NCBI GenBank assembly: GCA_018883185.1 | Contig: VEQP01000020.1 | Location: 1-54,918 of the forward strand | Reading direction: 5' to 3' | DNA length: 54,918 bases | Origin: Nevskiaceae bacterium | GTDB taxonomy: Bacteria > Pseudomonadota > Gammaproteobacteria > Steroidobacterales > Steroidobacteraceae | Shown here: one piece after another, positions 1-54,918 of the stretch | Numbering within the stretch: position 1 is the stretch's first letter | Layout: every line of letters starts with the position of its first letter | Program-made: the position numbers and the translations under genes | Notes under the pieces: model-generated | Told to the model about the DNA's origin: nothing | What the model saw: the letters and a program-made list of their open reading frames with translations, nothing else | Databases searched by the model: none

Positions 1-272
1 AGATAAGTGTCGCGGCGACGGCGGTCCTTGACGGTGGATTTGAAATTGCCGTATCGCAGAGAGCGCAACTGCTCGGCGATTTTTTCGGCTACTACTAGTC
101 GATCGACGCGAGCGCGATAACGATAATCGGTACCGGCACCCTCGACGACCGCGACGCCCGGAAACACCCTCTCAATATCCCCCTCTACCCGCGCACGAAC
201 AAGCAGCGTGGCACCTGACGGATCGCCTTTGTCGACGATGCTAAGAAAACTATCGGATAAGAAGATCCACAT
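1..272 (-). CDS. Conserved hypothetical protein, 3' end outside window
   Basis: An open frame begins with ATG at 272 and runs off the left edge; 90 residues are visible. It starts MWIFLSDSFLSIV and later shows a YRYRARV stretch and a NFKSTVKDRR stretch. This pattern resembles small (about 100 residue) conserved proteins of unknown function that begin MWIF and end with a KDRR...Y motif. No signal peptide or membrane segment is visible. It lies 33 bases downstream of the Nudix gene on the same strand, so it may be the last gene of the GH36-GH42-Nudix transcription unit. The family likeness is from memory and no function can be stated. Confidence 0.7.
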   Translation of the reverse strand, partial: MWIFLSDSFLSIVDKGDPSGATLLVRARVEGDIERVFPGVAVVEGAGTDYRYRARVDRLVVAEKIAEQLRSLRYGNFKSTVKDRRRRDTY

Positions 273-305
273 GCATTCAATCCCTCTTGTGCCCAGACTA
301 TAGAA

Positions 306-926
306 CTATCCAGACGCCGCAATCAGAGCCTCGAGTAATGGTAAATCAGTCGATGAGTTGACGACTTGCGTCAAGCGCATGCGCGGGACCAGCATCACCG
401 CCTGAGATTCCCAGCCCATGTCTGCTGGGCTGCCACCGACTCGTCGCGCACGGTAGTAACGCGTGCGCGTAGTCGTGCGCTGTATATCCATGAAATGAGC
501 TACGAGTACGACCTGCAGCCCAGACTCCTCCCAAGCCTCGCGGAGCGCGGCTTGTTGCCATGAAAAACCAGGCTCCAGCCGCCCCTTGGGAAATGTCGCA
601 CTGTAACCACCGTAAGCATTGGTCGGCGCAACGACCCAAACGCGACCGTCCGGCTCTTCGATCACAACACCAGCGGCGGTGATGTCACCGCCGATCGGCG
701 CTGGCTCATCGATACCGGACCCAAGTGCTGCCGTCGCCCGTGTTTCGGTAGATGACGGTGCCTTCCACGGCGTCAAAGCAATACCGTTGAGCTCGGCTGG
801 CATCGCACCGCCCGGGGTCACCACAGCCACAGCGTCTGGGTCTAACCACGCCTCGAGACTTGAGGGTGCTGAAGGAGCATGAATGGTGACAGGTTCGCCC
901 GTCTCTTTAAGTTTCGGATGTCTCAT
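306..926 (-). CDS. Nudix hydrolase family protein
   Basis: This 206-residue protein has a Nudix domain in its second half. The Nudix box runs from G115 to L137 and contains GRLEPGF, then REAWEESGL. The catalytic REx2EE core (R129, E130, E133, E134) is intact, but the first conserved glutamate of G-x5-E is Phe121. Nudix proteins hydrolyse nucleoside diphosphates linked to another group; the substrate here is unknown. The N-terminal 80 residues are not part of a standard Nudix fold. It starts 8 bases after the GH42 stop on the same strand, so it is probably cotranscribed with the galactosidases. A role on a sugar nucleotide is possible but unproven. Confidence 0.85.
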   Translation of the reverse strand: MRHPKLKETGEPVTIHAPSAPSSLEAWLDPDAVAVVTPGGAMPAELNGIALTPWKAPSSTETRATAALGSGIDEPAPIGGDITAAGVVIEEPDGRVWVVAPTNAYGGYSATFPKGRLEPGFSWQQAALREAWEESGLQVVLVAHFMDIQRTTTRTRYYRARRVGGSPADMGWESQAVMLVPRMRLTQVVNSSTDLPLLEALIAASG

Positions 927-934
927 TGGTCACT

Positions 935-2905
935 CTAGCGCCAGACGGCGACTGCAGCCGGGCCCAACTCGGCGCTACCCATCAGGCAATCCGCCGAACG
1001 CGGCAAGACATCGCGTATCGATACCGAGTGGCTGTTGTAGTTGAAGGCGAATCGCAGCGAGCCTAACCGGCGCAGCCGCACGCCCTCGGGCAAACGCTCA
1101 ACGGGCAAGCCCGCCTCCGCGGCAAGGGTGGTCATCAGTCGTCGCAAACCGGACTCATCGAGCACACCGGCGAGATAACGCAAATTCTTTCGGCGGTAGA
1201 GCACGCCGCGTCCGTCGGACAAAGTCCACTCTGCCGGCAAATCGGTCTCTAAGTGCTCAAACCAGAGCCTGACGTTGAATCCGTCACCCGACTCGATAAG
1301 ACCGGCGCGCAAGGACTCGACGCGTGTGACGCGCAGCGGCAGCAAGTCCTGCAGAGAACCCGGTGGCAGCGCGGCCGGGATACGGAAATGCTGCGTCTTA
1401 CTACCCGTACGCGCACCGATGAGCACCGGCACCGTCACCGCATCGAGGCGTTGCCGCAAGCGCTCGTCGATGATCGGCAGGCAGGGAACCAAGATCAAAG
1501 AATAGCCATCAAGTTTTGCGGCCGGCGGCACGATGTCCACGTCGATACCGAGCTGACGTATAGCCGAATACCACTCGAAAGTAAGTTGCAGCGCGCTGAA
1601 ACCGGCGCCCTGAGGTTGTATATCAGTGACCCATTGCGCGAGATAGTCGAAAATCAGCGCGACACGTGGGGAAGGTGCACCGACGACGCTCGATGTATCG
1701 AGCGGGCGGAATGCTGCGATGGCCGCGGCCACCTCTCGCACCTCGGCCGCTGCCACATCGTCCTCGCGGTCGGGGCGCAACAGACCCGCATGCATCTGCT
1801 CCTGCGCAAACGGCGCCTGCCGCCAGCGGAAGTAACTGACCACCTCGGCACCGTGTGCGATCGCCTCGAGACTCCACAAACGCACCATGCCGGGCAGTGG
1901 CGCAGGATTAAAGCGAGCCCAGTTCACGGGGCCCGGCTGCTGTTCCATAACCCACCAACGACCGCGCCCCACACCGCGATACAAGTCGTGATGGAAAGCC
2001 GCGATATCCGGGTGCCCTTGACGCGCGTAACGCAGTTTTTCTGCATCAGAAAACCAGAATTGCTCCAGAAACCCGAGCGGATAACTGTCCCAAGCTGCCA
2101 CATCCAAATCCGCCGCGACGGCATGGTGATCGAAGTCGGTGACGAAACCCATGAAGTTGTGTGTGATATCGCGCCCTGGCGAAAGTGTGCGCAGGATGCG
2201 GCACTGCTCGGCGTTGAAACTCGCAACCTGCGCCGATGAAAAACGGCGAAAGTCGAGGACGTGCGCCGGGTTGGCTTCCGTCACGGTGAGCGCAGGCAAA
2301 TCGATCTGCTCGAAACTGGAATACTCCATGCTCCAGAAAACATTGCCCCAAGCGTCGTTGAGCGCGCGGATATCGGTGTAGTGCTTTGCCAGCCAAAGAC
2401 GAAAGTCGCGCAAGGCCGACGCTGACCAACTGAGCGTCGTGTTATGACAGCCGTACTCATTATCGGTTTGCCACGCTATGACGGCCGGGTGCCGACCATA
2501 ACGCTCCGCGATCGCCCGAGTGATGCGCTGCGACTCGACTCGGTACCCTTGATGGGAAAAGCAGTAGTGGCGACGGGAACCGAAACGTCGCGGTCGCCCC
2601 TCTGCATCGAGCGCCAGCATGTCTGGCATGGAATCGACCAGCCACTTGGGTGGTGTAGCCGTGGGCGTGCACAACACAATCGACAAACCAGCGTCGTGCA
2701 AAACCTCGATTGCCTCGTCGAGCCATGACCAATCAAATCGACCCGGTGCAGGCTCGATGCGACTCCAAGCAAACTCGCCGATGCGTACTTGCGACAATCC
2801 CATCTCGCGCATGCGCTGCGCGTCATCGCGCCACCACTCGCGTGGCCAATGTTCCGGGTAGTAACAAACGCCAAGCCGGGGAGTCTTTCGAACGGGATAG
2901 GTCAT
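935..2905 (-). CDS. Beta-galactosidase, glycoside hydrolase family 42
   Basis: The 656-residue product has the full GH42 layout: an N-terminal TIM barrel opening with LGVCYYPEHWP, a central trimerisation domain and a C-terminal beta domain. The expected acid/base is Glu150 in TDNEYG and the expected nucleophile is Glu321 in VMEQQPG. The length matches the family (about 650-690). No signal peptide is visible, so it is probably cytoplasmic and acts on imported beta-galactosides. Its ATG overlaps the stop of the upstream GH36 gene by ATGA, which implies translational coupling. GH42 enzymes generally prefer small galacto-oligosaccharides over lactose. With the GH36 enzyme it could take apart alpha-Gal-(1,6)-beta-Gal units. 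Confidence 0.93.
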   Translation of the reverse strand: MTYPVRKTPRLGVCYYPEHWPREWWRDDAQRMREMGLSQVRIGEFAWSRIEPAPGRFDWSWLDEAIEVLHDAGLSIVLCTPTATPPKWLVDSMPDMLALDAEGRPRRFGSRRHYCFSHQGYRVESQRITRAIAERYGRHPAVIAWQTDNEYGCHNTTLSWSASALRDFRLWLAKHYTDIRALNDAWGNVFWSMEYSSFEQIDLPALTVTEANPAHVLDFRRFSSAQVASFNAEQCRILRTLSPGRDITHNFMGFVTDFDHHAVAADLDVAAWDSYPLGFLEQFWFSDAEKLRYARQGHPDIAAFHHDLYRGVGRGRWWVMEQQPGPVNWARFNPAPLPGMVRLWSLEAIAHGAEVVSYFRWRQAPFAQEQMHAGLLRPDREDDVAAAEVREVAAAIAAFRPLDTSSVVGAPSPRVALIFDYLAQWVTDIQPQGAGFSALQLTFEWYSAIRQLGIDVDIVPPAAKLDGYSLILVPCLPIIDERLRQRLDAVTVPVLIGARTGSKTQHFRIPAALPPGSLQDLLPLRVTRVESLRAGLIESGDGFNVRLWFEHLETDLPAEWTLSDGRGVLYRRKNLRYLAGVLDESGLRRLMTTLAAEAGLPVERLPEGVRLRRLGSLRFAFNYNSHSVSIRDVLPRSADCLMGSAELGPAAVAVWR

Positions 2906-5022
2906 ACCGTCTCCACTTCGATGAGCCAGGCGCAGCCCGGGTGACGCAGTGGCAAGGCGATGCCGGAGTGCATGAGCGCCGCGCCGGAGAGCATTATTCC
3001 CTCACGCCAGGAATGCGGTGCAGCAAGATAGCGCGCAGCCATCTGTGGCCAAGGCTCGGGAAGCCGGACGCGATATAGACCATCGGGCTGCAATGCGGCG
3101 AAGCGTACCGCCTCCGCCTCGAAGTGCTTGGCGTAGCCAACCTGGGTAACGAGCGCGAGGCTGCGTGACTCGAGCGTGACTTGCCAGCCGAGAACTCCCG
3201 GATCCTGCGACGGCAACTCGTACAATGTGCCTTCATGAAGCACGCTGCGCCAACGCTTGTACAAGGCGATGTGTGCTGCCAAAACCTCGCGATCCTCGGC
3301 GCTCATGTGCGCAGGATTCGCCTCAATACCCATGTGCCCGAACAACGCGACCTTGGCGCGAAAGTCCATGGACCATACGCGCCCGGTAATGGGATTCGGG
3401 CTCGGACCCACATGATTGCCGCAACTACGTAGCGGCAAAAATTGCAGCCATGAGCGATTGATGCGCAGCCGCTCTGCCGCGTCGTTGTTGTCGCTTGCCC
3501 AAAATCGGCTGCAGCGCGAAAGGATCGCGTAATCAACGCGCCCGCCCCCACTGGCGCAGGATTCGATCTCTACCTGCGGGTGGGCCTCACGCAGACGATC
3601 CAGCAACGCGTAGACACCGCGTGTTTGCGCGAGGCTGCGGTGAGCCACCGGAAACAGCTCACGATTGTGATCCCATTTGAGGGCAACGATAGCTTGGCGA
3701 CGCAGCAGGGCATCGAGACAATCAAACAAATATTCGCGTACCTCAGCACGCGATAGATCCAGCACCAACTGATGCCGCTGGGTTGCTTGCGGCAATTGCG
3801 GTAGCGCAATGCACCACTCGGGATGCTGCCGATACAGCGCCGAATCCGGACTGACCATTTCCGGCTCCACCCATAGACCGAAATCCATCCCGAGGCGCTG
3901 CACGGCGTCGATGAGTGGGGAAAGACCTTGCGGAAAAATCTCGCTGGAAGGCTGCCAATCACCGAGACTGGACCGATCGTTCCGCCGCCCGGCAAACCAG
4001 CCATCATCGAGCACGAATCGCTCTACACCGAGTGCTGCAGCCTGCGCCGCCAGCTGCAAGAGTTGCGGCATCGACATCTCGAAACCGCAGGCCTCCCAGG
4101 TATTGAGATGAACCTTGCGCGGCACGTTGCGAAATGATTGCGGCAACACTTGATCACTCACGTGGCGGTGCAGCAGATGCCGCAACGACGCCCGTCCTGC
4201 CGTACCGATAGCCAGCACAACCCCCGGCGCGCGGAAGGTGGCACCCCCGAGCAGTTCCACCTCGCCGGCCTGCCAACGACCACCCAGCCACAGCACGGCA
4301 TCGCCGTTTTGGTCCGTGTCGAGCTGCCACTCGTGATCGCCACTCCAGGCCAGATGAACTCCGATGCACCAACCCGACTGCTCGCTGCACTCCTCGCTCT
4401 CGAATAGCAGCCACTGCCCGGCGGCAAACCCGGATCTGCCGCCACGCGTGACGCCGCGTAAACCCGGTGCATCGGCCAATACGGTACTGCGTTGATGCAT
4501 CTCAGCGGACCAGCGCCCCGAATAACTCGTCAGCCGGTGAACCCAACGAGGCAACGGCAGCACCAACGAAGCAAATCGCTGTAGTTGCAGCGGAACAGTC
4601 ACTGACTCGAGCGCGGTCACGGATTGTTCGACGGTCACCACGCCGCTCGGCTGGGCCTGCCATCGACTGTCGATGCGCAGCGCGTGTTGCGCGTCGTGCA
4701 GCCTAAACAGCAAACCCTCCTCGATTTGGGCGGCGCTGACAGGCTGTGTCCCTAGGGCTAGCAGCTGACCGGCCCGATGCACCTCGAACAAGGGCTCGCC
4801 CGCATATCCGGTGTCGTTGCAGGGCAAGATGGAACGAGGCACAGGTTTGTCCGGCTCGCACTCGTGGAGCGCCCGCTGCTTTGCCGCGGCGAGCGGTGGC
4901 AACGATTCCGTGGCCGGCAACGGAGCACCGGCGTACACGAGCTCGGCAACACCGCGGCCGAGATCGAACACCAGCGTCGTAGCCGACGTATCGAGTCGCG
5001 CTGTCGTGCAAGTCGTTGGCAC
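2902..5022 (-). CDS. Alpha-galactosidase, glycoside hydrolase family 36
   Basis: The product is about 706 residues from a GTG start at 5022, a usual length for GH36. A beta-sandwich N-terminal domain precedes a TIM barrel. The nucleophile is Asp451 in LKWDHNR and the acid/base is Asp511 in WASDNNDA; CASGGGR lies between them. I chose GTG 5022 because AGGAGG sits four bases upstream and family-like sequence begins there. The frame stays open to 5307, but that extension reads as low-complexity antisense of the symporter. No signal peptide is visible. It should release terminal alpha-galactose from melibiose, raffinose or galactosylglycerol-type substrates. It overlaps GH42 (ATGA) and diverges from the symporter gene. 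Confidence 0.92.
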   Translation of the reverse strand: MPTTCTTARLDTSATTLVFDLGRGVAELVYAGAPLPATESLPPLAAAKQRALHECEPDKPVPRSILPCNDTGYAGEPLFEVHRAGQLLALGTQPVSAAQIEEGLLFRLHDAQHALRIDSRWQAQPSGVVTVEQSVTALESVTVPLQLQRFASLVLPLPRWVHRLTSYSGRWSAEMHQRSTVLADAPGLRGVTRGGRSGFAAGQWLLFESEECSEQSGWCIGVHLAWSGDHEWQLDTDQNGDAVLWLGGRWQAGEVELLGGATFRAPGVVLAIGTAGRASLRHLLHRHVSDQVLPQSFRNVPRKVHLNTWEACGFEMSMPQLLQLAAQAAALGVERFVLDDGWFAGRRNDRSSLGDWQPSSEIFPQGLSPLIDAVQRLGMDFGLWVEPEMVSPDSALYRQHPEWCIALPQLPQATQRHQLVLDLSRAEVREYLFDCLDALLRRQAIVALKWDHNRELFPVAHRSLAQTRGVYALLDRLREAHPQVEIESCASGGGRVDYAILSRCSRFWASDNNDAAERLRINRSWLQFLPLRSCGNHVGPSPNPITGRVWSMDFRAKVALFGHMGIEANPAHMSAEDREVLAAHIALYKRWRSVLHEGTLYELPSQDPGVLGWQVTLESRSLALVTQVGYAKHFEAEAVRFAALQPDGLYRVRLPEPWPQMAARYLAAPHSWREGIMLSGAALMHSGIALPLRHPGCAWLIEVETV

Positions 5023-5077
5023 GGGTCCTCCTGATGTCCGTATTATTGCCGACGGAACTGCCCACGGGGGACCGGAA
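5023..5077. promoter_or_regulatory. Short divergent region between GH36 and symporter genes
   Basis: Only 55 bases separate the two chosen start codons. The region holds the GH36 ribosome site (CCTCCT on the plus strand, 5027-5032) and a GGGGGA ribosome site for the symporter at 5066-5071. I see no clear -35/-10 pair and no copy of the CTTATATAAG palindrome found in the sulfonate island. Two back-to-back promoters must overlap here or lie inside the neighbouring coding ends. Confidence 0.4.
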
Positions 5078-6556
5078 ATGCCGACCGAACTGCAAACCGA
5101 CGGGATCGTGCAGACCGCCGTCTTCTTGGCGCTCACTCTGCTCGTGGCGCTGGCGACGTGGTGGAAGGTCCGCCAATCGCGCGCAACCCACGATGGCTCC
5201 GGAAAGGACGTTTTTCTAGCCGGCGGTGGCCTCAGTTGGATGTTCGTGGCGGGCTCCATCACCCTCACGAACCTTTCGACCGACCAACTCGTCGGCATGA
5301 ACGGCAATCAGATGCTGTTGCTTGCCTGGTGGGAAATCGCCGGATTCTTTGGACTGCTGATCCTCGCCTGGGTATTCGTACCGCTCTACTACCGCAATCG
5401 ATGCACGACCGTGACCGAATTACTAGAAAGGCGCTACGGCGGCACCAGTATCCGTACGCTCATTTCGGGTTTGTTCCTGTTTGGCAATATCGTGATCTAC
5501 CTCCCGGCTGCGCTGTACAGCGGCGGCCTGTTCATGCAGTCACTGTTCGGCGGTACGACTTCGGTGCTCGTTTTTGCATCGATTCTTGCCGTGATCAGCG
5601 CGGCCTACAGCATCCTCGGTGGCCTGCGCGCTGTAGCCGTCATGGACACGTTCTCGGGCATCGGAGTGCTAGGCCTGGCTTTGCTGATCGTCTTCCTCTC
5701 GCTCGCGGCGGTCGACTTCGATCTTGTGACCGGTGTGCCAACCGAGCGATTGACCATGATAGGCGGTGACGACTCACCCATACCGTGGCACACGCTGTTC
5801 ACGGGCATGGTGTTCATCCAGATTTTCTACTGGTCGACGAATCAGAACATCACTCAGAAGGCCATGGCGGCCCCGTCGGTCGAGGAGGCGCGCAAGGGTG
5901 TGCTTGCCGCCGCAGCAATCCGCATCCTCGTCGTGCCGCCCATCGTCGTGATTCCCGGAGTTGTGGCGTACAAGTTGTTTGGCGACATCGGCGATGCGGC
6001 TTATGGCCGACTGGTTGCCGAAGTATTGCCCGGCTGGTTATCCGGCGCTTTCGCGGCGATGGTGGCGGCGGCGGTCATCACGACCTTCAGCGCCGTGCTC
6101 AACAGTACGGTGGCGCTGTATTCGGTGGACTTCCACGACAAGTTCATTGGACGCGTGCACGATCACTGGCGGCTCGGAGCCATCGTCTCCGTAATTACGA
6201 CTGGCATCGCCATTCTGCTTGTGCCCGTATTTCAAAATGCGGACAGCATCATCAATCTGCTGCAGCAGCTCAACGGCCTGTTTTCGATGCCCATCCTCTC
6301 GGCGTTCATCGTCGGCCTGCTATTTCGCAACGTGGGGGCCTGGGCCGCAATCTTTGGCGTGTTGTGGGGGTTCAGCGTTTATGCGTTGTACACGTTCGTG
6401 TGGCAACCCGCCGGTATCCTCACGCTGCATTACATCCATTTCATGGTGATCGTGCTTGCGAGTTCGGTCATCGCGGCTCTGGTGTTCAATCGAGTGGCAC
6501 TGTCACGCCGCGCCGAATACATCGGCCTGCAAGCACTGCGAGCAGAGACAACGTGA
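5078..6556 (+). CDS. Sodium/sugar symporter (SSS/SGLT family)
   Basis: About 492 residues with 13-14 hydrophobic segments across the whole length. The second conserved block reads NLSTDQLVGMNG followed by AWWEIAG, which aligns with the substrate helix of bacterial SGLT proteins; the Gln and Glu that bind galactose in Vibrio SGLT appear to be kept. It should import galactose or a small galactoside with Na+ across the inner membrane. ATG 5078 was chosen because GGGGGACCGGAA precedes it and the first membrane segment follows about 10 residues later; the open frame to the left is antisense to GH36. The galT start overlaps its stop (GTGA), so symporter-galT-galK form one unit. Confidence 0.9.
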   Translation: MPTELQTDGIVQTAVFLALTLLVALATWWKVRQSRATHDGSGKDVFLAGGGLSWMFVAGSITLTNLSTDQLVGMNGNQMLLLAWWEIAGFFGLLILAWVFVPLYYRNRCTTVTELLERRYGGTSIRTLISGLFLFGNIVIYLPAALYSGGLFMQSLFGGTTSVLVFASILAVISAAYSILGGLRAVAVMDTFSGIGVLGLALLIVFLSLAAVDFDLVTGVPTERLTMIGGDDSPIPWHTLFTGMVFIQIFYWSTNQNITQKAMAAPSVEEARKGVLAAAAIRILVVPPIVVIPGVVAYKLFGDIGDAAYGRLVAEVLPGWLSGAFAAMVAAAVITTFSAVLNSTVALYSVDFHDKFIGRVHDHWRLGAIVSVITTGIAILLVPVFQNADSIINLLQQLNGLFSMPILSAFIVGLLFRNVGAWAAIFGVLWGFSVYALYTFVWQPAGILTLHYIHFMVIVLASSVIAALVFNRVALSRRAEYIGLQALRAETT

Positions 6557-7581
6557 GCGTGCCGGAGCCCGATGGGCTGCACCGTCGTCGCAACCCGCTC
6601 ACAGGTCGTTGGGTGCTGGTCTGCGCACAGCGCAACGCGCGGCCGTGGCAGGGTGAGGTGTCGGTCGGCGATGCGCCGCAATCCGCCAAGTACGATCCGC
6701 ACTGCTATCTCTGTCCAGGGAATCGTCGTGTCAATGGCGAAGTGAATCCCGTCTACGACGGCCCCTACGTGTTCGACAACGACTTTCCAGCACTCGGGCC
6801 CGCAGGCGCCGATGTCGAACACGACCCTCGCGGTTCGACCCTGTTTTCGTTCGAGGCTGTGCAAGGGCACTGTCGCGTGGTGTGCTACTCACCTGACCAC
6901 GGTCGCGGCCTCAGCCGCTTGCCCAAAGCAGATATTCGAGCCGTCGTGGACACCTGGGCCACGGAATCGGCCGGCCTCGGGCAATCGCATCGCTGGGTGC
7001 AGGTGTTCGAGAACAAGGGCTCGATGATGGGATGCTCCAACCCGCATCCGCACGGACAAATCTGGGCCTCGGGTCATTTACCCGACGAAGTGAGGCTAGA
7101 GGACCAGCATCAACGCGAGTACTTTGCGACGCATGGCGAATCACTGCTCTGCGCTGTGGCCCGCGAGGAATTTGCGGGTCCGCGTCAGGTGTGGGCAAAC
7201 AGTCATTGGTTGGTGATCGTGCCCTGGTGGGCGACGTGGCCTTTTGAAACACTGGTGCTGCCAAGACACTCGGCACCACGACTGGAAGCACTCGACGAGG
7301 ACGCCCGCGACGCACTGGCCGAAACGCTGCACCAACTCACACGACGCTACGATCAGCTTTTCTCTTGCGAATTTCCCTATTCGATGGGCTGGCACGGTGC
7401 GCCCTACACACAGCAGGACTTGCGACCATGGCAGGTACATGCGCACTTCTATCCACCGCTGCTGCGCTCGGCAACGGTGCGCAAGTTTATGGTCGGCTAT
7501 GAAATGCTCGCCGAGGCGCAACGGGATCTGACTGCCGAAGACGCCGCACGACGACTGCGCGAGTTGACTGTGCCGATATGA
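6553..7581 (+). CDS. galT: Galactose-1-phosphate uridylyltransferase
   Basis: The 342-residue product starts at a GTG that overlaps the symporter stop. It carries the HIT-superfamily active site His165-Pro-His167 within SNPHPHGQIWAS; His167 is the expected uridylylated residue. A CYLCPGN motif near residue 55 matches the zinc site. It exchanges UMP between UDP-glucose and galactose-1-phosphate in the Leloir pathway and acts in the cytoplasm after GalK. Length and motifs match E. coli GalT (348 residues). galK follows with an ATGA overlap. No galE or galM is visible in the window. Confidence 0.96.
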   Translation: MSVPEPDGLHRRRNPLTGRWVLVCAQRNARPWQGEVSVGDAPQSAKYDPHCYLCPGNRRVNGEVNPVYDGPYVFDNDFPALGPAGADVEHDPRGSTLFSFEAVQGHCRVVCYSPDHGRGLSRLPKADIRAVVDTWATESAGLGQSHRWVQVFENKGSMMGCSNPHPHGQIWASGHLPDEVRLEDQHQREYFATHGESLLCAVAREEFAGPRQVWANSHWLVIVPWWATWPFETLVLPRHSAPRLEALDEDARDALAETLHQLTRRYDQLFSCEFPYSMGWHGAPYTQQDLRPWQVHAHFYPPLLRSATVRKFMVGYEMLAEAQRDLTAEDAARRLRELTVPI

Positions 7582-8741
7582 GAGTCCGCGCGAGTCCGAT
7601 TACGCTGCAGCATGAGGCGCGTGTTGCACTGAAGCGCCACCTGCAGCGCGAGAGCGTCGGCGAATGTTTCGCGCCGGGGCGGGTCAATCTCATTGGCGAG
7701 CACACGGATTACAATGATGGTTTCGTGCTGCCCTGCGCGCTGGACGTCGGCACCGCAGTTGCCATTGCGCCGCGCACGGATAACCGGATCGTGGCAATCA
7801 GCGAATCGCGGGGTCGCGTTCAACGCGATGAGTTCTCGCTGGAGGAGCTACCGGAGCCGCTGCCACGTGGCGCCTGGGCAAACTATCTGCGCGGTATGGT
7901 GGCTGCGGCTCTGACCGCGGGCCAAGCGGTCAGCGGCATGGACCTTGCCATCGTCGGCAACGTCCCACAGGGCGTGGGTCTCTCCTCCTCCGCGTCGCTG
8001 TCGGTGGCACTCGGCAAATCCCTGCTGACGGTGGCAGAACACGGACCGGCACCACATGCGGTGTCGCTACAGCACATCGCCCGTCAAGCGCAGTGGACCG
8101 AGCATCACTACGCCGGGTGCCTCTGCGGCATCATGGATCAGATGGCCGCCGCCATGGCGGCGCCCGCCGAGGCACTTTTACTCGACTGTCGGGATTTGAC
8201 GCTCGAACGGATGGCGCTACCGGAGGATTGGTGCGTATTAATCGTCGACTCGGGAACCCGTCGTGAACTTGTGGCCGGTGAGTACAACCAGCGTCGCCTG
8301 CAATGCGAGGCTGCGGCCCGGCACTACCGCGTGTCGACACTACGCGAGCTTTCGTCGGCAAGGCTGTCGACACACCGCGGCGCCTTGGACGACGTTTGCT
8401 TCCGCAGGGCCCGGCATGTACTTACAGAAAACGAGCGTGTACTGCAGGCCGCAGCCGCACTCAAGGCAGCGGATCTCCGCTCATTTGGCGCCGCATTGCG
8501 TGGCTCACACGAGTCGCTGCGGACGGACTTCGAAGTCACCGTCCCCGAAGTCGACGCGCTGGCCGCGATGCTCGATGAACTGATCGCGCACCACGCCGAT
8601 GGCCGGGGCGGTGCACGGATGACCGGCGGCGGATTTGGTGGTTGCGTGATTGCCGTCATTGAGAAACCAACGGCAGAGTTGATCCTCGCAGGGTTGCGGC
8701 AATCGTTGGGAGAGCGTCAAATATTTGCCGTTGGCCTTTAG
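7578..8741 (+). CDS. galK: Galactokinase
   Basis: A 387-residue GHMP kinase. The galactokinase signature appears at residues 34-46 (GRVNLIGEHTDYN), the ATP-binding GLSSSAS loop near residue 135, and a C-terminal GGGFGG motif. It phosphorylates alpha-D-galactose to galactose-1-phosphate, feeding GalT. Its ATG overlaps the galT stop (ATGA), which places it in the symporter-galT-galK unit. The ORF is full length for the family and nothing is missing. An acceptor such as N-acetylgalactosamine cannot be strictly excluded from motifs, but context favours galactose. Confidence 0.96.
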   Translation: MRVRASPITLQHEARVALKRHLQRESVGECFAPGRVNLIGEHTDYNDGFVLPCALDVGTAVAIAPRTDNRIVAISESRGRVQRDEFSLEELPEPLPRGAWANYLRGMVAAALTAGQAVSGMDLAIVGNVPQGVGLSSSASLSVALGKSLLTVAEHGPAPHAVSLQHIARQAQWTEHHYAGCLCGIMDQMAAAMAAPAEALLLDCRDLTLERMALPEDWCVLIVDSGTRRELVAGEYNQRRLQCEAAARHYRVSTLRELSSARLSTHRGALDDVCFRRARHVLTENERVLQAAAALKAADLRSFGAALRGSHESLRTDFEVTVPEVDALAAMLDELIAHHADGRGGARMTGGGFGGCVIAVIEKPTAELILAGLRQSLGERQIFAVGL

Positions 8742-8763
8742 TTACTGCGTAAACTCAGTAGTC

Positions 8764-9831
8764 ATGAACGTACAGTTAGGCGAAATCGTCGCGGCCTGTC
8801 AGGCCGCGGGTGTACCACTCGAGGGAGAAGTGCCGGCCGACTGGCCGGTCACTGGCGTTGCGGCAGTGCAGTCCTGTGGGCCAGGGGATCTGGTCTTCGC
8901 GGACAAGGCGGCGTTACTGGCCTATGTACTCGAGCGCAAGCCGGCGGTTGTCATCGCGGCGCGCAACTTGCGTGACGCACTCACGAGTCTCGCGCCCGTG
9001 ACGCTGGCCTTGTTTACGAGCAACGTGGCACTGGCCCACGCGATCATCAAGCAGCGCTACGCAGCACGAAACTATTCGGCTGCGGATTGGGAAGGCCCGG
9101 TACACCCCTCGGCCGTTGTGCACCCCACGGCCTCCATCGACCCCAGTGCTACGGTGGAGCCGCGGGTTGTGATTGGCCGCAACACCCGCATCGGGCCGCG
9201 CGCACGCATCATGTCAGGCGCGGTAATCGAGCACGATGTGGTGATCGGCAGCGATACAGTGGTTCACCCCAATGCCGTAGTGGGCTATGGCTGCATGCTC
9301 GGGAACGAGGTCGTCATCGGCGCGGGAAGCATCATCGGCTCCGAGGGTTTCGGTTTCGCGCAAGATGCACAGCGGCGCAGTCATCCGATCCCGCAGACGG
9401 GTCGCGTGGTCATCGGCGATCGGGTGAGGGTGGGCGCCAACAACACCATCGACCGTGCGACGTATGCCGAGACACGCATCGGCAGCGGCACCAAGTTCGA
9501 CAATCTCTGTCATGTGGCGCACAACGTCGATATCGGCGAGGACTGCTTGCTGACCGCGATGTTTTGTATCGCAGGGTCGAGTCAGGTGGGCAATCGCGTG
9601 ATTGCCAGTGGTCAGACGGGCATCATTGATCACGTCAAAGTCTGCGACGACGTCGTACTCGTGCATCGCGCCGGCGTGGTCAAGGATATCGACCAGCCTG
9701 GTGCTCATGCGTCACTGCCGACGCAGCCTCTCGATGATTACCTGCGCAACACCGCTGCCGCACGCAAGAACGCGGAACTGCGCAAGCGGGTTGCAGAACT
9801 TGAAAAGGCCCTGGCTGCCGCCAGTCGCTGA
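8764..9831 (+). CDS. lpxD: LpxD-type UDP-3-O-acyl-glucosamine N-acyltransferase
   Basis: About 355 residues. An N-terminal uridine-binding domain is followed from about residue 100 by a left-handed beta helix of hexapeptide repeats (for example VHPTASIDPSATVEP) and a C-terminal helix. The catalytic His is likely His253 in CHVAHNVDIG. LpxD adds the second hydroxyacyl chain in lipid A synthesis. ATG 8764 was chosen over TTG 8725, which would overlap galK and add a non-family leader; neither has a strong ribosome site. The gene sits alone after galK instead of with bamA-fabZ-lpxA, so it may be a second copy or a relative with another acceptor. Confidence 0.88.
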   Translation: MNVQLGEIVAACQAAGVPLEGEVPADWPVTGVAAVQSCGPGDLVFADKAALLAYVLERKPAVVIAARNLRDALTSLAPVTLALFTSNVALAHAIIKQRYAARNYSAADWEGPVHPSAVVHPTASIDPSATVEPRVVIGRNTRIGPRARIMSGAVIEHDVVIGSDTVVHPNAVVGYGCMLGNEVVIGAGSIIGSEGFGFAQDAQRRSHPIPQTGRVVIGDRVRVGANNTIDRATYAETRIGSGTKFDNLCHVAHNVDIGEDCLLTAMFCIAGSSQVGNRVIASGQTGIIDHVKVCDDVVLVHRAGVVKDIDQPGAHASLPTQPLDDYLRNTAAARKNAELRKRVAELEKALAAASR

Positions 9832-9837
9832 CGGAGA

Positions 9838-10146
9838 TTAATTGACTCGCTGCGTTTGTGCGCGGAGCAACTCGCCCTGCTCACTGACCTCGAGCTGCAC
9901 TTCGATGGGTTGGCAGCAGATTTGGCAATCTTCGATGTAGCAGCGTGAGGTATCGGTCAGGTCGATCATCGAACCATAGACCTCGGCGCACCACGGGCAC
10001 TGCAGCTCGACGAATACACCCAGCTCACCACTCGCCAGATCGGAACCAGGCTCGAACACCGGCTCGAGACCGTATAGCGCATCGATGCTCGCGGGATCCA
10101 GCGAGTGCGCGGCACGGGTCAGTTCATCGATTCTGGATCGCGACAT
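9838..10146 (-). CDS. CPXCG-motif cysteine-rich protein, long form
   Basis: A 102-residue protein whose second half matches the small CPXCG family: C50-P-W-C53, then C69, and CQICC (C74, C77, C78) followed by QPIEV. The cysteines probably bind a metal ion. Members I recall are about 65 residues, so the first 44 residues (ending in GELGV) are an extension. Here the usual CPxCG is CPWCA, so the glycine is replaced. It is the last gene of the TonB receptor-TRAP-DUF1838 run, 13 bases after the DUF1838 stop. It ends six bases from lpxD, which converges on it. Function unknown. Confidence 0.8.
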   Translation of the reverse strand: MSRSRIDELTRAAHSLDPASIDALYGLEPVFEPGSDLASGELGVFVELQCPWCAEVYGSMIDLTDTSRCYIEDCQICCQPIEVQLEVSEQGELLRAQTQRVN

Positions 10147-10159
10147 GTCGTTACGGCTC

Positions 10160-11065
10160 TCAGCCTTTCAGCATGGCAGCAGGGTTTCGCGCGATGTCCG
10201 GAAAGCGCGCCTCGAAGTGCCGTCGCCAGATAGCTGGCATGTCCTCGTAGCGCGTGACTTTTCGACCATAGCAACGGGAGACGAACGTACCCTGCGTGTC
10301 ACCCATCTGCAACCAGGCCGGGAAATCGAGCACGTCGGTGAACGTTTGAGCGGCGGCTGGGTTGCGATTCGCCGGATCACGCACTTCGCGCCATGAACCG
10401 ACGTATGTCGACCAATCATTGACGTTGAAAGGGCGTTGACCGGGTGCCGAGGGCTCATTGCGAATCACCACATCGCCCTGGATGGCGAGTTCGTCGCCCT
10501 CGAGCCAAGCGGGGCCAATCGTCGACACGGTAGTGCCGTTTACGCCAGCGGCCGCTTCGCGGGTTGGGCCGCTGCCGTCCATCGCATAGGTTTGCTTGGC
10601 GATTCGCGGTGTGGCGTAACGCACCGGCACGGTCTGGCCGGTGAAAGGATTGGCGAACTGTTCGAGGAGTGCCGACTCGCCGAGCGGGGTGTAGAAGTTG
10701 GCGCCCGCGCGCAACACCTCGTAGGTGTCGTTGCCGATGTCGCGAGTGCGAAACCACAAACCGACATGCATGTCCCAGAACGGCGTGGCCACACTGCCGC
10801 GCATTCCGTAGCGAACGCCGCGCAACCACCAGAAACTCAGACCCTCGTCCATCGACCAGGCGAGCTTGCGAAACGCGAGACTGCGTTGCCGAGGGTCACG
10901 AAGATCAGCCAGCTCAGGCCCGGCCCGTTCCGGACCGACCTTCCCGGCCAAGCTTGCGGGCGCGGTCTCGCCCGATGCCGCAACGGCGCCTAGCGCCAGC
11001 GCGGCGCCCAGACAATGGCGTCGGTCGAGATCCACTGCAGAGCGAAAGGTATCGGAGGTGCTCAT
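10160..11065 (-). CDS. DUF1838 family protein with Tat-like signal
   Basis: A 301-residue protein. Residues 12-40 look like a twin-arginine signal (DLDRRHCLGAALALGA, then small residues), so export to the periplasm in folded form is likely. The body resembles the DUF1838 family: FWWLRGVRYGMRG, a TYEVLRAGANFYTP stretch and NPFTGQTVPV. The family has no established activity that I know. Its ATG overlaps the stop of the phosphatase-like gene (ATGA), tying it to the TRAP operon. A role in periplasmic handling of the transported sulfonate or sugar is pure inference from position. The family name is from memory of the pattern. Confidence 0.75.
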   Translation of the reverse strand: MSTSDTFRSAVDLDRRHCLGAALALGAVAASGETAPASLAGKVGPERAGPELADLRDPRQRSLAFRKLAWSMDEGLSFWWLRGVRYGMRGSVATPFWDMHVGLWFRTRDIGNDTYEVLRAGANFYTPLGESALLEQFANPFTGQTVPVRYATPRIAKQTYAMDGSGPTREAAAGVNGTTVSTIGPAWLEGDELAIQGDVVIRNEPSAPGQRPFNVNDWSTYVGSWREVRDPANRNPAAAQTFTDVLDFPAWLQMGDTQGTFVSRCYGRKVTRYEDMPAIWRRHFEARFPDIARNPAAMLKG

Positions 11066-11502
11066 GGCTTCGGGCGACTAAGTAGCGCCCGTACGCCAGC
11101 CTCGATCTGCTCCATCATCAACGTAAAGCCATCACTCTCCCCGTAATACGGATCAGGGACCTCACGATCACCGAGAAAGAGCTCGATGGGGGTTGCCACG
11201 CCCGCCGGGCAACGAGCCTGCAGCTGCGCAAGGTTATCTCGATCCATCGCGAGGATCAGATCATGACTCGAAAAGTCTACTGCGGAAATTTCGCGGCAAC
11301 GAAACGCTTTCAGATCGTACCCACGCGCGGCACAAGCTTCGATGGAACGTGGGTCTGCCGTATCACCGACGTGCTTGTCCTTGAGGCCCGCAGAGCTGAA
11401 ATGCCATCCCGTTGCACCAGCATGAGTCGCTAAAGTGCGCGCGACAACCTCAGCGGCCGGGGAGCGGCAATAGTTACCGGCATCGACGAACAAGACTTTC
11501 AT
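11062..11502 (-). CDS. Low-molecular-weight phosphatase-fold protein lacking the catalytic Cys
   Basis: A 146-residue protein of the low-molecular-weight protein tyrosine phosphatase fold. The P-loop reads FVDAGNYCRSP, where active members have V-C-x-G-N-x-C-R-S-P. The nucleophilic cysteine is Asp7, encoded by GAT. Arg13, Cys12 and the general-acid loop DPYYG (Asp117) are intact. ATG 11502 is set by the overlap with the dctP stop (ATGA) and by the family N-terminus MKVLFV. Without the Cys it should not act by the normal cysteinyl-phosphate route; a phosphate/oxyanion-binding or regulatory role is possible. It is cotranscribed with TRAP genes and DUF1838. The arsC gene at 40650 shows the same fold with an intact Cys. 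Confidence 0.85.
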   Translation of the reverse strand: MKVLFVDAGNYCRSPAAEVVARTLATHAGATGWHFSSAGLKDKHVGDTADPRSIEACAARGYDLKAFRCREISAVDFSSHDLILAMDRDNLAQLQARCPAGVATPIELFLGDREVPDPYYGESDGFTLMMEQIEAGVRALLSRPKP

Positions 11503-12536
11503 GGTTTGACTCCTCTCTCGCAACTTGCAACTGCGGCATCGACGCGTTGCAACCAATCACCCGGATACCGCTCGACATACCATCGACGCAGCGCAGCGGT
11601 CGCCGCGCGAAACTCTGCACGCTGCGCCTCACTCATGTAATCCACCGTACCGCCGCCTTGCTGGAAACGCTCCAAGGCGGGCGCCTCCCGCTCCTTGGCG
11701 GCCTTGCGAGTTGCTGCGGCAAGCTCCGTGAAAGCAATGCGAACGGCCTGCTGCACGTCTGCAGGCAAACGCTCCCAGCCCACCGCCGAGTACCACCAAA
11801 TCGCAGCCATATAGCTGTGCCGGTCGACGAACAGATGACGGATGTGTTCGTCAAACTTCATGCCCATCACATCTTGGATACTGTTTTTAGTTCCGGCCAA
11901 CATGCCGGCCCCTAGCGCGGAATAGATCTCTGAGAACGGCAGCGCCATCGGACTCGCGCCGAGTTCACGGACCATTTCCTGCTCGAGTGCCGAAGGCAGG
12001 GTGCGAATGCGCAGACCCTGCAGATCGGCGACGCGCGCGATGCGCTGTTCGGTCGTTGCGAAGCTGCGCCAGCCCCCCGTGTTGCCGATCGCCATCAGCC
12101 GCAAGCCTAGGCCCTCGCGCAGCATCGCCTCGCCCATCTGCCGGGGCACGGGCCCGTCCATCACGCACTCGGCAATTTCGTCGTTGGCAAAAAGGTAAGG
12201 CAGATCGAAAACCTGCGCCGCACCGTACAAACCCGCCAAGCCGCCGATGGTGGTTTGATGCACTTCGAGGATGCCGCTTTGCAATGCCTCCATGCATTCG
12301 CGTTCGTTGCCACAAAACTGGCCTGAAGGATAGATCTGCACATCGACCCGGTTGCCGAGTTGCCGCTGCAACGAGTCGCGAAAGGCAGCAGCGCCAATGT
12401 AATCTTCATCGTCCTGCGAGGCGAGAAACGCTACGCGTATGGTGAATTCGGCTCGCTCCGCGCGTGAACTGACGATGCCGACGACGCACATGAGGGTCAC
12501 CAGTACCAGCAGCAGATTGCGCAAACGTGCCGACAC
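11499..12536 (-). CDS. dctP: TRAP transporter substrate-binding protein DctP
   Basis: A 345-residue periplasmic binding protein. An N-terminal hydrophobic segment (NLLLVLVTLMCVVGIVSS) serves as signal. The body shows the DctP fold: FTIRVAFLASQ, a YPSGQFCGNERECMEALQSG block, GLRIRTLPS with the ligand-binding Arg region, and AGTKNSIQDV. It should bind an acidic solute by a conserved arginine and deliver it to DctQM. The gene follows dctM by nine bases and overlaps the phosphatase-like gene. The neighbours (suyAB, kinase, aldolase) suggest a sulfonate such as sulfoquinovose, sulfoquinovosylglycerol or sulfolactate as ligand; this is inferred from context. Confidence 0.9.
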   Translation of the reverse strand: MSARLRNLLLVLVTLMCVVGIVSSRAERAEFTIRVAFLASQDDEDYIGAAAFRDSLQRQLGNRVDVQIYPSGQFCGNERECMEALQSGILEVHQTTIGGLAGLYGAAQVFDLPYLFANDEIAECVMDGPVPRQMGEAMLREGLGLRLMAIGNTGGWRSFATTEQRIARVADLQGLRIRTLPSALEQEMVRELGASPMALPFSEIYSALGAGMLAGTKNSIQDVMGMKFDEHIRHLFVDRHSYMAAIWWYSAVGWERLPADVQQAVRIAFTELAAATRKAAKEREAPALERFQQGGGTVDYMSEAQRAEFRAATAALRRWYVERYPGDWLQRVDAAVASCERGVKP

Positions 12537-12545
12537 GGCGCTACC

Positions 12546-13832
12546 TCAGGCGAGTCCCAACCAGCGCGGCAGCGTGAGCACCAGCGCCGGGAAGTAGGTG
12601 ATCAGGAAGATCACGAGTACCTCGACCGCCAGAAACGGCAGCAGAGCCTTGACGATGTTCTCCACACTCTCGCGCGCGACCGATGCCGTGACGAACAGCA
12701 GCAGCCCCATGGGCGGCGTCGCCAGACCGATGGTCAGGTTGACGCACATGATGACGGCGAAATGCACCGGATCGACGCCCATTTCGATGAACACCGGCGA
12801 CAGCACCGGACCGAGAATCAGGATCGCCGGGCCGGCATCGAGAAACATGCCGACGATGAAGAGCAGTATGTTGACGAGAAAGAGCAGACCCGTGACGTTG
12901 TCGGTCACCGATAGCAGACTGTCAGCGATCCCTTTGGCCAAGCCGGAAACCGTCACGAGCCAGCCTAGCGTCACGGCGGCCCCGACCAGCAGCAGGATCA
13001 CACCGGATTGCAGCGCCGTGTTGCGGAAGATGGTCGCAAGTTCGGCACCGCGTGCCTTGCGCAAGACGAACACAGTCACGAACAATGCATAGGCCACTGC
13101 GACCGCTGCAGCTTCGGTCGCGGTGAACACACCGCTCAACATGCCACCGAGCAAAATCACCGGGAGCAGCAACGCCAGCCACGCCGCACGTAGGGCTGCA
13201 CCCCGCTCCGACCAGCTTGCGCGCGGTTTGGAGGGCGGCAACTGGTAGCGATTGGCGAGCACTCGAATCGTCCCCATCAAGCCGAGCCCGATCAGGATGC
13301 CGGGAACCACACCGGCCGCAAACAGCGCGCCAACTGATACGTTCATCACGAAGCCGTAGAGCACCATGATTCCGGAAGGCGGAATGATCGGCCCGACGAC
13401 AGCGGCTGCAGCCGTGACAGCCGCGGCAAACGGACGTGGATAGCCCTCCCGCTCCATCGACGGGATCAGCATCTTGCCGATGGCGGAGGCGTCGGCTACG
13501 GCAGAGCCCGAAATGCCGGCGAAGATCATCGAGGAGAGCACGTTGACCTGAGCAAGACCGCCGCGCACGTGACCCACCAAAGATTGCGCAAAGCGCACGA
13601 TGGATGCGGTGATGCCGCCGGCGTTCATGATCTCGCCGGCGAGAATGAAGAACGGTACGGCAAGCAAAGGAAAACTGTCGATGCCGTTGTAGAAACGGGC
13701 CAGCAAGGCTGGAAAGTATTGGGTCTCGCCATCGAGCAGAAGACTGAGACCGGGGCCAAGCAGCAGGGCAAAGAATACCGGTGTGCCGAAAGCCATCAGC
13801 AGGATGAAAAGCCAGAAGAAGGCGACCGACAC
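12546..13832 (-). CDS. dctM: TRAP transporter large permease DctM
   Basis: A 428-residue integral membrane protein with about 11-12 hydrophobic segments, usual for DctM. Typical blocks are visible: FALLLGPGLSLLL near the start, AGISGSAVADASAIG near residue 110, PIIPPSGIMVLYG, and NLTIGLATPPMGL near residue 380. It forms the ion-coupled transport channel with DctQ and takes substrate from DctP. It starts three bases after the dctQ stop and ends nine bases before dctP. The gene order Q-M-P is one of the common TRAP orders. Full length with no disruption. Confidence 0.95.
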   Translation of the reverse strand: MSVAFFWLFILLMAFGTPVFFALLLGPGLSLLLDGETQYFPALLARFYNGIDSFPLLAVPFFILAGEIMNAGGITASIVRFAQSLVGHVRGGLAQVNVLSSMIFAGISGSAVADASAIGKMLIPSMEREGYPRPFAAAVTAAAAVVGPIIPPSGIMVLYGFVMNVSVGALFAAGVVPGILIGLGLMGTIRVLANRYQLPPSKPRASWSERGAALRAAWLALLLPVILLGGMLSGVFTATEAAAVAVAYALFVTVFVLRKARGAELATIFRNTALQSGVILLLVGAAVTLGWLVTVSGLAKGIADSLLSVTDNVTGLLFLVNILLFIVGMFLDAGPAILILGPVLSPVFIEMGVDPVHFAVIMCVNLTIGLATPPMGLLLFVTASVARESVENIVKALLPFLAVEVLVIFLITYFPALVLTLPRWLGLA

Positions 13833-13835
13833 GGC

Positions 13836-14402
13836 CTAGCCCTCCGAATCCTGCTGCAGCACGGGAACCACGCCGACCAGCAAGCCGACGTCACGCACGC
13901 CGAGAAGCGCCAGTGCCAACCGAGTACATACCTCGAGTGAAACCAGCGTCAGCGCGAATAACGAAACCGGCAATACAGCGTAGATCCAAGCCATCCGTAA
14001 CGGCAGCGCGGTCGCTACGATGCTGGCACCACGCGCAACGAAGTCCACGCTCTCGATCAGGAACATCACGCAGATCCAGCCGACGAGCAGGTTGACCACG
14101 ATACCGACGAACAGCAACGCGCGACGCGGCAGCCCCTCGATGAAAGCGGTGATGGCCACGTGCCCGGTCGCGCGATAGCCCATGGGCGCGGCCAGCAAGG
14201 CCGACCAAACCAGTGTCATTCGCGCGGCTTCCTCAGCCCAATCCAGCGTGTGGTTGAAAAGGCCGCGGGAGACGATCTGGGCCAATGCAACCGCGAGCAT
14301 CAGCGCAAGCAGGAAGGCAGAAATGGAAAGCCCCCATCTTGCGATGGGGGCGTTCACCGTTTCGAGGCCGCGCGCGGCGGCAGACAGGAGTCGGTTCAAC
14401 AC
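13836..14402 (-). CDS. dctQ: TRAP transporter small permease DctQ
   Basis: A 188-residue protein with four hydrophobic segments and the DctQ signature region TLDWAEEAARMTLVWSALL (about residues 57-75), then APMGYRATGHVAI. It partners with DctM in the inner membrane. It starts nine bases after the TonB receptor stop, so outer- and inner-membrane uptake steps share a transcript. The C-terminus is slightly longer than in small relatives, with no obvious extra domain. Confidence 0.92.
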   Translation of the reverse strand: MLNRLLSAAARGLETVNAPIARWGLSISAFLLALMLAVALAQIVSRGLFNHTLDWAEEAARMTLVWSALLAAPMGYRATGHVAITAFIEGLPRRALLFVGIVVNLLVGWICVMFLIESVDFVARGASIVATALPLRMAWIYAVLPVSLFALTLVSLEVCTRLALALLGVRDVGLLVGVVPVLQQDSEG

Positions 14403-14411
14403 CGCCCCATC

Positions 14412-16709
14412 TTACTTGCTGCCGAAGTTGAACCGGGCTTGGATGCCAAAGTACCGATCAGCGTCGCGCGGGATCTGCAGACGGGGCGCACCGCCCGGAC
14501 CACCAGCGGTTCTTAGCACCGTGTACGACTCATCCGTCATGTTGCGACCGACCAACGCCACGCGGAAGCGCTCGTCCGGGCTAGTGAGAGCCAAGGTCAG
14601 ATCGACCGTGGTGTAACCCGGGATACGCAGAGCGGCAGGCTCGTTGAGATCCGAGAAGCTTTCGCTCTGGTAAGCGACGACCACATTCGGCGACAGCGTG
14701 TAGTTGCCTACCGGAATGGCCATCTCACCCACCAGCGAGGCCTTCCACTCCGGAGCCAGCGGCAGCTTGGTGCCAGCGCGGACGGTAGAGGTCTGGCCTG
14801 GAGGCGTAAAGAAGCTGTCGACCTTGGCATCGTTGTACGACACGCCACCACCGACGGTGAGTATGTCGGTCGGCTTCAGCTGTACGTCGATTTCGACGCC
14901 CTTCGAAGACACCTCGCCCGCATTGGTGAGCGTGGTGATCAGGGTGCCGTTCAGGAACAGGAAATTGTTGGCCTGGAAGTCGTCGTACTTGGCGTTGTAC
15001 ACGGCGGCGTTAAGCAACATACGTCCATCGAGCAACGAGCTCTTGATGCCCGCTTCGAACGAATCGGCTGTTTCCGCCTCGATGACCGGCGTGTTGTTCA
15101 CAGTCATGTTGAAGAACACGTTGTACGCCGGCCCCTTGTAGCCGCGAGCGTAGGACGCGTAAACCATCATGTCGTCGTTGACGTCGAACTGCACGCCCGC
15201 GCGTCCCGACACGTTGTCGGACTTGTTGCTGCCGCGAAAGCCGGAGAGGTCCGTACGGATGCCGGGCTGGCCGGCGAACGTGGTGGGAACGCGATCGTGG
15301 TAGTAGCTGAGATCATCTTGGGTCCAGCGCAAGCCGGCGATCACCCGGAAGTCGTCGAGCACGTTCCAGGTGCCATCGGCGAAAGCCGCGAGGTTCTTGA
15401 AGTCAGCGCCGAAAGTGGCGTTCGAGAACGTGCTCACGTAGGTCGAGGCACCGGAGCGGCACGGGCGCTGACCGGTCGCATCCACCGCGAGAGTGCTCGC
15501 CGTGCAGTTGAAGATGTTGCGCTGGAAGAAACGTTCCGAATCGGTCTTCGAGTAGTAGAGACCTGCGACGTAGTCGACCATGCCGCCGCCCTTGGAGGCG
15601 ATACGCACTTCCTGCGAGAACGTCTTGGTCTTCTGCGGACCGAAGTCATGCAACTGAGCAAAAGCGTTGCCCACATACGGCGCGGGCGTGTCGATCCAGT
15701 CGCCTTCGCGGATTTCGGTAGCGTCCCAGGTACGGTAAGCGGTGATGGTGGTGAGGTTACCGAGACTGGTTTCGATGTCGCCCTGCAGCGACAGACCCCA
15801 AGCCTCTTCGATGGACTTCATCTGCAGGTCCTGCTTGACCTGACGGGTGTCATCGCCTGCGAAAACCAAACCGCTGTAAATCGCTGCATAAGCGGCGGCG
15901 TTGGCGCCAGTCGGGGCCGTACCAATGACTTCGACACAGCAGTTGTCGGTGGACTTGCGATAATCGCCCGTGAAAGTCCACAGATTGGCGTCGCTGCCGA
16001 ACTCCCACATGGTGCGTACGCCGCGACGGTCGTAGCCGTTCAGATCGCCGCCCGCTGCAGTGCCGGAGATATTTTTGATGTAACCATCGAACTCGCTCAC
16101 CATCACGGTGGTTCGCGAGCGCACATTCTCCGAAATCGAAGTATCGAAGGCGCCCTTGATGCGCACTTCGTTGTCTTCGAACCAACCGATATCCACGTAG
16201 CCAGCGTTGCCGCTGCCCGGACGCTTGGAAACGATATTGACGACGCCCGCAGAGGCGTTCTTGCCGAACAGGGTGCCCTGCGGACCACGCAGCACTTCGA
16301 CGCGCTCGATATCGTAGAGATCACCGAAGGCTTCACCCGCCGACGAGAGCACGACACCGTCGAGCACGGTGGCGACACTGGGCTGAGCGGCGATCGCGAA
16401 GTTGATGGTGCCGACACCGCGCAGGAACAAGGACTGGTTCAGCGAGGTGTTGGTCTTGCGAATGTTGAGCGAAGGCACGAGCGCTCGCAGACCTTCGACG
16501 TTGAAGCCGCCGGTGGATTCGGCGAGTGCGCCACTCACCACGGACACGGCAATGGGCACATCCTGCAACTTCTGCTCGCGCTTCTGCGCGGTCACGACGA
16601 TTTCATCAAGGCGGGTGTCGTTACCGCTCTGCGCCACGGCGGCCCAAGGCATCAGGGCAGCGCAGGCCACGGCCACGGCTTTTGCAATGAGGGTCTTGCT
16701 GGTCGACAT
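14412..16709 (-). CDS. TonB-dependent outer-membrane receptor
   Basis: About 765 residues. Signal peptide MSTSKTLIAKAVAVACAALM...AVAQS; a DEIVVTAQKREQ segment fits the TonB box/plug start; the plug shows GVGTINFAIAAQPSVATVLDGVVLS and IERVEVLRGPQGTLFGKNASAGVVNI. The rest is a beta barrel ending ...IQARFNFGSK. ATG 16709 was chosen because AGGGGA precedes it by seven bases and the signal peptide starts there. It takes a bulky solute across the outer membrane with TonB energy. It is the first gene of the receptor-dctQMP unit and sits directly behind a copy of the palindromic operator. The substrate is probably the glycoside or sulfonate handled by this island; the sequence alone does not say. Confidence 0.94.
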   Translation of the reverse strand: MSTSKTLIAKAVAVACAALMPWAAVAQSGNDTRLDEIVVTAQKREQKLQDVPIAVSVVSGALAESTGGFNVEGLRALVPSLNIRKTNTSLNQSLFLRGVGTINFAIAAQPSVATVLDGVVLSSAGEAFGDLYDIERVEVLRGPQGTLFGKNASAGVVNIVSKRPGSGNAGYVDIGWFEDNEVRIKGAFDTSISENVRSRTTVMVSEFDGYIKNISGTAAGGDLNGYDRRGVRTMWEFGSDANLWTFTGDYRKSTDNCCVEVIGTAPTGANAAAYAAIYSGLVFAGDDTRQVKQDLQMKSIEEAWGLSLQGDIETSLGNLTTITAYRTWDATEIREGDWIDTPAPYVGNAFAQLHDFGPQKTKTFSQEVRIASKGGGMVDYVAGLYYSKTDSERFFQRNIFNCTASTLAVDATGQRPCRSGASTYVSTFSNATFGADFKNLAAFADGTWNVLDDFRVIAGLRWTQDDLSYYHDRVPTTFAGQPGIRTDLSGFRGSNKSDNVSGRAGVQFDVNDDMMVYASYARGYKGPAYNVFFNMTVNNTPVIEAETADSFEAGIKSSLLDGRMLLNAAVYNAKYDDFQANNFLFLNGTLITTLTNAGEVSSKGVEIDVQLKPTDILTVGGGVSYNDAKVDSFFTPPGQTSTVRAGTKLPLAPEWKASLVGEMAIPVGNYTLSPNVVVAYQSESFSDLNEPAALRIPGYTTVDLTLALTSPDERFRVALVGRNMTDESYTVLRTAGGPGGAPRLQIPRDADRYFGIQARFNFGSK

Positions 16710-16735
16710 CGTTGAGTCCCCTGGTTGTTGTACGC

Positions 16736-16754
16736 GCACCACGGCCTGTGGTGC
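16736..16754 (-). other. Perfect stem-loop in the leader of the TonB receptor gene
   Basis: GCACCAC, a five-base loop, and GTGGTGC form a seven-base-pair perfect stem. It lies between the operator-like palindrome and the receptor start codon, so it would be in the 5' leader of a transcript from this region, or in the spacer of a GH31-receptor read-through transcript. It is not followed by a T run on either strand, so it is not a classic terminator. It might stabilise or separate the receptor message. Confidence 0.45.
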
Positions 16755-16784
16755 TTTGCATGATGACGCTAACAAAGATTGGTA

Positions 16785-16809
16785 TGTCTTACAACCCTTA
16801 TATAAGACA
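16785..16809. promoter_or_regulatory. Operator-like palindrome upstream of the TonB receptor gene
   Basis: The 10-base palindrome CTTATATAAG lies at 16797-16806 and is followed by AC. The outer arms TGTCTTA (16785-16791) and TAAGACA (16803-16809) form a second, spaced inverted repeat. The same CTTATATAAGAC is present at 23068-23079 between gntR and suyA and nowhere else that I noticed. It is most likely the binding site of the GntR regulator encoded at 22274-22993. The TATAAG part could also double as a -10 element. It lies within the 105-base gap between GH31 and the receptor gene. Confidence 0.65.
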
Positions 16810-16814
16810 TTGGA

Positions 16815-18857
16815 CTAGGCGACCGGGTGCCCCGCACGGACGAAAGCGGCGATCCGATTGAGGGGCAATTGCAGCCGGTGCACGCGACCACCCTCAATGG
16901 GTTGCGCGTCATCCAGCCAGCGCCACTCGCCCGCAGGCAGGTAGACATGGACCTCGCCGGAGCGCTCGAGACAGGGCGCAACGAGCAAATCGTCACCGAA
17001 GAAGAATTGATCCTCGAACGCCCACGCCGCCCGATCATCCGGACAGGCCAGCACCATCGGTCTTTGCACGGGCAGGCCGGTTCGCGAAGCCTCAGCCACC
17101 ACGCGCTGCAGATAGGGCCGCAGCCGCTCCCGCAAGGCCAGCGCCTCGCGAGCATGGCCTTCTGCTTCCGGGCCGTAACTCCAGGGCTCCCTCGGCCCGA
17201 TGCCATGCAAACGCAGATGCGCAGAGAAAATCGCCGCCTGCAACCAGCGCACGTACAGCACCGGATCGCGCTGATCGCCGTAGAAGCCACCGACGTCGGT
17301 GGCGTAGAACGGCGCGCCCGTGAGCCCCCAGCTCAGACCGCTGCGCAGGTTGCCCGCGAGGCCACCCCAATCCGCCTGCGGATCACCGCCCCACTGCGAG
17401 GGGTAGCGCTGCGAGCCCGACCATCCGGCCCGACTGAACAGGAACGCACCGTTGCGCGAGTACTTCTCTGCCGCCTCGTAGACGCAGCGGTTGTAGAGCA
17501 ACGCGTAGATGTTGTGCAGCGCGTCACCCTGCGAGCCATCGCTCGCCAGCATGTGCGGCTCGATCTGCTCACCGAAATCGGCCTTGATCATGTCGATGCC
17601 AAGTTCGAAGAGTTCGCGGTGCTGGTCTCGCCACCACGCGTAAGCCTCCGGATGCGTGAAGTCGAGCAGGCCCGACTCGGGAAGTTGCGTGAGCACGGCA
17701 CCGAAAGGCTCGGGATCCCAGGCATAGCGATAAGCCTCACCACTGCGCGCATCGCGCAGCAACCAGCCGCGTGCCGCAAGTTCGGCGAAGCGGGGATTCT
17801 TCACCGAGATCAGCGGGTACTCCCAGACACAGATGCGAAAGCCCAGCGCGCGCAGAGCCTCGATGGTGGGTCGCGGATCGGGGTAGCGCTTCGGGCACCA
17901 CTCGAACGCGAAACGCGTATCGGTGTCCTGCCAGGCCCGACCGTCGAAGGTGATGACCTCGCAGGGCATTTCGCGCCGCCGCACTTCGCGCGCCACGGCG
18001 AGGATTTCTTCGGCGTCCTTGTAGTACGCCTTCGAGAGGATAACGCCCAGACTCCAGGCCGGTGGCACGGGTGCACGGCCCGTGAGCTCGGTGTACTGCG
18101 CCAGCTGCTCGGCACCGCTTGTGCCGGTGAAGATGAACACATCGAGCGCCGGGTCCTCGAGCCACAGTACGTAAGCCCGCTGCGACCACGGGCCATAGCC
18201 CACGCCGTGTGTCACCGGCTGCGGCGTGTGCACGAAACTGCCCCAGCCCTCCGGACTCCAGGCAAACGGCACGTTCTTGTAACTCCACTCGGCATTCAGC
18301 CCGAGGGCATCCCGGTTGTACGAGCGGATCAACTGGCCGCGCTTGTCGAGGCGACCGGATTTCTCGCCGAGCCCATACACCGGCGTCGAGGCGCCGAGTT
18401 CCAACGTCAGCAGCCAGCGCTCGGCATGACGTGCTAAGGGCGGTAGGCGAAAGCGGCGCACAAAATGTCCATCGGTCGGCGAACCTTGCACGCGCTGTCC
18501 ATCGCGCTTGAGCTCGAAGGCGAACGGCGTGTGGCCGATCGTCAGAGTCAGTAAGTGGCCGTCAGCCGTCGTCGCCTCCAGGCACGAGGCAGTCGACTCG
18601 CCCTCGCCTTGCTGGCGCAACGCAACCGGCAGGGCTGTGGTCGATCCGCACAGAATGCCGTAATCGCGCGCATCCTCTGCGCTGCGTAGCCGCAGCCCGA
18701 ATTCGTGCAACGTGATGCGCAACTCGCCGAGCGAGGTCGGAACCTTGAGTTCGGCACCTTCGAGGCGAGGCGAGGCGGTGACGATCGCCGGCGCCATACG
18801 TCCCCAGTTTGGGGCGATGGGATCCAGAACATTTGACTCGGGGACGGACGCAGTCAC
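16815..18857 (-). CDS. Glycoside hydrolase family 31 alpha-glycosidase
   Basis: A 680-residue GH31 enzyme. The nucleophile is Asp427 in MIKADFGEQ and the acid/base is Asp492 in WGGDPQADW; PPAWSLG and LPLNRIAAFVRAG mark the domain edges. Overall it reads closer to alpha-xylosidase YicI than to sulfoquinovosidase YihQ. The YihQ residues recalled for sulfonate binding (R301, W304, Y508) are not clearly matched: the Tyr after the DxGG motif is Phe525, and an exact R-x-x-W is absent. There is no signal peptide, so it acts in the cytoplasm. Position in the kinase-aldolase-isomerase operon (12 bases after the isomerase) suggests it releases the sugar used there. It may be a divergent sulfoquinovosidase or cleave another alpha-glycoside. 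Confidence 0.9.
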   Translation of the reverse strand: MTASVPESNVLDPIAPNWGRMAPAIVTASPRLEGAELKVPTSLGELRITLHEFGLRLRSAEDARDYGILCGSTTALPVALRQQGEGESTASCLEATTADGHLLTLTIGHTPFAFELKRDGQRVQGSPTDGHFVRRFRLPPLARHAERWLLTLELGASTPVYGLGEKSGRLDKRGQLIRSYNRDALGLNAEWSYKNVPFAWSPEGWGSFVHTPQPVTHGVGYGPWSQRAYVLWLEDPALDVFIFTGTSGAEQLAQYTELTGRAPVPPAWSLGVILSKAYYKDAEEILAVAREVRRREMPCEVITFDGRAWQDTDTRFAFEWCPKRYPDPRPTIEALRALGFRICVWEYPLISVKNPRFAELAARGWLLRDARSGEAYRYAWDPEPFGAVLTQLPESGLLDFTHPEAYAWWRDQHRELFELGIDMIKADFGEQIEPHMLASDGSQGDALHNIYALLYNRCVYEAAEKYSRNGAFLFSRAGWSGSQRYPSQWGGDPQADWGGLAGNLRSGLSWGLTGAPFYATDVGGFYGDQRDPVLYVRWLQAAIFSAHLRLHGIGPREPWSYGPEAEGHAREALALRERLRPYLQRVVAEASRTGLPVQRPMVLACPDDRAAWAFEDQFFFGDDLLVAPCLERSGEVHVYLPAGEWRWLDDAQPIEGGRVHRLQLPLNRIAAFVRAGHPVA

Positions 18858-18869
18858 GCAGAGGCTCCG

Positions 18870-20273
18870 TCAGGCGAGCTCGAACACCGGCAGCTGCCAG
18901 CGTGCGGCAAGCGCTCGCAGAGCATCGCGATGGTCGCCATAAGCGAGAGCAAAGTGATGTTCCAAGGCCTCATCGAGTATGCGCGAGCTCACCTCAGCCG
19001 CCGGCGCATCGAAACGCACCGTGCCCGAGCAGCCTGTAAATGCCATCGGCGCACGCACCACCTCGGCGCCCGCGATCACGAGCTTCAATGCATTGCGCGA
19101 GCGCGACAGCCTCGCCAACGTGATACGACCGGGCTTGATCGGAAACTGATGCAGCAGCGGCATTCGTCGATTGGTATGGATAGTCGCCTCGGGCTTGACC
19201 TCGGGATCGCACATCGACAGCGGCGCAAGCCCGCAGTGCCACAGCACGGCAGTGTTATCCGCCGCCGTGATGTCGACAAGATCGGCCATCCACGCCGGCT
19301 CGCCGGCAAGTTCCTGCAGGATCAACTGGGTCAAAGAACCGTTGACATCGGCCTCGCAAGCCGACGGCACTTTCTTCTGGTTCATCATGGCCATGGGGCC
19401 GCAGGCGGCGCAGCCATATTCGGTGAACATCTCCGGCCAGCAGCGCACCGCGAGGCCGCGTGCGCCGGTGTCACGCTGCACGTCTTCGAGCGCGCAGAAC
19501 ACACGAAATGATCGATCGAGTTGGGTGGCGTCCACCTCGCCGAGCCCCGACACCTGGGCTTCCGTACTTTCTTTGACTGCGGCGACGCGCGATGCGTCAA
19601 TGCCGCGTGCTCGCTCGAACAACTCGCCAAGCTGTACTTGCTCGATGCGAATGTTTGCGAGCCGCGACAGCAGCTCCGGGTCGAACTCGCAAGTGTCGAA
19701 TCCGTCTGGATGTTTGCCCACCACCGTAATACGCGAATCGGCCAACGCGCCGAGCACGCGATCCACCGACCGCTCGCTCGCAGCCACCGAAGCAGGCGCA
19801 GGCGCGGCCTTGGATGCAGGAACGGCGTAGTCGCGCGCCAACGAGCGCAGCTGGGGCGCGAGGCCTGCCTCCGCAGGGTCCGCGTACAACGAGCCGTGCG
19901 CGATACCGGCACGACCCAGCGCATGGGCCGCGAGATTCAAGCCGCAATAGGCGTTCAAGCGCAGCCGGCCACCGATACGCGGCTCAGGTACCGCCCAGAT
20001 GGCGAGCGGTGTACGCGCTTCGCGGGCCAGCTTCACGGTCATGGTCGCATCAGTGAACGTCACCTGTAGGATCAGCAACAGGTCGATGGGGCCGGCGGCC
20101 TGAATTTCGCTCACGGCGCGCTCGGCTGCGTCGCGATCAAACAGTAATTCGCGCGGTCCCACCGTACGAATGCCAGCCGCCTCCAGCGCGGCAAACGCGC
20201 GGTTTTTCATTTCCTCGGCAAAAGGCACATCGAAAGTGGGCCGGGCGAGCGCGGCAACCCCGAACGTCAGCAT
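18870..20273 (-). CDS. Sugar isomerase of the fucose/arabinose isomerase superfamily
   Basis: About 467 residues. The C-terminal half shows the metal site of FucI/AraA enzymes: Glu307 in CEADVNG, Asp334 in LVDI and His346 in LWHCG. ATG 20273 was chosen because GGAGG lies eight bases upstream; a longer frame to 20351 overlaps the aldolase gene. Superfamily members convert aldoses to ketoses with Mn2+ or a similar ion. With a sulfofructose-type kinase and aldolase in the same operon, the expected reaction is sulfoquinovose to sulfofructose, the step done by the unrelated YihS in E. coli. That substrate is inferred from context only. No other isomerase is present in the operon. Confidence 0.8.
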   Translation of the reverse strand: MLTFGVAALARPTFDVPFAEEMKNRAFAALEAAGIRTVGPRELLFDRDAAERAVSEIQAAGPIDLLLILQVTFTDATMTVKLAREARTPLAIWAVPEPRIGGRLRLNAYCGLNLAAHALGRAGIAHGSLYADPAEAGLAPQLRSLARDYAVPASKAAPAPASVAASERSVDRVLGALADSRITVVGKHPDGFDTCEFDPELLSRLANIRIEQVQLGELFERARGIDASRVAAVKESTEAQVSGLGEVDATQLDRSFRVFCALEDVQRDTGARGLAVRCWPEMFTEYGCAACGPMAMMNQKKVPSACEADVNGSLTQLILQELAGEPAWMADLVDITAADNTAVLWHCGLAPLSMCDPEVKPEATIHTNRRMPLLHQFPIKPGRITLARLSRSRNALKLVIAGAEVVRAPMAFTGCSGTVRFDAPAAEVSSRILDEALEHHFALAYGDHRDALRALAARWQLPVFELA

Positions 20274-20277
20274 GGCA

Positions 20278-21339
20278 TCAGCCTCCAAATCCTTGGTAAA
20301 CGTGACGAAATTGCGCGCTAGGCGGCTCGATACGTGCACCGCCCGCGCCATACACCGCGTGCTGTAGCCACGGCGTAGCGGCGGTATCGGTCAGGGCGTT
20401 CAAAGAGCGCATGTAATCGGTGGCTTCGCCACGCAAGCCGCTGCGGATAGCCTCCCAATCGGGGAAGTGCTCGAAGGCCTTGAGCCATATGGCGCGGCCT
20501 GCCAGATAGCCGCTCGCTCCAGCACGGTAAGCATGCGAGAGCACCCGACGGAACTCCTCCATGCCCGCCCCCGCGGAGAGCATCACCCACGGCCGACCGG
20601 CCGCAGCACCCAAAGCATCGAACCACTGTTGAGCATCTTCCCATCCCGGTGCGCCGACGCCCGGCACGTCGGCGGCGGCCAACGGACTCTCTAGCTTGAA
20701 GAGGTCGACGCCGTACTTCGGATCAGCGAACGTGCGAACGCTTTCGAGCACGAGCTCGGGGTGCTTGCTGCGCATTTCGACGTAGTCGCGCGTTTGTTCC
20801 GCATCGCGAGCGAGCGGGTACACCAACAGCTCGAACACGAACGGTAAATCGTAGCGGGCGCAGGCCTCGCCGATGCGCTGTGTGAACTCCTGCTGCGCGC
20901 GACAGACCTGCGGGTCGGCGTCGGGGCGATACCACGTCAGTACCTTCACGGCGTCTGCACCGATCCGCTTGATCTTCTCCACCGACCAATCGTCGATTTC
21001 CGCAGACAGCCGGCCACCCGGCGTCTCGCGGAAAATCGAGTCTTCCAGCGTAACGATCAGGCCTCGCGAGGCTTGCAGCACAGTGACCCCTCGCGGATAG
21101 GCGTAGTGCGGATCAAGCAGCATCGCGGAAGACTCACCCTGTAGCTCGGCGATCAACATTTCTTTGAAAGCGGCCACGTCTTCCCAGGGCGCTTCGGGCG
21201 TACCTCGTTTGGCCTTGATCGGGTTCTTGATCGGCGGTCGCTGATCGACGGCAGTCATCTTGAACCGGCCTTGCGCGTCGGCCATCCGGCGCATGCCCCA
21301 GTATTTTCCAGCAGAGAGCGTCACCACGGAGGAAGTCAT
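20278..21339 (-). CDS. Class I aldolase of the LacD/YihT family, probable sulfofructose-1-phosphate aldolase
   Basis: A 353-residue TIM-barrel aldolase. The Schiff-base lysine is Lys215 in GVDLFKLESP, aligning with Lys193 in E. coli YihT (GADLYKVEMP, from memory). The GASGYLAGRAIW segment aligns with the phosphate/sulfonate loop of YihT, and FKMTAVDQR matches its N-terminal strand. LacD cleaves tagatose-1,6-bisphosphate and YihT cleaves sulfofructose-1-phosphate into DHAP and (S)-sulfolactaldehyde. It is longer than YihT (292), with extra residues at both ends. The ATGA overlap with a YihV-like kinase makes the sulfofructose-phosphate substrate more likely. LacD-type activity cannot be ruled out by sequence alone. 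Confidence 0.82.
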   Translation of the reverse strand: MTSSVVTLSAGKYWGMRRMADAQGRFKMTAVDQRPPIKNPIKAKRGTPEAPWEDVAAFKEMLIAELQGESSAMLLDPHYAYPRGVTVLQASRGLIVTLEDSIFRETPGGRLSAEIDDWSVEKIKRIGADAVKVLTWYRPDADPQVCRAQQEFTQRIGEACARYDLPFVFELLVYPLARDAEQTRDYVEMRSKHPELVLESVRTFADPKYGVDLFKLESPLAAADVPGVGAPGWEDAQQWFDALGAAAGRPWVMLSAGAGMEEFRRVLSHAYRAGASGYLAGRAIWLKAFEHFPDWEAIRSGLRGEATDYMRSLNALTDTAATPWLQHAVYGAGGARIEPPSAQFRHVYQGFGG

Positions 21340-22277
21340 CGGGTCTCCATAAATTGATCGCGCTCGGCCCGCATGGGCACGGCAGCGCGGCCGCCGAAGC
21401 GGCTGACTTTGAGAGCAGCCGTCGCGCTTGCGGCACGTACGGCAGCGAATTCATCCAGACCTTCAGCGAGGGCGAGCGCAAAAGCGCCATGCCACACGTC
21501 GCCGGCGCCCAGCGTGTCGACGGCGGTCACCGTGCACGCCGCTACGTGCTGCAGTGCGCCGGCAACACCAACTGGCTTGGCTGGGCTTGAGCGGCCATCG
21601 GCGATCAGCACGCCCTCGGCGCCGAGGGTGACGCAACACCACGCCTGATAGCGCTGCGCGAGTCTCTGCAGCGCCATCCCGGCGCTTTGGCGATCTGTGG
21701 CGCTGGCGTCGATGTCGCGCAACCCAGGCAATGAAAACGCCAGGTGGGTGGCTGCTTCGAGCAACCCACTCGAAGAGGTGACCGGAGTGTCTGCATCGAG
21801 TACTGCGGGCAATCCGCGCTCCCGCGCGCTGCGCAGCACCCATACGGCGCCCGCGGACCAGCGCGTATCCGCGAGCACAGCAGACACGTCGTCGAACGAC
21901 ACCGTCTCGTCCAACCATGCGCAGTCGGTGGGCATCTGCGGGTCGGTGTGATTGACGATCAGGCGCTCGCCGTGATCGTCGATGAAGACCGACGACACCG
22001 AAGATCCGTGGCCGGAGAAACGCCGCAGATAGCGGCAATCGACGCCGTATCGCTCAAGTTCCTGCTGCAGCACATCGGCCACCGGATCCGCCCCGACGCG
22101 CGTCACCAACCGGGCTTCACCACCCAGACGAGCCACCGTCACGGCCGCGGTCGCAGCCGGCCCACCGCCCTGCGTGAAAAACCCGGTCGCGCGGTGCTTC
22201 TCTGCACGCTGCGGCAGTTGCGGGGTGCGAAAGACATAGTCCTGCACCGCATGACCGACGCAGAGCACTACTGTCAT
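21336..22277 (-). CDS. PfkB-family sugar kinase, probable sulfofructose kinase (YihV-like)
   Basis: A 313-residue PfkB kinase. GGGPAATAAV (residues 37-46) and DTLGAGDVWHGAFALALA near the C-terminus are the family signatures. The N-terminal 109 residues align without gaps to E. coli YihV as I recall it. The residues reported to bind the sulfonate there appear as Lys27, Asn109 (LIVN) and Arg139 (LADTRW). This supports phosphorylation of sulfofructose at C1 with ATP. The gene overlaps gntR upstream and the aldolase downstream, each by ATGA, so the three are translationally coupled. Alternative PfkB substrates (tagatose-6-phosphate, fructose) lack this residue set. Confidence 0.85.
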   Translation of the reverse strand: MTVVLCVGHAVQDYVFRTPQLPQRAEKHRATGFFTQGGGPAATAAVTVARLGGEARLVTRVGADPVADVLQQELERYGVDCRYLRRFSGHGSSVSSVFIDDHGERLIVNHTDPQMPTDCAWLDETVSFDDVSAVLADTRWSAGAVWVLRSARERGLPAVLDADTPVTSSSGLLEAATHLAFSLPGLRDIDASATDRQSAGMALQRLAQRYQAWCCVTLGAEGVLIADGRSSPAKPVGVAGALQHVAACTVTAVDTLGAGDVWHGAFALALAEGLDEFAAVRAASATAALKVSRFGGRAAVPMRAERDQFMETR

Positions 22278-22993
22278 GAGGAGGTGACGTCGTAGACCAG
22301 CGTGCTCGTATCACAGCGACTGAGGCGCCACTCAACCCGCTTGCCGTTCATCGAAACGGCCACGCGCTCGATCTGCAGCAGCGGCGTACCCACCGGCACG
22401 CCCAAGCGGCGAGTGTCATCGCGACGGGCGATGTCGGCACGCAATTTTTCGTGTGTGGAGACGATGTTGATGCCGTACTCGCGCTGGTAGAGCGCATACA
22501 GGGCGTTCGGCAGCGGTGAGTGCCGGTCCAGATCTGGGTAGTACTGCACCGGTAGCACGATGCGCTCGATGGCAATCGGATGCTCATCGACGAAACGCGT
22601 GCGAACGATCTCGAACACCTCGGCATCGTCGGCGAGCTCAAGTGCCTTGGCTTCGAAAGACTTGATGCGGCGTCGCTTGATGATCTCGTCGCCACTTGTC
22701 GGGACAGCGCGCTTGCCATCAGGCCGAGACAGACGGAAAAAGCGAAACAACGATCGCTCCTGCGTCAACTCGGCGACGTAGGTACCTTTACCTTGGTGAC
22801 GGTCGATCACCTTGTCGAGCGCGAGCGCATCGAGCGCCTTGCGCACCGTGCCTTGGCTCACCCCGAGCTGCACAGCGAGGGCTTGCTCGCTTGGCAAGAC
22901 CTCGCCAGGCTTCCACTCGCCCGCGGCGATGCGCTTGACCAGCGTCTCGTAGACCTGGCTGTAGAGGGGTCGGTACTGCGGCGCGCTGTCCAT
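22274..22993 (-). CDS. GntR-family (HutC/UTRA) transcription regulator
   Basis: About 239 residues. The winged helix-turn-helix occupies roughly residues 5-75 (YRPLYSQVYETLV, LPSEQALAVQLGVSQGTVRKAL, GKGTYV), followed by a UTRA effector domain ending in RLSRCDT. The ATG at 22993 has GAGG eleven bases upstream. The in-frame ATG at 23056 has no ribosome site and lies only ten bases from the palindrome, so the shorter start is preferred. It heads the kinase-aldolase-isomerase-GH31 operon and diverges from suyA. The shared CTTATATAAG palindromes are its likely sites. The effector is probably a sulfosugar, a sulfosugar phosphate or sulfolactate, as UTRA domains bind small metabolites. Confidence 0.92.
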   Translation of the reverse strand: MDSAPQYRPLYSQVYETLVKRIAAGEWKPGEVLPSEQALAVQLGVSQGTVRKALDALALDKVIDRHQGKGTYVAELTQERSLFRFFRLSRPDGKRAVPTSGDEIIKRRRIKSFEAKALELADDAEVFEIVRTRFVDEHPIAIERIVLPVQYYPDLDRHSPLPNALYALYQREYGINIVSTHEKLRADIARRDDTRRLGVPVGTPLLQIERVAVSMNGKRVEWRLSRCDTSTLVYDVTSS

Positions 22994-23066
22994 CTTGGGC
23001 GTGTCCTCGAATGAAGAGCGCAATGGTAGCGTGGCGCTTGCAGACACAGGTGTCATGTGTTTAGTA

Positions 23067-23078
23067 TCTTATATAAGA
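23067..23078. promoter_or_regulatory. Operator-like palindrome between gntR and suyA
   Basis: The perfect 12-base palindrome TCTTATATAAGA lies in the 118-base divergent region (22994-23111). Its core and right flank (CTTATATAAGAC) are identical to the site upstream of the TonB receptor. Its position allows one regulator to control both the gntR operon and the suyAB operon. The A/T centre might serve as -10 for either direction, in which case the bound regulator would block polymerase. Confidence 0.65.
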
Positions 23079-23111
23079 CTTGCCCTCCGCAAGCGAACCA
23101 GGAGCCCTTGA

Positions 23112-23399
23112 GTGAGCGTCCCGCAACTGCTCGTGCATGACCACAAAGACAATGTCGGCGTGGTCGTCGTCGAAGATCTGAAAGCCGGCACAGATATGCT
23201 GTGCGTCGTCACGGAAGACAACTCGGACTTCCGTCTCATCGTCCGCCATGACGTCCCCATCGGTCACAAGGTAGCCCTCGTCGATCTGAAGGTCGGCGAC
23301 ACCGTGATCAAGTACGGGCAGGACATCGGTCGCATCGTCACCCCGGTCGCCCGGGGCGAACACGTGCACGTTCACAACCTCAAGACCAAGCGCTGGTAG
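23112..23399 (+). CDS. suyA: (2R)-sulfolactate sulfo-lyase, small subunit
   Basis: A 95-residue SAF-domain protein starting at GTG 23112, seven bases after AGGAG. It shows VVVVEDLKAG, IPIGHKVAL-like PIGHKVALVDL, VIKYGQDIG and the C-terminal EHVHVHNLKTKRW, a pattern I recall for SuyA. The fold is shared with the N-terminal domain of altronate dehydratase (UxaA). With SuyB it cleaves the C-S bond of (R)-sulfolactate, giving pyruvate and sulfite. The separate small ORF followed immediately by suyB (nine-base gap) matches the two-subunit sulfo-lyase layout. Confidence 0.9.
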   Translation: MSVPQLLVHDHKDNVGVVVVEDLKAGTDMLCVVTEDNSDFRLIVRHDVPIGHKVALVDLKVGDTVIKYGQDIGRIVTPVARGEHVHVHNLKTKRW

Positions 23400-23408
23400 G
23401 AAGCCACG

Positions 23409-24584
23409 ATGACCCAAGCCAACCGCAAGATCTGGGCTTACCGCCGCGAGAATGGTCGCGTCGGCGTCCGCAACTACGTCGCCATCCTGCCGGTGGACGA
23501 CATTTCCAACGCCGCCTGCGAAGCCGTCGCCAATAACATCAAGGGAACCATCGCGCTGCCGCACGCCTACGGCCGGCTGCAATTCGGCGCCGATCTCGAT
23601 CTGCACTTTCGCACGATGATCGGCACCGGCGCCAACCCGAACGTCGCCGCCTGCATCGTGATCGGTATCGAGCCCGGCTGGACGCAGCGCATCGTCGAGG
23701 GTATCGCCAAGACCGGCAAGCCGGTGGCGGGCTTCTGGATCGAAGGCAACGGCGACATCGCCACCGTGGCGGCAGCGTCGCGCAAAGCCAAAGAATTCGT
23801 GCACCAGACCTCGGGTCAAGTGCGTGTCGAATGCGACATCAGCGAACTGTGGGTTGCTGCCAAGTGCGGTGAAAGCGATACCACCACGGGGCTCGCCTCC
23901 TGCCCGACGGTCGGCAACATGTACGACAAGCTGGTACCGGCCGGGCTCTACGGCTGCTTCGGCGAGACATCGGAGCTCACCGGTGCAGAGCATTTGGCTG
24001 CGGCACGAGCCGCAACGCCCGAAGTGCGCGAGAAGTTCATGAAAACCTGGCAGGCGTACCAGGACGATGTCATCGAGGCCCACAAGACTTCCGATCTGTC
24101 CGAGAGCCAGCCCACCAAGGGCAACATCGCCGGTGGCCTCACCACCATCGAAGAGAAAGCACTCGGCAACCTCGAGAAGATCGGCAAGAAGGTCAAATTC
24201 ATTGATGTGCTTGAGCCCGCTGAGGCTCCGGCGCGCGGCGCCGGCCTCTACTTCATGGACACCTCCTCGGCCGCGGCCGAGTGCTGCACGCTGCAAGCGG
24301 CAGCGGGTTACGTGATCCATATTTTCCCGACCGGACAGGGCAACGTGATCGGTAACCCGATCATGCCGGTCATCAAGGTCACGGGAAATCCGCGCACGGT
24401 ACGGCTGATGCCGGAGCACATCGATGTCGATGTCTCGGGTGTCGTACGTCGCGAAATGACCATCGACCAGGCGGGCGACGCACTCATCGACTGCATCGCG
24501 CAGACCGCCAATGGACGATCGACGGCTGCCGAGGCCTTGGGTCACGTCGAATTCGTGATGACGAAGCTGTATCGCAGTGCCTGA
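23409..24584 (+). CDS. suyB: (2R)-sulfolactate sulfo-lyase, large subunit
   Basis: A 391-residue member of the UxaA superfamily. Blocks that fit SuyB include [73 protein letters not shown] and [12 protein letters not shown]. The altronate dehydratase motif around HTHGC is replaced by PHAYGR. Together with SuyA this enzyme releases sulfite from (R)-sulfolactate, the terminal desulfonation step. AGGAAG precedes ATG 23409. comC overlaps its end by eight bases. The neighbouring sulfolactate dehydrogenases make the assignment firm. Confidence 0.93.
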
Positions 24585-25587
24585 CGTTCGCCTGAGCCTC
24601 GCGCAAGCCGAGGATCTCGTCGCCGAGGTGTTGGAAGCCAATGGCGCGAGCCGCGCGGCCGCGCGCGCGACGGCCGCGGCACTCGTCGCCGCGGAGGCCG
24701 ACGGTCAAGCGGCTCATGGCCTGAGTCGCGTGAGTTCCTATGCGCTGCAAGCGCGCTCGGGCAAGGTCAACGGCACCGCAGTGCCTGTGCTGACGCGACC
24801 CGCGCCCGCCGTCGTTCGCGTGGATGCAGGGCTTGGCTTCGCCTACCCCGCTATCGACCTCGCCATCGAGGCCCTCGTTCCTACGGCGCGTGCCCAAGGC
24901 ATCGCACTGGCCGCGATCCACCATTCGCATCACTTTGGCCAAGTCGGTGCGCATGCCGAGCGACTCGCCGCTGCCGGTCTGGTGGCGTTGGTGTTCGGCA
25001 ATACGCCCAAGGCCATGGCGTTTTATGGCGGACGTGCGCCGATGCTGGGGACCAATCCGCTCGCCTTCGCGGCCCCGCTGCCGCAGGGTGATGCCCCGCT
25101 CGTTATCGATCTGGCGTTATCCGTCGCGGCGCGCGGCAAAATCGTCGCCGCGCAGAAGGCGAACAAAAAGATTCCAGATTCCTGGGCAGTCGATGCCGAG
25201 GGGCAACCCACCACGGATCCGACCGCCGCGCTCGCAGGAACGCTGGCGCCCATCGGTGGTGCCAAAGGTGGAGCGCTGGCGCTGATGGTCGAGATACTCG
25301 GCGCCGCATTGACCGCCGGAGCGTTCGGCTGGGAAGCCACATCTTTCTTTGAGCCGCAAGGCAAGGCGCCCGACATGGGCCATCTGTTCATCGCGATTGA
25401 TCCGGGCCCCGCCTCAGGCAACGCCTTTGGCGCCCGAATGACGGTTCTTGCCGAGGCGATGCGAGCGGATCCAGCCGTACGGCTGCCTGGCTCGCGGCGA
25501 CTCGCGGCACGCCAACTCGCTACCCAACAGGGTTTGCATATTCCGGACGCGCTGCACGCGGAAATTCGCACCCTGCTTCAGCCATAG
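24577..25587 (+). CDS. comC: (R)-sulfolactate dehydrogenase (Ldh2/malate dehydrogenase-like)
   Basis: A 336-residue member of the Ldh2/YbiC oxidoreductase family. Visible marks are [21 protein letters not shown] (catalytic His region), GTNPLAFA and [13 protein letters not shown]. The stretch [17 protein letters not shown]...LAGTLAP resembles ComC of Chromohalobacter from memory. It interconverts sulfopyruvate and (R)-sulfolactate with NAD(P)H. In slc-type loci it works with SlcC to turn (S)- into (R)-sulfolactate. The start is GTG 24577, overlapping the suyB end, with only a weak ribosome site. The downstream slcC is 17 bases away. Confidence 0.88.
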
Positions 25588-25604
25588 ACCGACGGAACCT
25601 CACC

Positions 25605-26537
25605 ATGCCCGAGATCGTCATCAGCGAATTCATGGACGAGGCCGCGATCCACACGGTGCTGGCCGGCCGTGATGTGCTCTACGACCCCACACTGGTCGAT
25701 AACCCGACCGCGCTGCAAGCGGCGCTGCGCGAGGCGCGGGCGCTGATCGTCCGTAATCGCACCCAGGTACGTGGTGCTCTGCTCGAGGCTGCGCCTCGGC
25801 TCGAAGCCGTCGGTCGATTGGGCGTGGGACTCGACAACATCGATCTGCCAGCCTGCAAGGCTCGCGATATCGCAGTGTTCCCCGCTACCGGCGCCAACGA
25901 TGTCTCGGTCGCCGAGTACGTCATCACGGCGATGCTGGTGCTGCTGCGTCGCGCCTGGTTCGCCACGCCCGATGTGGTCGCGGGACGCTGGCCGCGCATG
26001 ACCACCATAGGGCGAGAGGTCTCCGGCAAAACGCTGGGTCTCGTGGGTCTCGGCGGCATCGCGCGCGAAACCGCTGTGCGAGCCCGCGCACTCGGCATGA
26101 CGGTGGTCGCGTACGACCCTTTACTGCCGGCTGACCATGCGGCCTGGCAACTCGCCCGCCCTGTCAGCTTCGAGAGCCTCTTGGCCGCCAGTGACGTCGT
26201 CAGCTTGCATGTGCCGCTCACGCCCGCCACGCGCCATATGATCGGCGCAGCGCAACTGGCGGCGCTGCGCCCGGGCAGCATGCTCATCAATGCCGCGCGC
26301 GGCGGCGTGATCGACGAAGCCGCACTGATCGAAGCGCTGCGCAGTGGCCACCTTGGCGGTGCCGCGCTCGATGTGTTCGATCACGAACCCCTTGATGCCT
26401 CTCGCGGCGCCGCTTTCGCCGACCTGCCCAACCTGCTGCTGACGCCTCACATCGCGGGCGTCACTGAAGAGTCCAATGTGCGCGTCAGCGAGGTCACTGC
26501 ACGCGCGGTGCTTGCACACCTGAATCGCGGCGGCTGA
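25605..26537 (+). CDS. slcC: (S)-sulfolactate dehydrogenase (D-2-hydroxyacid dehydrogenase family)
   Basis: A 310-residue NAD-dependent 2-hydroxyacid dehydrogenase. The nucleotide fold shows GLVGLGGIARETA with an acidic residue at the following strand end (AYDP), pointing to NAD. Catalytic Arg (NAARGGVIDE), Glu (DHEP region) and His (TPHIAGVTEE) are present. The N-terminus IVISEFMDEAA and the RNRTQVRGALLEAAPRLEAVGRLGVG region fit SlcC as I recall it. It oxidises (S)-sulfolactate to sulfopyruvate. Last gene of the suyA-suyB-comC-slcC operon. Alone it could be mistaken for phosphoglycerate dehydrogenase, but it lacks an ACT domain and the operon fixes its role. Confidence 0.9.
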   Translation: MPEIVISEFMDEAAIHTVLAGRDVLYDPTLVDNPTALQAALREARALIVRNRTQVRGALLEAAPRLEAVGRLGVGLDNIDLPACKARDIAVFPATGANDVSVAEYVITAMLVLLRRAWFATPDVVAGRWPRMTTIGREVSGKTLGLVGLGGIARETAVRARALGMTVVAYDPLLPADHAAWQLARPVSFESLLAASDVVSLHVPLTPATRHMIGAAQLAALRPGSMLINAARGGVIDEAALIEALRSGHLGGAALDVFDHEPLDASRGAAFADLPNLLLTPHIAGVTEESNVRVSEVTARAVLAHLNRGG

Positions 26538-26675
26538 TTCACCGCAGCCACCGAGGGCTGCAGTCGCTGCGGGCAAACGCTGACCGTCTCAGCGGTTGAG
26601 CCACCCAGGTGGTTTACTGGCACGCTTGATCTGCGCCGATCCAGCGCAGACCATGAGCGCTTGCCGAGCCTACCC
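26538..26675. other. Intergenic region between slcC and recC
   Basis: This 138-base gap holds one clear inverted repeat: TCTGCGC (26630-26636) and GCGCAGA (26644-26650) around a seven-base loop. There is no following T run. I see no convincing -35/-10 pair for recC and no ribosome site before its ATG. It marks the border between the sulfonate island and the recombination genes. Confidence 0.5.
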
Positions 26676-29600
26676 ATGACGCCTCACGACCGCCTCCTGT
26701 TCCTGCATCTGTCGAACCGCCTCGAGTGGTTGGCCGAGCAATTGGCGGAGGATTTGCGCGAGGACACCGTCGCGCCGATGACGCAGCAATGCATCGTCGT
26801 TGCCAATCATGACTCCTCGCGCTGGTTATCGCTGCAGGTGGCTACCCGTAGCGGACTGAGCATGGGGCTGCGTTTCCCGTTCCCGCGCGGGATGATCGAC
26901 GAACTGACCCACGCACTGCTCGGTGCGGAGCAGCGCTGCTCGAGCTGCTTCGGCCGTACGGCAATGACTTGGTGGTTCTACGATCGCCTGCCACACTTCC
27001 TCAACGAGCCGCACTTCGCACCGGTAGGGCACTACCTTCGAGACGGCGCACCACTGCGCCGTTTCGAGTTGGCGCTGCGCATCGCGGGCCTTTTCGATCA
27101 GTACCAGATCTATCGGCCGGACCAATTGCGCGGCTGGGAATCCGGACTACCCGGCGCAGCGTCCAGCGCAGCACTGCCCGGGGAGATGTGGCAGTCGTCG
27201 TTGTGGCGTGCGTTGCGCGCGGATTTTCCCGACCAGATCTCCTTCGTGGATCTGCACGCGAAAATCGCTGCTCTGGATGACAAACAGGTCGCAGCCGCGC
27301 CGCTGCCCGAGCGCCTGCGCATCTTCGGGGTCAACAGCCTGCCGCCGGCCTTTCTCGACATCCTCTGGAAAGTGGCCATACGCACGCGCATCGACTTCTA
27401 CGCTCTCTCGCCGACCGGGGATTACTGGAGCGATCTACTCACCCAGAAGCAGCAGCTCCGTTCCGGCGATATGGCGGACGACATCCGAAGCATGCCGCTT
27501 GCCGCATCGCTCGGTCGACTGGGACGCGACCTGCTCGAGCAACTGACTGTGCGGGATTTCCAGCAGGCCAGCGAGCGCTTCGATCTGGGCTCGGAACACA
27601 CCGCGCTCGGGCGCCTGCAGGCGGACCTCTGTTCACTGCAAGATCGCAGCGGTCACTCGCCTCATCTGGACGACGACTCGATCGAAGTGCACTGCTGCCA
27701 CAGCAGGATGCGGGAGGTTGAAGTCCTGCACGATCGCTTGCTAGCGGCTTTCGAGCGTGACTCTTCGCTGCGCGCGCGCGATGTACTGATCATGGCACCC
27801 GATATGAACGCCTACGCGCCATACATCGCGGCGGTGTTCGGCGCCCCAGAAAGCGACGCGACACGCATCCCTTACTCCATTGCCGATCAGTCCGCTCGCA
27901 GTCAGCTAGCCATCATCGATGCATTTCTGCGGCTGTTGAAGTTGGCGACTTCACGCTTCACGGCGATCGAAGTCATGGCAACGCTGGAAAGCGAACCGCT
28001 GCGCCGTCACTTCAAGCTGACCGATACCGATCTAGAGCGTATCCGACGCTGGCTCATCGATTGCGGCGTCGTTTGGGCGATCGATGCAGAGCATCGGGTG
28101 CGTCTCGGCTTCACTGCCGACCCCGAATACACCTTCGCACACGGCACAGCCACGCTGCTCGACGGCTACGCCATGAACGGATCTGGACCACGGCTGCACG
28201 GATCACGTCTACCCTACGAGGATCTCGAGGGCGATCACCTCCACACCCTCGAGCGCTTTCTAGGCGCCATCGATGTGTTGGGTGCGCTGGCCGTCGATAT
28301 CGACCGCCCTCGACGGCGGTACGACTGGGCACAGTCGCTGACGAATCTCGCGCGACGTCTATTCACTGACGCGCCCGCCGGCGCGGGCGAGTTTCGATCC
28401 TTGACTCAAACACTCGACGAGTTCGCACGAACAGACCCACTCGCCGACGCTGCCGATGCAGCGGAATGTGTCGTGCCGATCAGTGTAGTACTGGCTTTTC
28501 TTGAAACCACTCTGACACAAGTGCCGGTGAACGGCGGGTTCCTGCAAGGCAGAGTAACCTTCTGTTCCTTGAAGCCGATGCGTGTCATTCCAGCCCGAGT
28601 GCTCGGTGTGCTCGGCCTCGAGGATGGAGCCTTCCCGCGCCGCAATGCGCAATTGGCCTTCGATCTGATGGCAGCGCGACCGCGCCGCGGGGACCGCTCG
28701 GCCCGAGATGACGATCGGTACATGTTTTTTGAAACGCTGCTCGGCGCACGGCAAACGCTTTACCTGAGCTACGTCGGGCAGTCGCTGCGAAACGCCGAGG
28801 TCAGTCCACCGTCGAGCGTGGTGGTCGAGATGCTCGACTATCTCGGCGCCACCGAAGCAGTTCATCAGCACGCATTGCAGGCGTTCAGCCCGCGTTACTT
28901 CCGTCCGGGTGTCCTGCAGAGCTTCTCGCTGGACAACGCGCGGGCCGCAGAGCTCTTACGGCAAGGACGAGCGGAGTCGCGGCCCTTCATCTCGGCACCC
29001 CTGCCGGAGCCGGACCCCGCCTTGTTGAGCATCACGCCACAGGAACTGGCCGCCTTTCTGGCGCACCCGGCCCGAGCGCTATGCCAGCGGCGGCTCGGGC
29101 TGCGTCTCACACTCGATGACGATGTGCTGCCTGCTCAAGAACCCCGCGTGCTCGATACTCTGCAACGCTACGGGCTGCAGCAGTTGCTGCTGCAGGAGAC
29201 TTTGCACGGCGATACGGGGCTCGCTTGGCCCGCCGCCAAAGCGCGCGGCAAAGTACCGCCAGGCCCGCTCGGCGCACAGACCGAAACTACGCTGCGCGAT
29301 CTCGTCGATGAACTTGTCGGCCAATTGCAGCCGATGTGCACAGGTCGGCCGCGCGAGCGCGTTTCTATCGATATCACCGCCGCCGGCTGTGTCGTTCGCG
29401 GATTCCTCGATGATGTCTATGGCGATCGTTTACTGCGATACCGCTGCGCCACACTGCAACCGAAGGATAGGTTACAGGCCTGGGTACTGCATGTGCTGCT
29501 CGGCACCGTCAGGCCCGAACATCGCACGGTGGTTTTCTCCTCCTCCGATAAACCGCTGCAGTTCGCATCTTTTGCCAACAGCACAGAGGCGCTGCATATC

Positions 29601-29909
29601 CTTGAAACACTATTGCGCGTGTACCGACGGGGTCTCAGTGAGCCCCTGCCGCTCATCGTGGAAATGTCTTGGGTGGCCGCGAAATCGCTGGCAAAAGATC
29701 CAGAGGATGCCGATGCAGCCATGGCCGCGGCCCGCAGCGCCTGGCCACCTGTGCAATACGGCTCGAATAAGTCGGGCTCGGCGCCGAGCGAAGATCCGTA
29801 CAACCAGCTCGTGCATGGTGCAGAGCCCAGGGTCGATCGCGACTTTCTACAGCTCGCCACTGACGTGTTCGCACCGCTGCTCGCACGGCAAGAGGATGCG
29901 CTTTTGTGA
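26676..29909 (+). CDS. recC: Exodeoxyribonuclease V gamma subunit RecC
   Basis: About 1077 residues, close to E. coli RecC (1122). The N-terminus reads LFLHLSNRLEWLAEQLA and the QCIVVANHDSSRWLSLQVA block matches RecC. Further blocks are SLPPAFLDILW, VEVHCCH-like IEVHCCHSRMREVEVLHDRLL, and VLGVLGLEDGAFPR. RecC is the inactive helicase-like subunit that holds RecB and RecD together and reads Chi in the DNA tunnel. ATG 26676 was preferred over the TTG at 26661; neither has a ribosome site. recB overlaps its end by ATG-style four-base overlap (TGTGAG). Gene order C-B-D without ptrA is common outside enterics. Confidence 0.94.
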   Translation: MTPHDRLLFLHLSNRLEWLAEQLAEDLREDTVAPMTQQCIVVANHDSSRWLSLQVATRSGLSMGLRFPFPRGMIDELTHALLGAEQRCSSCFGRTAMTWWFYDRLPHFLNEPHFAPVGHYLRDGAPLRRFELALRIAGLFDQYQIYRPDQLRGWESGLPGAASSAALPGEMWQSSLWRALRADFPDQISFVDLHAKIAALDDKQVAAAPLPERLRIFGVNSLPPAFLDILWKVAIRTRIDFYALSPTGDYWSDLLTQKQQLRSGDMADDIRSMPLAASLGRLGRDLLEQLTVRDFQQASERFDLGSEHTALGRLQADLCSLQDRSGHSPHLDDDSIEVHCCHSRMREVEVLHDRLLAAFERDSSLRARDVLIMAPDMNAYAPYIAAVFGAPESDATRIPYSIADQSARSQLAIIDAFLRLLKLATSRFTAIEVMATLESEPLRRHFKLTDTDLERIRRWLIDCGVVWAIDAEHRVRLGFTADPEYTFAHGTATLLDGYAMNGSGPRLHGSRLPYEDLEGDHLHTLERFLGAIDVLGALAVDIDRPRRRYDWAQSLTNLARRLFTDAPAGAGEFRSLTQTLDEFARTDPLADAADAAECVVPISVVLAFLETTLTQVPVNGGFLQGRVTFCSLKPMRVIPARVLGVLGLEDGAFPRRNAQLAFDLMAARPRRGDRSARDDDRYMFFETLLGARQTLYLSYVGQSLRNAEVSPPSSVVVEMLDYLGATEAVHQHALQAFSPRYFRPGVLQSFSLDNARAAELLRQGRAESRPFISAPLPEPDPALLSITPQELAAFLAHPARALCQRRLGLRLTLDDDVLPAQEPRVLDTLQRYGLQQLLLQETLHGDTGLAWPAAKARGKVPPGPLGAQTETTLRDLVDELVGQLQPMCTGRPRERVSIDITAAGCVVRGFLDDVYGDRLLRYRCATLQPKDRLQAWVLHVLLGTVRPEHRTVVFSSSDKPLQFASFANSTEALHILETLLRVYRRGLSEPLPLIVEMSWVAAKSLAKDPEDADAAMAAARSAWPPVQYGSNKSGSAPSEDPYNQLVHGAEPRVDRDFLQLATDVFAPLLARQEDALL

Positions 29910-32900
29910 GCGGGTTTCCGCAGTTCGAACTCGCGAGCACGCCGTTGAACCGCGGCGTGACCTTGCTCGAGGCGAGTGCCGGTACGGGCAAAACTTACGC
30001 CATCGCGGGCATCGTCACGCGCCTCGTGGCCATCGAAGGACTGCCGATCAGCCGCATCGTCGTCGTGACTTTCACGGATGCGGCGACCGCCGAGCTGCGC
30101 TCACGAATCCGCCGGCGCCTGCGGGAAGTGCTCGATGAGTTATTGAAAGGGTCCACGAAGGATCCGGCCACCGAGGCGATTCGTTCCAGTGGCATCGACC
30201 TGGAAGAAGCCGTGCGCCGACTGCGACTCGCACTCGCGGCGTTTGACGAAGTGGCGATCTCCACCATCCACGGCTTTTGCCAGCGCGCATTGCGTGACAA
30301 CGCTTTCGAGGGCGATGCGCCCTTCGATGCCGAGATCGTTCGCGACCCGCGCGAGGCGCTGCTCGATGTGGCGACCGACTTCTGGCGACGGCACATCGAC
30401 ACCGCGGCACCCATCGTCGCCGCTGCACTCGATGGTGAGCACGCTCAGCCTGCGGATCTAGTCGATCTGCTCTCGCGCTTGGCTCGTCATCCGCAGCTGC
30501 GCATCCTGCCCGAGGCTTCGACGACAGTAGACGCTGCGACTCGACAACTCGAGTCGGTCTATGCCACCGCGCTTCAACGGTGGCAGCGCGATGCTGCAGG
30601 CTTGCATAAGTTGCTGCGAACATCGCCGGTGCTCAAACGCGAAAAGTCGAAGGCACTGCCGGTCGATCGCGTTGACTCGCATGCCGCCGCCCTCGCTCGT
30701 GCGGCTGAAACGGGAGCCGCGCATCCGGCAGCACTCTCGGCCATGGCGGATTTCGCATCGTCCCGACTCGCTGCACTGACCAAAGCCAACAAGCCGACTC
30801 CGCAGCATGTGTTTTTTGATGCCTGCGAGGCCGTGAGCGCTGCAACCCGGGCGTTGGTTGCCAGTCTGCGACAGGCCTGGCTCGACTATGCCGGGGTCGA
30901 GTGGCCGAAACTCAAAGCCTCTCGACGCATGATGACGTTCGATGATCTGCTCGAACGAATGCATGCAGCGCTTTGTGGGCCTCGCGGAGAGGCCTTGCAA
31001 ACTGTGCTGCGACACAACTACGCCGCCGCGCTCATCGATGAGTTTCAGGATACCGACCCTCTGCAATATCGGATTTTCCAACAGGCATTCGCAGTCGCCA
31101 CACATTGGCTGATGTATATCGGTGACCCTAAACAGTCGATCTATTCATTTCGCGGCGCCGACCTGTTCACCTACCTCGAGGCGAAATCCGCGGTGTTGCA
31201 GACAACGCCCCCACGTATCTACACCTTGCGGAAAAACTTTCGCTCAAGCGCGGCGATGGTCGATGCCGTGAACCGCATGTTTGCACGGACGCCAGGAGTC
31301 TTCCTGCAAACGGGCATCGAGTTCGTTGACTCGATCGCAGACGGCACCAAGGCCGCTGCAGCGCCGCTCACCTGCGCCGCGACGGACGAGCGGCCACCGC
31401 TCGTCTTCGTAAACGTTCCGGCGAGTGACGGCAAGTTCACCAAGAAGCGCTGTGAGCCGCTGGTTTACCAACATATAGCCACCGAAATCGCCCGATTGCT
31501 GGCGGGCACCCACCGACTCGGTGATCGATCATTGCAGGCCAGCGACATCGCAATATTGGTACGCAAGCATCATGAAGGCGCCGCGTTGCAGCAGCGACTC
31601 GGCGCGCAGGGCATTCGCAGCGTCCGACGAACTAATCAGAGCGTTTTTGCGACGCCTGAAGCAACCGCCCTTCAGCATCTGCTGGCGGCAGTGCTGGAAC
31701 CCACCCGCACCCAGACGGTGCGTACGGCACTGAGTACGCTGTTTTTCGACTGCGATGGTCGGCGATTGGTCGATCTCGATACCGACGAGGCGGCATGGGA
31801 GACGCACATCGAATCTCTGCTGGAATTTCGGCAGCGATGGCAGACACAGGATTTCGCCAGCGCTTTCCGCTGGCTCGCGACGAGCAGCCTGCTGCGCTCG
31901 AGAATGGTTCAGCGTCCGGGTGGTGAGCGTAGTCTGACCAACCTGCTGCATCTGGCTGAACTGCTGCACGATGCCGAACGAACGCTGCGCCTGGCTCCAT
32001 CGGGCGTGCAGGAGTGGCTGCGAGTGCATTGCAACGCACCCGAACACGACGTGGAAGAGCACGTCCAGCGACTCGAGCGTGACGATGATGCGGTCAAAAT
32101 TCTCACTCTGCACAATGCCAAGGGTCTCGAGTACCCCATCGTCTTCTGCCCTTCGCACTGGCATGACGCCGACGCCAAGGAGTGCCTCTTCCACAATCCT
32201 GACACGGCGCAGATCACCCTCGATCTGACCGCCGAACCCCCGCCTCTACATCGTCAGCTGGCCCAGGAAGAATCGGTGGCCGAGGACATTCGCCTGCTGT
32301 ACGTCGGTGTCACCCGGGCCATCCACCGCTGTTACGTGTACGGTGCAAATGCCGCAGATCCGCGCAATTCAGGTCTCGGTCGTGTGCTCGACGGACCCGT
32401 CGATGGCCTGCTCTCGGCGACGATCGGCCTGCGAAATACCGAAGACGATGCGGCTTCGCCCTCAACCAGTCCGCCGCCGGTGGCGACGTCCGAAGCGTGC
32501 ATCGCTCGATCATTCAACCGTGTGCTGCGTCCCGAGAAACTGGTGGGTAGCTTCACGAGCCTGATCTCCAACGCCAGTGCAGAGGCGGCGGAGGACTACG
32601 ATGATCAAGGGGAAGCCATACACGCTGCAGCACGCCCCGCCGATGCACCCGAAGACACGATATTCCACCTGCCGGCGGGTGCTGCGACGGGCATCGCACT
32701 GCACTCGGTGCTCGAAAAACTCGACTTTGTCACGCCTGCGGCGCTCGAGTCCCTCGTCGCAACCGCATTTGCGCCGTTGGCACTCACCTCGGTGCAACAC
32801 ACCACCGTGTGCCATCACCTACGCGAGCTATTGGAGCACCCGCTGCAGGCGGAAGATCGGACTCTGCGCCTCAACGACTTGCCGATGCAGGCGCGCCTCA

Positions 32901-33391
32901 ACGAAGCGGCGTTTTTCTATCCGACGCGTGCCTTCACTCGTCAGGACTTGCTACGAGTTGCCTCCCGCGCTACGGAACCGGGGCTCGTAACCCTGATCCA
33001 AAGACTCAACTTCCAGCCTGCAGAGGGATTCCTCAACGGCGTGGTTGATTTGATTTTCGAGCATGAAGGTCGGTATTACCTCGCTGACTGGAAATCGAAC
33101 TGGCTAGGCAACGACACCGCGCACTATGCGCCGGCACGGCTACAGGCCGTGATGCTGCGCGAGGCCTATGTATTGCAGTCGCTGCTCTACACACTCGCGC
33201 TCGATCGTCACCTGGCCGCTCGCTTGCCCGACTACCGTTATGAACGTGATTTCGGCGGCATCTTCTACATCTTCGTGCGCGGCATCGACGCCGCACACCC
33301 GGAGCGAGGCGTCCACTTCTCACGCCCGTCCGCCACGTTCGTTCGTGAACTCGCAGACGCCGTATTGCTGCCTATCGGATCTACGCCATGA
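29906..33391 (+). CDS. recB: Exodeoxyribonuclease V beta subunit RecB
   Basis: A 1161-residue UvrD/Rep-like helicase with a C-terminal nuclease. Walker A is SAGTGKT with Lys29; helicase motif II is DEFQDTD near residue 380, and YIGDPKQSIYSFRGAD follows. The nuclease motif VVDLIFEHEGRYYLADWKSNW places the metal-binding residues at about Asp1048, Asp1061 and Lys1063. The protein unwinds 3'-5' and cuts DNA ends during double-strand break repair, then loads RecA. Start is GTG 29906, overlapping recC; recD follows with an ATGA overlap. All expected domains are present. Confidence 0.96.
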   Translation: MSGFPQFELASTPLNRGVTLLEASAGTGKTYAIAGIVTRLVAIEGLPISRIVVVTFTDAATAELRSRIRRRLREVLDELLKGSTKDPATEAIRSSGIDLEEAVRRLRLALAAFDEVAISTIHGFCQRALRDNAFEGDAPFDAEIVRDPREALLDVATDFWRRHIDTAAPIVAAALDGEHAQPADLVDLLSRLARHPQLRILPEASTTVDAATRQLESVYATALQRWQRDAAGLHKLLRTSPVLKREKSKALPVDRVDSHAAALARAAETGAAHPAALSAMADFASSRLAALTKANKPTPQHVFFDACEAVSAATRALVASLRQAWLDYAGVEWPKLKASRRMMTFDDLLERMHAALCGPRGEALQTVLRHNYAAALIDEFQDTDPLQYRIFQQAFAVATHWLMYIGDPKQSIYSFRGADLFTYLEAKSAVLQTTPPRIYTLRKNFRSSAAMVDAVNRMFARTPGVFLQTGIEFVDSIADGTKAAAAPLTCAATDERPPLVFVNVPASDGKFTKKRCEPLVYQHIATEIARLLAGTHRLGDRSLQASDIAILVRKHHEGAALQQRLGAQGIRSVRRTNQSVFATPEATALQHLLAAVLEPTRTQTVRTALSTLFFDCDGRRLVDLDTDEAAWETHIESLLEFRQRWQTQDFASAFRWLATSSLLRSRMVQRPGGERSLTNLLHLAELLHDAERTLRLAPSGVQEWLRVHCNAPEHDVEEHVQRLERDDDAVKILTLHNAKGLEYPIVFCPSHWHDADAKECLFHNPDTAQITLDLTAEPPPLHRQLAQEESVAEDIRLLYVGVTRAIHRCYVYGANAADPRNSGLGRVLDGPVDGLLSATIGLRNTEDDAASPSTSPPPVATSEACIARSFNRVLRPEKLVGSFTSLISNASAEAAEDYDDQGEAIHAAARPADAPEDTIFHLPAGAATGIALHSVLEKLDFVTPAALESLVATAFAPLALTSVQHTTVCHHLRELLEHPLQAEDRTLRLNDLPMQARLNEAAFFYPTRAFTRQDLLRVASRATEPGLVTLIQRLNFQPAEGFLNGVVDLIFEHEGRYYLADWKSNWLGNDTAHYAPARLQAVMLREAYVLQSLLYTLALDRHLAARLPDYRYERDFGGIFYIFVRGIDAAHPERGVHFSRPSATFVRELADAVLLPIGSTP

Positions 33392-35085
33392 ACGATCTGC
33401 AGCAGTTCTTGGCCGATGATCGCTTCACGATGCTGGATCGCTCCCTGGCCCGGCACCTTGCAGCGCAGGCGCCCGCATCACTTTGGATCGGTCATGCGGC
33501 TGCTTTGCTGAGCAGCCTGCTGCGACGCGGGCATCTGTGCCTTGAGTTAGCTCAGCCGCCAACGGGAGACTCGACCAAAACCCTTGGTGCTACGCCCGCA
33601 CAAGTTCCTTGGCCCTCAGCGTCAAGTTGCCGCGAAGATCTACTCAGGAGCGGGCTCGTCGCAGAGCATCCCGGCGAATTCAAGCCGCTGGTGCTCGATG
33701 CGAACGACCGACTGTATCTGCATCGCTATCACGAATACGAACGCGATCTGGCAGAACGCATTACGGAACGACTCGAGGCGGCAAAAAAATTCTCTCCCGT
33801 ACAAGATGATGCAGCAGTGGAAGCAGCGATCGAGGCGGTGCGCACGCGTCGTTTCATGGTCATCGCTGGGGGTCCCGGCACAGGCAAGACGACCACGGTC
33901 GTTCGCCTCCTCATCGCGTTGCTGACCGAGAAGCCCGAACTGCGCATCTCGCTTGCGGCGCCCACGGGCAAAGCCGCGCATCGCATGCAGCAGAGCATCA
34001 CGGCGCAACTGGCCAAACTGCCCATAGAAGATTCGCTGCGCGATCGCATTCCGCGCGTTGCATCGACTCTGCATCGCTTGCTCGGCGCCCGCGGTGACTC
34101 CGCTTTTTTCCGTCACGATGCCGCCCGACCCTTGGCGAGCGACGTGGTGATCGTCGATGAAAGCTCCATGGTCGACTTGCCGCTGATGGCCAAGTTGTTT
34201 GCAGCACTGAGAGCCGAGGCGCGCGTCATCCTGATCGGCGATCCCGACCAACTGGCATCCGTGGAGGTGGGATCGGTGCTGGCCGACATCACGGCGGCCG
34301 GCACGCGACTGGGACCTGCCCTCGTGACGCTGCGTAAACCTTGGCGGTTTTCAGCCGACAGCGGCATCGGCGCACTGTGTGCCGCGATTCGTGCGGGCGA
34401 TACCGATCGTACGCTGGATGTTCTGCAGGGAGGCGAATTCCCGGACGTGCGCCTGGAATCTTTGCCGTCTGCCGACGGCCTCGGCAAGGCACTTCAGGCC
34501 ACGCCAGTGACGTCTGCGTACCGCAGTGCCCTGCGGTGCGATGATCCGGCGGACAGTCTGTCGGCGTTCGAGAGCGGAAGGATTCTTTGCGCCACCCACG
34601 GTGGCCCCGCGGGAACCCTGCGCATCAACGAGACACTGCGCGATATGTTTGCTACGGAAGGATTGATCGAGCCCCGCGGCGCGTTCTACCACCGTGCACC
34701 CCTCGTCGTGCTGCGCAATGACTATGCGTTGCAGGTATTCAACGGCGACAGTGCCGTGCTCACTTGTGCCGTTGAAGATGAACGTCTTTACGCTTGCTTC
34801 CGAGCGCCAGGAGGCGAGTTGCGGCGTGTTCTCGCCGCGCGACTGCCCGAGCACGCACCGCTCTATGCCATGACCGTACACCGCAGCCAGGGCTCGGAGT
34901 TCGATCACGTCCTCGTCGTACTGCCGCCCCACGAGTCGCCCCTGCTCACGAGAGAGCTGCTCTACACTGCCGTGAGCCGCGCGCGAAAGTCGGTGACGAT
35001 CTGGGCAGACCCGGCGCTGGTTCGTTACGCCTGTCTCCACCGCGTGCGGCGCGCCTCCGGACTCACGGAGCGGTTGTCACTGTGA
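33388..35085 (+). CDS. recD: Exodeoxyribonuclease V alpha subunit RecD
   Basis: A 565-residue superfamily 1B helicase. Walker A is GGPGTGKTTT with Lys167; AAPTGKAAHRM and VVIVDESSMVDLPLM (motif II) follow, then LIGDPDQLASVEVGSVL and a C-terminal AMTVHRSQGSEFD motif. RecD is the 5'-3' motor of RecBCD. The length is near E. coli RecD (608). Its start overlaps recB, and its TGA overlaps the GTG of the downstream serine hydrolase. Nothing appears missing. Confidence 0.96.
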   Translation: MNDLQQFLADDRFTMLDRSLARHLAAQAPASLWIGHAAALLSSLLRRGHLCLELAQPPTGDSTKTLGATPAQVPWPSASSCREDLLRSGLVAEHPGEFKPLVLDANDRLYLHRYHEYERDLAERITERLEAAKKFSPVQDDAAVEAAIEAVRTRRFMVIAGGPGTGKTTTVVRLLIALLTEKPELRISLAAPTGKAAHRMQQSITAQLAKLPIEDSLRDRIPRVASTLHRLLGARGDSAFFRHDAARPLASDVVIVDESSMVDLPLMAKLFAALRAEARVILIGDPDQLASVEVGSVLADITAAGTRLGPALVTLRKPWRFSADSGIGALCAAIRAGDTDRTLDVLQGGEFPDVRLESLPSADGLGKALQATPVTSAYRSALRCDDPADSLSAFESGRILCATHGGPAGTLRINETLRDMFATEGLIEPRGAFYHRAPLVVLRNDYALQVFNGDSAVLTCAVEDERLYACFRAPGGELRRVLAARLPEHAPLYAMTVHRSQGSEFDHVLVVLPPHESPLLTRELLYTAVSRARKSVTIWADPALVRYACLHRVRRASGLTERLSL

Positions 35086-36317
35086 ACGGACGAATAGCGA
35101 CACTCTGCAGCACTGCCTTGGCTGCCCTGCTCGCGGCCTCGGCGGCTACGGCAGCACCGAGCTCCCAAGCGTCGGTCAAGGTGATGTTCGATCGCTCAGG
35201 TGTGGTGAGCATCCGAAGCGCGGGTATGGCCGATCGTGCCAGCGGCCGTGTGCTGAGCGCGGATGATCCCGTGCGCATTGCGTCGATTTCGAAGTTGGTC
35301 GTCGGACTTGGCGTGATGCGTCTCGTGGAAACGGGCGTTCTCGATCTCGATCGCGACGTATCGGACTGGCTCGGCTGGCCGTTGCGGCACCCACGGTATC
35401 GCGATCGACCGATCACGCTGCGCTTACTGCTGTCGCACCGCTCCAGTATCACCGATAAGGCAGGCTACGTAATCCCCTACGATGCGGCGCTCAAAGACAA
35501 GCTCGACGAGCCAGATGTGTGGGATGCAGCACACGAGCCCGGTACGTTCTTTCGCTATACCAATCTCAACTTCCCGTTGGTCGCGTCGGTCATGGAGCGC
35601 GCAACGGGCGAGCGATTCGATCGACTCATGCAGCGGCTGGTGCTCGAGCCGCTGGGACTACAAGCCTGTTTCAACTGGGCGTCCTGCCCACCGTCCGCTG
35701 TGTCTCGCGCTGTAGTGTTATACGACGCCAACGGCGAAGTGCAGGCGGACGATCTGCGCGGCGCGGCGCCGCGCTGTCCGGTGGTGCCTGCTGCCGATGG
35801 CCAGTGTGATCTGGAGCGCTGGCAAGCCGGGCGCAACGGTGCCATGTTTTCTCCGCAGGGCGGGTTGCGTATCTCTGCGCGCGAGCTCGCGATCATCGGT
35901 CAAATGCTGCTCAACGACGGCAAACTGCCGCGCGCACCGCGATTCCTCCGCAAGGAATCGATCCGCACGCTGACCACCCCGGTCTGGAGCTATGACGGTC
36001 GTAACGGCGAGACCTTCGAGGCGGAAAGCGGGAATCCGGGTGGTGCGTTTTTTTGTCGCTATGGGCTCGCCGTACAGACGCTCGCCACCCACCAGCGAAA
36101 CTGTCGCGATGATCCGTTCGCGGACGGTCGCAGCCGTGTCGGTCATGCGGGCGAAGCGTATGGCCTCGTTTCCGGGCTTTGGCTCGATCGGCAGGCGGGG
36201 CGCGGCGTGGCTTACTTCATCGTCGGCGGCGACCTACAGCGCAAAGGTGAGCATTCGGCGTTCTATGCCATTGAAGAACAGCTGCTCCTGCAGCGTCTGT
36301 CGCGCACTCAACCTTAG
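35082..36317 (+). CDS. Exported serine hydrolase, beta-lactamase class C/PBP family
   Basis: A 411-residue protein with a Sec signal (CSTALAALLAASAATAAPSS). The S12-family active site is visible: Ser68-Ile-Ser-Lys71 in RIASISKL and Tyr159-Thr-Asn161 in RYTNLNF. A C-terminal RVGHAGEAYG region sits where the third (HxG/KTG) motif is expected. It should act in the periplasm as an esterase, D-aminopeptidase/carboxypeptidase or similar; true beta-lactamase activity cannot be claimed. The start is a GTG overlapping the recD stop (GTGA), so it is cotranscribed with recBCD although no functional link is known. It converges on a small minus-strand gene 12 bases away. Confidence 0.88.
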   Translation: MNGRIATLCSTALAALLAASAATAAPSSQASVKVMFDRSGVVSIRSAGMADRASGRVLSADDPVRIASISKLVVGLGVMRLVETGVLDLDRDVSDWLGWPLRHPRYRDRPITLRLLLSHRSSITDKAGYVIPYDAALKDKLDEPDVWDAAHEPGTFFRYTNLNFPLVASVMERATGERFDRLMQRLVLEPLGLQACFNWASCPPSAVSRAVVLYDANGEVQADDLRGAAPRCPVVPAADGQCDLERWQAGRNGAMFSPQGGLRISARELAIIGQMLLNDGKLPRAPRFLRKESIRTLTTPVWSYDGRNGETFEAESGNPGGAFFCRYGLAVQTLATHQRNCRDDPFADGRSRVGHAGEAYGLVSGLWLDRQAGRGVAYFIVGGDLQRKGEHSAFYAIEEQLLLQRLSRTQP

Positions 36318-36329
36318 CAGAGTCAGAAC

Positions 36330-36551
36330 TCACAACCCTCGACGCACTGGAATACAGGTTCCCGTCGGCATTTGCTTGCGCAACGAATCACGATGTACCG
36401 AGTCTGCACCCTGCTTGGCGGCCATCAATTGATGCTCGGCCCATACCTTGCGCATGGTCTCCTCCGTGCGCAAGCAATCTGCCAGCGAGGGAAACACCAT
36501 GTCGGTCTTGATGGGGGTACCTAGCACCACCACGACAAGCAGCCAGTTCAT
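36330..36551 (-). CDS. Small protein of unknown function with N-terminal signal-like segment
   Basis: A 73-residue frame: MNWLLVVVVLGTPI is hydrophobic and could be a signal or short anchor, followed by a charged body with two cysteines (about residues 27 and 66), possibly a disulfide pair. Its ATG overlaps the stop of the upstream 165-residue gene (ATGA), which supports it being real. Not recognised. The pair is convergent with the recBCD-hydrolase operon. Confidence 0.6.
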   Translation of the reverse strand: MNWLLVVVVLGTPIKTDMVFPSLADCLRTEETMRKVWAEHQLMAAKQGADSVHRDSLRKQMPTGTCIPVRRGL

Positions 36552-37045
36552 CGTGACACTCTGCGCGCTGCGATATCCGACTTGACGGGTTCAAGGGCCG
36601 AGAGCGCCTGCAACGCCAAGCTTTGCGATTGCTCGAGCGTGGCAGCCGGATTTTCTTTCATCACTACTGCTCGGTGTAGCTCACGCAGCGTCATCGAAAA
36701 TGCGCCGTAGTCTACGGTGAAGGCCCGAGCAGCCTCCTTAACTGTCGATACGTCAAGGCGCTCCACCTGCAACATCAATACGCGCACTGATCGCTGGGTC
36801 CGTGAATGCAACTCGAATAACTGGTCACGGTGCGGCTCTGGCCAAGATGTAACCTCAGACACCGGGCTTGCCGCGACCCATTTCACGGCCGCCCTCAGAT
36901 CCTTCTCGACCTGAGTCAATAGCCGCACCATTGAACGCTGCTCCAAGACGGATAACGGCTGCAAGTAGCCTTCCGCTTCAGCATACAGTCGCGGCGAAGC
37001 CAGCCCGAAAAACGTGACCAAGAGCAGTACGGCACATCGAATCAT
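36548..37045 (-). CDS. Predicted secreted protein of unknown function
   Basis: A 165-residue protein. The first 22 residues (MIRCAVLLLVTFFGLASPRLYA) form a Sec signal with a likely cleavage after YAE or LYA. The remainder is mainly predicted helix (VLEQRSMVRLLTQVEKDLRAAV..., LMLQVERLDVSTVKEAARAF), without cysteines. Not recognised. It overlaps the following 73-residue gene by ATGA, and the two may act together in the periplasm. Its 5' leader contains strong inverted repeats (37071-37129). Confidence 0.65.
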   Translation of the reverse strand: MIRCAVLLLVTFFGLASPRLYAEAEGYLQPLSVLEQRSMVRLLTQVEKDLRAAVKWVAASPVSEVTSWPEPHRDQLFELHSRTQRSVRVLMLQVERLDVSTVKEAARAFTVDYGAFSMTLRELHRAVVMKENPAATLEQSQSLALQALSALEPVKSDIAARRVSR

Positions 37046-37070
37046 GGCTCAAACCCCCGAAACCCCGATC

Positions 37071-37129
37071 CGCCGGCCGAGGCCGGCGAACCAGGTAACC
37101 GCTAGGTCGTTAGGGAAGCAGGATCCTGC
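37071..37129. repeat. Two inverted repeats between unknown gene and broken ligase gene
   Basis: CGCCGGCC-GA-GGCCGGCG at 37071-37088 is a near-perfect 18-base palindrome. GCAGGATCCTGC at 37118-37129 is a perfect 12-base palindrome. An outer GGCGA/TCGCC pairing (37085-37089 with 37131-37135) could enclose the second. They lie in the 136-base gap upstream of the minus-strand secreted protein gene, so they may fold in its leader, or end transcription of the broken ligase gene. No T run follows. I could not match them to a known riboswitch. Confidence 0.45.
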
Positions 37130-37181
37130 CTCGCCCATTACGCTACTGCACCGAGCTGATCGCGCCAATGAGGGCCAGCCC

Positions 37182-38336
37182 TTACCCCAACCTCAGAACG
37201 GGGCCGCCCTCTCGCGTCTCGATCGCCAAGGACTGCACTACGGCACGTAACGCCTGAGCACTCGAGTCGCCCTCGCCGACTCTGTGGGAATACACAACGC
37301 GCTGCCGGTGTGCACTGCTGCCCGAAGCGATCAGCGTCGACGCATGCTCGACAGCCCATTCGGAATCCAAATCACCGATCGCTTCAGAACAGGAAGCGAC
37401 GAAGCCGTTCAAAAACGACAGTGCAGTACGGTTTTCCTGAGTGTCGAGGTCGATGAACTCTGCGGCTGTCCCGAATCTCTTTGCTCGCCAGCGATTTTCC
37501 TCAATCAGTAATCGATCTATTCCGGAATGCCGGGACCAACGCCCGTCTCTGCTGTTGATCAACGCTTGCAAAACCGCCGTTCGGAACAACTCCGCGACAC
37601 AAACGCTATCCCGATACAGCGGGCATGAATCCGCGATTCGCAATTCCAACGTCGGATAGCGGGCAGATGGTCGAATGGCCCACCAAATATAGCTTTCGTC
37701 GGAAATCGACTTGGTAGCGACCAGCGTATCGACGTACCGTTTGTATTCGGCCTCACTGTCGAACAGTCGGGGTATTCCGGTCCGTGGCCATTCATCGTAG
37801 GCAGCCTGTCGGTAACTCATCAATCCGGTATCCCGACCATCCCAAAATGGCGAGGACGCGCTCAACGCCAGCCATAACGGCAGCCAGCGCATCAGCTCGT
37901 TCATCAGTCGAATTCGATCTACTTCAAGCGGGATCTCGGCGTGAATGTGCAACCCGCAAAGCAGCGTTCTGTGAGCGACGATTTGGAAGTCGTCCACGAG
38001 CGCCTCATAGCGTGCCGACGTTGAGACCCTTTGGGTCCGCCAGCCGGCTAACGGATGGGTCCCTGCAGCGAGCAATTCAAGATCATGGCGAGCTGCAATC
38101 TCACCAAGTTACCGCCGATGTTCGGCCAGTGACTCGAACGCCTCCGCTACATGAGTGAGCACTTTCGTCTTGATCTCAATCTGGCTCTGCAGCAATTCGC
38201 TTGAAGCACGATCATCAAAGATACGGCGAATCTCATTTTGGAAACTCTGCACCGAACGAACCACAACATGCTGAGTTGAGGGGTTGGAGACGAAGAACTC
38301 CTCTTCGATTCCGAATCGAACTGTTTTCTGTACCAT
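37182..38336 (-). pseudogene. Carboxylate-amine ligase (YbdK/GCS2 type) interrupted by an in-frame stop
   Basis: Read through, the gene encodes about 384 positions, the usual length for YbdK-type glutamate-cysteine ligase-like enzymes. The N-terminal part (MVQKTVRFGIEEEFF) ends at a TAA in codon 76 (38109-38111). The same frame resumes at once with LGEIAARHDLELLAAGTHPLAGW and continues through LLCGLHIHAEIP, YIWWAIRPSARYPTLELRIAD and a normal C-terminus. No frameshift is involved. One base change explains the break, so this is a young pseudogene, a sequencing error or, less likely, a stop read through. The family ligates an amine to glutamate using ATP. It diverges from the histidine kinase gene by eight bases. 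Confidence 0.85.
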
Positions 38337-38344
38337 AGTGCGAT

Positions 38345-39994
38345 ATGGTTTCGTATCACACCTCCTTTCGTCAGTGGGTCGACGCCTTAAGGGCAAGCCC
38401 TGACTCGTGGCGGATACCCGCATTTATGTTGGTTGCGGGATATCTTCTCGCGCATGTTCTGATGGATGCAGGAAGTTTCGTACAACCTGTGCTCAAGCTC
38501 GGCATCACGCCGTGGAGCCCGCAAGCGGGTTTAGTCGTAGCCTTCCTCTATGGGTACAGCCGGGGATTCTGGTGGTCCGTCACGGCGTTCGTTGTCGCCG
38601 AGCTTTTGATTCGTGGAGCACCTGCGGAATGGTGGCTGATACCGGTGCAAGCTGTTTGCGTCGCTGGCATATATCAGGCGGCAGCGGCAGCACTAAGGCA
38701 CTTCCGGATATTCGACTTGCCACCATCGCTGAAAACCACGCTGCACTTCGCCACTATTGCTGCGCTTGCAGCTTTGACAGCGGGTGTCGTAGTCGTCGGG
38801 TCTTATGTGGCAAGCGCCGTTCTCCCCGCTTCGCAGTTTTCAGACGCGGTCGCACGCTACTGGGTTGGCGATTTGAACGGTATTTTGATGCTGACGCCGT
38901 TGATGTTGAACCTGCACGCCATACCCAAGTTGATTAGAGCGATTGGTGAGTCGCCGTTGGCTTTTGCCGGGGTGGCCAGCGGCAGCATCGCTGCGTTGAT
39001 GATCATCTTCTTGATCGGAAATCCTGAAGATCTGCGGTTTTTTTATGTGCTGTTTCTTCCCGCACTCGCCTCTGCATTGATCTGGGGAACTCCCGGGCTG
39101 CTATTGACTGCAATTGGGCTCCAAATCGGCTTGATGTTCGGTGTACAGCGCTTGCCCGAAGTAGCGCCGTTGGTCGATTTGCAATACCTCATGTCCACGC
39201 TCGTTCTGACTGGTCTCGCTCTTGGAGCCGTAGTCAGCGAACGGGGTGAAGCTGCCAAACTTGCGCTGCAGCGTGAGATGCAGATCAGCGAACGTGAAGC
39301 GCGCCTCGCCCGAGCGTCGCGCGCGGCAACGGCCGGCGAACTCGCCTCCGCACTCGCGCATGAACTTAACCAACCGATGACTGCCTTGGTGGGTTATTTG
39401 CGCGCCAGCGAGATCATGATGACCGCCGCTAATCCACAGGACACGAGGTTAGCGCCCACGCTCCACAAAGCTGCTGACGAAGCACTTCGAGCCGCAGGCA
39501 TACTCGGCCGATTACGCAACTTCTATGCGGGTAGAGATCCGCAGCTGGAGGAAATGGATATTGGCACGGTGCTAAAAAGCACTACGGAATCATCGCGCTG
39601 GAGGGATCGTCGCGAGAATCTCACGATATCATTCAATATTCCAGCCGGATTGCCAGCGGTTGTCGCCGATCGGGTATTCATTGAAGTCATCTTCGCAAAC
39701 CTGGTCAACAATGCGCTGGACGCTACCCGTGAGCAGTCTGACGCGCTCATTGTCGTGAGTGCGCGATGTACCGGTAAACTCATGGAAGTGACTGTAGACG
39801 ATAATGGCCCGGGGGTATCGCCGACCATGCAGTCCGAGTTATTCAAAACGTTTGTTACCTCGAAGCCTGATGGAATGGGGATCGGACTGGCCGTCAGTCG
39901 ATCGCTGGCGCAAGCCTGTGGCTGTGAACTGGAGGCTTGTGGGAGCGAACTTGGCGGCGCAGGCTTTCGCCTAAAGCTGCCGGTGCGAGCATGA
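38345..39994 (+). CDS. MASE1-domain sensor histidine kinase
   Basis: A 549-residue protein. Seven or eight hydrophobic segments fill residues 25-300 and include PWSPQAGLVVAFLYGYS and YWVGDLNGILMLTPL, typical of the MASE1 sensor domain. HisKA follows with His339 in ALAHELNQPMTAL, and a HATPase domain shows NLVNNALDATRE (N box), DNGPGVS and GMGIGLAVSRS. It should autophosphorylate on His339 in response to an unknown signal and pass the phosphate to the regulator whose gene overlaps its end (ATGA). The chosen ATG lies only eight bases from the divergent ligase start and lacks a ribosome site, so a later start is possible. Confidence 0.9.
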   Translation: MVSYHTSFRQWVDALRASPDSWRIPAFMLVAGYLLAHVLMDAGSFVQPVLKLGITPWSPQAGLVVAFLYGYSRGFWWSVTAFVVAELLIRGAPAEWWLIPVQAVCVAGIYQAAAAALRHFRIFDLPPSLKTTLHFATIAALAALTAGVVVVGSYVASAVLPASQFSDAVARYWVGDLNGILMLTPLMLNLHAIPKLIRAIGESPLAFAGVASGSIAALMIIFLIGNPEDLRFFYVLFLPALASALIWGTPGLLLTAIGLQIGLMFGVQRLPEVAPLVDLQYLMSTLVLTGLALGAVVSERGEAAKLALQREMQISEREARLARASRAATAGELASALAHELNQPMTALVGYLRASEIMMTAANPQDTRLAPTLHKAADEALRAAGILGRLRNFYAGRDPQLEEMDIGTVLKSTTESSRWRDRRENLTISFNIPAGLPAVVADRVFIEVIFANLVNNALDATREQSDALIVVSARCTGKLMEVTVDDNGPGVSPTMQSELFKTFVTSKPDGMGIGLAVSRSLAQACGCELEACGSELGGAGFRLKLPVRA

Positions 39995-40611
39995 GCGTTT
40001 CTGCACGCGTTTACTTGGTGGACGACGACGCAGCCATCCGCGATGCGCTGTATTTACTGTTGCAGCTTCGAGGTATCAACGTCGAACTGTATAGCAATGC
40101 AGCAGATGCCATAGATTCGATCAGCGATAAATCCAGAGGCTGTGTGCTCACGGACTTGCGCATGCCGGGTCAAACGGGACTTGAGCTCATGGCGCAACTG
40201 AGGGCGCGGCACATATCGTTACCGGTAGTGGTATTGACGGCTCACGGGGATGTGGGAACGACCCGCGCTGCGCTGAGGGGCGGGGCGTTCGATTTTCTCG
40301 AGAAGCCTGTCGACGAGGACATTCTCGTTGATGTGGTCAGGCACGCCATCAACGAAGATGCTAAGGGGCACCTTAAGCGACTCGAAGTCAATGCACATAA
40401 GGCACGTATCGACAGTCTGACGCCGCGGGAACGGGAGGTGTTCCTGCTACTCAGTCGCGGGCTGCAGAATCGGGAAGTGGCCATTGAGCTGTCGATCAGT
40501 GCACGAACCGTTGAGGTGTACAAGGCCCGGATGATGGAAAAGTTGGGATGCTCAACGATCGCAGAGGTAGTCAAACTGAGCCTAATGCTGGAGCCCAGCG
40601 AACAGTCATAA
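39991..40611 (+). CDS. FixJ/NarL-type response regulator
   Basis: A 206-residue two-domain regulator. The receiver domain (residues 1-125) has the acidic pair Asp-Asp-Asp near 11-13, phospho-acceptor Asp55 in VLTDLRMPG, Thr in VLTAHGD and Lys in FLEKPVD. The C-terminal LuxR-type helix-turn-helix shows LTPREREVFLLLSRGLQNREVAIELSISARTVEVYKARMMEKLG-like segments. Sequence style is closest to FixJ. It is translationally coupled to the MASE1 kinase and should be its partner. Targets are unknown; arsC starts 38 bases downstream on the same strand, so the ars genes may lie in the same transcript. Confidence 0.93.
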   Translation: MSVSARVYLVDDDAAIRDALYLLLQLRGINVELYSNAADAIDSISDKSRGCVLTDLRMPGQTGLELMAQLRARHISLPVVVLTAHGDVGTTRAALRGGAFDFLEKPVDEDILVDVVRHAINEDAKGHLKRLEVNAHKARIDSLTPREREVFLLLSRGLQNREVAIELSISARTVEVYKARMMEKLGCSTIAEVVKLSLMLEPSEQS

Positions 40612-40649
40612 ATTTGTCACACTGGCCGGGGATGATTTCAGCTCCATTT

Positions 40650-41156
40650 ATGAATAAACCAATCTCCGTACTGTTTCTCTGCACGCACAACTCGGCGCGC
40701 AGCATCTTGGCCGAAGCGCTGCTCAACCAATTGGGCGCAGGAAAGTTCGTCGGCTACTCGGCGGGCAGCACACCTCGCCAGAGCGGGCAGCCCAACCCGC
40801 TGGCGCTGCGCACCTTGACCGAGGCAGAAATCCCTACAGTGGGTTTGCGCAGCAAGAGTTGGGACGAGTTTCTCAGGCCGGAGGCGCCTCACATTGATCT
40901 TGTGATCACGGTCTGCGGCAACGCCAACGAAGTCTGCCCGGTATTCCCGGGGCGCCCTGCGACCGCCCACTGGGGCTATGACGACCCGAGCGCAGGCGAG
41001 TGGCCCGATGAGATCAAGATGGTCGCCTTCCGCACCACGCTGCACCAGATCAAACGGCGGCTTGAAGCCTTCACCAGTTTGCCTTCGGCATCACTCGAAA
41101 AAATGGCGCTCGAGCAGTCGGCGCGCGCACTGGCTGAGCCTCGCCCCGCGCCATGA
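40650..41156 (+). CDS. arsC: Arsenate reductase, low-molecular-weight phosphatase type
   Basis: A 168-residue protein with the active P-loop FLCTHNSARS (nucleophile Cys11, Arg17). CGNANEVCPVFPG carries two further cysteines that fit the redox relay of thioredoxin-coupled ArsC; HWGYDDPS supplies the acid loop. It reduces arsenate to arsenite for export by the downstream Acr3. ATG 40650 gives the family N-terminus; the in-frame ATG at 40632 is an alternative. acr3 overlaps its stop (ATGA). No arsR is present nearby, which is unusual for an ars operon. Confidence 0.92.
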   Translation: MNKPISVLFLCTHNSARSILAEALLNQLGAGKFVGYSAGSTPRQSGQPNPLALRTLTEAEIPTVGLRSKSWDEFLRPEAPHIDLVITVCGNANEVCPVFPGRPATAHWGYDDPSAGEWPDEIKMVAFRTTLHQIKRRLEAFTSLPSASLEKMALEQSARALAEPRPAP

Positions 41157-42187
41157 GTATTTTCGAGCGCTACCTGACCCTGTGGGTCGGGCTGTGCATC
41201 ATCGTCGGTATCGCACTCGGCGAAACATTTCCGCTGGCCATCCAGACCATCGGCAATCTTGAAATCGCGAAGGTCAATCTGCCCGTCGGTCTGCTGATCT
41301 GGGTGATGATCATTCCAATGCTGATCCGCGTCGATTTCGGCGCGTTGGGCCAGTTGCGAGCATTTGGCCGCGGTATCGGTGTCACGTTATTTGTGAACTG
41401 GCTGGTCAAGCCGTTCTCTATGGCGGTACTCGGCTGGCTGTTCGTGAAGCAGATCTTTGCGCCATATCTGCCAGCGGAGCAGCTCGACAGTTACGTGGCA
41501 GGGTTGATCTTGCTCGCCGCAGCACCCTGCACAGCCATGGTGTTCGTCTGGAGCCGTCTGACCCACGGCGATCCGTTGTTTACGCTATCGCAGGTCGCGC
41601 TCAACGACACGATCATGGTCTTCGCCTTCGCACCCTTGGTGGGCCTGCTACTCGGCATCTCCGCGATCGTCGTACCGTGGGATACGCTGTTGATCTCGGT
41701 GGTGATGTATATCGTCGTTCCGGTGTTGATCGCGCAAGCCGTTCGCCGTGCAGCCCTCAAACGCGGGGAAGCGCAACTCGCCGCCGTGTTGGAACGGATG
41801 GGCCCCACTTCAATTACGGCGCTGCTACTGACCTTGGTGTTGCTGTTCGCTTTTCAAGGGGAAGCGATTCTGGCGCAGCCGCTCGTCATCGCGCTGCTCG
41901 CCGTACCGATCCTGATTCAAGTGATCTTCAACGCGTCACTGGCATACGGACTGAACCGCTGGCTCGGTGAAAGGCACTCGGTTGCATGTCCGTCGGCACT
42001 GATCGGCGCCTCCAATTTCTTCGAGCTCGCTGTCGCCGCTGCGATCGGGCTGTTTGGTTTCGAGTCCGGTGCCGCGCTGGCCACGGTGGTCGGCGTGCTC
42101 ATCGAAGTGCCGGTGATGCTTGCAGTGGTCCACGTGGTCAACCGGACCCGTAATTGGTACGAACGCGGCCACCCGGATACGCGCTGA
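41153..42187 (+). CDS. acr3: Arsenite efflux transporter, ACR3 family
   Basis: A 344-residue inner-membrane protein with about ten hydrophobic segments. VMIIPMLIRVDFG and LLAAAPCTAMVFVWS are typical ACR3 blocks; Cys126 in the latter is the conserved cysteine needed for arsenite transport. It exports arsenite made by ArsC. The gene overlaps arsC (ATGA) and converges on rlmE six bases away. The family is sometimes named ArsB but is not related to the E. coli ArsB pump. Confidence 0.95.
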   Translation: MSIFERYLTLWVGLCIIVGIALGETFPLAIQTIGNLEIAKVNLPVGLLIWVMIIPMLIRVDFGALGQLRAFGRGIGVTLFVNWLVKPFSMAVLGWLFVKQIFAPYLPAEQLDSYVAGLILLAAAPCTAMVFVWSRLTHGDPLFTLSQVALNDTIMVFAFAPLVGLLLGISAIVVPWDTLLISVVMYIVVPVLIAQAVRRAALKRGEAQLAAVLERMGPTSITALLLTLVLLFAFQGEAILAQPLVIALLAVPILIQVIFNASLAYGLNRWLGERHSVACPSALIGASNFFELAVAAAIGLFGFESGAALATVVGVLIEVPVMLAVVHVVNRTRNWYERGHPDTR

Positions 42188-42193
42188 AGGCCC

Positions 42194-42817
42194 TCAAGCG
42201 TCCTTGAAGCCCTTCGCGACGATGTAGACCTCGCGCGATTCCGGACGCGAAGCGGCAGGCTTACGGATCGACACTTTCTCGAAAGACTTGCGCAGTTCTT
42301 TCAGGTAGGCGTCTGATCCCTCGCCCTGAAACATCTTGGCGACAAACGCCGCGCCCGGCTTCAGCGTCTTGCGCACGGTATCGAGCGCGAGTTCCAGAAA
42401 GTACATCGAAGACGCCTGATCGGCCGAGTCGATGCCGGTAATGTTCGGTGCGATGTCCGACACGATCAGATCGAACTTCGCGCCCTGCAACCAGTCGTGG
42501 ATCTGCTGCACGATGGCGTCGTCCGTGAAGTCGCCCTGAATGAAATCGACGTTGGCCAAGGAGTCCATGGGCAAGATATCCGTCGCCAACACCCTACCTT
42601 TCGTGCCTACCAGACGCCCTGCCACCTGCGACCAGCCGCCCGGCGCGGAGCCTAGATCCATTACCCGCATGCCCGGACGAAACAACTTGTCCTTCTGGTC
42701 GAGTTCGATGAGTTTGTAGGCGGAGCGCGAGCGATAGCCGTCCTTCTGCGCCTGCTTGACGAACGGATCGGTAACGTGACGGCGCAGCCACTGGCTGCTG
42801 CTCTTGGTTCGGGCCAT
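42194..42817 (-). CDS. rlmE: 23S rRNA (uridine-2'-O-)-methyltransferase RlmE
   Basis: A 207-residue RrmJ/FtsJ enzyme. The SAM-binding loop is DLGSAPGGWSQVA, and the K-D-K-E tetrad is represented by Lys in RSAYKLIEL, Asp in IVSDIAPN, Lys in FVAKMFQGEG and Glu in SREVYIVAKGF. It methylates U2552 in the 23S rRNA A loop. It matches E. coli RlmE in length (209). It diverges from the FAD oxidoreductase gene. In many proteobacteria it precedes ftsH; here it does not, as acr3 converges on its 3' end. Confidence 0.96.
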   Translation of the reverse strand: MARTKSSSQWLRRHVTDPFVKQAQKDGYRSRSAYKLIELDQKDKLFRPGMRVMDLGSAPGGWSQVAGRLVGTKGRVLATDILPMDSLANVDFIQGDFTDDAIVQQIHDWLQGAKFDLIVSDIAPNITGIDSADQASSMYFLELALDTVRKTLKPGAAFVAKMFQGEGSDAYLKELRKSFEKVSIRKPAASRPESREVYIVAKGFKDA

Positions 42818-42852
42818 GATCCCTATAGACTAGCGTTTTTCAGGATATCCCG

Positions 42853-44469
42853 TTGATCCGCATCACCGAACTGCCGCTGCCGATGGATGCCGACGCCCGC
42901 GAAGTGGGCCGCGAGGTCCTGCGTGCGGCAATCGTGCAGCGTCTCGGTATCGACGAATCAGCACTGATCGATTTCACCGTTTACAAACGAAGCTATGACG
43001 CGCGGCGAAAGAGCAGCGTCATCACTTTTGTCTACATCGTCGATGCCGAGGTGCGCGACGAGGCTGCGGTGCTGAACCGGTTAGCGAACGACAAGCAGGT
43101 CATGCCGGCCCCGGATACCCGCTACGAGCCGCCGGTAAAGGCACGCAGCGGATTGCAGGAGAGGCCGATTGTGATCGGCTTCGGTCCCGGAGGTTTATTT
43201 GCGGCGCTGATTATGGCGCAGCAAGGCTATCGGCCCATCGTACTTGAGCGGGGCCGCGAGGTGCGTCAGCGGACGCAGGACACCTGGGGGCTATGGCGCC
43301 GTAACACGCTGGATCCCGTTTCGAACGTGCAATTTGGCGAAGGCGGTGCCGGGCTCTTCTCCGACGGCAAGCTCTATAGCCAAATCAAAGACCCTCGATA
43401 CCTCGGTCGCAAAGTGATGCAGGAGTTCGTACGGGCCGGCGCACCGCCGGAGATCCTGTATGTCAGCAAACCGCACATCGGTACGTTTCGTCTGACAGGC
43501 GTGGTGGCGGCCATGCGGCGCGAAATCATCAGTCTCGGTGGCGAAGTGCGCTTCGAGAGCAAGGTCACGGACCTGCTCATCGAGTTGGGCCAAATCGAGG
43601 GTGTAGTGCTCGAAAGCGGCGAAGTACTACACAGCCGACATGTCGTACTCGCGCTCGGACACAGTTCACGCGATACGTTCCGCATGCTCGAACGACGCGG
43701 TGTGTTCATGGAAGCGAAACCCTTTGCCATCGGCTTTCGTATCGAGCATCCCCAATCGATGATCGATAAGGTGCGTCTTGGCCGATTTGCCGGGCATCCG
43801 GCGCTCGGCGCCGCGGACTACAAGCTCGTGCACCATGCGAGCAATGGCCGCTCGGTGTACAGCTTCTGCATGTGCCCGGGCGGTACTGTGGTTGCGGCGA
43901 CCTCGGAGCCCGAGCGAGTTGTGACCAACGGCATGAGCCAGTATTCGCGTAACGAACGCAACGCCAACGCAGGCATCGTGGTGGGTATCGACCCTACACA
44001 CGATTACCCAGGCGGCGCACTGGCAGGTATTGCTCTGCAAGAGCAACTTGAATCGAAGGCGTACGAACTCGGTGGGCGTAACTATTGCGCACCCGCCCAA
44101 CTCGTCGGCGATTTTCTCAAAGGGCGGCCATCGACCACAGTGGGTGACATCGAGCCCTCTTACAAGCCCGGCGTTCAATGGGGTGACCTGTCAGCAGCGT
44201 TACCGGAGTATGCGATTACCGCAATCCGCGAAGCGTTGCCCGCGTTTGGTCGCGAGATTCGCGGCTTCGATCGCCCGGATGCCGTGCTGACGGGCGTGGA
44301 GAGCCGGACTTCATCGCCGCTGCGCATCACGCGTGATCCGCAGCACTTGCAGAGTCGTAACGTGCGCGGCCTTTATCCCTGCGGTGAAGGCGCGGGTTAC
44401 GCGGGAGGCATCCTCTCGGCGGCGGTAGATGGCATCAAGGTCGCGGAAGCTGTGGCAGCAAACCTGTGA
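42853..44469 (+). CDS. FAD-dependent oxidoreductase (COG2509-like)
   Basis: A 538-residue flavoprotein. An N-terminal 90-residue domain (LIRITELPLPMDADA...) precedes the FAD fold VIGFGPGGLFAAL and then GGAGLFSDGKLYSQIKDP. The C-terminal part shows GLYPCGEGAGYAGGILSAAVDG. This pattern matches an uncharacterised FAD dehydrogenase family found in many bacteria; the substrate is unknown. The start is a TTG at 42853, seven bases after AGGA, since the family N-terminus begins there; ATG 42883 would remove conserved residues. The downstream methyltransferase gene overlaps its stop (GTGA). Confidence 0.88.
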   Translation: MIRITELPLPMDADAREVGREVLRAAIVQRLGIDESALIDFTVYKRSYDARRKSSVITFVYIVDAEVRDEAAVLNRLANDKQVMPAPDTRYEPPVKARSGLQERPIVIGFGPGGLFAALIMAQQGYRPIVLERGREVRQRTQDTWGLWRRNTLDPVSNVQFGEGGAGLFSDGKLYSQIKDPRYLGRKVMQEFVRAGAPPEILYVSKPHIGTFRLTGVVAAMRREIISLGGEVRFESKVTDLLIELGQIEGVVLESGEVLHSRHVVLALGHSSRDTFRMLERRGVFMEAKPFAIGFRIEHPQSMIDKVRLGRFAGHPALGAADYKLVHHASNGRSVYSFCMCPGGTVVAATSEPERVVTNGMSQYSRNERNANAGIVVGIDPTHDYPGGALAGIALQEQLESKAYELGGRNYCAPAQLVGDFLKGRPSTTVGDIEPSYKPGVQWGDLSAALPEYAITAIREALPAFGREIRGFDRPDAVLTGVESRTSSPLRITRDPQHLQSRNVRGLYPCGEGAGYAGGILSAAVDGIKVAEAVAANL

Positions 44470-45188
44470 ATCTCGAGTCGCTCAAGCAGCTGCACCACAA
44501 GAAGGCCCGCGAGGCTGAGCAGCGCTATCTGCTTGAGGGCGAGCATCTGGTTCTGGAGTTGCAGCGTGCCGCCGAGCGCGACCCGCGGCTGCGCACTGCC
44601 GAGGTGTACATCACTCACGAGCGCGGCGTGTGGCCCAGTACGCTGAAAACGCATGTGATCAACGCCCGACATATGGCGCAGCTGAGTGAAACACGCTCTG
44701 CGCAGGGTATCGTGGCTGTCGTGCCGATGCTGCCACCTGCACTACCGCGGGCAGGGGAGCGCGTCATTTGCCTGCATGAGATCCAAGACCCCGGCAATCT
44801 CGGCACCATACTGCGCACGCTCGCGTGGTTCGGGAATTTCCGCTGTGTTCTTACGCCGCAAAGCGTTGATCCTTACAACGCGAAAGTGCTGCGTGCAGCG
44901 ATGGGCGCTCACTTTCATGTACCCGTTGAAACCGACGTATCACTGGCTACTCTCAGCGAGCGGTACACGCACATCGCCCGGCTCGAGACGCAGGGCATAA
45001 GCATCCAGTCGCCGCAGTTCCGCGACTTTCCGTGTTACCTCTTCGGCAACGAGGCGCGAGGCTTGCCGAGCGATATCGGCACGGATACCCCGTTCACAGC
45101 GTTTACCATTCCGGGAAGTGGCGCGATCGAATCACTGAATCTCGCCACGGCCGTCAACCTGTGCGCGTATGAGCTCGTGCGGAGTTGA
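44466..45188 (+). CDS. SpoU/TrmH-family RNA 2'-O-methyltransferase
   Basis: A 240-residue SPOUT enzyme. The N-terminal substrate-binding part begins LKQLHHKKAREAEQRYLLEGEH-like. The three SpoU motifs are visible: IQDPGNLGTILRT, LFGNEARGLP and FTIPGSGAIESLNLATAVNL, the trefoil-knot SAM site. The catalytic Arg is in the first motif. It methylates a ribose in rRNA or tRNA; the exact target is not clear. GTG 44466 overlaps the FAD oxidoreductase stop. It converges on the pseudouridine synthase gene seven bases away. Confidence 0.93.
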   Translation: MNLESLKQLHHKKAREAEQRYLLEGEHLVLELQRAAERDPRLRTAEVYITHERGVWPSTLKTHVINARHMAQLSETRSAQGIVAVVPMLPPALPRAGERVICLHEIQDPGNLGTILRTLAWFGNFRCVLTPQSVDPYNAKVLRAAMGAHFHVPVETDVSLATLSERYTHIARLETQGISIQSPQFRDFPCYLFGNEARGLPSDIGTDTPFTAFTIPGSGAIESLNLATAVNLCAYELVRS

Positions 45189-45194
45189 TGGCGA

Positions 45195-45968
45195 TCAAAA
45201 CTGCTCGCCGGGTGCCAGATATCGCCATTGGCCTGCAGGTAGCGCACCGAGAGGTATACGGCCTGTACGTACGCGCTTCAGACCGGTGACCCGCAGACCG
45301 ACGAGTTCGCACATCCGCCGGATCTGACGCTTGCGTCCTTCGCGCAAGACGAAGCGAAGTTGATCGCTGTTCTGCCAACTCACCTGCGCGGGCCGTAACG
45401 TCACGCCATCGAGCCTCAAGCCGTGCCGCAGCAACTGCATACCGCGATCGGACAAGTGTCCTTCGACGCGCACCAGATATTCTTTGTCGATACCCGAATC
45501 GGCACCGATCAGTTGCTTGGCGATGCGCCCGTCTTGCGTGAGTACGAGCAGACCCGTCGAGTCGATGTCGAGACGGCCGGCCGGTGCGAGTCCCTGCGCA
45601 TGCGCTGGCTTGAAGGCAATTCCCGAAGCATCGCCACCCCAATGATTTTCGGGGCGGACGAGTACGACGGCGGGCTCGTAGCCATCCTCCGCCTGCCCGG
45701 AAACGTAGCCGACGGGCTTGTGCAGGATGATCGTGACCTGCTCGCGTTGCTGAGCACGCGCGGCGGGGTCAACCTCGATCCGGGCGCTCCGCGCAACACG
45801 CACACCGAGCGTGTCGACGATCGCTCCGTCGACACGCACCCAGCCGTTGACAATCCACTCCTCGGCTTCGCGTCGGGAGCACAAACCCAACTCGCCCATC
45901 CGCTTGGAGAGCCGTGGCAGCTCCGTCGCGTCGGGCGCGGCTCCGGTGGGTGGACTCGGTGGCCTCAA
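45195..45968 (-). CDS. RluF-like rRNA pseudouridine synthase
   Basis: About 257 residues. An S4 RNA-binding domain (RLSKRMGELGLCSRREAEEWI) precedes the catalytic domain with LHKPVGYVSG, the active Asp134 in GRLDIDSTGLLVL, and REGRKRQIRRMCE. It belongs to the RsuA/RluB/E/F group, closest to RluF in style. The start is placed at TTG 45968, which overlaps the dismutase stop (TTGA). The open frame extends to 46034 but that part is inside the dismutase gene, and the ATG at 45899 would cut the S4 domain. An alternative start cannot be excluded. Confidence 0.88.
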   Translation of the reverse strand: MRPPSPPTGAAPDATELPRLSKRMGELGLCSRREAEEWIVNGWVRVDGAIVDTLGVRVARSARIEVDPAARAQQREQVTIILHKPVGYVSGQAEDGYEPAVVLVRPENHWGGDASGIAFKPAHAQGLAPAGRLDIDSTGLLVLTQDGRIAKQLIGADSGIDKEYLVRVEGHLSDRGMQLLRHGLRLDGVTLRPAQVSWQNSDQLRFVLREGRKRQIRRMCELVGLRVTGLKRVRTGRIPLGALPAGQWRYLAPGEQF

Positions 45969-46669
45969 CGCGTCGTCGGTGCCGCAGCGGCAGCGTATCG
46001 AGTCGAGACGACGTTCCAGTCGACGACCTGCCACCAGGCATCGAGATAGTCGCCGCGCTTGTTCTGATACTGCAGGTAATAAGCATGCTCCCAGACGTCG
46101 TTGCCGAGCAGCGGCGTGCCTCGCTCAGGCACCAGATCCATGAGTGGATTGTCTTGATTGGGTGTCGAAGTAATCTTCAACTTGCCATCAGCACCCACGA
46201 TCAGCCAGGCCCAGCCTGAGCCGAACCGGCCGAGACCTGCGGCCTTGAAGGCCGCCTTGAAGGCGTCTTGCGAACCGAAGTCGCGGTTTATGGCCGCCTG
46301 CAGGGCCGCCGAGGGTGCACCGCCCTGACCCGGGCGCGTCATCGATTGCCAAAAGAAAGTGTGGTTCCAGTGACCACCGCCGTTGTTACGTACGGCGACG
46401 GGCAGCTGCGACATGACCGCATGCAGAGCCTCGAGACTCTTGCCCTGCAGTGCAGGGTCCTTGGCGATCGCCGCGTTGAGGTTGTCTACATAGGCCTTGT
46501 GATGACGGCCATGATGGATCTGCATGGTTTGCTCGTCGATCACGGGCGCTAGAGCGTTGTGAGGGTACGGCAGAGGGGCGAGCTCGAACGACTGCGCCCA
46601 AGTCGTGGCACAGGCGGTTAGGGCAGCCAGCATCAGGCCAGCGTGACGAATCAATCGGGCAACCGGCAT
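45965..46669 (-). CDS. Exported Fe/Mn superoxide dismutase
   Basis: A 234-residue protein with an N-terminal export signal ending ATTWAQS; LTAC at residues 17-20 also fits a lipobox, so it may be a lipoprotein. The dismutase body has metal ligands His52 (MQIHHGRHH), His103 (HWNHTFFW), Asp191 and His195 (NDVWEHAYY). GGGHWNH and the Gln in STPNQD suggest an Mn or dual-metal type. ATG 46669 follows GGAGA at a good distance. It would remove superoxide outside the cytoplasm. The RluF-like gene overlaps its end. Confidence 0.93.
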   Translation of the reverse strand: MPVARLIRHAGLMLAALTACATTWAQSFELAPLPYPHNALAPVIDEQTMQIHHGRHHKAYVDNLNAAIAKDPALQGKSLEALHAVMSQLPVAVRNNGGGHWNHTFFWQSMTRPGQGGAPSAALQAAINRDFGSQDAFKAAFKAAGLGRFGSGWAWLIVGADGKLKITSTPNQDNPLMDLVPERGTPLLGNDVWEHAYYLQYQNKRGDYLDAWWQVVDWNVVSTRYAAAAAPTTR

Positions 46670-46852
46670 GGAATATCTCCGTAATAGCCAACCGAACGGC
46701 AACCAAGGATAGCGGTGAACGGACGTTCCGTCTGCCTTGACAAATCTTGCCGAAACTTTCCTGATCTTTTGCACCATTGGGCGGAATCGACCGGATCGGC
46801 CGCAGTCTGAACAACGTACGATCATTCTTTGGCCGATGTTTTAGGAGATTCC
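46670..46852. promoter_or_regulatory. Divergent intergenic region, dismutase / Spy-like gene
   Basis: This 183-base region must carry promoters for both flanking genes. A perfect TTGACA (46737-46742, plus strand) is a candidate -35 for the Spy-like gene; a matching -10 is not clear (TGATCT is 19 bases further). AGGAG at 46843-46847 is the Spy-like ribosome site. No known stress-regulator box was recognised. Confidence 0.4.
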
Positions 46853-47392
46853 ATGAATATTAGAAACTCGTTGATGGCCGCTGCAGTCGCGGCGACGCTG
46901 TTCACTACGGCAGTCGCCAAGGCGGATGACGGTCCGGCGCCCGAGCAACGCATGCAGCGTGCCTTTGAGCAACTTGGCCTGACCGATGCGCAGCGGACCC
47001 AGCTGCGCAGTTTGTCCGAGAGCCATCGCTCCGCCACGGCGCCGCTTCGCGAACAAGTGCGCACCTCACAGCAAACGCTGGCCAACGCCAAGCCTGACGA
47101 CCCCAACTACGCCACCGTCACGGCCGAGGCCCGCCGCAACCTCGATACCGCTCGGCAACAACTGCGAGACCAGCAGGAGCAGTTCCGCTCTCAGACCGAG
47201 GCTTTGTTGACCCCCGAGCAACGCAACTCGCTTGAAGCTCGCCGCGCCGAACGGCGCGAACGCATGGAAGAACGCCGCGGCCAAATGGGTGAGATGGGCG
47301 GCAGAGGCGGCATGGGCGAAGGTCGCGGCCGGATGGGCGGCATGGGTGAGCGCGGTGGCCCGCGCCAAGGCGGTCGTCCGCCCCGTCAGTAG
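46853..47392 (+). CDS. Spy/CpxP-like periplasmic protein with Gly/Arg/Met-rich tail
   Basis: A 179-residue protein. Signal peptide MNIRNSLMAAAVAATLFTTAVAKA; then a helical domain with two LTxxQ-like motifs, LTDAQRTQL and LTPEQRNSL, typical of the Spy/CpxP fold. Long charged helices lie between them. From about residue 135 the tail is rich in Gly, Arg and Met (repeats like MGEMGGRGG, GRMGGMGE). Spy-type proteins are periplasmic chaperones; the Met-rich tail could bind metal, which is an inference. ATG 46853 follows AGGAG by five bases. It converges on glmS, 19 bases apart, without an evident terminator. Confidence 0.82.
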   Translation: MNIRNSLMAAAVAATLFTTAVAKADDGPAPEQRMQRAFEQLGLTDAQRTQLRSLSESHRSATAPLREQVRTSQQTLANAKPDDPNYATVTAEARRNLDTARQQLRDQQEQFRSQTEALLTPEQRNSLEARRAERRERMEERRGQMGEMGGRGGMGEGRGRMGGMGERGGPRQGGRPPRQ

Positions 47393-47411
47393 CCAATGAT
47401 CGCGGCGCGGA

Positions 47412-49247
47412 CTACTCGACCGTCACCGACTTTGCGAGGTTGCGTGGCTGGTCGACGTCCGTGCCGCGCAGGATGGCGACGTGGTACGAGAGCAGTTGCA
47501 GCGGGATGGTGTAGATCGCTGGCGCCTGCACGTAGCTCACGTGACGCGGCATGGTGATCACGGTAACGCCTTCGGAAGGCTGAATGCCTGCCTCCGGGTC
47601 GGCAAAGACGAATAGTTCGCCGCCGCGCGCCCGAACCTCCATGAGGTTCGACTTCAGCTTCTCAAGCAGATCAGTGTTCGGCGCCACGGTGATGACGGGC
47701 ATATCGGCATCGACGAGTGCGAGCGGACCGTGCTTGAGTTCACCCGCAGCGTAGGCCTCGGCGTGAATATAGGAAATTTCCTTGAGCTTCAGCGAGCCTT
47801 CCATGGCGATCGGATGCATGGTGCCGCGGCCGAGAAACAGCGCGTGGTGCTTATCGGCAAAACGCTTGGCGAGCTCGCGGATGACAGGGTCTAGGGCCAG
47901 TGTCTTTTCCATCAACCCCGGCAGCTCGACGAGTCGATTGACGAGCGTGCGCTCGCGCTCCGGACCTGCGCCGTGATGCTTGGCGAGCGCCACGACCAGC
48001 ATGCCGAGTGCCACGAGCTGGGTCGTGAACGCCTTGGTTGAGGCCACGCCGATCTCGGGACCCGCGCGGGTCAGCATGACGAGTTCGGACTCGCGGACGA
48101 GAGAGCTTTCCGGCACGTTGCAGATAGCCAGCGAGCTCAAATAGCCCGCCTGCTTGGCCAAGCGCAACGCGGCCAGCGTATCGGCGGTTTCACCGGACTG
48201 GGAAATCGTCACGAACAAGGAATTCTTGGGCACCACCGGATTGCGGTAGCGATACTCGCTGGCGATCTCCACACTGCAGGGGATCTTGGCAATCTGCTCG
48301 ATCAGATAACGAGCGACAGAGCCTGCATGAAAGCTCGTGCCGCAGGCCACGATATGCACGTGCTCGGTACGCTTGAACACCGCCGTGGCAGCCGGACCAA
48401 ACGCCGCTTCGAGCAGCCGCCCGTTAGCCACGCGCTCTTGCAAGGTGTCGGCGATGGCGCGCGGTTGCTCGTGGATTTCCTTGAGCATGAAGTGATCGTA
48501 GGGTCCCTTGTCAGCTGCGTCGGCCGACAGCTCGCTCTCGCGCACGGGGCGCTCTACGGCCGTGCCTTCGCGATCGAGAACGCGGATCGATGTTCGCCGC
48601 ACTTCAGCGACATCGCCCTCTTCGAGGAACATGAAGCGCCGCGTCACCGGCAGTAGCGCAGCGACATCGGAAGCCACGAAGTTTTCGCCTTCGCCGAAGC
48701 CGATAACAACGGGGCAACCTTCGCGCGCCAGGATGATGCGCTCACGGTCGGATTCGCTGACCACGGCCAAGGCGTACGCGCCTTCGAGTTCGGCGACCGT
48801 TGCACGCACGGCTTTGAACAAATCACCCGTGGACTTCAGGTGGTGGTGGATGCGGTGGGCGATGACTTCGGTATCGGTATCCGAGGTGAACTCGTAGCCT
48901 GCCTGCCGCAGTTCGTCGCGCAATTCCTCGTGATTTTCGATGATGCCGTTGTGCACGATCGCCAAACCGTCGCGGGAAATATGCGGATGAGCATTGCGCT
49001 CGGAGGGCACGCCATGAGTGGCCCAACGCGTGTGAGCCACACCGAGTTCGCCATGGGTAGGAGAGGCATCGATGGCATCCTGCAGCATCTGCACTTTGCC
49101 AACGGTGCGCACGCGCTTGAGATGGCCGGTGCCGTTGAGTACGGCGACGCCAGCAGAGTCGTAGCCGCGGTACTCGAGACGGCGTAGTCCTTCGACGAGT
49201 ACGGGGACGATGTCACGGTTTGCGATAGCGCCGACGATTCCACACAT
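47412..49247 (-). CDS. glmS: Glutamine-fructose-6-phosphate aminotransferase
   Basis: A 611-residue enzyme. The N-terminal glutaminase begins [12 protein letters not shown] with nucleophile Cys2. Two SIS domains follow with [22 protein letters not shown] and [20 protein letters not shown]-like segments, ending LAKSVTVE. It makes glucosamine-6-phosphate for peptidoglycan and lipopolysaccharide. It starts 24 bases after the glmU stop on the same strand, forming the common atpC-glmU-glmS order. Length equals E. coli GlmS (609). No glmS ribozyme is expected or seen. Confidence 0.97.
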
Positions 49248-49271
49248 GTTCTTTTTGGACTCCCGTGAGAC

Positions 49272-50663
49272 TCAGGGCTTGCGGACTTTTGAGGGCCGCT
49301 TCCAGCCATCTAGGGTCAATTGTTTGGCCCGGGCTACGGTCAGTTTACCCGGGGGTACCGTGCGCGTCACGGTGGATCCTGCGCCGATGGTGGCACCCTC
49401 GCCCACGGTAATCGGCGCCACCAACACGGAATTGGAGCCCGTGTGCGCGTCATCGCCGATGGTGGTGTGATGTTTATTGGCGCCATCGTAGTTGGCGATG
49501 ATCGTGCCCGCGCCGATGTTCACCCGCGCGCCCACGGTCGCATCGCCGACATACGCCAGATGATTGGCCTTGGCGCCCTGGGCCATGGAGGAATTTTTGA
49601 CCTCCACGAAATTGCCGATGTGCACCTCGGCCGCCAAGGCGGCACCGGGGCGCAGGCGCGCGAACGGGCCGATGATCGAGCCTGGGCCTACGGTCGCCTC
49701 TTCGATCACGCAGTGCGACTGCACGCGCACGTCGTGCTCGATACGGCAGTCGCGCAGCACGCAATTCGGACCCACATGCACACGGTCACCGAGCTCGACG
49801 TCCCCCTCGAACACCACGTTGGCGTCGATGAACACGTCTCGACCGGTGCGCAATGTGCCCCGCACGTCGACACGCGCAGGGTCGACCACGGTGACCCCGG
49901 CCAGCATCAGTTCGCGCGCACGAGCCGCACGGTAGTGTGCTTCGAGTTCGGCGAGCTGCAACTTGTCGTTGACGCCAAGTACTTCGGCGCCCGTCGGAGC
50001 AACGAGGGGCGCGACGCCCACCTTGTCGCGGACTGCCATGGCGATGATGTCGGTGAGGTAGTACTCGCCTTGCGCGTTGCTGTTCTTGAGTTTACCGAGC
50101 CAGCGACGCAGCCATTTCACCGGCACAACCATCACGCCGGTATTACCCTCGCGGATTTTTCGTTCGCGGACGGTGGCATCCTTTTGCTCGACGATGCGCC
50201 GTACTTTGCCGCGGGCATCGCGCACGATACGGCCGTAGCCGGTCGGGTCGTCGAGCATCACGGTGAGCAGACTCATCGTCTTCGGGCCTGCCAATGCGAC
50301 GAGTGCGCGCAGGGTGTCGGCGCTGACGAGCGGTACATCACCGTAGAGAATAAGTACGAGGTCGCCATCGCGCAGCGCCGGCAGCGCTTGCTGGACAGCA
50401 TGCCCCGTGCCGAGTTGCTCCGCCTGCAGGCACCACGAGGAAACGCCCGCCGTGGCGAGCGCTTCGCGCACCCTTTCGCCGCCATGGCCGTAAACCACGT
50501 GCAAGGATTCAGGCTGCAGTTGACGCGCGGTATCTATCACATGCCGGAGCAGCGGCTTGCCCGCGAGCGGCTGCAATACTTTGGGCAGATCGGACTTCAT
50601 CCGCTTGCCCTGGCCGGCAGCGAGGATGACGATCGAGAGTGCGATGCCCGACTGCGCGGGCAT
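49272..50663 (-). CDS. glmU: Bifunctional GlmU: GlcN-1-P acetyltransferase / GlcNAc-1-P uridylyltransferase
   Basis: A 463-residue two-domain enzyme. The N-terminal uridylyltransferase has LAAGQGKRMKSDLPKVL and GTGHAVQQALP. From about residue 250 a left-handed beta helix forms the acetyltransferase, with FVEVKNSSMAQGAKANHLAYVGD holding the catalytic His region. It makes UDP-GlcNAc from glucosamine-1-phosphate. It starts two bases after the atpC stop, so it is probably expressed partly with the ATP synthase genes. Length fits E. coli GlmU (456). Confidence 0.97.
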   Translation of the reverse strand: MPAQSGIALSIVILAAGQGKRMKSDLPKVLQPLAGKPLLRHVIDTARQLQPESLHVVYGHGGERVREALATAGVSSWCLQAEQLGTGHAVQQALPALRDGDLVLILYGDVPLVSADTLRALVALAGPKTMSLLTVMLDDPTGYGRIVRDARGKVRRIVEQKDATVRERKIREGNTGVMVVPVKWLRRWLGKLKNSNAQGEYYLTDIIAMAVRDKVGVAPLVAPTGAEVLGVNDKLQLAELEAHYRAARARELMLAGVTVVDPARVDVRGTLRTGRDVFIDANVVFEGDVELGDRVHVGPNCVLRDCRIEHDVRVQSHCVIEEATVGPGSIIGPFARLRPGAALAAEVHIGNFVEVKNSSMAQGAKANHLAYVGDATVGARVNIGAGTIIANYDGANKHHTTIGDDAHTGSNSVLVAPITVGEGATIGAGSTVTRTVPPGKLTVARAKQLTLDGWKRPSKVRKP

Positions 50664-50665
50664 GG

Positions 50666-51091
50666 TCAGCCTTTGATCTTGCGCAGCTTCTGGATCATCT
50701 TCAACTGCGCCGCAGCCCGGGCGAGCTCGGCAAGCGCTTCGGCCTGCTCGATCTTGTCGATATTGCCCTTCAGCGCTTCCTCGGCGCGCTGCTTGGCCTC
50801 GAGAGCTGCCGCCTCATCCATATCCTTGGCGCGCACCGCGGTATCGGCCAGCACGGTGATCTTCTTCGGCTGGATTTCTAGAGCACCGCCACCCACAAAG
50901 AAAAACTGCTCCTGACCATCCGGCGTCTGCACCCGCACTTCGCCGGACTTGATCATGGTGAGCAGCGGCGCGTGGCGCGGTGCGATACCGATCTCGCCCT
51001 GTGCGGCAGGCACGAACACCATCTTCGCAGGACCCGAGAAGATCTCGCCCTCGGCGCTGACGATGTCGCAATGGATGGTGGTGTCGGCCAT
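50666..51091 (-). CDS. atpC: ATP synthase F1 epsilon subunit
   Basis: A 141-residue protein. The N-terminal beta sandwich shows CDIVSAEGEIFSG, GEIGIAPRHAPLLT and FFFVGGGALEIQP; a two-helix C-terminal domain follows (EAKQRAEEALKGN, ALAELARAAAQLKMI). It links rotation of F1 to F0 and can inhibit ATP hydrolysis. ATG 51091 gives the family N-terminus; the frame's earlier ATG at 51118 overlaps the atpD stop and is unlikely. Last atp gene, 27 bases after atpD. Confidence 0.96.
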   Translation of the reverse strand: MADTTIHCDIVSAEGEIFSGPAKMVFVPAAQGEIGIAPRHAPLLTMIKSGEVRVQTPDGQEQFFFVGGGALEIQPKKITVLADTAVRAKDMDEAAALEAKQRAEEALKGNIDKIEQAEALAELARAAAQLKMIQKLRKIKG

Positions 51092-51118
51092 GCTTGTGTG
51101 CTCTGGTGGGCGCGGCAA

Positions 51119-53451
<2,333 letters not shown>

Positions 53452-53479
53452 GTCTGCGTGTGCTCGCTAGAGGTTGCGA

Positions 53480-54918
53480 TCAGTAGGTGCCGGTGGCGAT
53501 GAAGTCTTCGCAGATCTGCTTCAACGTCGTCTCGTGCTTCTTGAGCACAGGCTCGGCGTTGATGGCATCGAGCGAAGCCTTGTGCGAGGACTTGGCGAAC
53601 GCCTGCAGGGCGGCTTCGAAATCCACCACCTTCTTGCGATCGACTTTGTCCATGAAGCCGTTGTTGACCGCGTAGATCGACAACGCCATTTCCGCCACCG
53701 ACATCGGCGCGTACTGCTTCTGCTTCATCACCTCGGTGACGCGCACGCCGCGCTCGAGCTGCTTGCGAGTCGCATCGTCGAGGTCCGAGGCGAACTGCGC
53801 AAACGCCGCGAGCTCGCGGTACTGGGCAAGCGCCAGACGAATGCCGCCGCCCAGCTTCTTGATGATGTCGGTCTGCGCCGCGCCGCCGACGCGGGACACC
53901 GAGATGCCCGCGTTCATGGCAGGACGGATGCCCGCGTTGAAGAGGTCGGTCTCGAGGAAAATTTGACCGTCGGTGATCGAGATCACGTTGGTCGGCACGA
54001 ATGCCGTGACGTCACCCGCCTGAGTTTCGATGATCGGCAGGCCGGTCAACGAGCCGGTCTTGCCCTTCACCGCACCCTTGGTGACCATCTCGACGTACTC
54101 TTCGTTGACGCGCGCGCTGCGCTCGAGCAGACGGGAGTGGAGATAGAACACGTCGCCGGGGAACGCTTCACGACCCGGCGGACGACGCAGCAGCAGCGAG
54201 ATCTGGCGATAGGCCACGGCCTGCTTCGACAAATCGTCATAGATGATCAAGGCGTCTTCGCCGTTGTCCATGAAGTACTCGCCCATGGTCACGCCGGCGT
54301 AAGCCGACAGGTACTGCATGGCGGCCGGCGTGGATGCGGAGGCGGCGACGATGATGGTGTGCGCCATCGCGTCATTCTCTTCGAGCTTGCGCACCACGTT
54401 CGCGATGGTCGATTGCTTCTGACCGATCGCCACGTAGATGCACTTAATGCCCGAAGATTTCTGGTTGATGATGGTGTCAACGGCGAGCGCCGTCTTGCCG
54501 GTCTGACGGTCACCGATGATGAGCTCTCGCTGACCGCGACCCACCGGCACCATCGCGTCGACGGCCTTGTAGCCGGTCTGCACCGGCTGGCTCACTGACT
54601 TACGGTAGATCACGCCCGGCGCCACGCGCTCGATCGGCGCGGTGCGGGTGGTTTTCAGCGGACCCTTGCCATCGATCGGGTTACCGAGCGCATCGACGAC
54701 GCGACCCAGTAGCTCCGGACCCACCGGCACCTCGAGAATGCGGCCCGTGGTCTTCACGGAATCGCCTTCCTTCAACGACTTGTAGTCGCCGAGGACGACG
54801 GCGCCGACCGAATCCTGCTCGAGGTTCAGGGCGAGACCGAACAGGTTGCCGGGGAATTCGATCATTTCACCGTAGCGCACGTCGGCGAGGCCATGGATGC
54901 GGCAAATGCCGTCCGTGA
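53480..54918 (-). CDS. atpA: ATP synthase F1 alpha subunit, 5' end outside window
   Basis: About 479 residues are visible; the frame continues off the right edge, where upstream codons read [17 protein letters not shown], so the ATG at 54880 is internal. Walker A GDRQTGKT, the [14 protein letters not shown]-like region (here [14 protein letters not shown]) and the C-terminus FIATGTY are present. Alpha subunits are about 513 residues, so roughly 35 residues are missing. It forms the non-catalytic nucleotide sites of F1. First visible gene of the atpAGDC-glmUS run. Confidence 0.97.

Follow-up and report, generated by a model that had tools for sequence, protein, structure and literature searches.

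A predicted regulon for sulfoquinovoside uptake and complete breakdown in a gammaproteobacterium

Described routes and related gene clusters

Annual production of sulfoquinovose is about 10 billion tons (PMC12890257). According to a 2022 review, its full degradation by sulfoglycolytic routes needs other bacteria, with the exception of a few 'extended' clusters containing SuyAB (PMC9594981), and complete use by one cell is described only for oxidative sulfolytic routes. These routes, sulfo-ASMO and sulfo-ASDO, resemble the pathway proposed below in that a single cell uses sulfoquinovose completely and releases sulfite. However, they employ a monooxygenase or dioxygenase that cuts the C-S bond at the sugar to give glucose (PMC12890257), a step that we do not propose here. 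The extended sulfo-TAL clusters of Thermotogae and Chloroflexi also combine sulfoglycolysis and SuyAB, but they occur in other phyla and depend on a transaldolase rather than a kinase and aldolase (PMC9594981). The sulfo-EMP pathway of E. coli (yih genes) uses a kinase of the same family, an aldolase of the same class I superfamily and the same chemistry; it differs in its YihS isomerase, YihQ-type GH31 and YihU reductase, and in the export of DHPS.

The GH188 cluster of Actinobacteria bacterium IMCC26103 (MicroPubl Biol 2024, PMC11465081) shares with our locus a fucose-type isomerase, an SF kinase, an SFP aldolase, both sulfolactate sulfo-lyase subunits, a phosphoglycerate-dehydrogenase-like gene, a regulator and a sulfoquinovosidase gene. 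It belongs to an actinobacterium, has GH188 and an ABC transporter in place of GH31, a TonB receptor and a TRAP transporter, and carries its own SLA dehydrogenase gene, which our locus lacks. The available text of that report lists no separate comC, although a 'sulfolactate dehydrogenase' is named once, and describes the cluster only as a possible new pathway, without experiment (PMC11465081). The tandem sulfofucolytic pathway of Paracoccus wurundjeri Merri (mBio 2025, PMC12421959) has SlcC, ComC and SuyAB clustered with a PF00294 kinase and a PF01791 aldolase, and its SLA dehydrogenase is given as unknown. However, the upper pathway in Merri is of the Entner-Doudoroff type and acts on sulfofucose, the kinase and aldolase are not induced, and the cluster as described contains no isomerase (PMC12421959). 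Three suyAB clusters on Paracoccus and Methylobacterium plasmids share the GntR regulator, the operator (0–1 mismatch), suyA and suyB with our locus, and have a sulfate exporter and, in two of the three, slcC and comC. In the stretches covered, they differ by the absence of any match to our kinase, aldolase or isomerase.

Organization of the locus and its operator

The window, which is the whole 54,918-nucleotide stretch of Nevskiaceae DNA that we analyzed, contains genes for a GH31 glycosidase, an isomerase, an aldolase and a kinase on the minus strand facing suyA-suyB-comC-slcC on the plus strand (Table 1). The original prediction had read these as sulfoglycolysis genes opposite sulfolactate desulfonation genes; the open reading frames lie where it placed them, their families agree and their closest relatives fit. 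The minus-strand run extends beyond what had been described, through the transport genes (11499-16775) and a low-molecular-weight (LMW) phosphatase gene. Galactoside genes are found at 935-8741, at least 2.3 kb away from where the LMW-phosphatase gene ends. The region 3' of slcC holds recC and a recB-like frame, and the glpD-glpK pair of relatives is absent there. The host is probably a freshwater organism and would live aerobically.

Table 1. Features of the locus, with positions in the window
Feature	Position	Strand	Basis
Low-molecular-weight phosphatase gene, near end of run	11062-11556	-	Pfam; ORF cluster in 10 loci
TRAP transporter DctP binding protein	11499-12536	-	Pfam
TRAP transporter DctM	12546-13832	-	Pfam
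TRAP transporter DctQ	13836-14402	-	Pfam
TonB-dependent outer-membrane receptor	14412-16775	-	Pfam
Second operator copy, upstream of TonB receptor gene	16796-16807	.	1 mismatch
GH31 glycosidase, candidate sulfoquinovosidase, non-YihQ subgroup	16815-18857	-	Pfam GH31; position alternates with GH188
Isomerase, SftI/SqvD-like, candidate sulfoquinovose-sulfofructose isomerase	Open frame 18870-20351; likely start 20273	-	NF048012, fold
Putative class I sulfohexulose-1-phosphate aldolase	20278-21339	-	Best solved match 8tnf
PfkB kinase, putative sulfofructose kinase of YihV type	21336-22277	-	Best solved match YihV 7ag6
GntR/UTRA regulator	22274-23056	-	Pfam GntR and UTRA
Predicted shared operator TCTTATATAAGA between gntR and suyA	23067-23078	.	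Exact palindrome
suyA, putative (R)-sulfolactate sulfo-lyase small subunit	23112-23399	+	SAF domain; cluster identity
suyB, putative (R)-sulfolactate sulfo-lyase large subunit	23409-24584	+	Identity to plasmid and C. pinatubonensis copies
comC, (R)-sulfolactate dehydrogenase by context	24577-25587	+	NCBIfam best model; synteny
slcC, (S)-sulfolactate dehydrogenase by context	25605-26537	+	2-hydroxyacid dehydrogenase; synteny

The divergent starts of gntR and suyA are separated by 55 bp, and this gap contains TCTTATATAAGA. The window has two sites with at most two mismatches to this sequence, compared with 0.18 expected from shuffled sequences, of which 1 in 100 reached two. In the whole genome (90% complete) the sequence occurs at only these two places; however, a reversed control pattern with 2 mismatches likewise gives two genome matches, and the number of sites in the genome is therefore not significant by itself. 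That a shared operator links the two halves, as originally predicted, is backed instead by a comparison of 63 loci. A site with at most one mismatch is present in 30 of the 31 loci bearing gntR (72 sites) and in 5 of the 32 without it (5 sites). Sites in the gntR loci adjoin suyA, kinase, TRAP, TonB or dehydrogenase genes. Kinase and suyA are each preceded by their own site in 13 loci, and sites upstream of the TonB receptor gene recur in eight relatives. The regulator is 41–45% identical to GntR proteins encoded close to suyAB on plasmids of Paracoccus, Sinorhizobium and Methylobacterium and is presumably SuyR-like.

The gene-neighborhood survey that had been proposed finds the same set recurring. 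Among 62 loci with a related isomerase, clustering of ORFs places the aldolase in 60 and the kinase in 55, and suyB is present in 24. Cultured bacteria that have this core cluster together with suyB include Hoeflea alexandrii and Hoeflea poritis. A further genome (G167) has suyAB, the isomerase and the kinase, and no relative of the window's aldolase in the 34.6 kb covered.

Candidate enzymes of the upper pathway

We consider it likely, with a probability of roughly 0.8, that the locus is one regulon for sulfoquinovoside uptake and complete breakdown within a single gammaproteobacterium. The TonB receptor and TRAP transporter would bring in the substrate, and the GH31 enzyme would free sulfoquinovose, which the isomerase would convert to sulfofructose. 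The kinase would then form sulfofructose-1-phosphate, and the aldolase would split this into DHAP and (S)-sulfolactaldehyde. Oxidation of the latter to (S)-sulfolactate would fall to an aldehyde dehydrogenase whose gene lies outside the locus. SlcC and ComC would then convert (S)- to (R)-sulfolactate through sulfopyruvate, and SuyAB would cleave the product to sulfite and pyruvate. The GntR protein, of a kind found with suyAB, would govern transport and both parts of the pathway through the operator.

The best solved match of the kinase is the sulfofructose kinase YihV (7ag6, 181 bits). The residues on which its assignment had been based, K27, N109 and R139 (R138 in E. coli YihV), are present, and we take this Lys/Asn/Arg set to be the sulfonate site. 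In an alignment of 55 kinases that includes the window's, 54 conserve the Lys, all 55 the Arg and 39 the Asn. The aldolase best matches a Paracoccus 'sulfohexulose-1-phosphate aldolase' (8tnf; 328 bits, 48% identity, Foldseek E 2.4e-38), which by its structure title is an enzyme of strain Merri. This match is well ahead of the tagatose aldolase LacD (143 bits), and YihT scores 68 bits. Being nearer LacD than YihT, the protein is not a YihT orthologue. The positions aligned to YihT Lys193, presumably the Schiff base residue, and Arg253 are kept in 48 of 48 aldolases, and the Arg-containing motif also occurs in LacD. A grouping of kinase or aldolase within tagatose clades, named beforehand as evidence against the assignment, is not seen among the best matches of either protein.

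The isomerase scores 262 bits against NCBIfam NF048012 (SftI family), below the model cut-off of 700. Its AlphaFold model (pLDDT 92) has the L-arabinose/L-fucose isomerase fold, with TM of 0.5–0.6 at 9–14% identity, and a sequence search of the PDB with this protein gave no match. On these comparisons it is predicted to be SftI/SqvD-like, which would make the pathway a hybrid sulfo-EMP. A literature search on such a hybrid gave no result.

The gene that follows the isomerase encodes GH31 in 15 and GH188 in 42 of the 62 loci (40 of the latter within 700 bp), but never both. A GH188 representative matches the solved sulfoquinovosidase 8qc2 at 391 bits, and the R-x-P-F-L-x-K sulfonate triad is kept in all 43 copies, with that of G167 included. 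The occupation of one position by either GH31 or a sulfoquinovosidase of GH188 points to sulfoquinovose. Pfam agrees with the predicted GH31 family; however, the protein resembles the alpha-xylosidase YicI more closely than it does YihQ. Across 16 aligned GH31 sequences the Asp pair corresponding to YihQ Asp405 and Asp472, which we take to be catalytic, is invariant. The positions of Trp304 and Tyr508 of YihQ, presumably sulfonate residues, hold Phe in all 16, and YihQ-type sulfonate residues are absent. K276, R307 and R315 lie near these positions and are likewise invariant in all 16. A literature search on the YihQ motif names found none. The GH31 is best described as a candidate sulfoquinovosidase; a plain alpha-xylosidase was set aside, though not firmly rejected, given these basic residues and the GH188 found in the same position elsewhere. 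A TonB receptor gene directly follows GH31 in eight relatives. In addition, glpD and glpK are found close to slcC in six gammaproteobacterial relatives (glpD alone in L032), which fits the glycerol of sulfoquinovosyl glycerol.

The sugar might instead be sulfofucose (6-sulfo-galactose) or another epimer, in which case sulfotagatose would be the product of the isomerase and the substrate of the kinase, and the aldolase would cleave sulfotagatose 1-phosphate. The closest match of the aldolase comes from Merri, a strain that grows on sulfofucose and for whose kinase and aldolase a sulfotagatose route was considered (PMC12421959), and the galactoside genes of the window could be read in the same way. 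However, sulfofucose does not induce the Merri kinase and aldolase (PMC12421959), a tested member of GH188, the family that so often follows the isomerase, is sulfoquinovoside-specific (PMC10755693), and the window's five galactoside frames have no relative in the 64 sequence pieces compared (E 1e-10). We regard a sulfofucose pathway as unlikely and favor sulfoquinovose.

Predicted desulfonation and oxidation of sulfolactaldehyde

SuyA is 66–76% identical to SuyA-like proteins of Paracoccus, Sinorhizobium and Methylobacterium and 48% identical to that of Cupriavidus pinatubonensis. Among the best 25 of 312 records, the top 13 plasmid entries are 59.8–78.9% identical to SuyB, a group that includes sulfolactate clusters, and the next is at 41.2%; on this gap we rejected an altronate or galactarate dehydratase, although the only solved relative of SuyB is a galactarate dehydratase (117 bits). 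SuyB is also 67% identical to a C. pinatubonensis copy near hpsN and hpsO (the record is of strain HN-2, the literature strain being JMP134). As a two-subunit lyase of the UxaA family, the pair stands close to known SuyAB. The best NCBIfam model for ComC is L-sulfolactate dehydrogenase (199 bits, below the cut-off of 500). Among its solved matches, a sulfolactate dehydrogenase (146 bits) ranks behind other members of the Ldh family, which score 202 and 185 bits. The best solved matches of SlcC are phosphoglycerate dehydrogenases, so the structure searches alone support neither assignment. In three suyAB clusters, however, the Ldh genes are 49–55% identical to comC and the hydroxyacid dehydrogenases 60–66% identical to slcC, and by this context the two are candidate (R)- and (S)-sulfolactate dehydrogenases.

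No sulfolactaldehyde dehydrogenase is encoded with the pathway at this locus. The window contains no aldehyde dehydrogenase, the genome has 16 places encoding one, none of them on the window's contig, and no YihU-type reductase was matched in the 64 pieces compared. We sought a dehydrogenase within the regulon and found none, as both operator sites of the genome lie in the window. Among suyB loci, 23 of 25 have no aldehyde dehydrogenase within the stretches covered, and 19 of the 39 pieces without suyB carry one. A candidate on contig C36 is 57–59% identical to the cluster copies of two relatives. The WNF, Arg and Arg residues proposed for the sulfolactaldehyde dehydrogenase of R. leguminosarum (PMC10599462) are all found in the candidate chosen. 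However, the R. leguminosarum enzyme shares 61% identity with E. coli SSADH, and these residues therefore do not discriminate.

Such a gap could mean that the two halves are neighbors rather than one pathway, in which case the upper genes would supply an exported C3 sulfonate (sulfolactate or another), and suyAB-comC-slcC would serve external sulfolactate. The aldehyde dehydrogenases in clusters without suyB, which could export sulfolactate, and the TauE-family and YeiH-family exporters on other contigs of the window's genome are consistent with this. It is nevertheless improbable, since one regulator and one operator accompany both halves in gamma- and alphaproteobacteria and a YeiH-type sulfate exporter gene, as expected for disposal of sulfite or sulfate, lies within the cluster of eight suyB loci. 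An ordinary hexose or uronate operon, with a LacD-type aldolase, a SuyB of the altronate/galactarate dehydratase type and lactate-type dehydrogenases, is very improbable: every family has unsulfonated relatives and GH31 resembles an alpha-xylosidase, but tagatose and other ordinary sugars were rejected on the best relatives of kinase and aldolase, and the SuyB identities and the GH188 in the position of GH31 also argue against it.

We return to a single sulfoquinovoside regulon. Given the published clusters (PMC11465081, PMC9594981, PMC12421959), the general idea is less new than the original prediction implied. What is new here is a predicted hybrid sulfo-EMP plus desulfonation within one regulon. 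More tentatively, and at somewhat less than even odds, the locus may represent a distinct and widespread 'mineralising sulfo-EMP', in which a pathway of SftI/SqvD-like isomerase, YihV kinase and class I aldolase was captured by a sulfolactate regulator in gamma- and alphaproteobacteria. Two enzymes of this type would be undescribed. One is a GH31 sulfoquinovosidase that has a sulfonate pocket of its own (K276/R307/R315); the other is the enzyme that oxidizes sulfolactaldehyde, which may be a new one, since nearly all of these clusters lack this step. Both the GH31 and the absent dehydrogenase offer well-defined targets for enzyme discovery, and the operator would be a simple genomic marker for the mineralizing type. 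If these clusters work as we read them, certain bacteria carry out both sulfo-EMP and desulfonation without a partner, and the inference of cross-feeding from genomes would change accordingly.

Layout of the locus and its relatives

The original prediction placed sulfoglycolysis genes opposite suyA-suyB-comC-slcC across a shared operator, an arrangement that would take a sulfosugar to pyruvate and sulfite in one cell. The layout is confirmed, and this reading of it is supported, with corrections. Open frames lie at the predicted coordinates, and the genes named on the minus strand are present, but that run does not end with the GH31 glycosidase gene; it continues to an LMW phosphatase gene.

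Coordinates of features in the window and in compared loci
Feature	Position	Strand	Remark
gntR - kinase - aldolase - isomerase - GH31 - TonB receptor - dctQ - dctM - dctP - LMW phosphatase	23056 down to 11062	-	
suyA-suyB-comC-slcC, then recC and recB-like frame		+	
TCTTATATAAGA	23067-23078		inside the 55-bp gap separating divergent gene starts
LMW phosphatase	11062-11556		
DUF1838 protein	10160-11065		end of the run
GH42, GH36, sodium-solute symporter, GalT, galactokinase	935-8741		
MauG-like protein (representative)	L061:6298-8112		
Zymomonas plasmid cluster	L091:128-8647		pZZM402
Aldehyde ferredoxin oxidoreductase, comC, slcC	L050:12991-16868		SAR324

The phosphatase gene accompanies the cluster in 10 relatives. 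Among the searched loci, the DUF1838 protein was found only in L022 (82%), the nearest relative. The galactoside genes lie a short distance from the sulfosugar run, and are probably independent of it because no relatives of the five frames were found in the 64 cluster pieces compared.

When the isomerase served as query against 84,980 species genomes in a single scan, which detects close relatives only, it returned 62 loci from gammaproteobacteria, Marinicaulis, Hyphomicrobiales, Hoeflea, Litoreibacter, Jannaschia and others. By ORF clustering the aldolase occurs in 60 of the 62 loci and the kinase in 55 (part of the misses sit at contig ends), while suyB occurs in 24 and additionally in genome G167. 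The nearest isomerase, 96% identical, is from a MAG titled as a gammaproteobacterium, and further ones (71-86%) are from MAGs titled Gammaproteobacteria, Proteobacteria or Steroidobacteraceae, so that the host of the window is probably a gammaproteobacterium close to Steroidobacteraceae; the MAG titles point to lake and estuary sources. The isomerase is rare within the class, since only two of 369 genomes in a separate draw contain it, the window's own and G167. The latter, from the same order, has the isomerase, kinase, suyAB, comC, slcC and GH188, with two Gfo/Idh/MocA genes and an amidohydrolase gene close by; no relative of the window aldolase was found within 34.6 kb.

A DeoR regulator is present in 18 loci, two of them (L048, L070) with suyB. 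Many suyB-less loci, such as L044, L056, L071 and L078 (Aliiruegeria, Litoreibacter, Jannaschia), combine DeoR with an aldehyde dehydrogenase, and represent a second version of this core, one that probably yields sulfolactate. Twenty-five loci, among them L041, L043, L044, L046, L047 and L052, encode a MauG-like di-haem protein with a TIGR03981 match under the cut-off; in the alphaproteobacterial clusters examined its gene is conserved in a position that separates the kinase gene from the TRAP genes. On plasmid pZZM402 of Zymomonas mobilis ZM4, genes for an isomerase 37% identical to that of the window and for a GH188-like protein (44%) are grouped with epimerase, class II aldolase and TonB receptor genes, possibly a plasmid-borne hybrid sulfoglycolysis set.

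Enzymes of the proposed upper and lower pathways

The kinase had been proposed to be YihV-like, and its best solved match is indeed YihV (7ag6, 181 bits), ahead of the next sugar kinase (145) and ribokinase (85). Across 55 aligned kinases Lys27 is present in 54, the Arg in all 55 and Asn109 in 39. The aldolase, predicted to be of YihT/LacD type, has 8tnf as its best solved match (328 bits) and is nearer to a tagatose aldolase (143) than to YihT (68). Its AlphaFold model (pLDDT 88) likewise retrieves 8tnf in Foldseek, with 48% identity. That entry is titled 'sulfohexulose-1-phosphate aldolase from Paracoccus onubensis strain Merri'. The SuyAB/SlcC/ComC cluster of Merri, named P. wurundjeri in its mBio 2025 description, includes a kinase and an aldolase of the same families (PMC12421959), and 8tnf is presumably that aldolase.

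The isomerase matches the NCBIfam SftI sulfoquinovose isomerase model with a score under its cut-off, and no sequence relative was found in the PDB. A confident model (pLDDT 92) has L-arabinose and L-fucose isomerases as top fold matches (best E 3.8e-20, TM 0.5-0.6, 9-14% identity). Its NCBIfam family differs from that of YihS, and the enzyme set is therefore a hybrid.

Among the best 25 of 312 records, SuyB is 59.8-78.9% identical to the 13 top plasmid sequences, followed by 41.2%. This group includes the copy of Cupriavidus pinatubonensis (67%), which lies near hpsN and hpsO; the plasmid record is from strain HN-2, and a review gives strain JMP134 as SuyAB source (PMC12890257). SlcC and ComC are 60-66% and 49-55% identical, respectively, to genes in the suyAB clusters of Paracoccus seriniphilus, Sinorhizobium mexicanum and Methylobacterium oryzae, so both putative assignments are made by context rather than by a characterised enzyme.

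Oxidation of sulfolactaldehyde to sulfolactate would be required between the two halves, and no aldehyde dehydrogenase was found in the window. The 25 suyB loci include only two with such a gene (L032 and L033), in the operon and near an operator site, compared with 19 of the 39 cluster pieces lacking suyB. The top candidate in the genome (90% complete) lies on another contig, C36, and is 57-59% identical to the L032 and L033 enzymes; its neighbours encode a phosphoribosyltransferase, an MFS transporter and others without evident link. The same gap is reported for Merri (PMC12421959). In a SAR324 locus (L050) with isomerase and GH188 genes, an aldehyde ferredoxin oxidoreductase gene adjoins comC and slcC, possibly a different route for sulfo-aldehyde oxidation; no relative of the window kinase or aldolase was found there.

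The literature contains several related cases. Nearly the same gene set was listed for an actinobacterium as perhaps a new pathway (MicroPubl 2024, PMC11465081), sulfo-TAL plus SuyAB was termed 'extended' (2022 review, PMC9594981), and a tandem sulfofucose pathway was demonstrated, with coexistence within one bacterium termed unusual (mBio, PMC12421959). According to a 2026 review, which also refers to hybrid EMP1/2 sets, sulfo-EMP yields DHPS or sulfolactate, and the sulfolytic routes sulfo-ASMO and sulfo-ASDO run to completion within a single cell (PMC12890257). SuyAB, SlcC and ComC were screened across selected genomes in a 2026 ISME J survey (PMC13372026). Our searches, which covered few subscription papers, found no account of this gene combination in gammaproteobacteria and no description of the GH31 group.

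The glycosidase and the likely sugar

The GH31 protein shares 32.7% identity with YicI and 26.4% with YihQ, and its catalytic Asp pair is conserved. All 16 group members carry Phe in place of YihQ Trp304 and Tyr508. Lys276, Arg307 and Arg315 are invariant (n=16) in columns that are non-basic in YicI and YihQ, with Arg307 in a loop that has no counterpart residue in YicI; a Lys falls opposite YihQ Gln262 in one alignment and is shifted by one residue in a second. These three basic residues may line the C6 pocket. The protein is a good candidate GH31 sulfoquinovosidase of a second type.

Located 3' of the isomerase is GH31 in 15 of the 62 loci (all within 700 bp) or GH188 in 42 (40 within 700 bp), never both; neither was found in the other five, three of which (L026, L067, L083) are at contig ends. 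A GH188 representative scores 391 bits against the solved sulfoquinovosidase 8qc2, and the Arg-Leu-Lys triad, described as the sulfonate triad (PMC10755693, PMC11465081), is kept in 43/43 copies, G167 counted. Because a sulfoquinovosidase family with an intact triad holds the position of GH31 elsewhere, sulfoquinovose is the likely sugar. In six gammaproteobacterial relatives glpD and glpK lie near slcC, which fits sulfoquinovosyl glycerol. The window has neither gene near slcC; a glycerol kinase gene lies on another contig of this genome, its product 77% identical to the enzyme of relative L023.

Putative operator and GntR regulator

The predicted operator link between the halves is supported by the distribution of TCTTATATAAGA (at most one mismatch), a putative GntR operator: 72 sites occur in 30 of 31 loci with a gntR homologue (562 kb), versus five sites in 5 of 32 loci without one (575 kb). 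All but one of the 72 (L059:547) are near the start of an annotated cluster gene, defined as at most 250 bp upstream or 220 bp inside the longest frame. The adjacent genes are gntR/suyA, kinase, dctQ, dctP, TonB receptor, aldehyde dehydrogenase and slcC, and 13 loci have distinct sites before the kinase and before suyA. The five sites in gntR-less loci are also near cluster genes, four of them on contigs cut short. A 14-mer search of the window's genome (at most two mismatches) matched two places only, both at the locus, and a reversed control pattern also gave two matches; the argument is therefore site location, not number.

The suyAB genes of Sinorhizobium, Paracoccus and Methylobacterium are accompanied by a related GntR and a site with 0-1 mismatch, and the stretches compared there showed no relative of the window kinase, aldolase or isomerase. 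Sinorhizobium mexicanum is among the strains listed with a candidate sulfofucose cluster (PMC12421959). From these comparisons, the sugar genes appear to have come under the control of a sulfolactate-type regulator.
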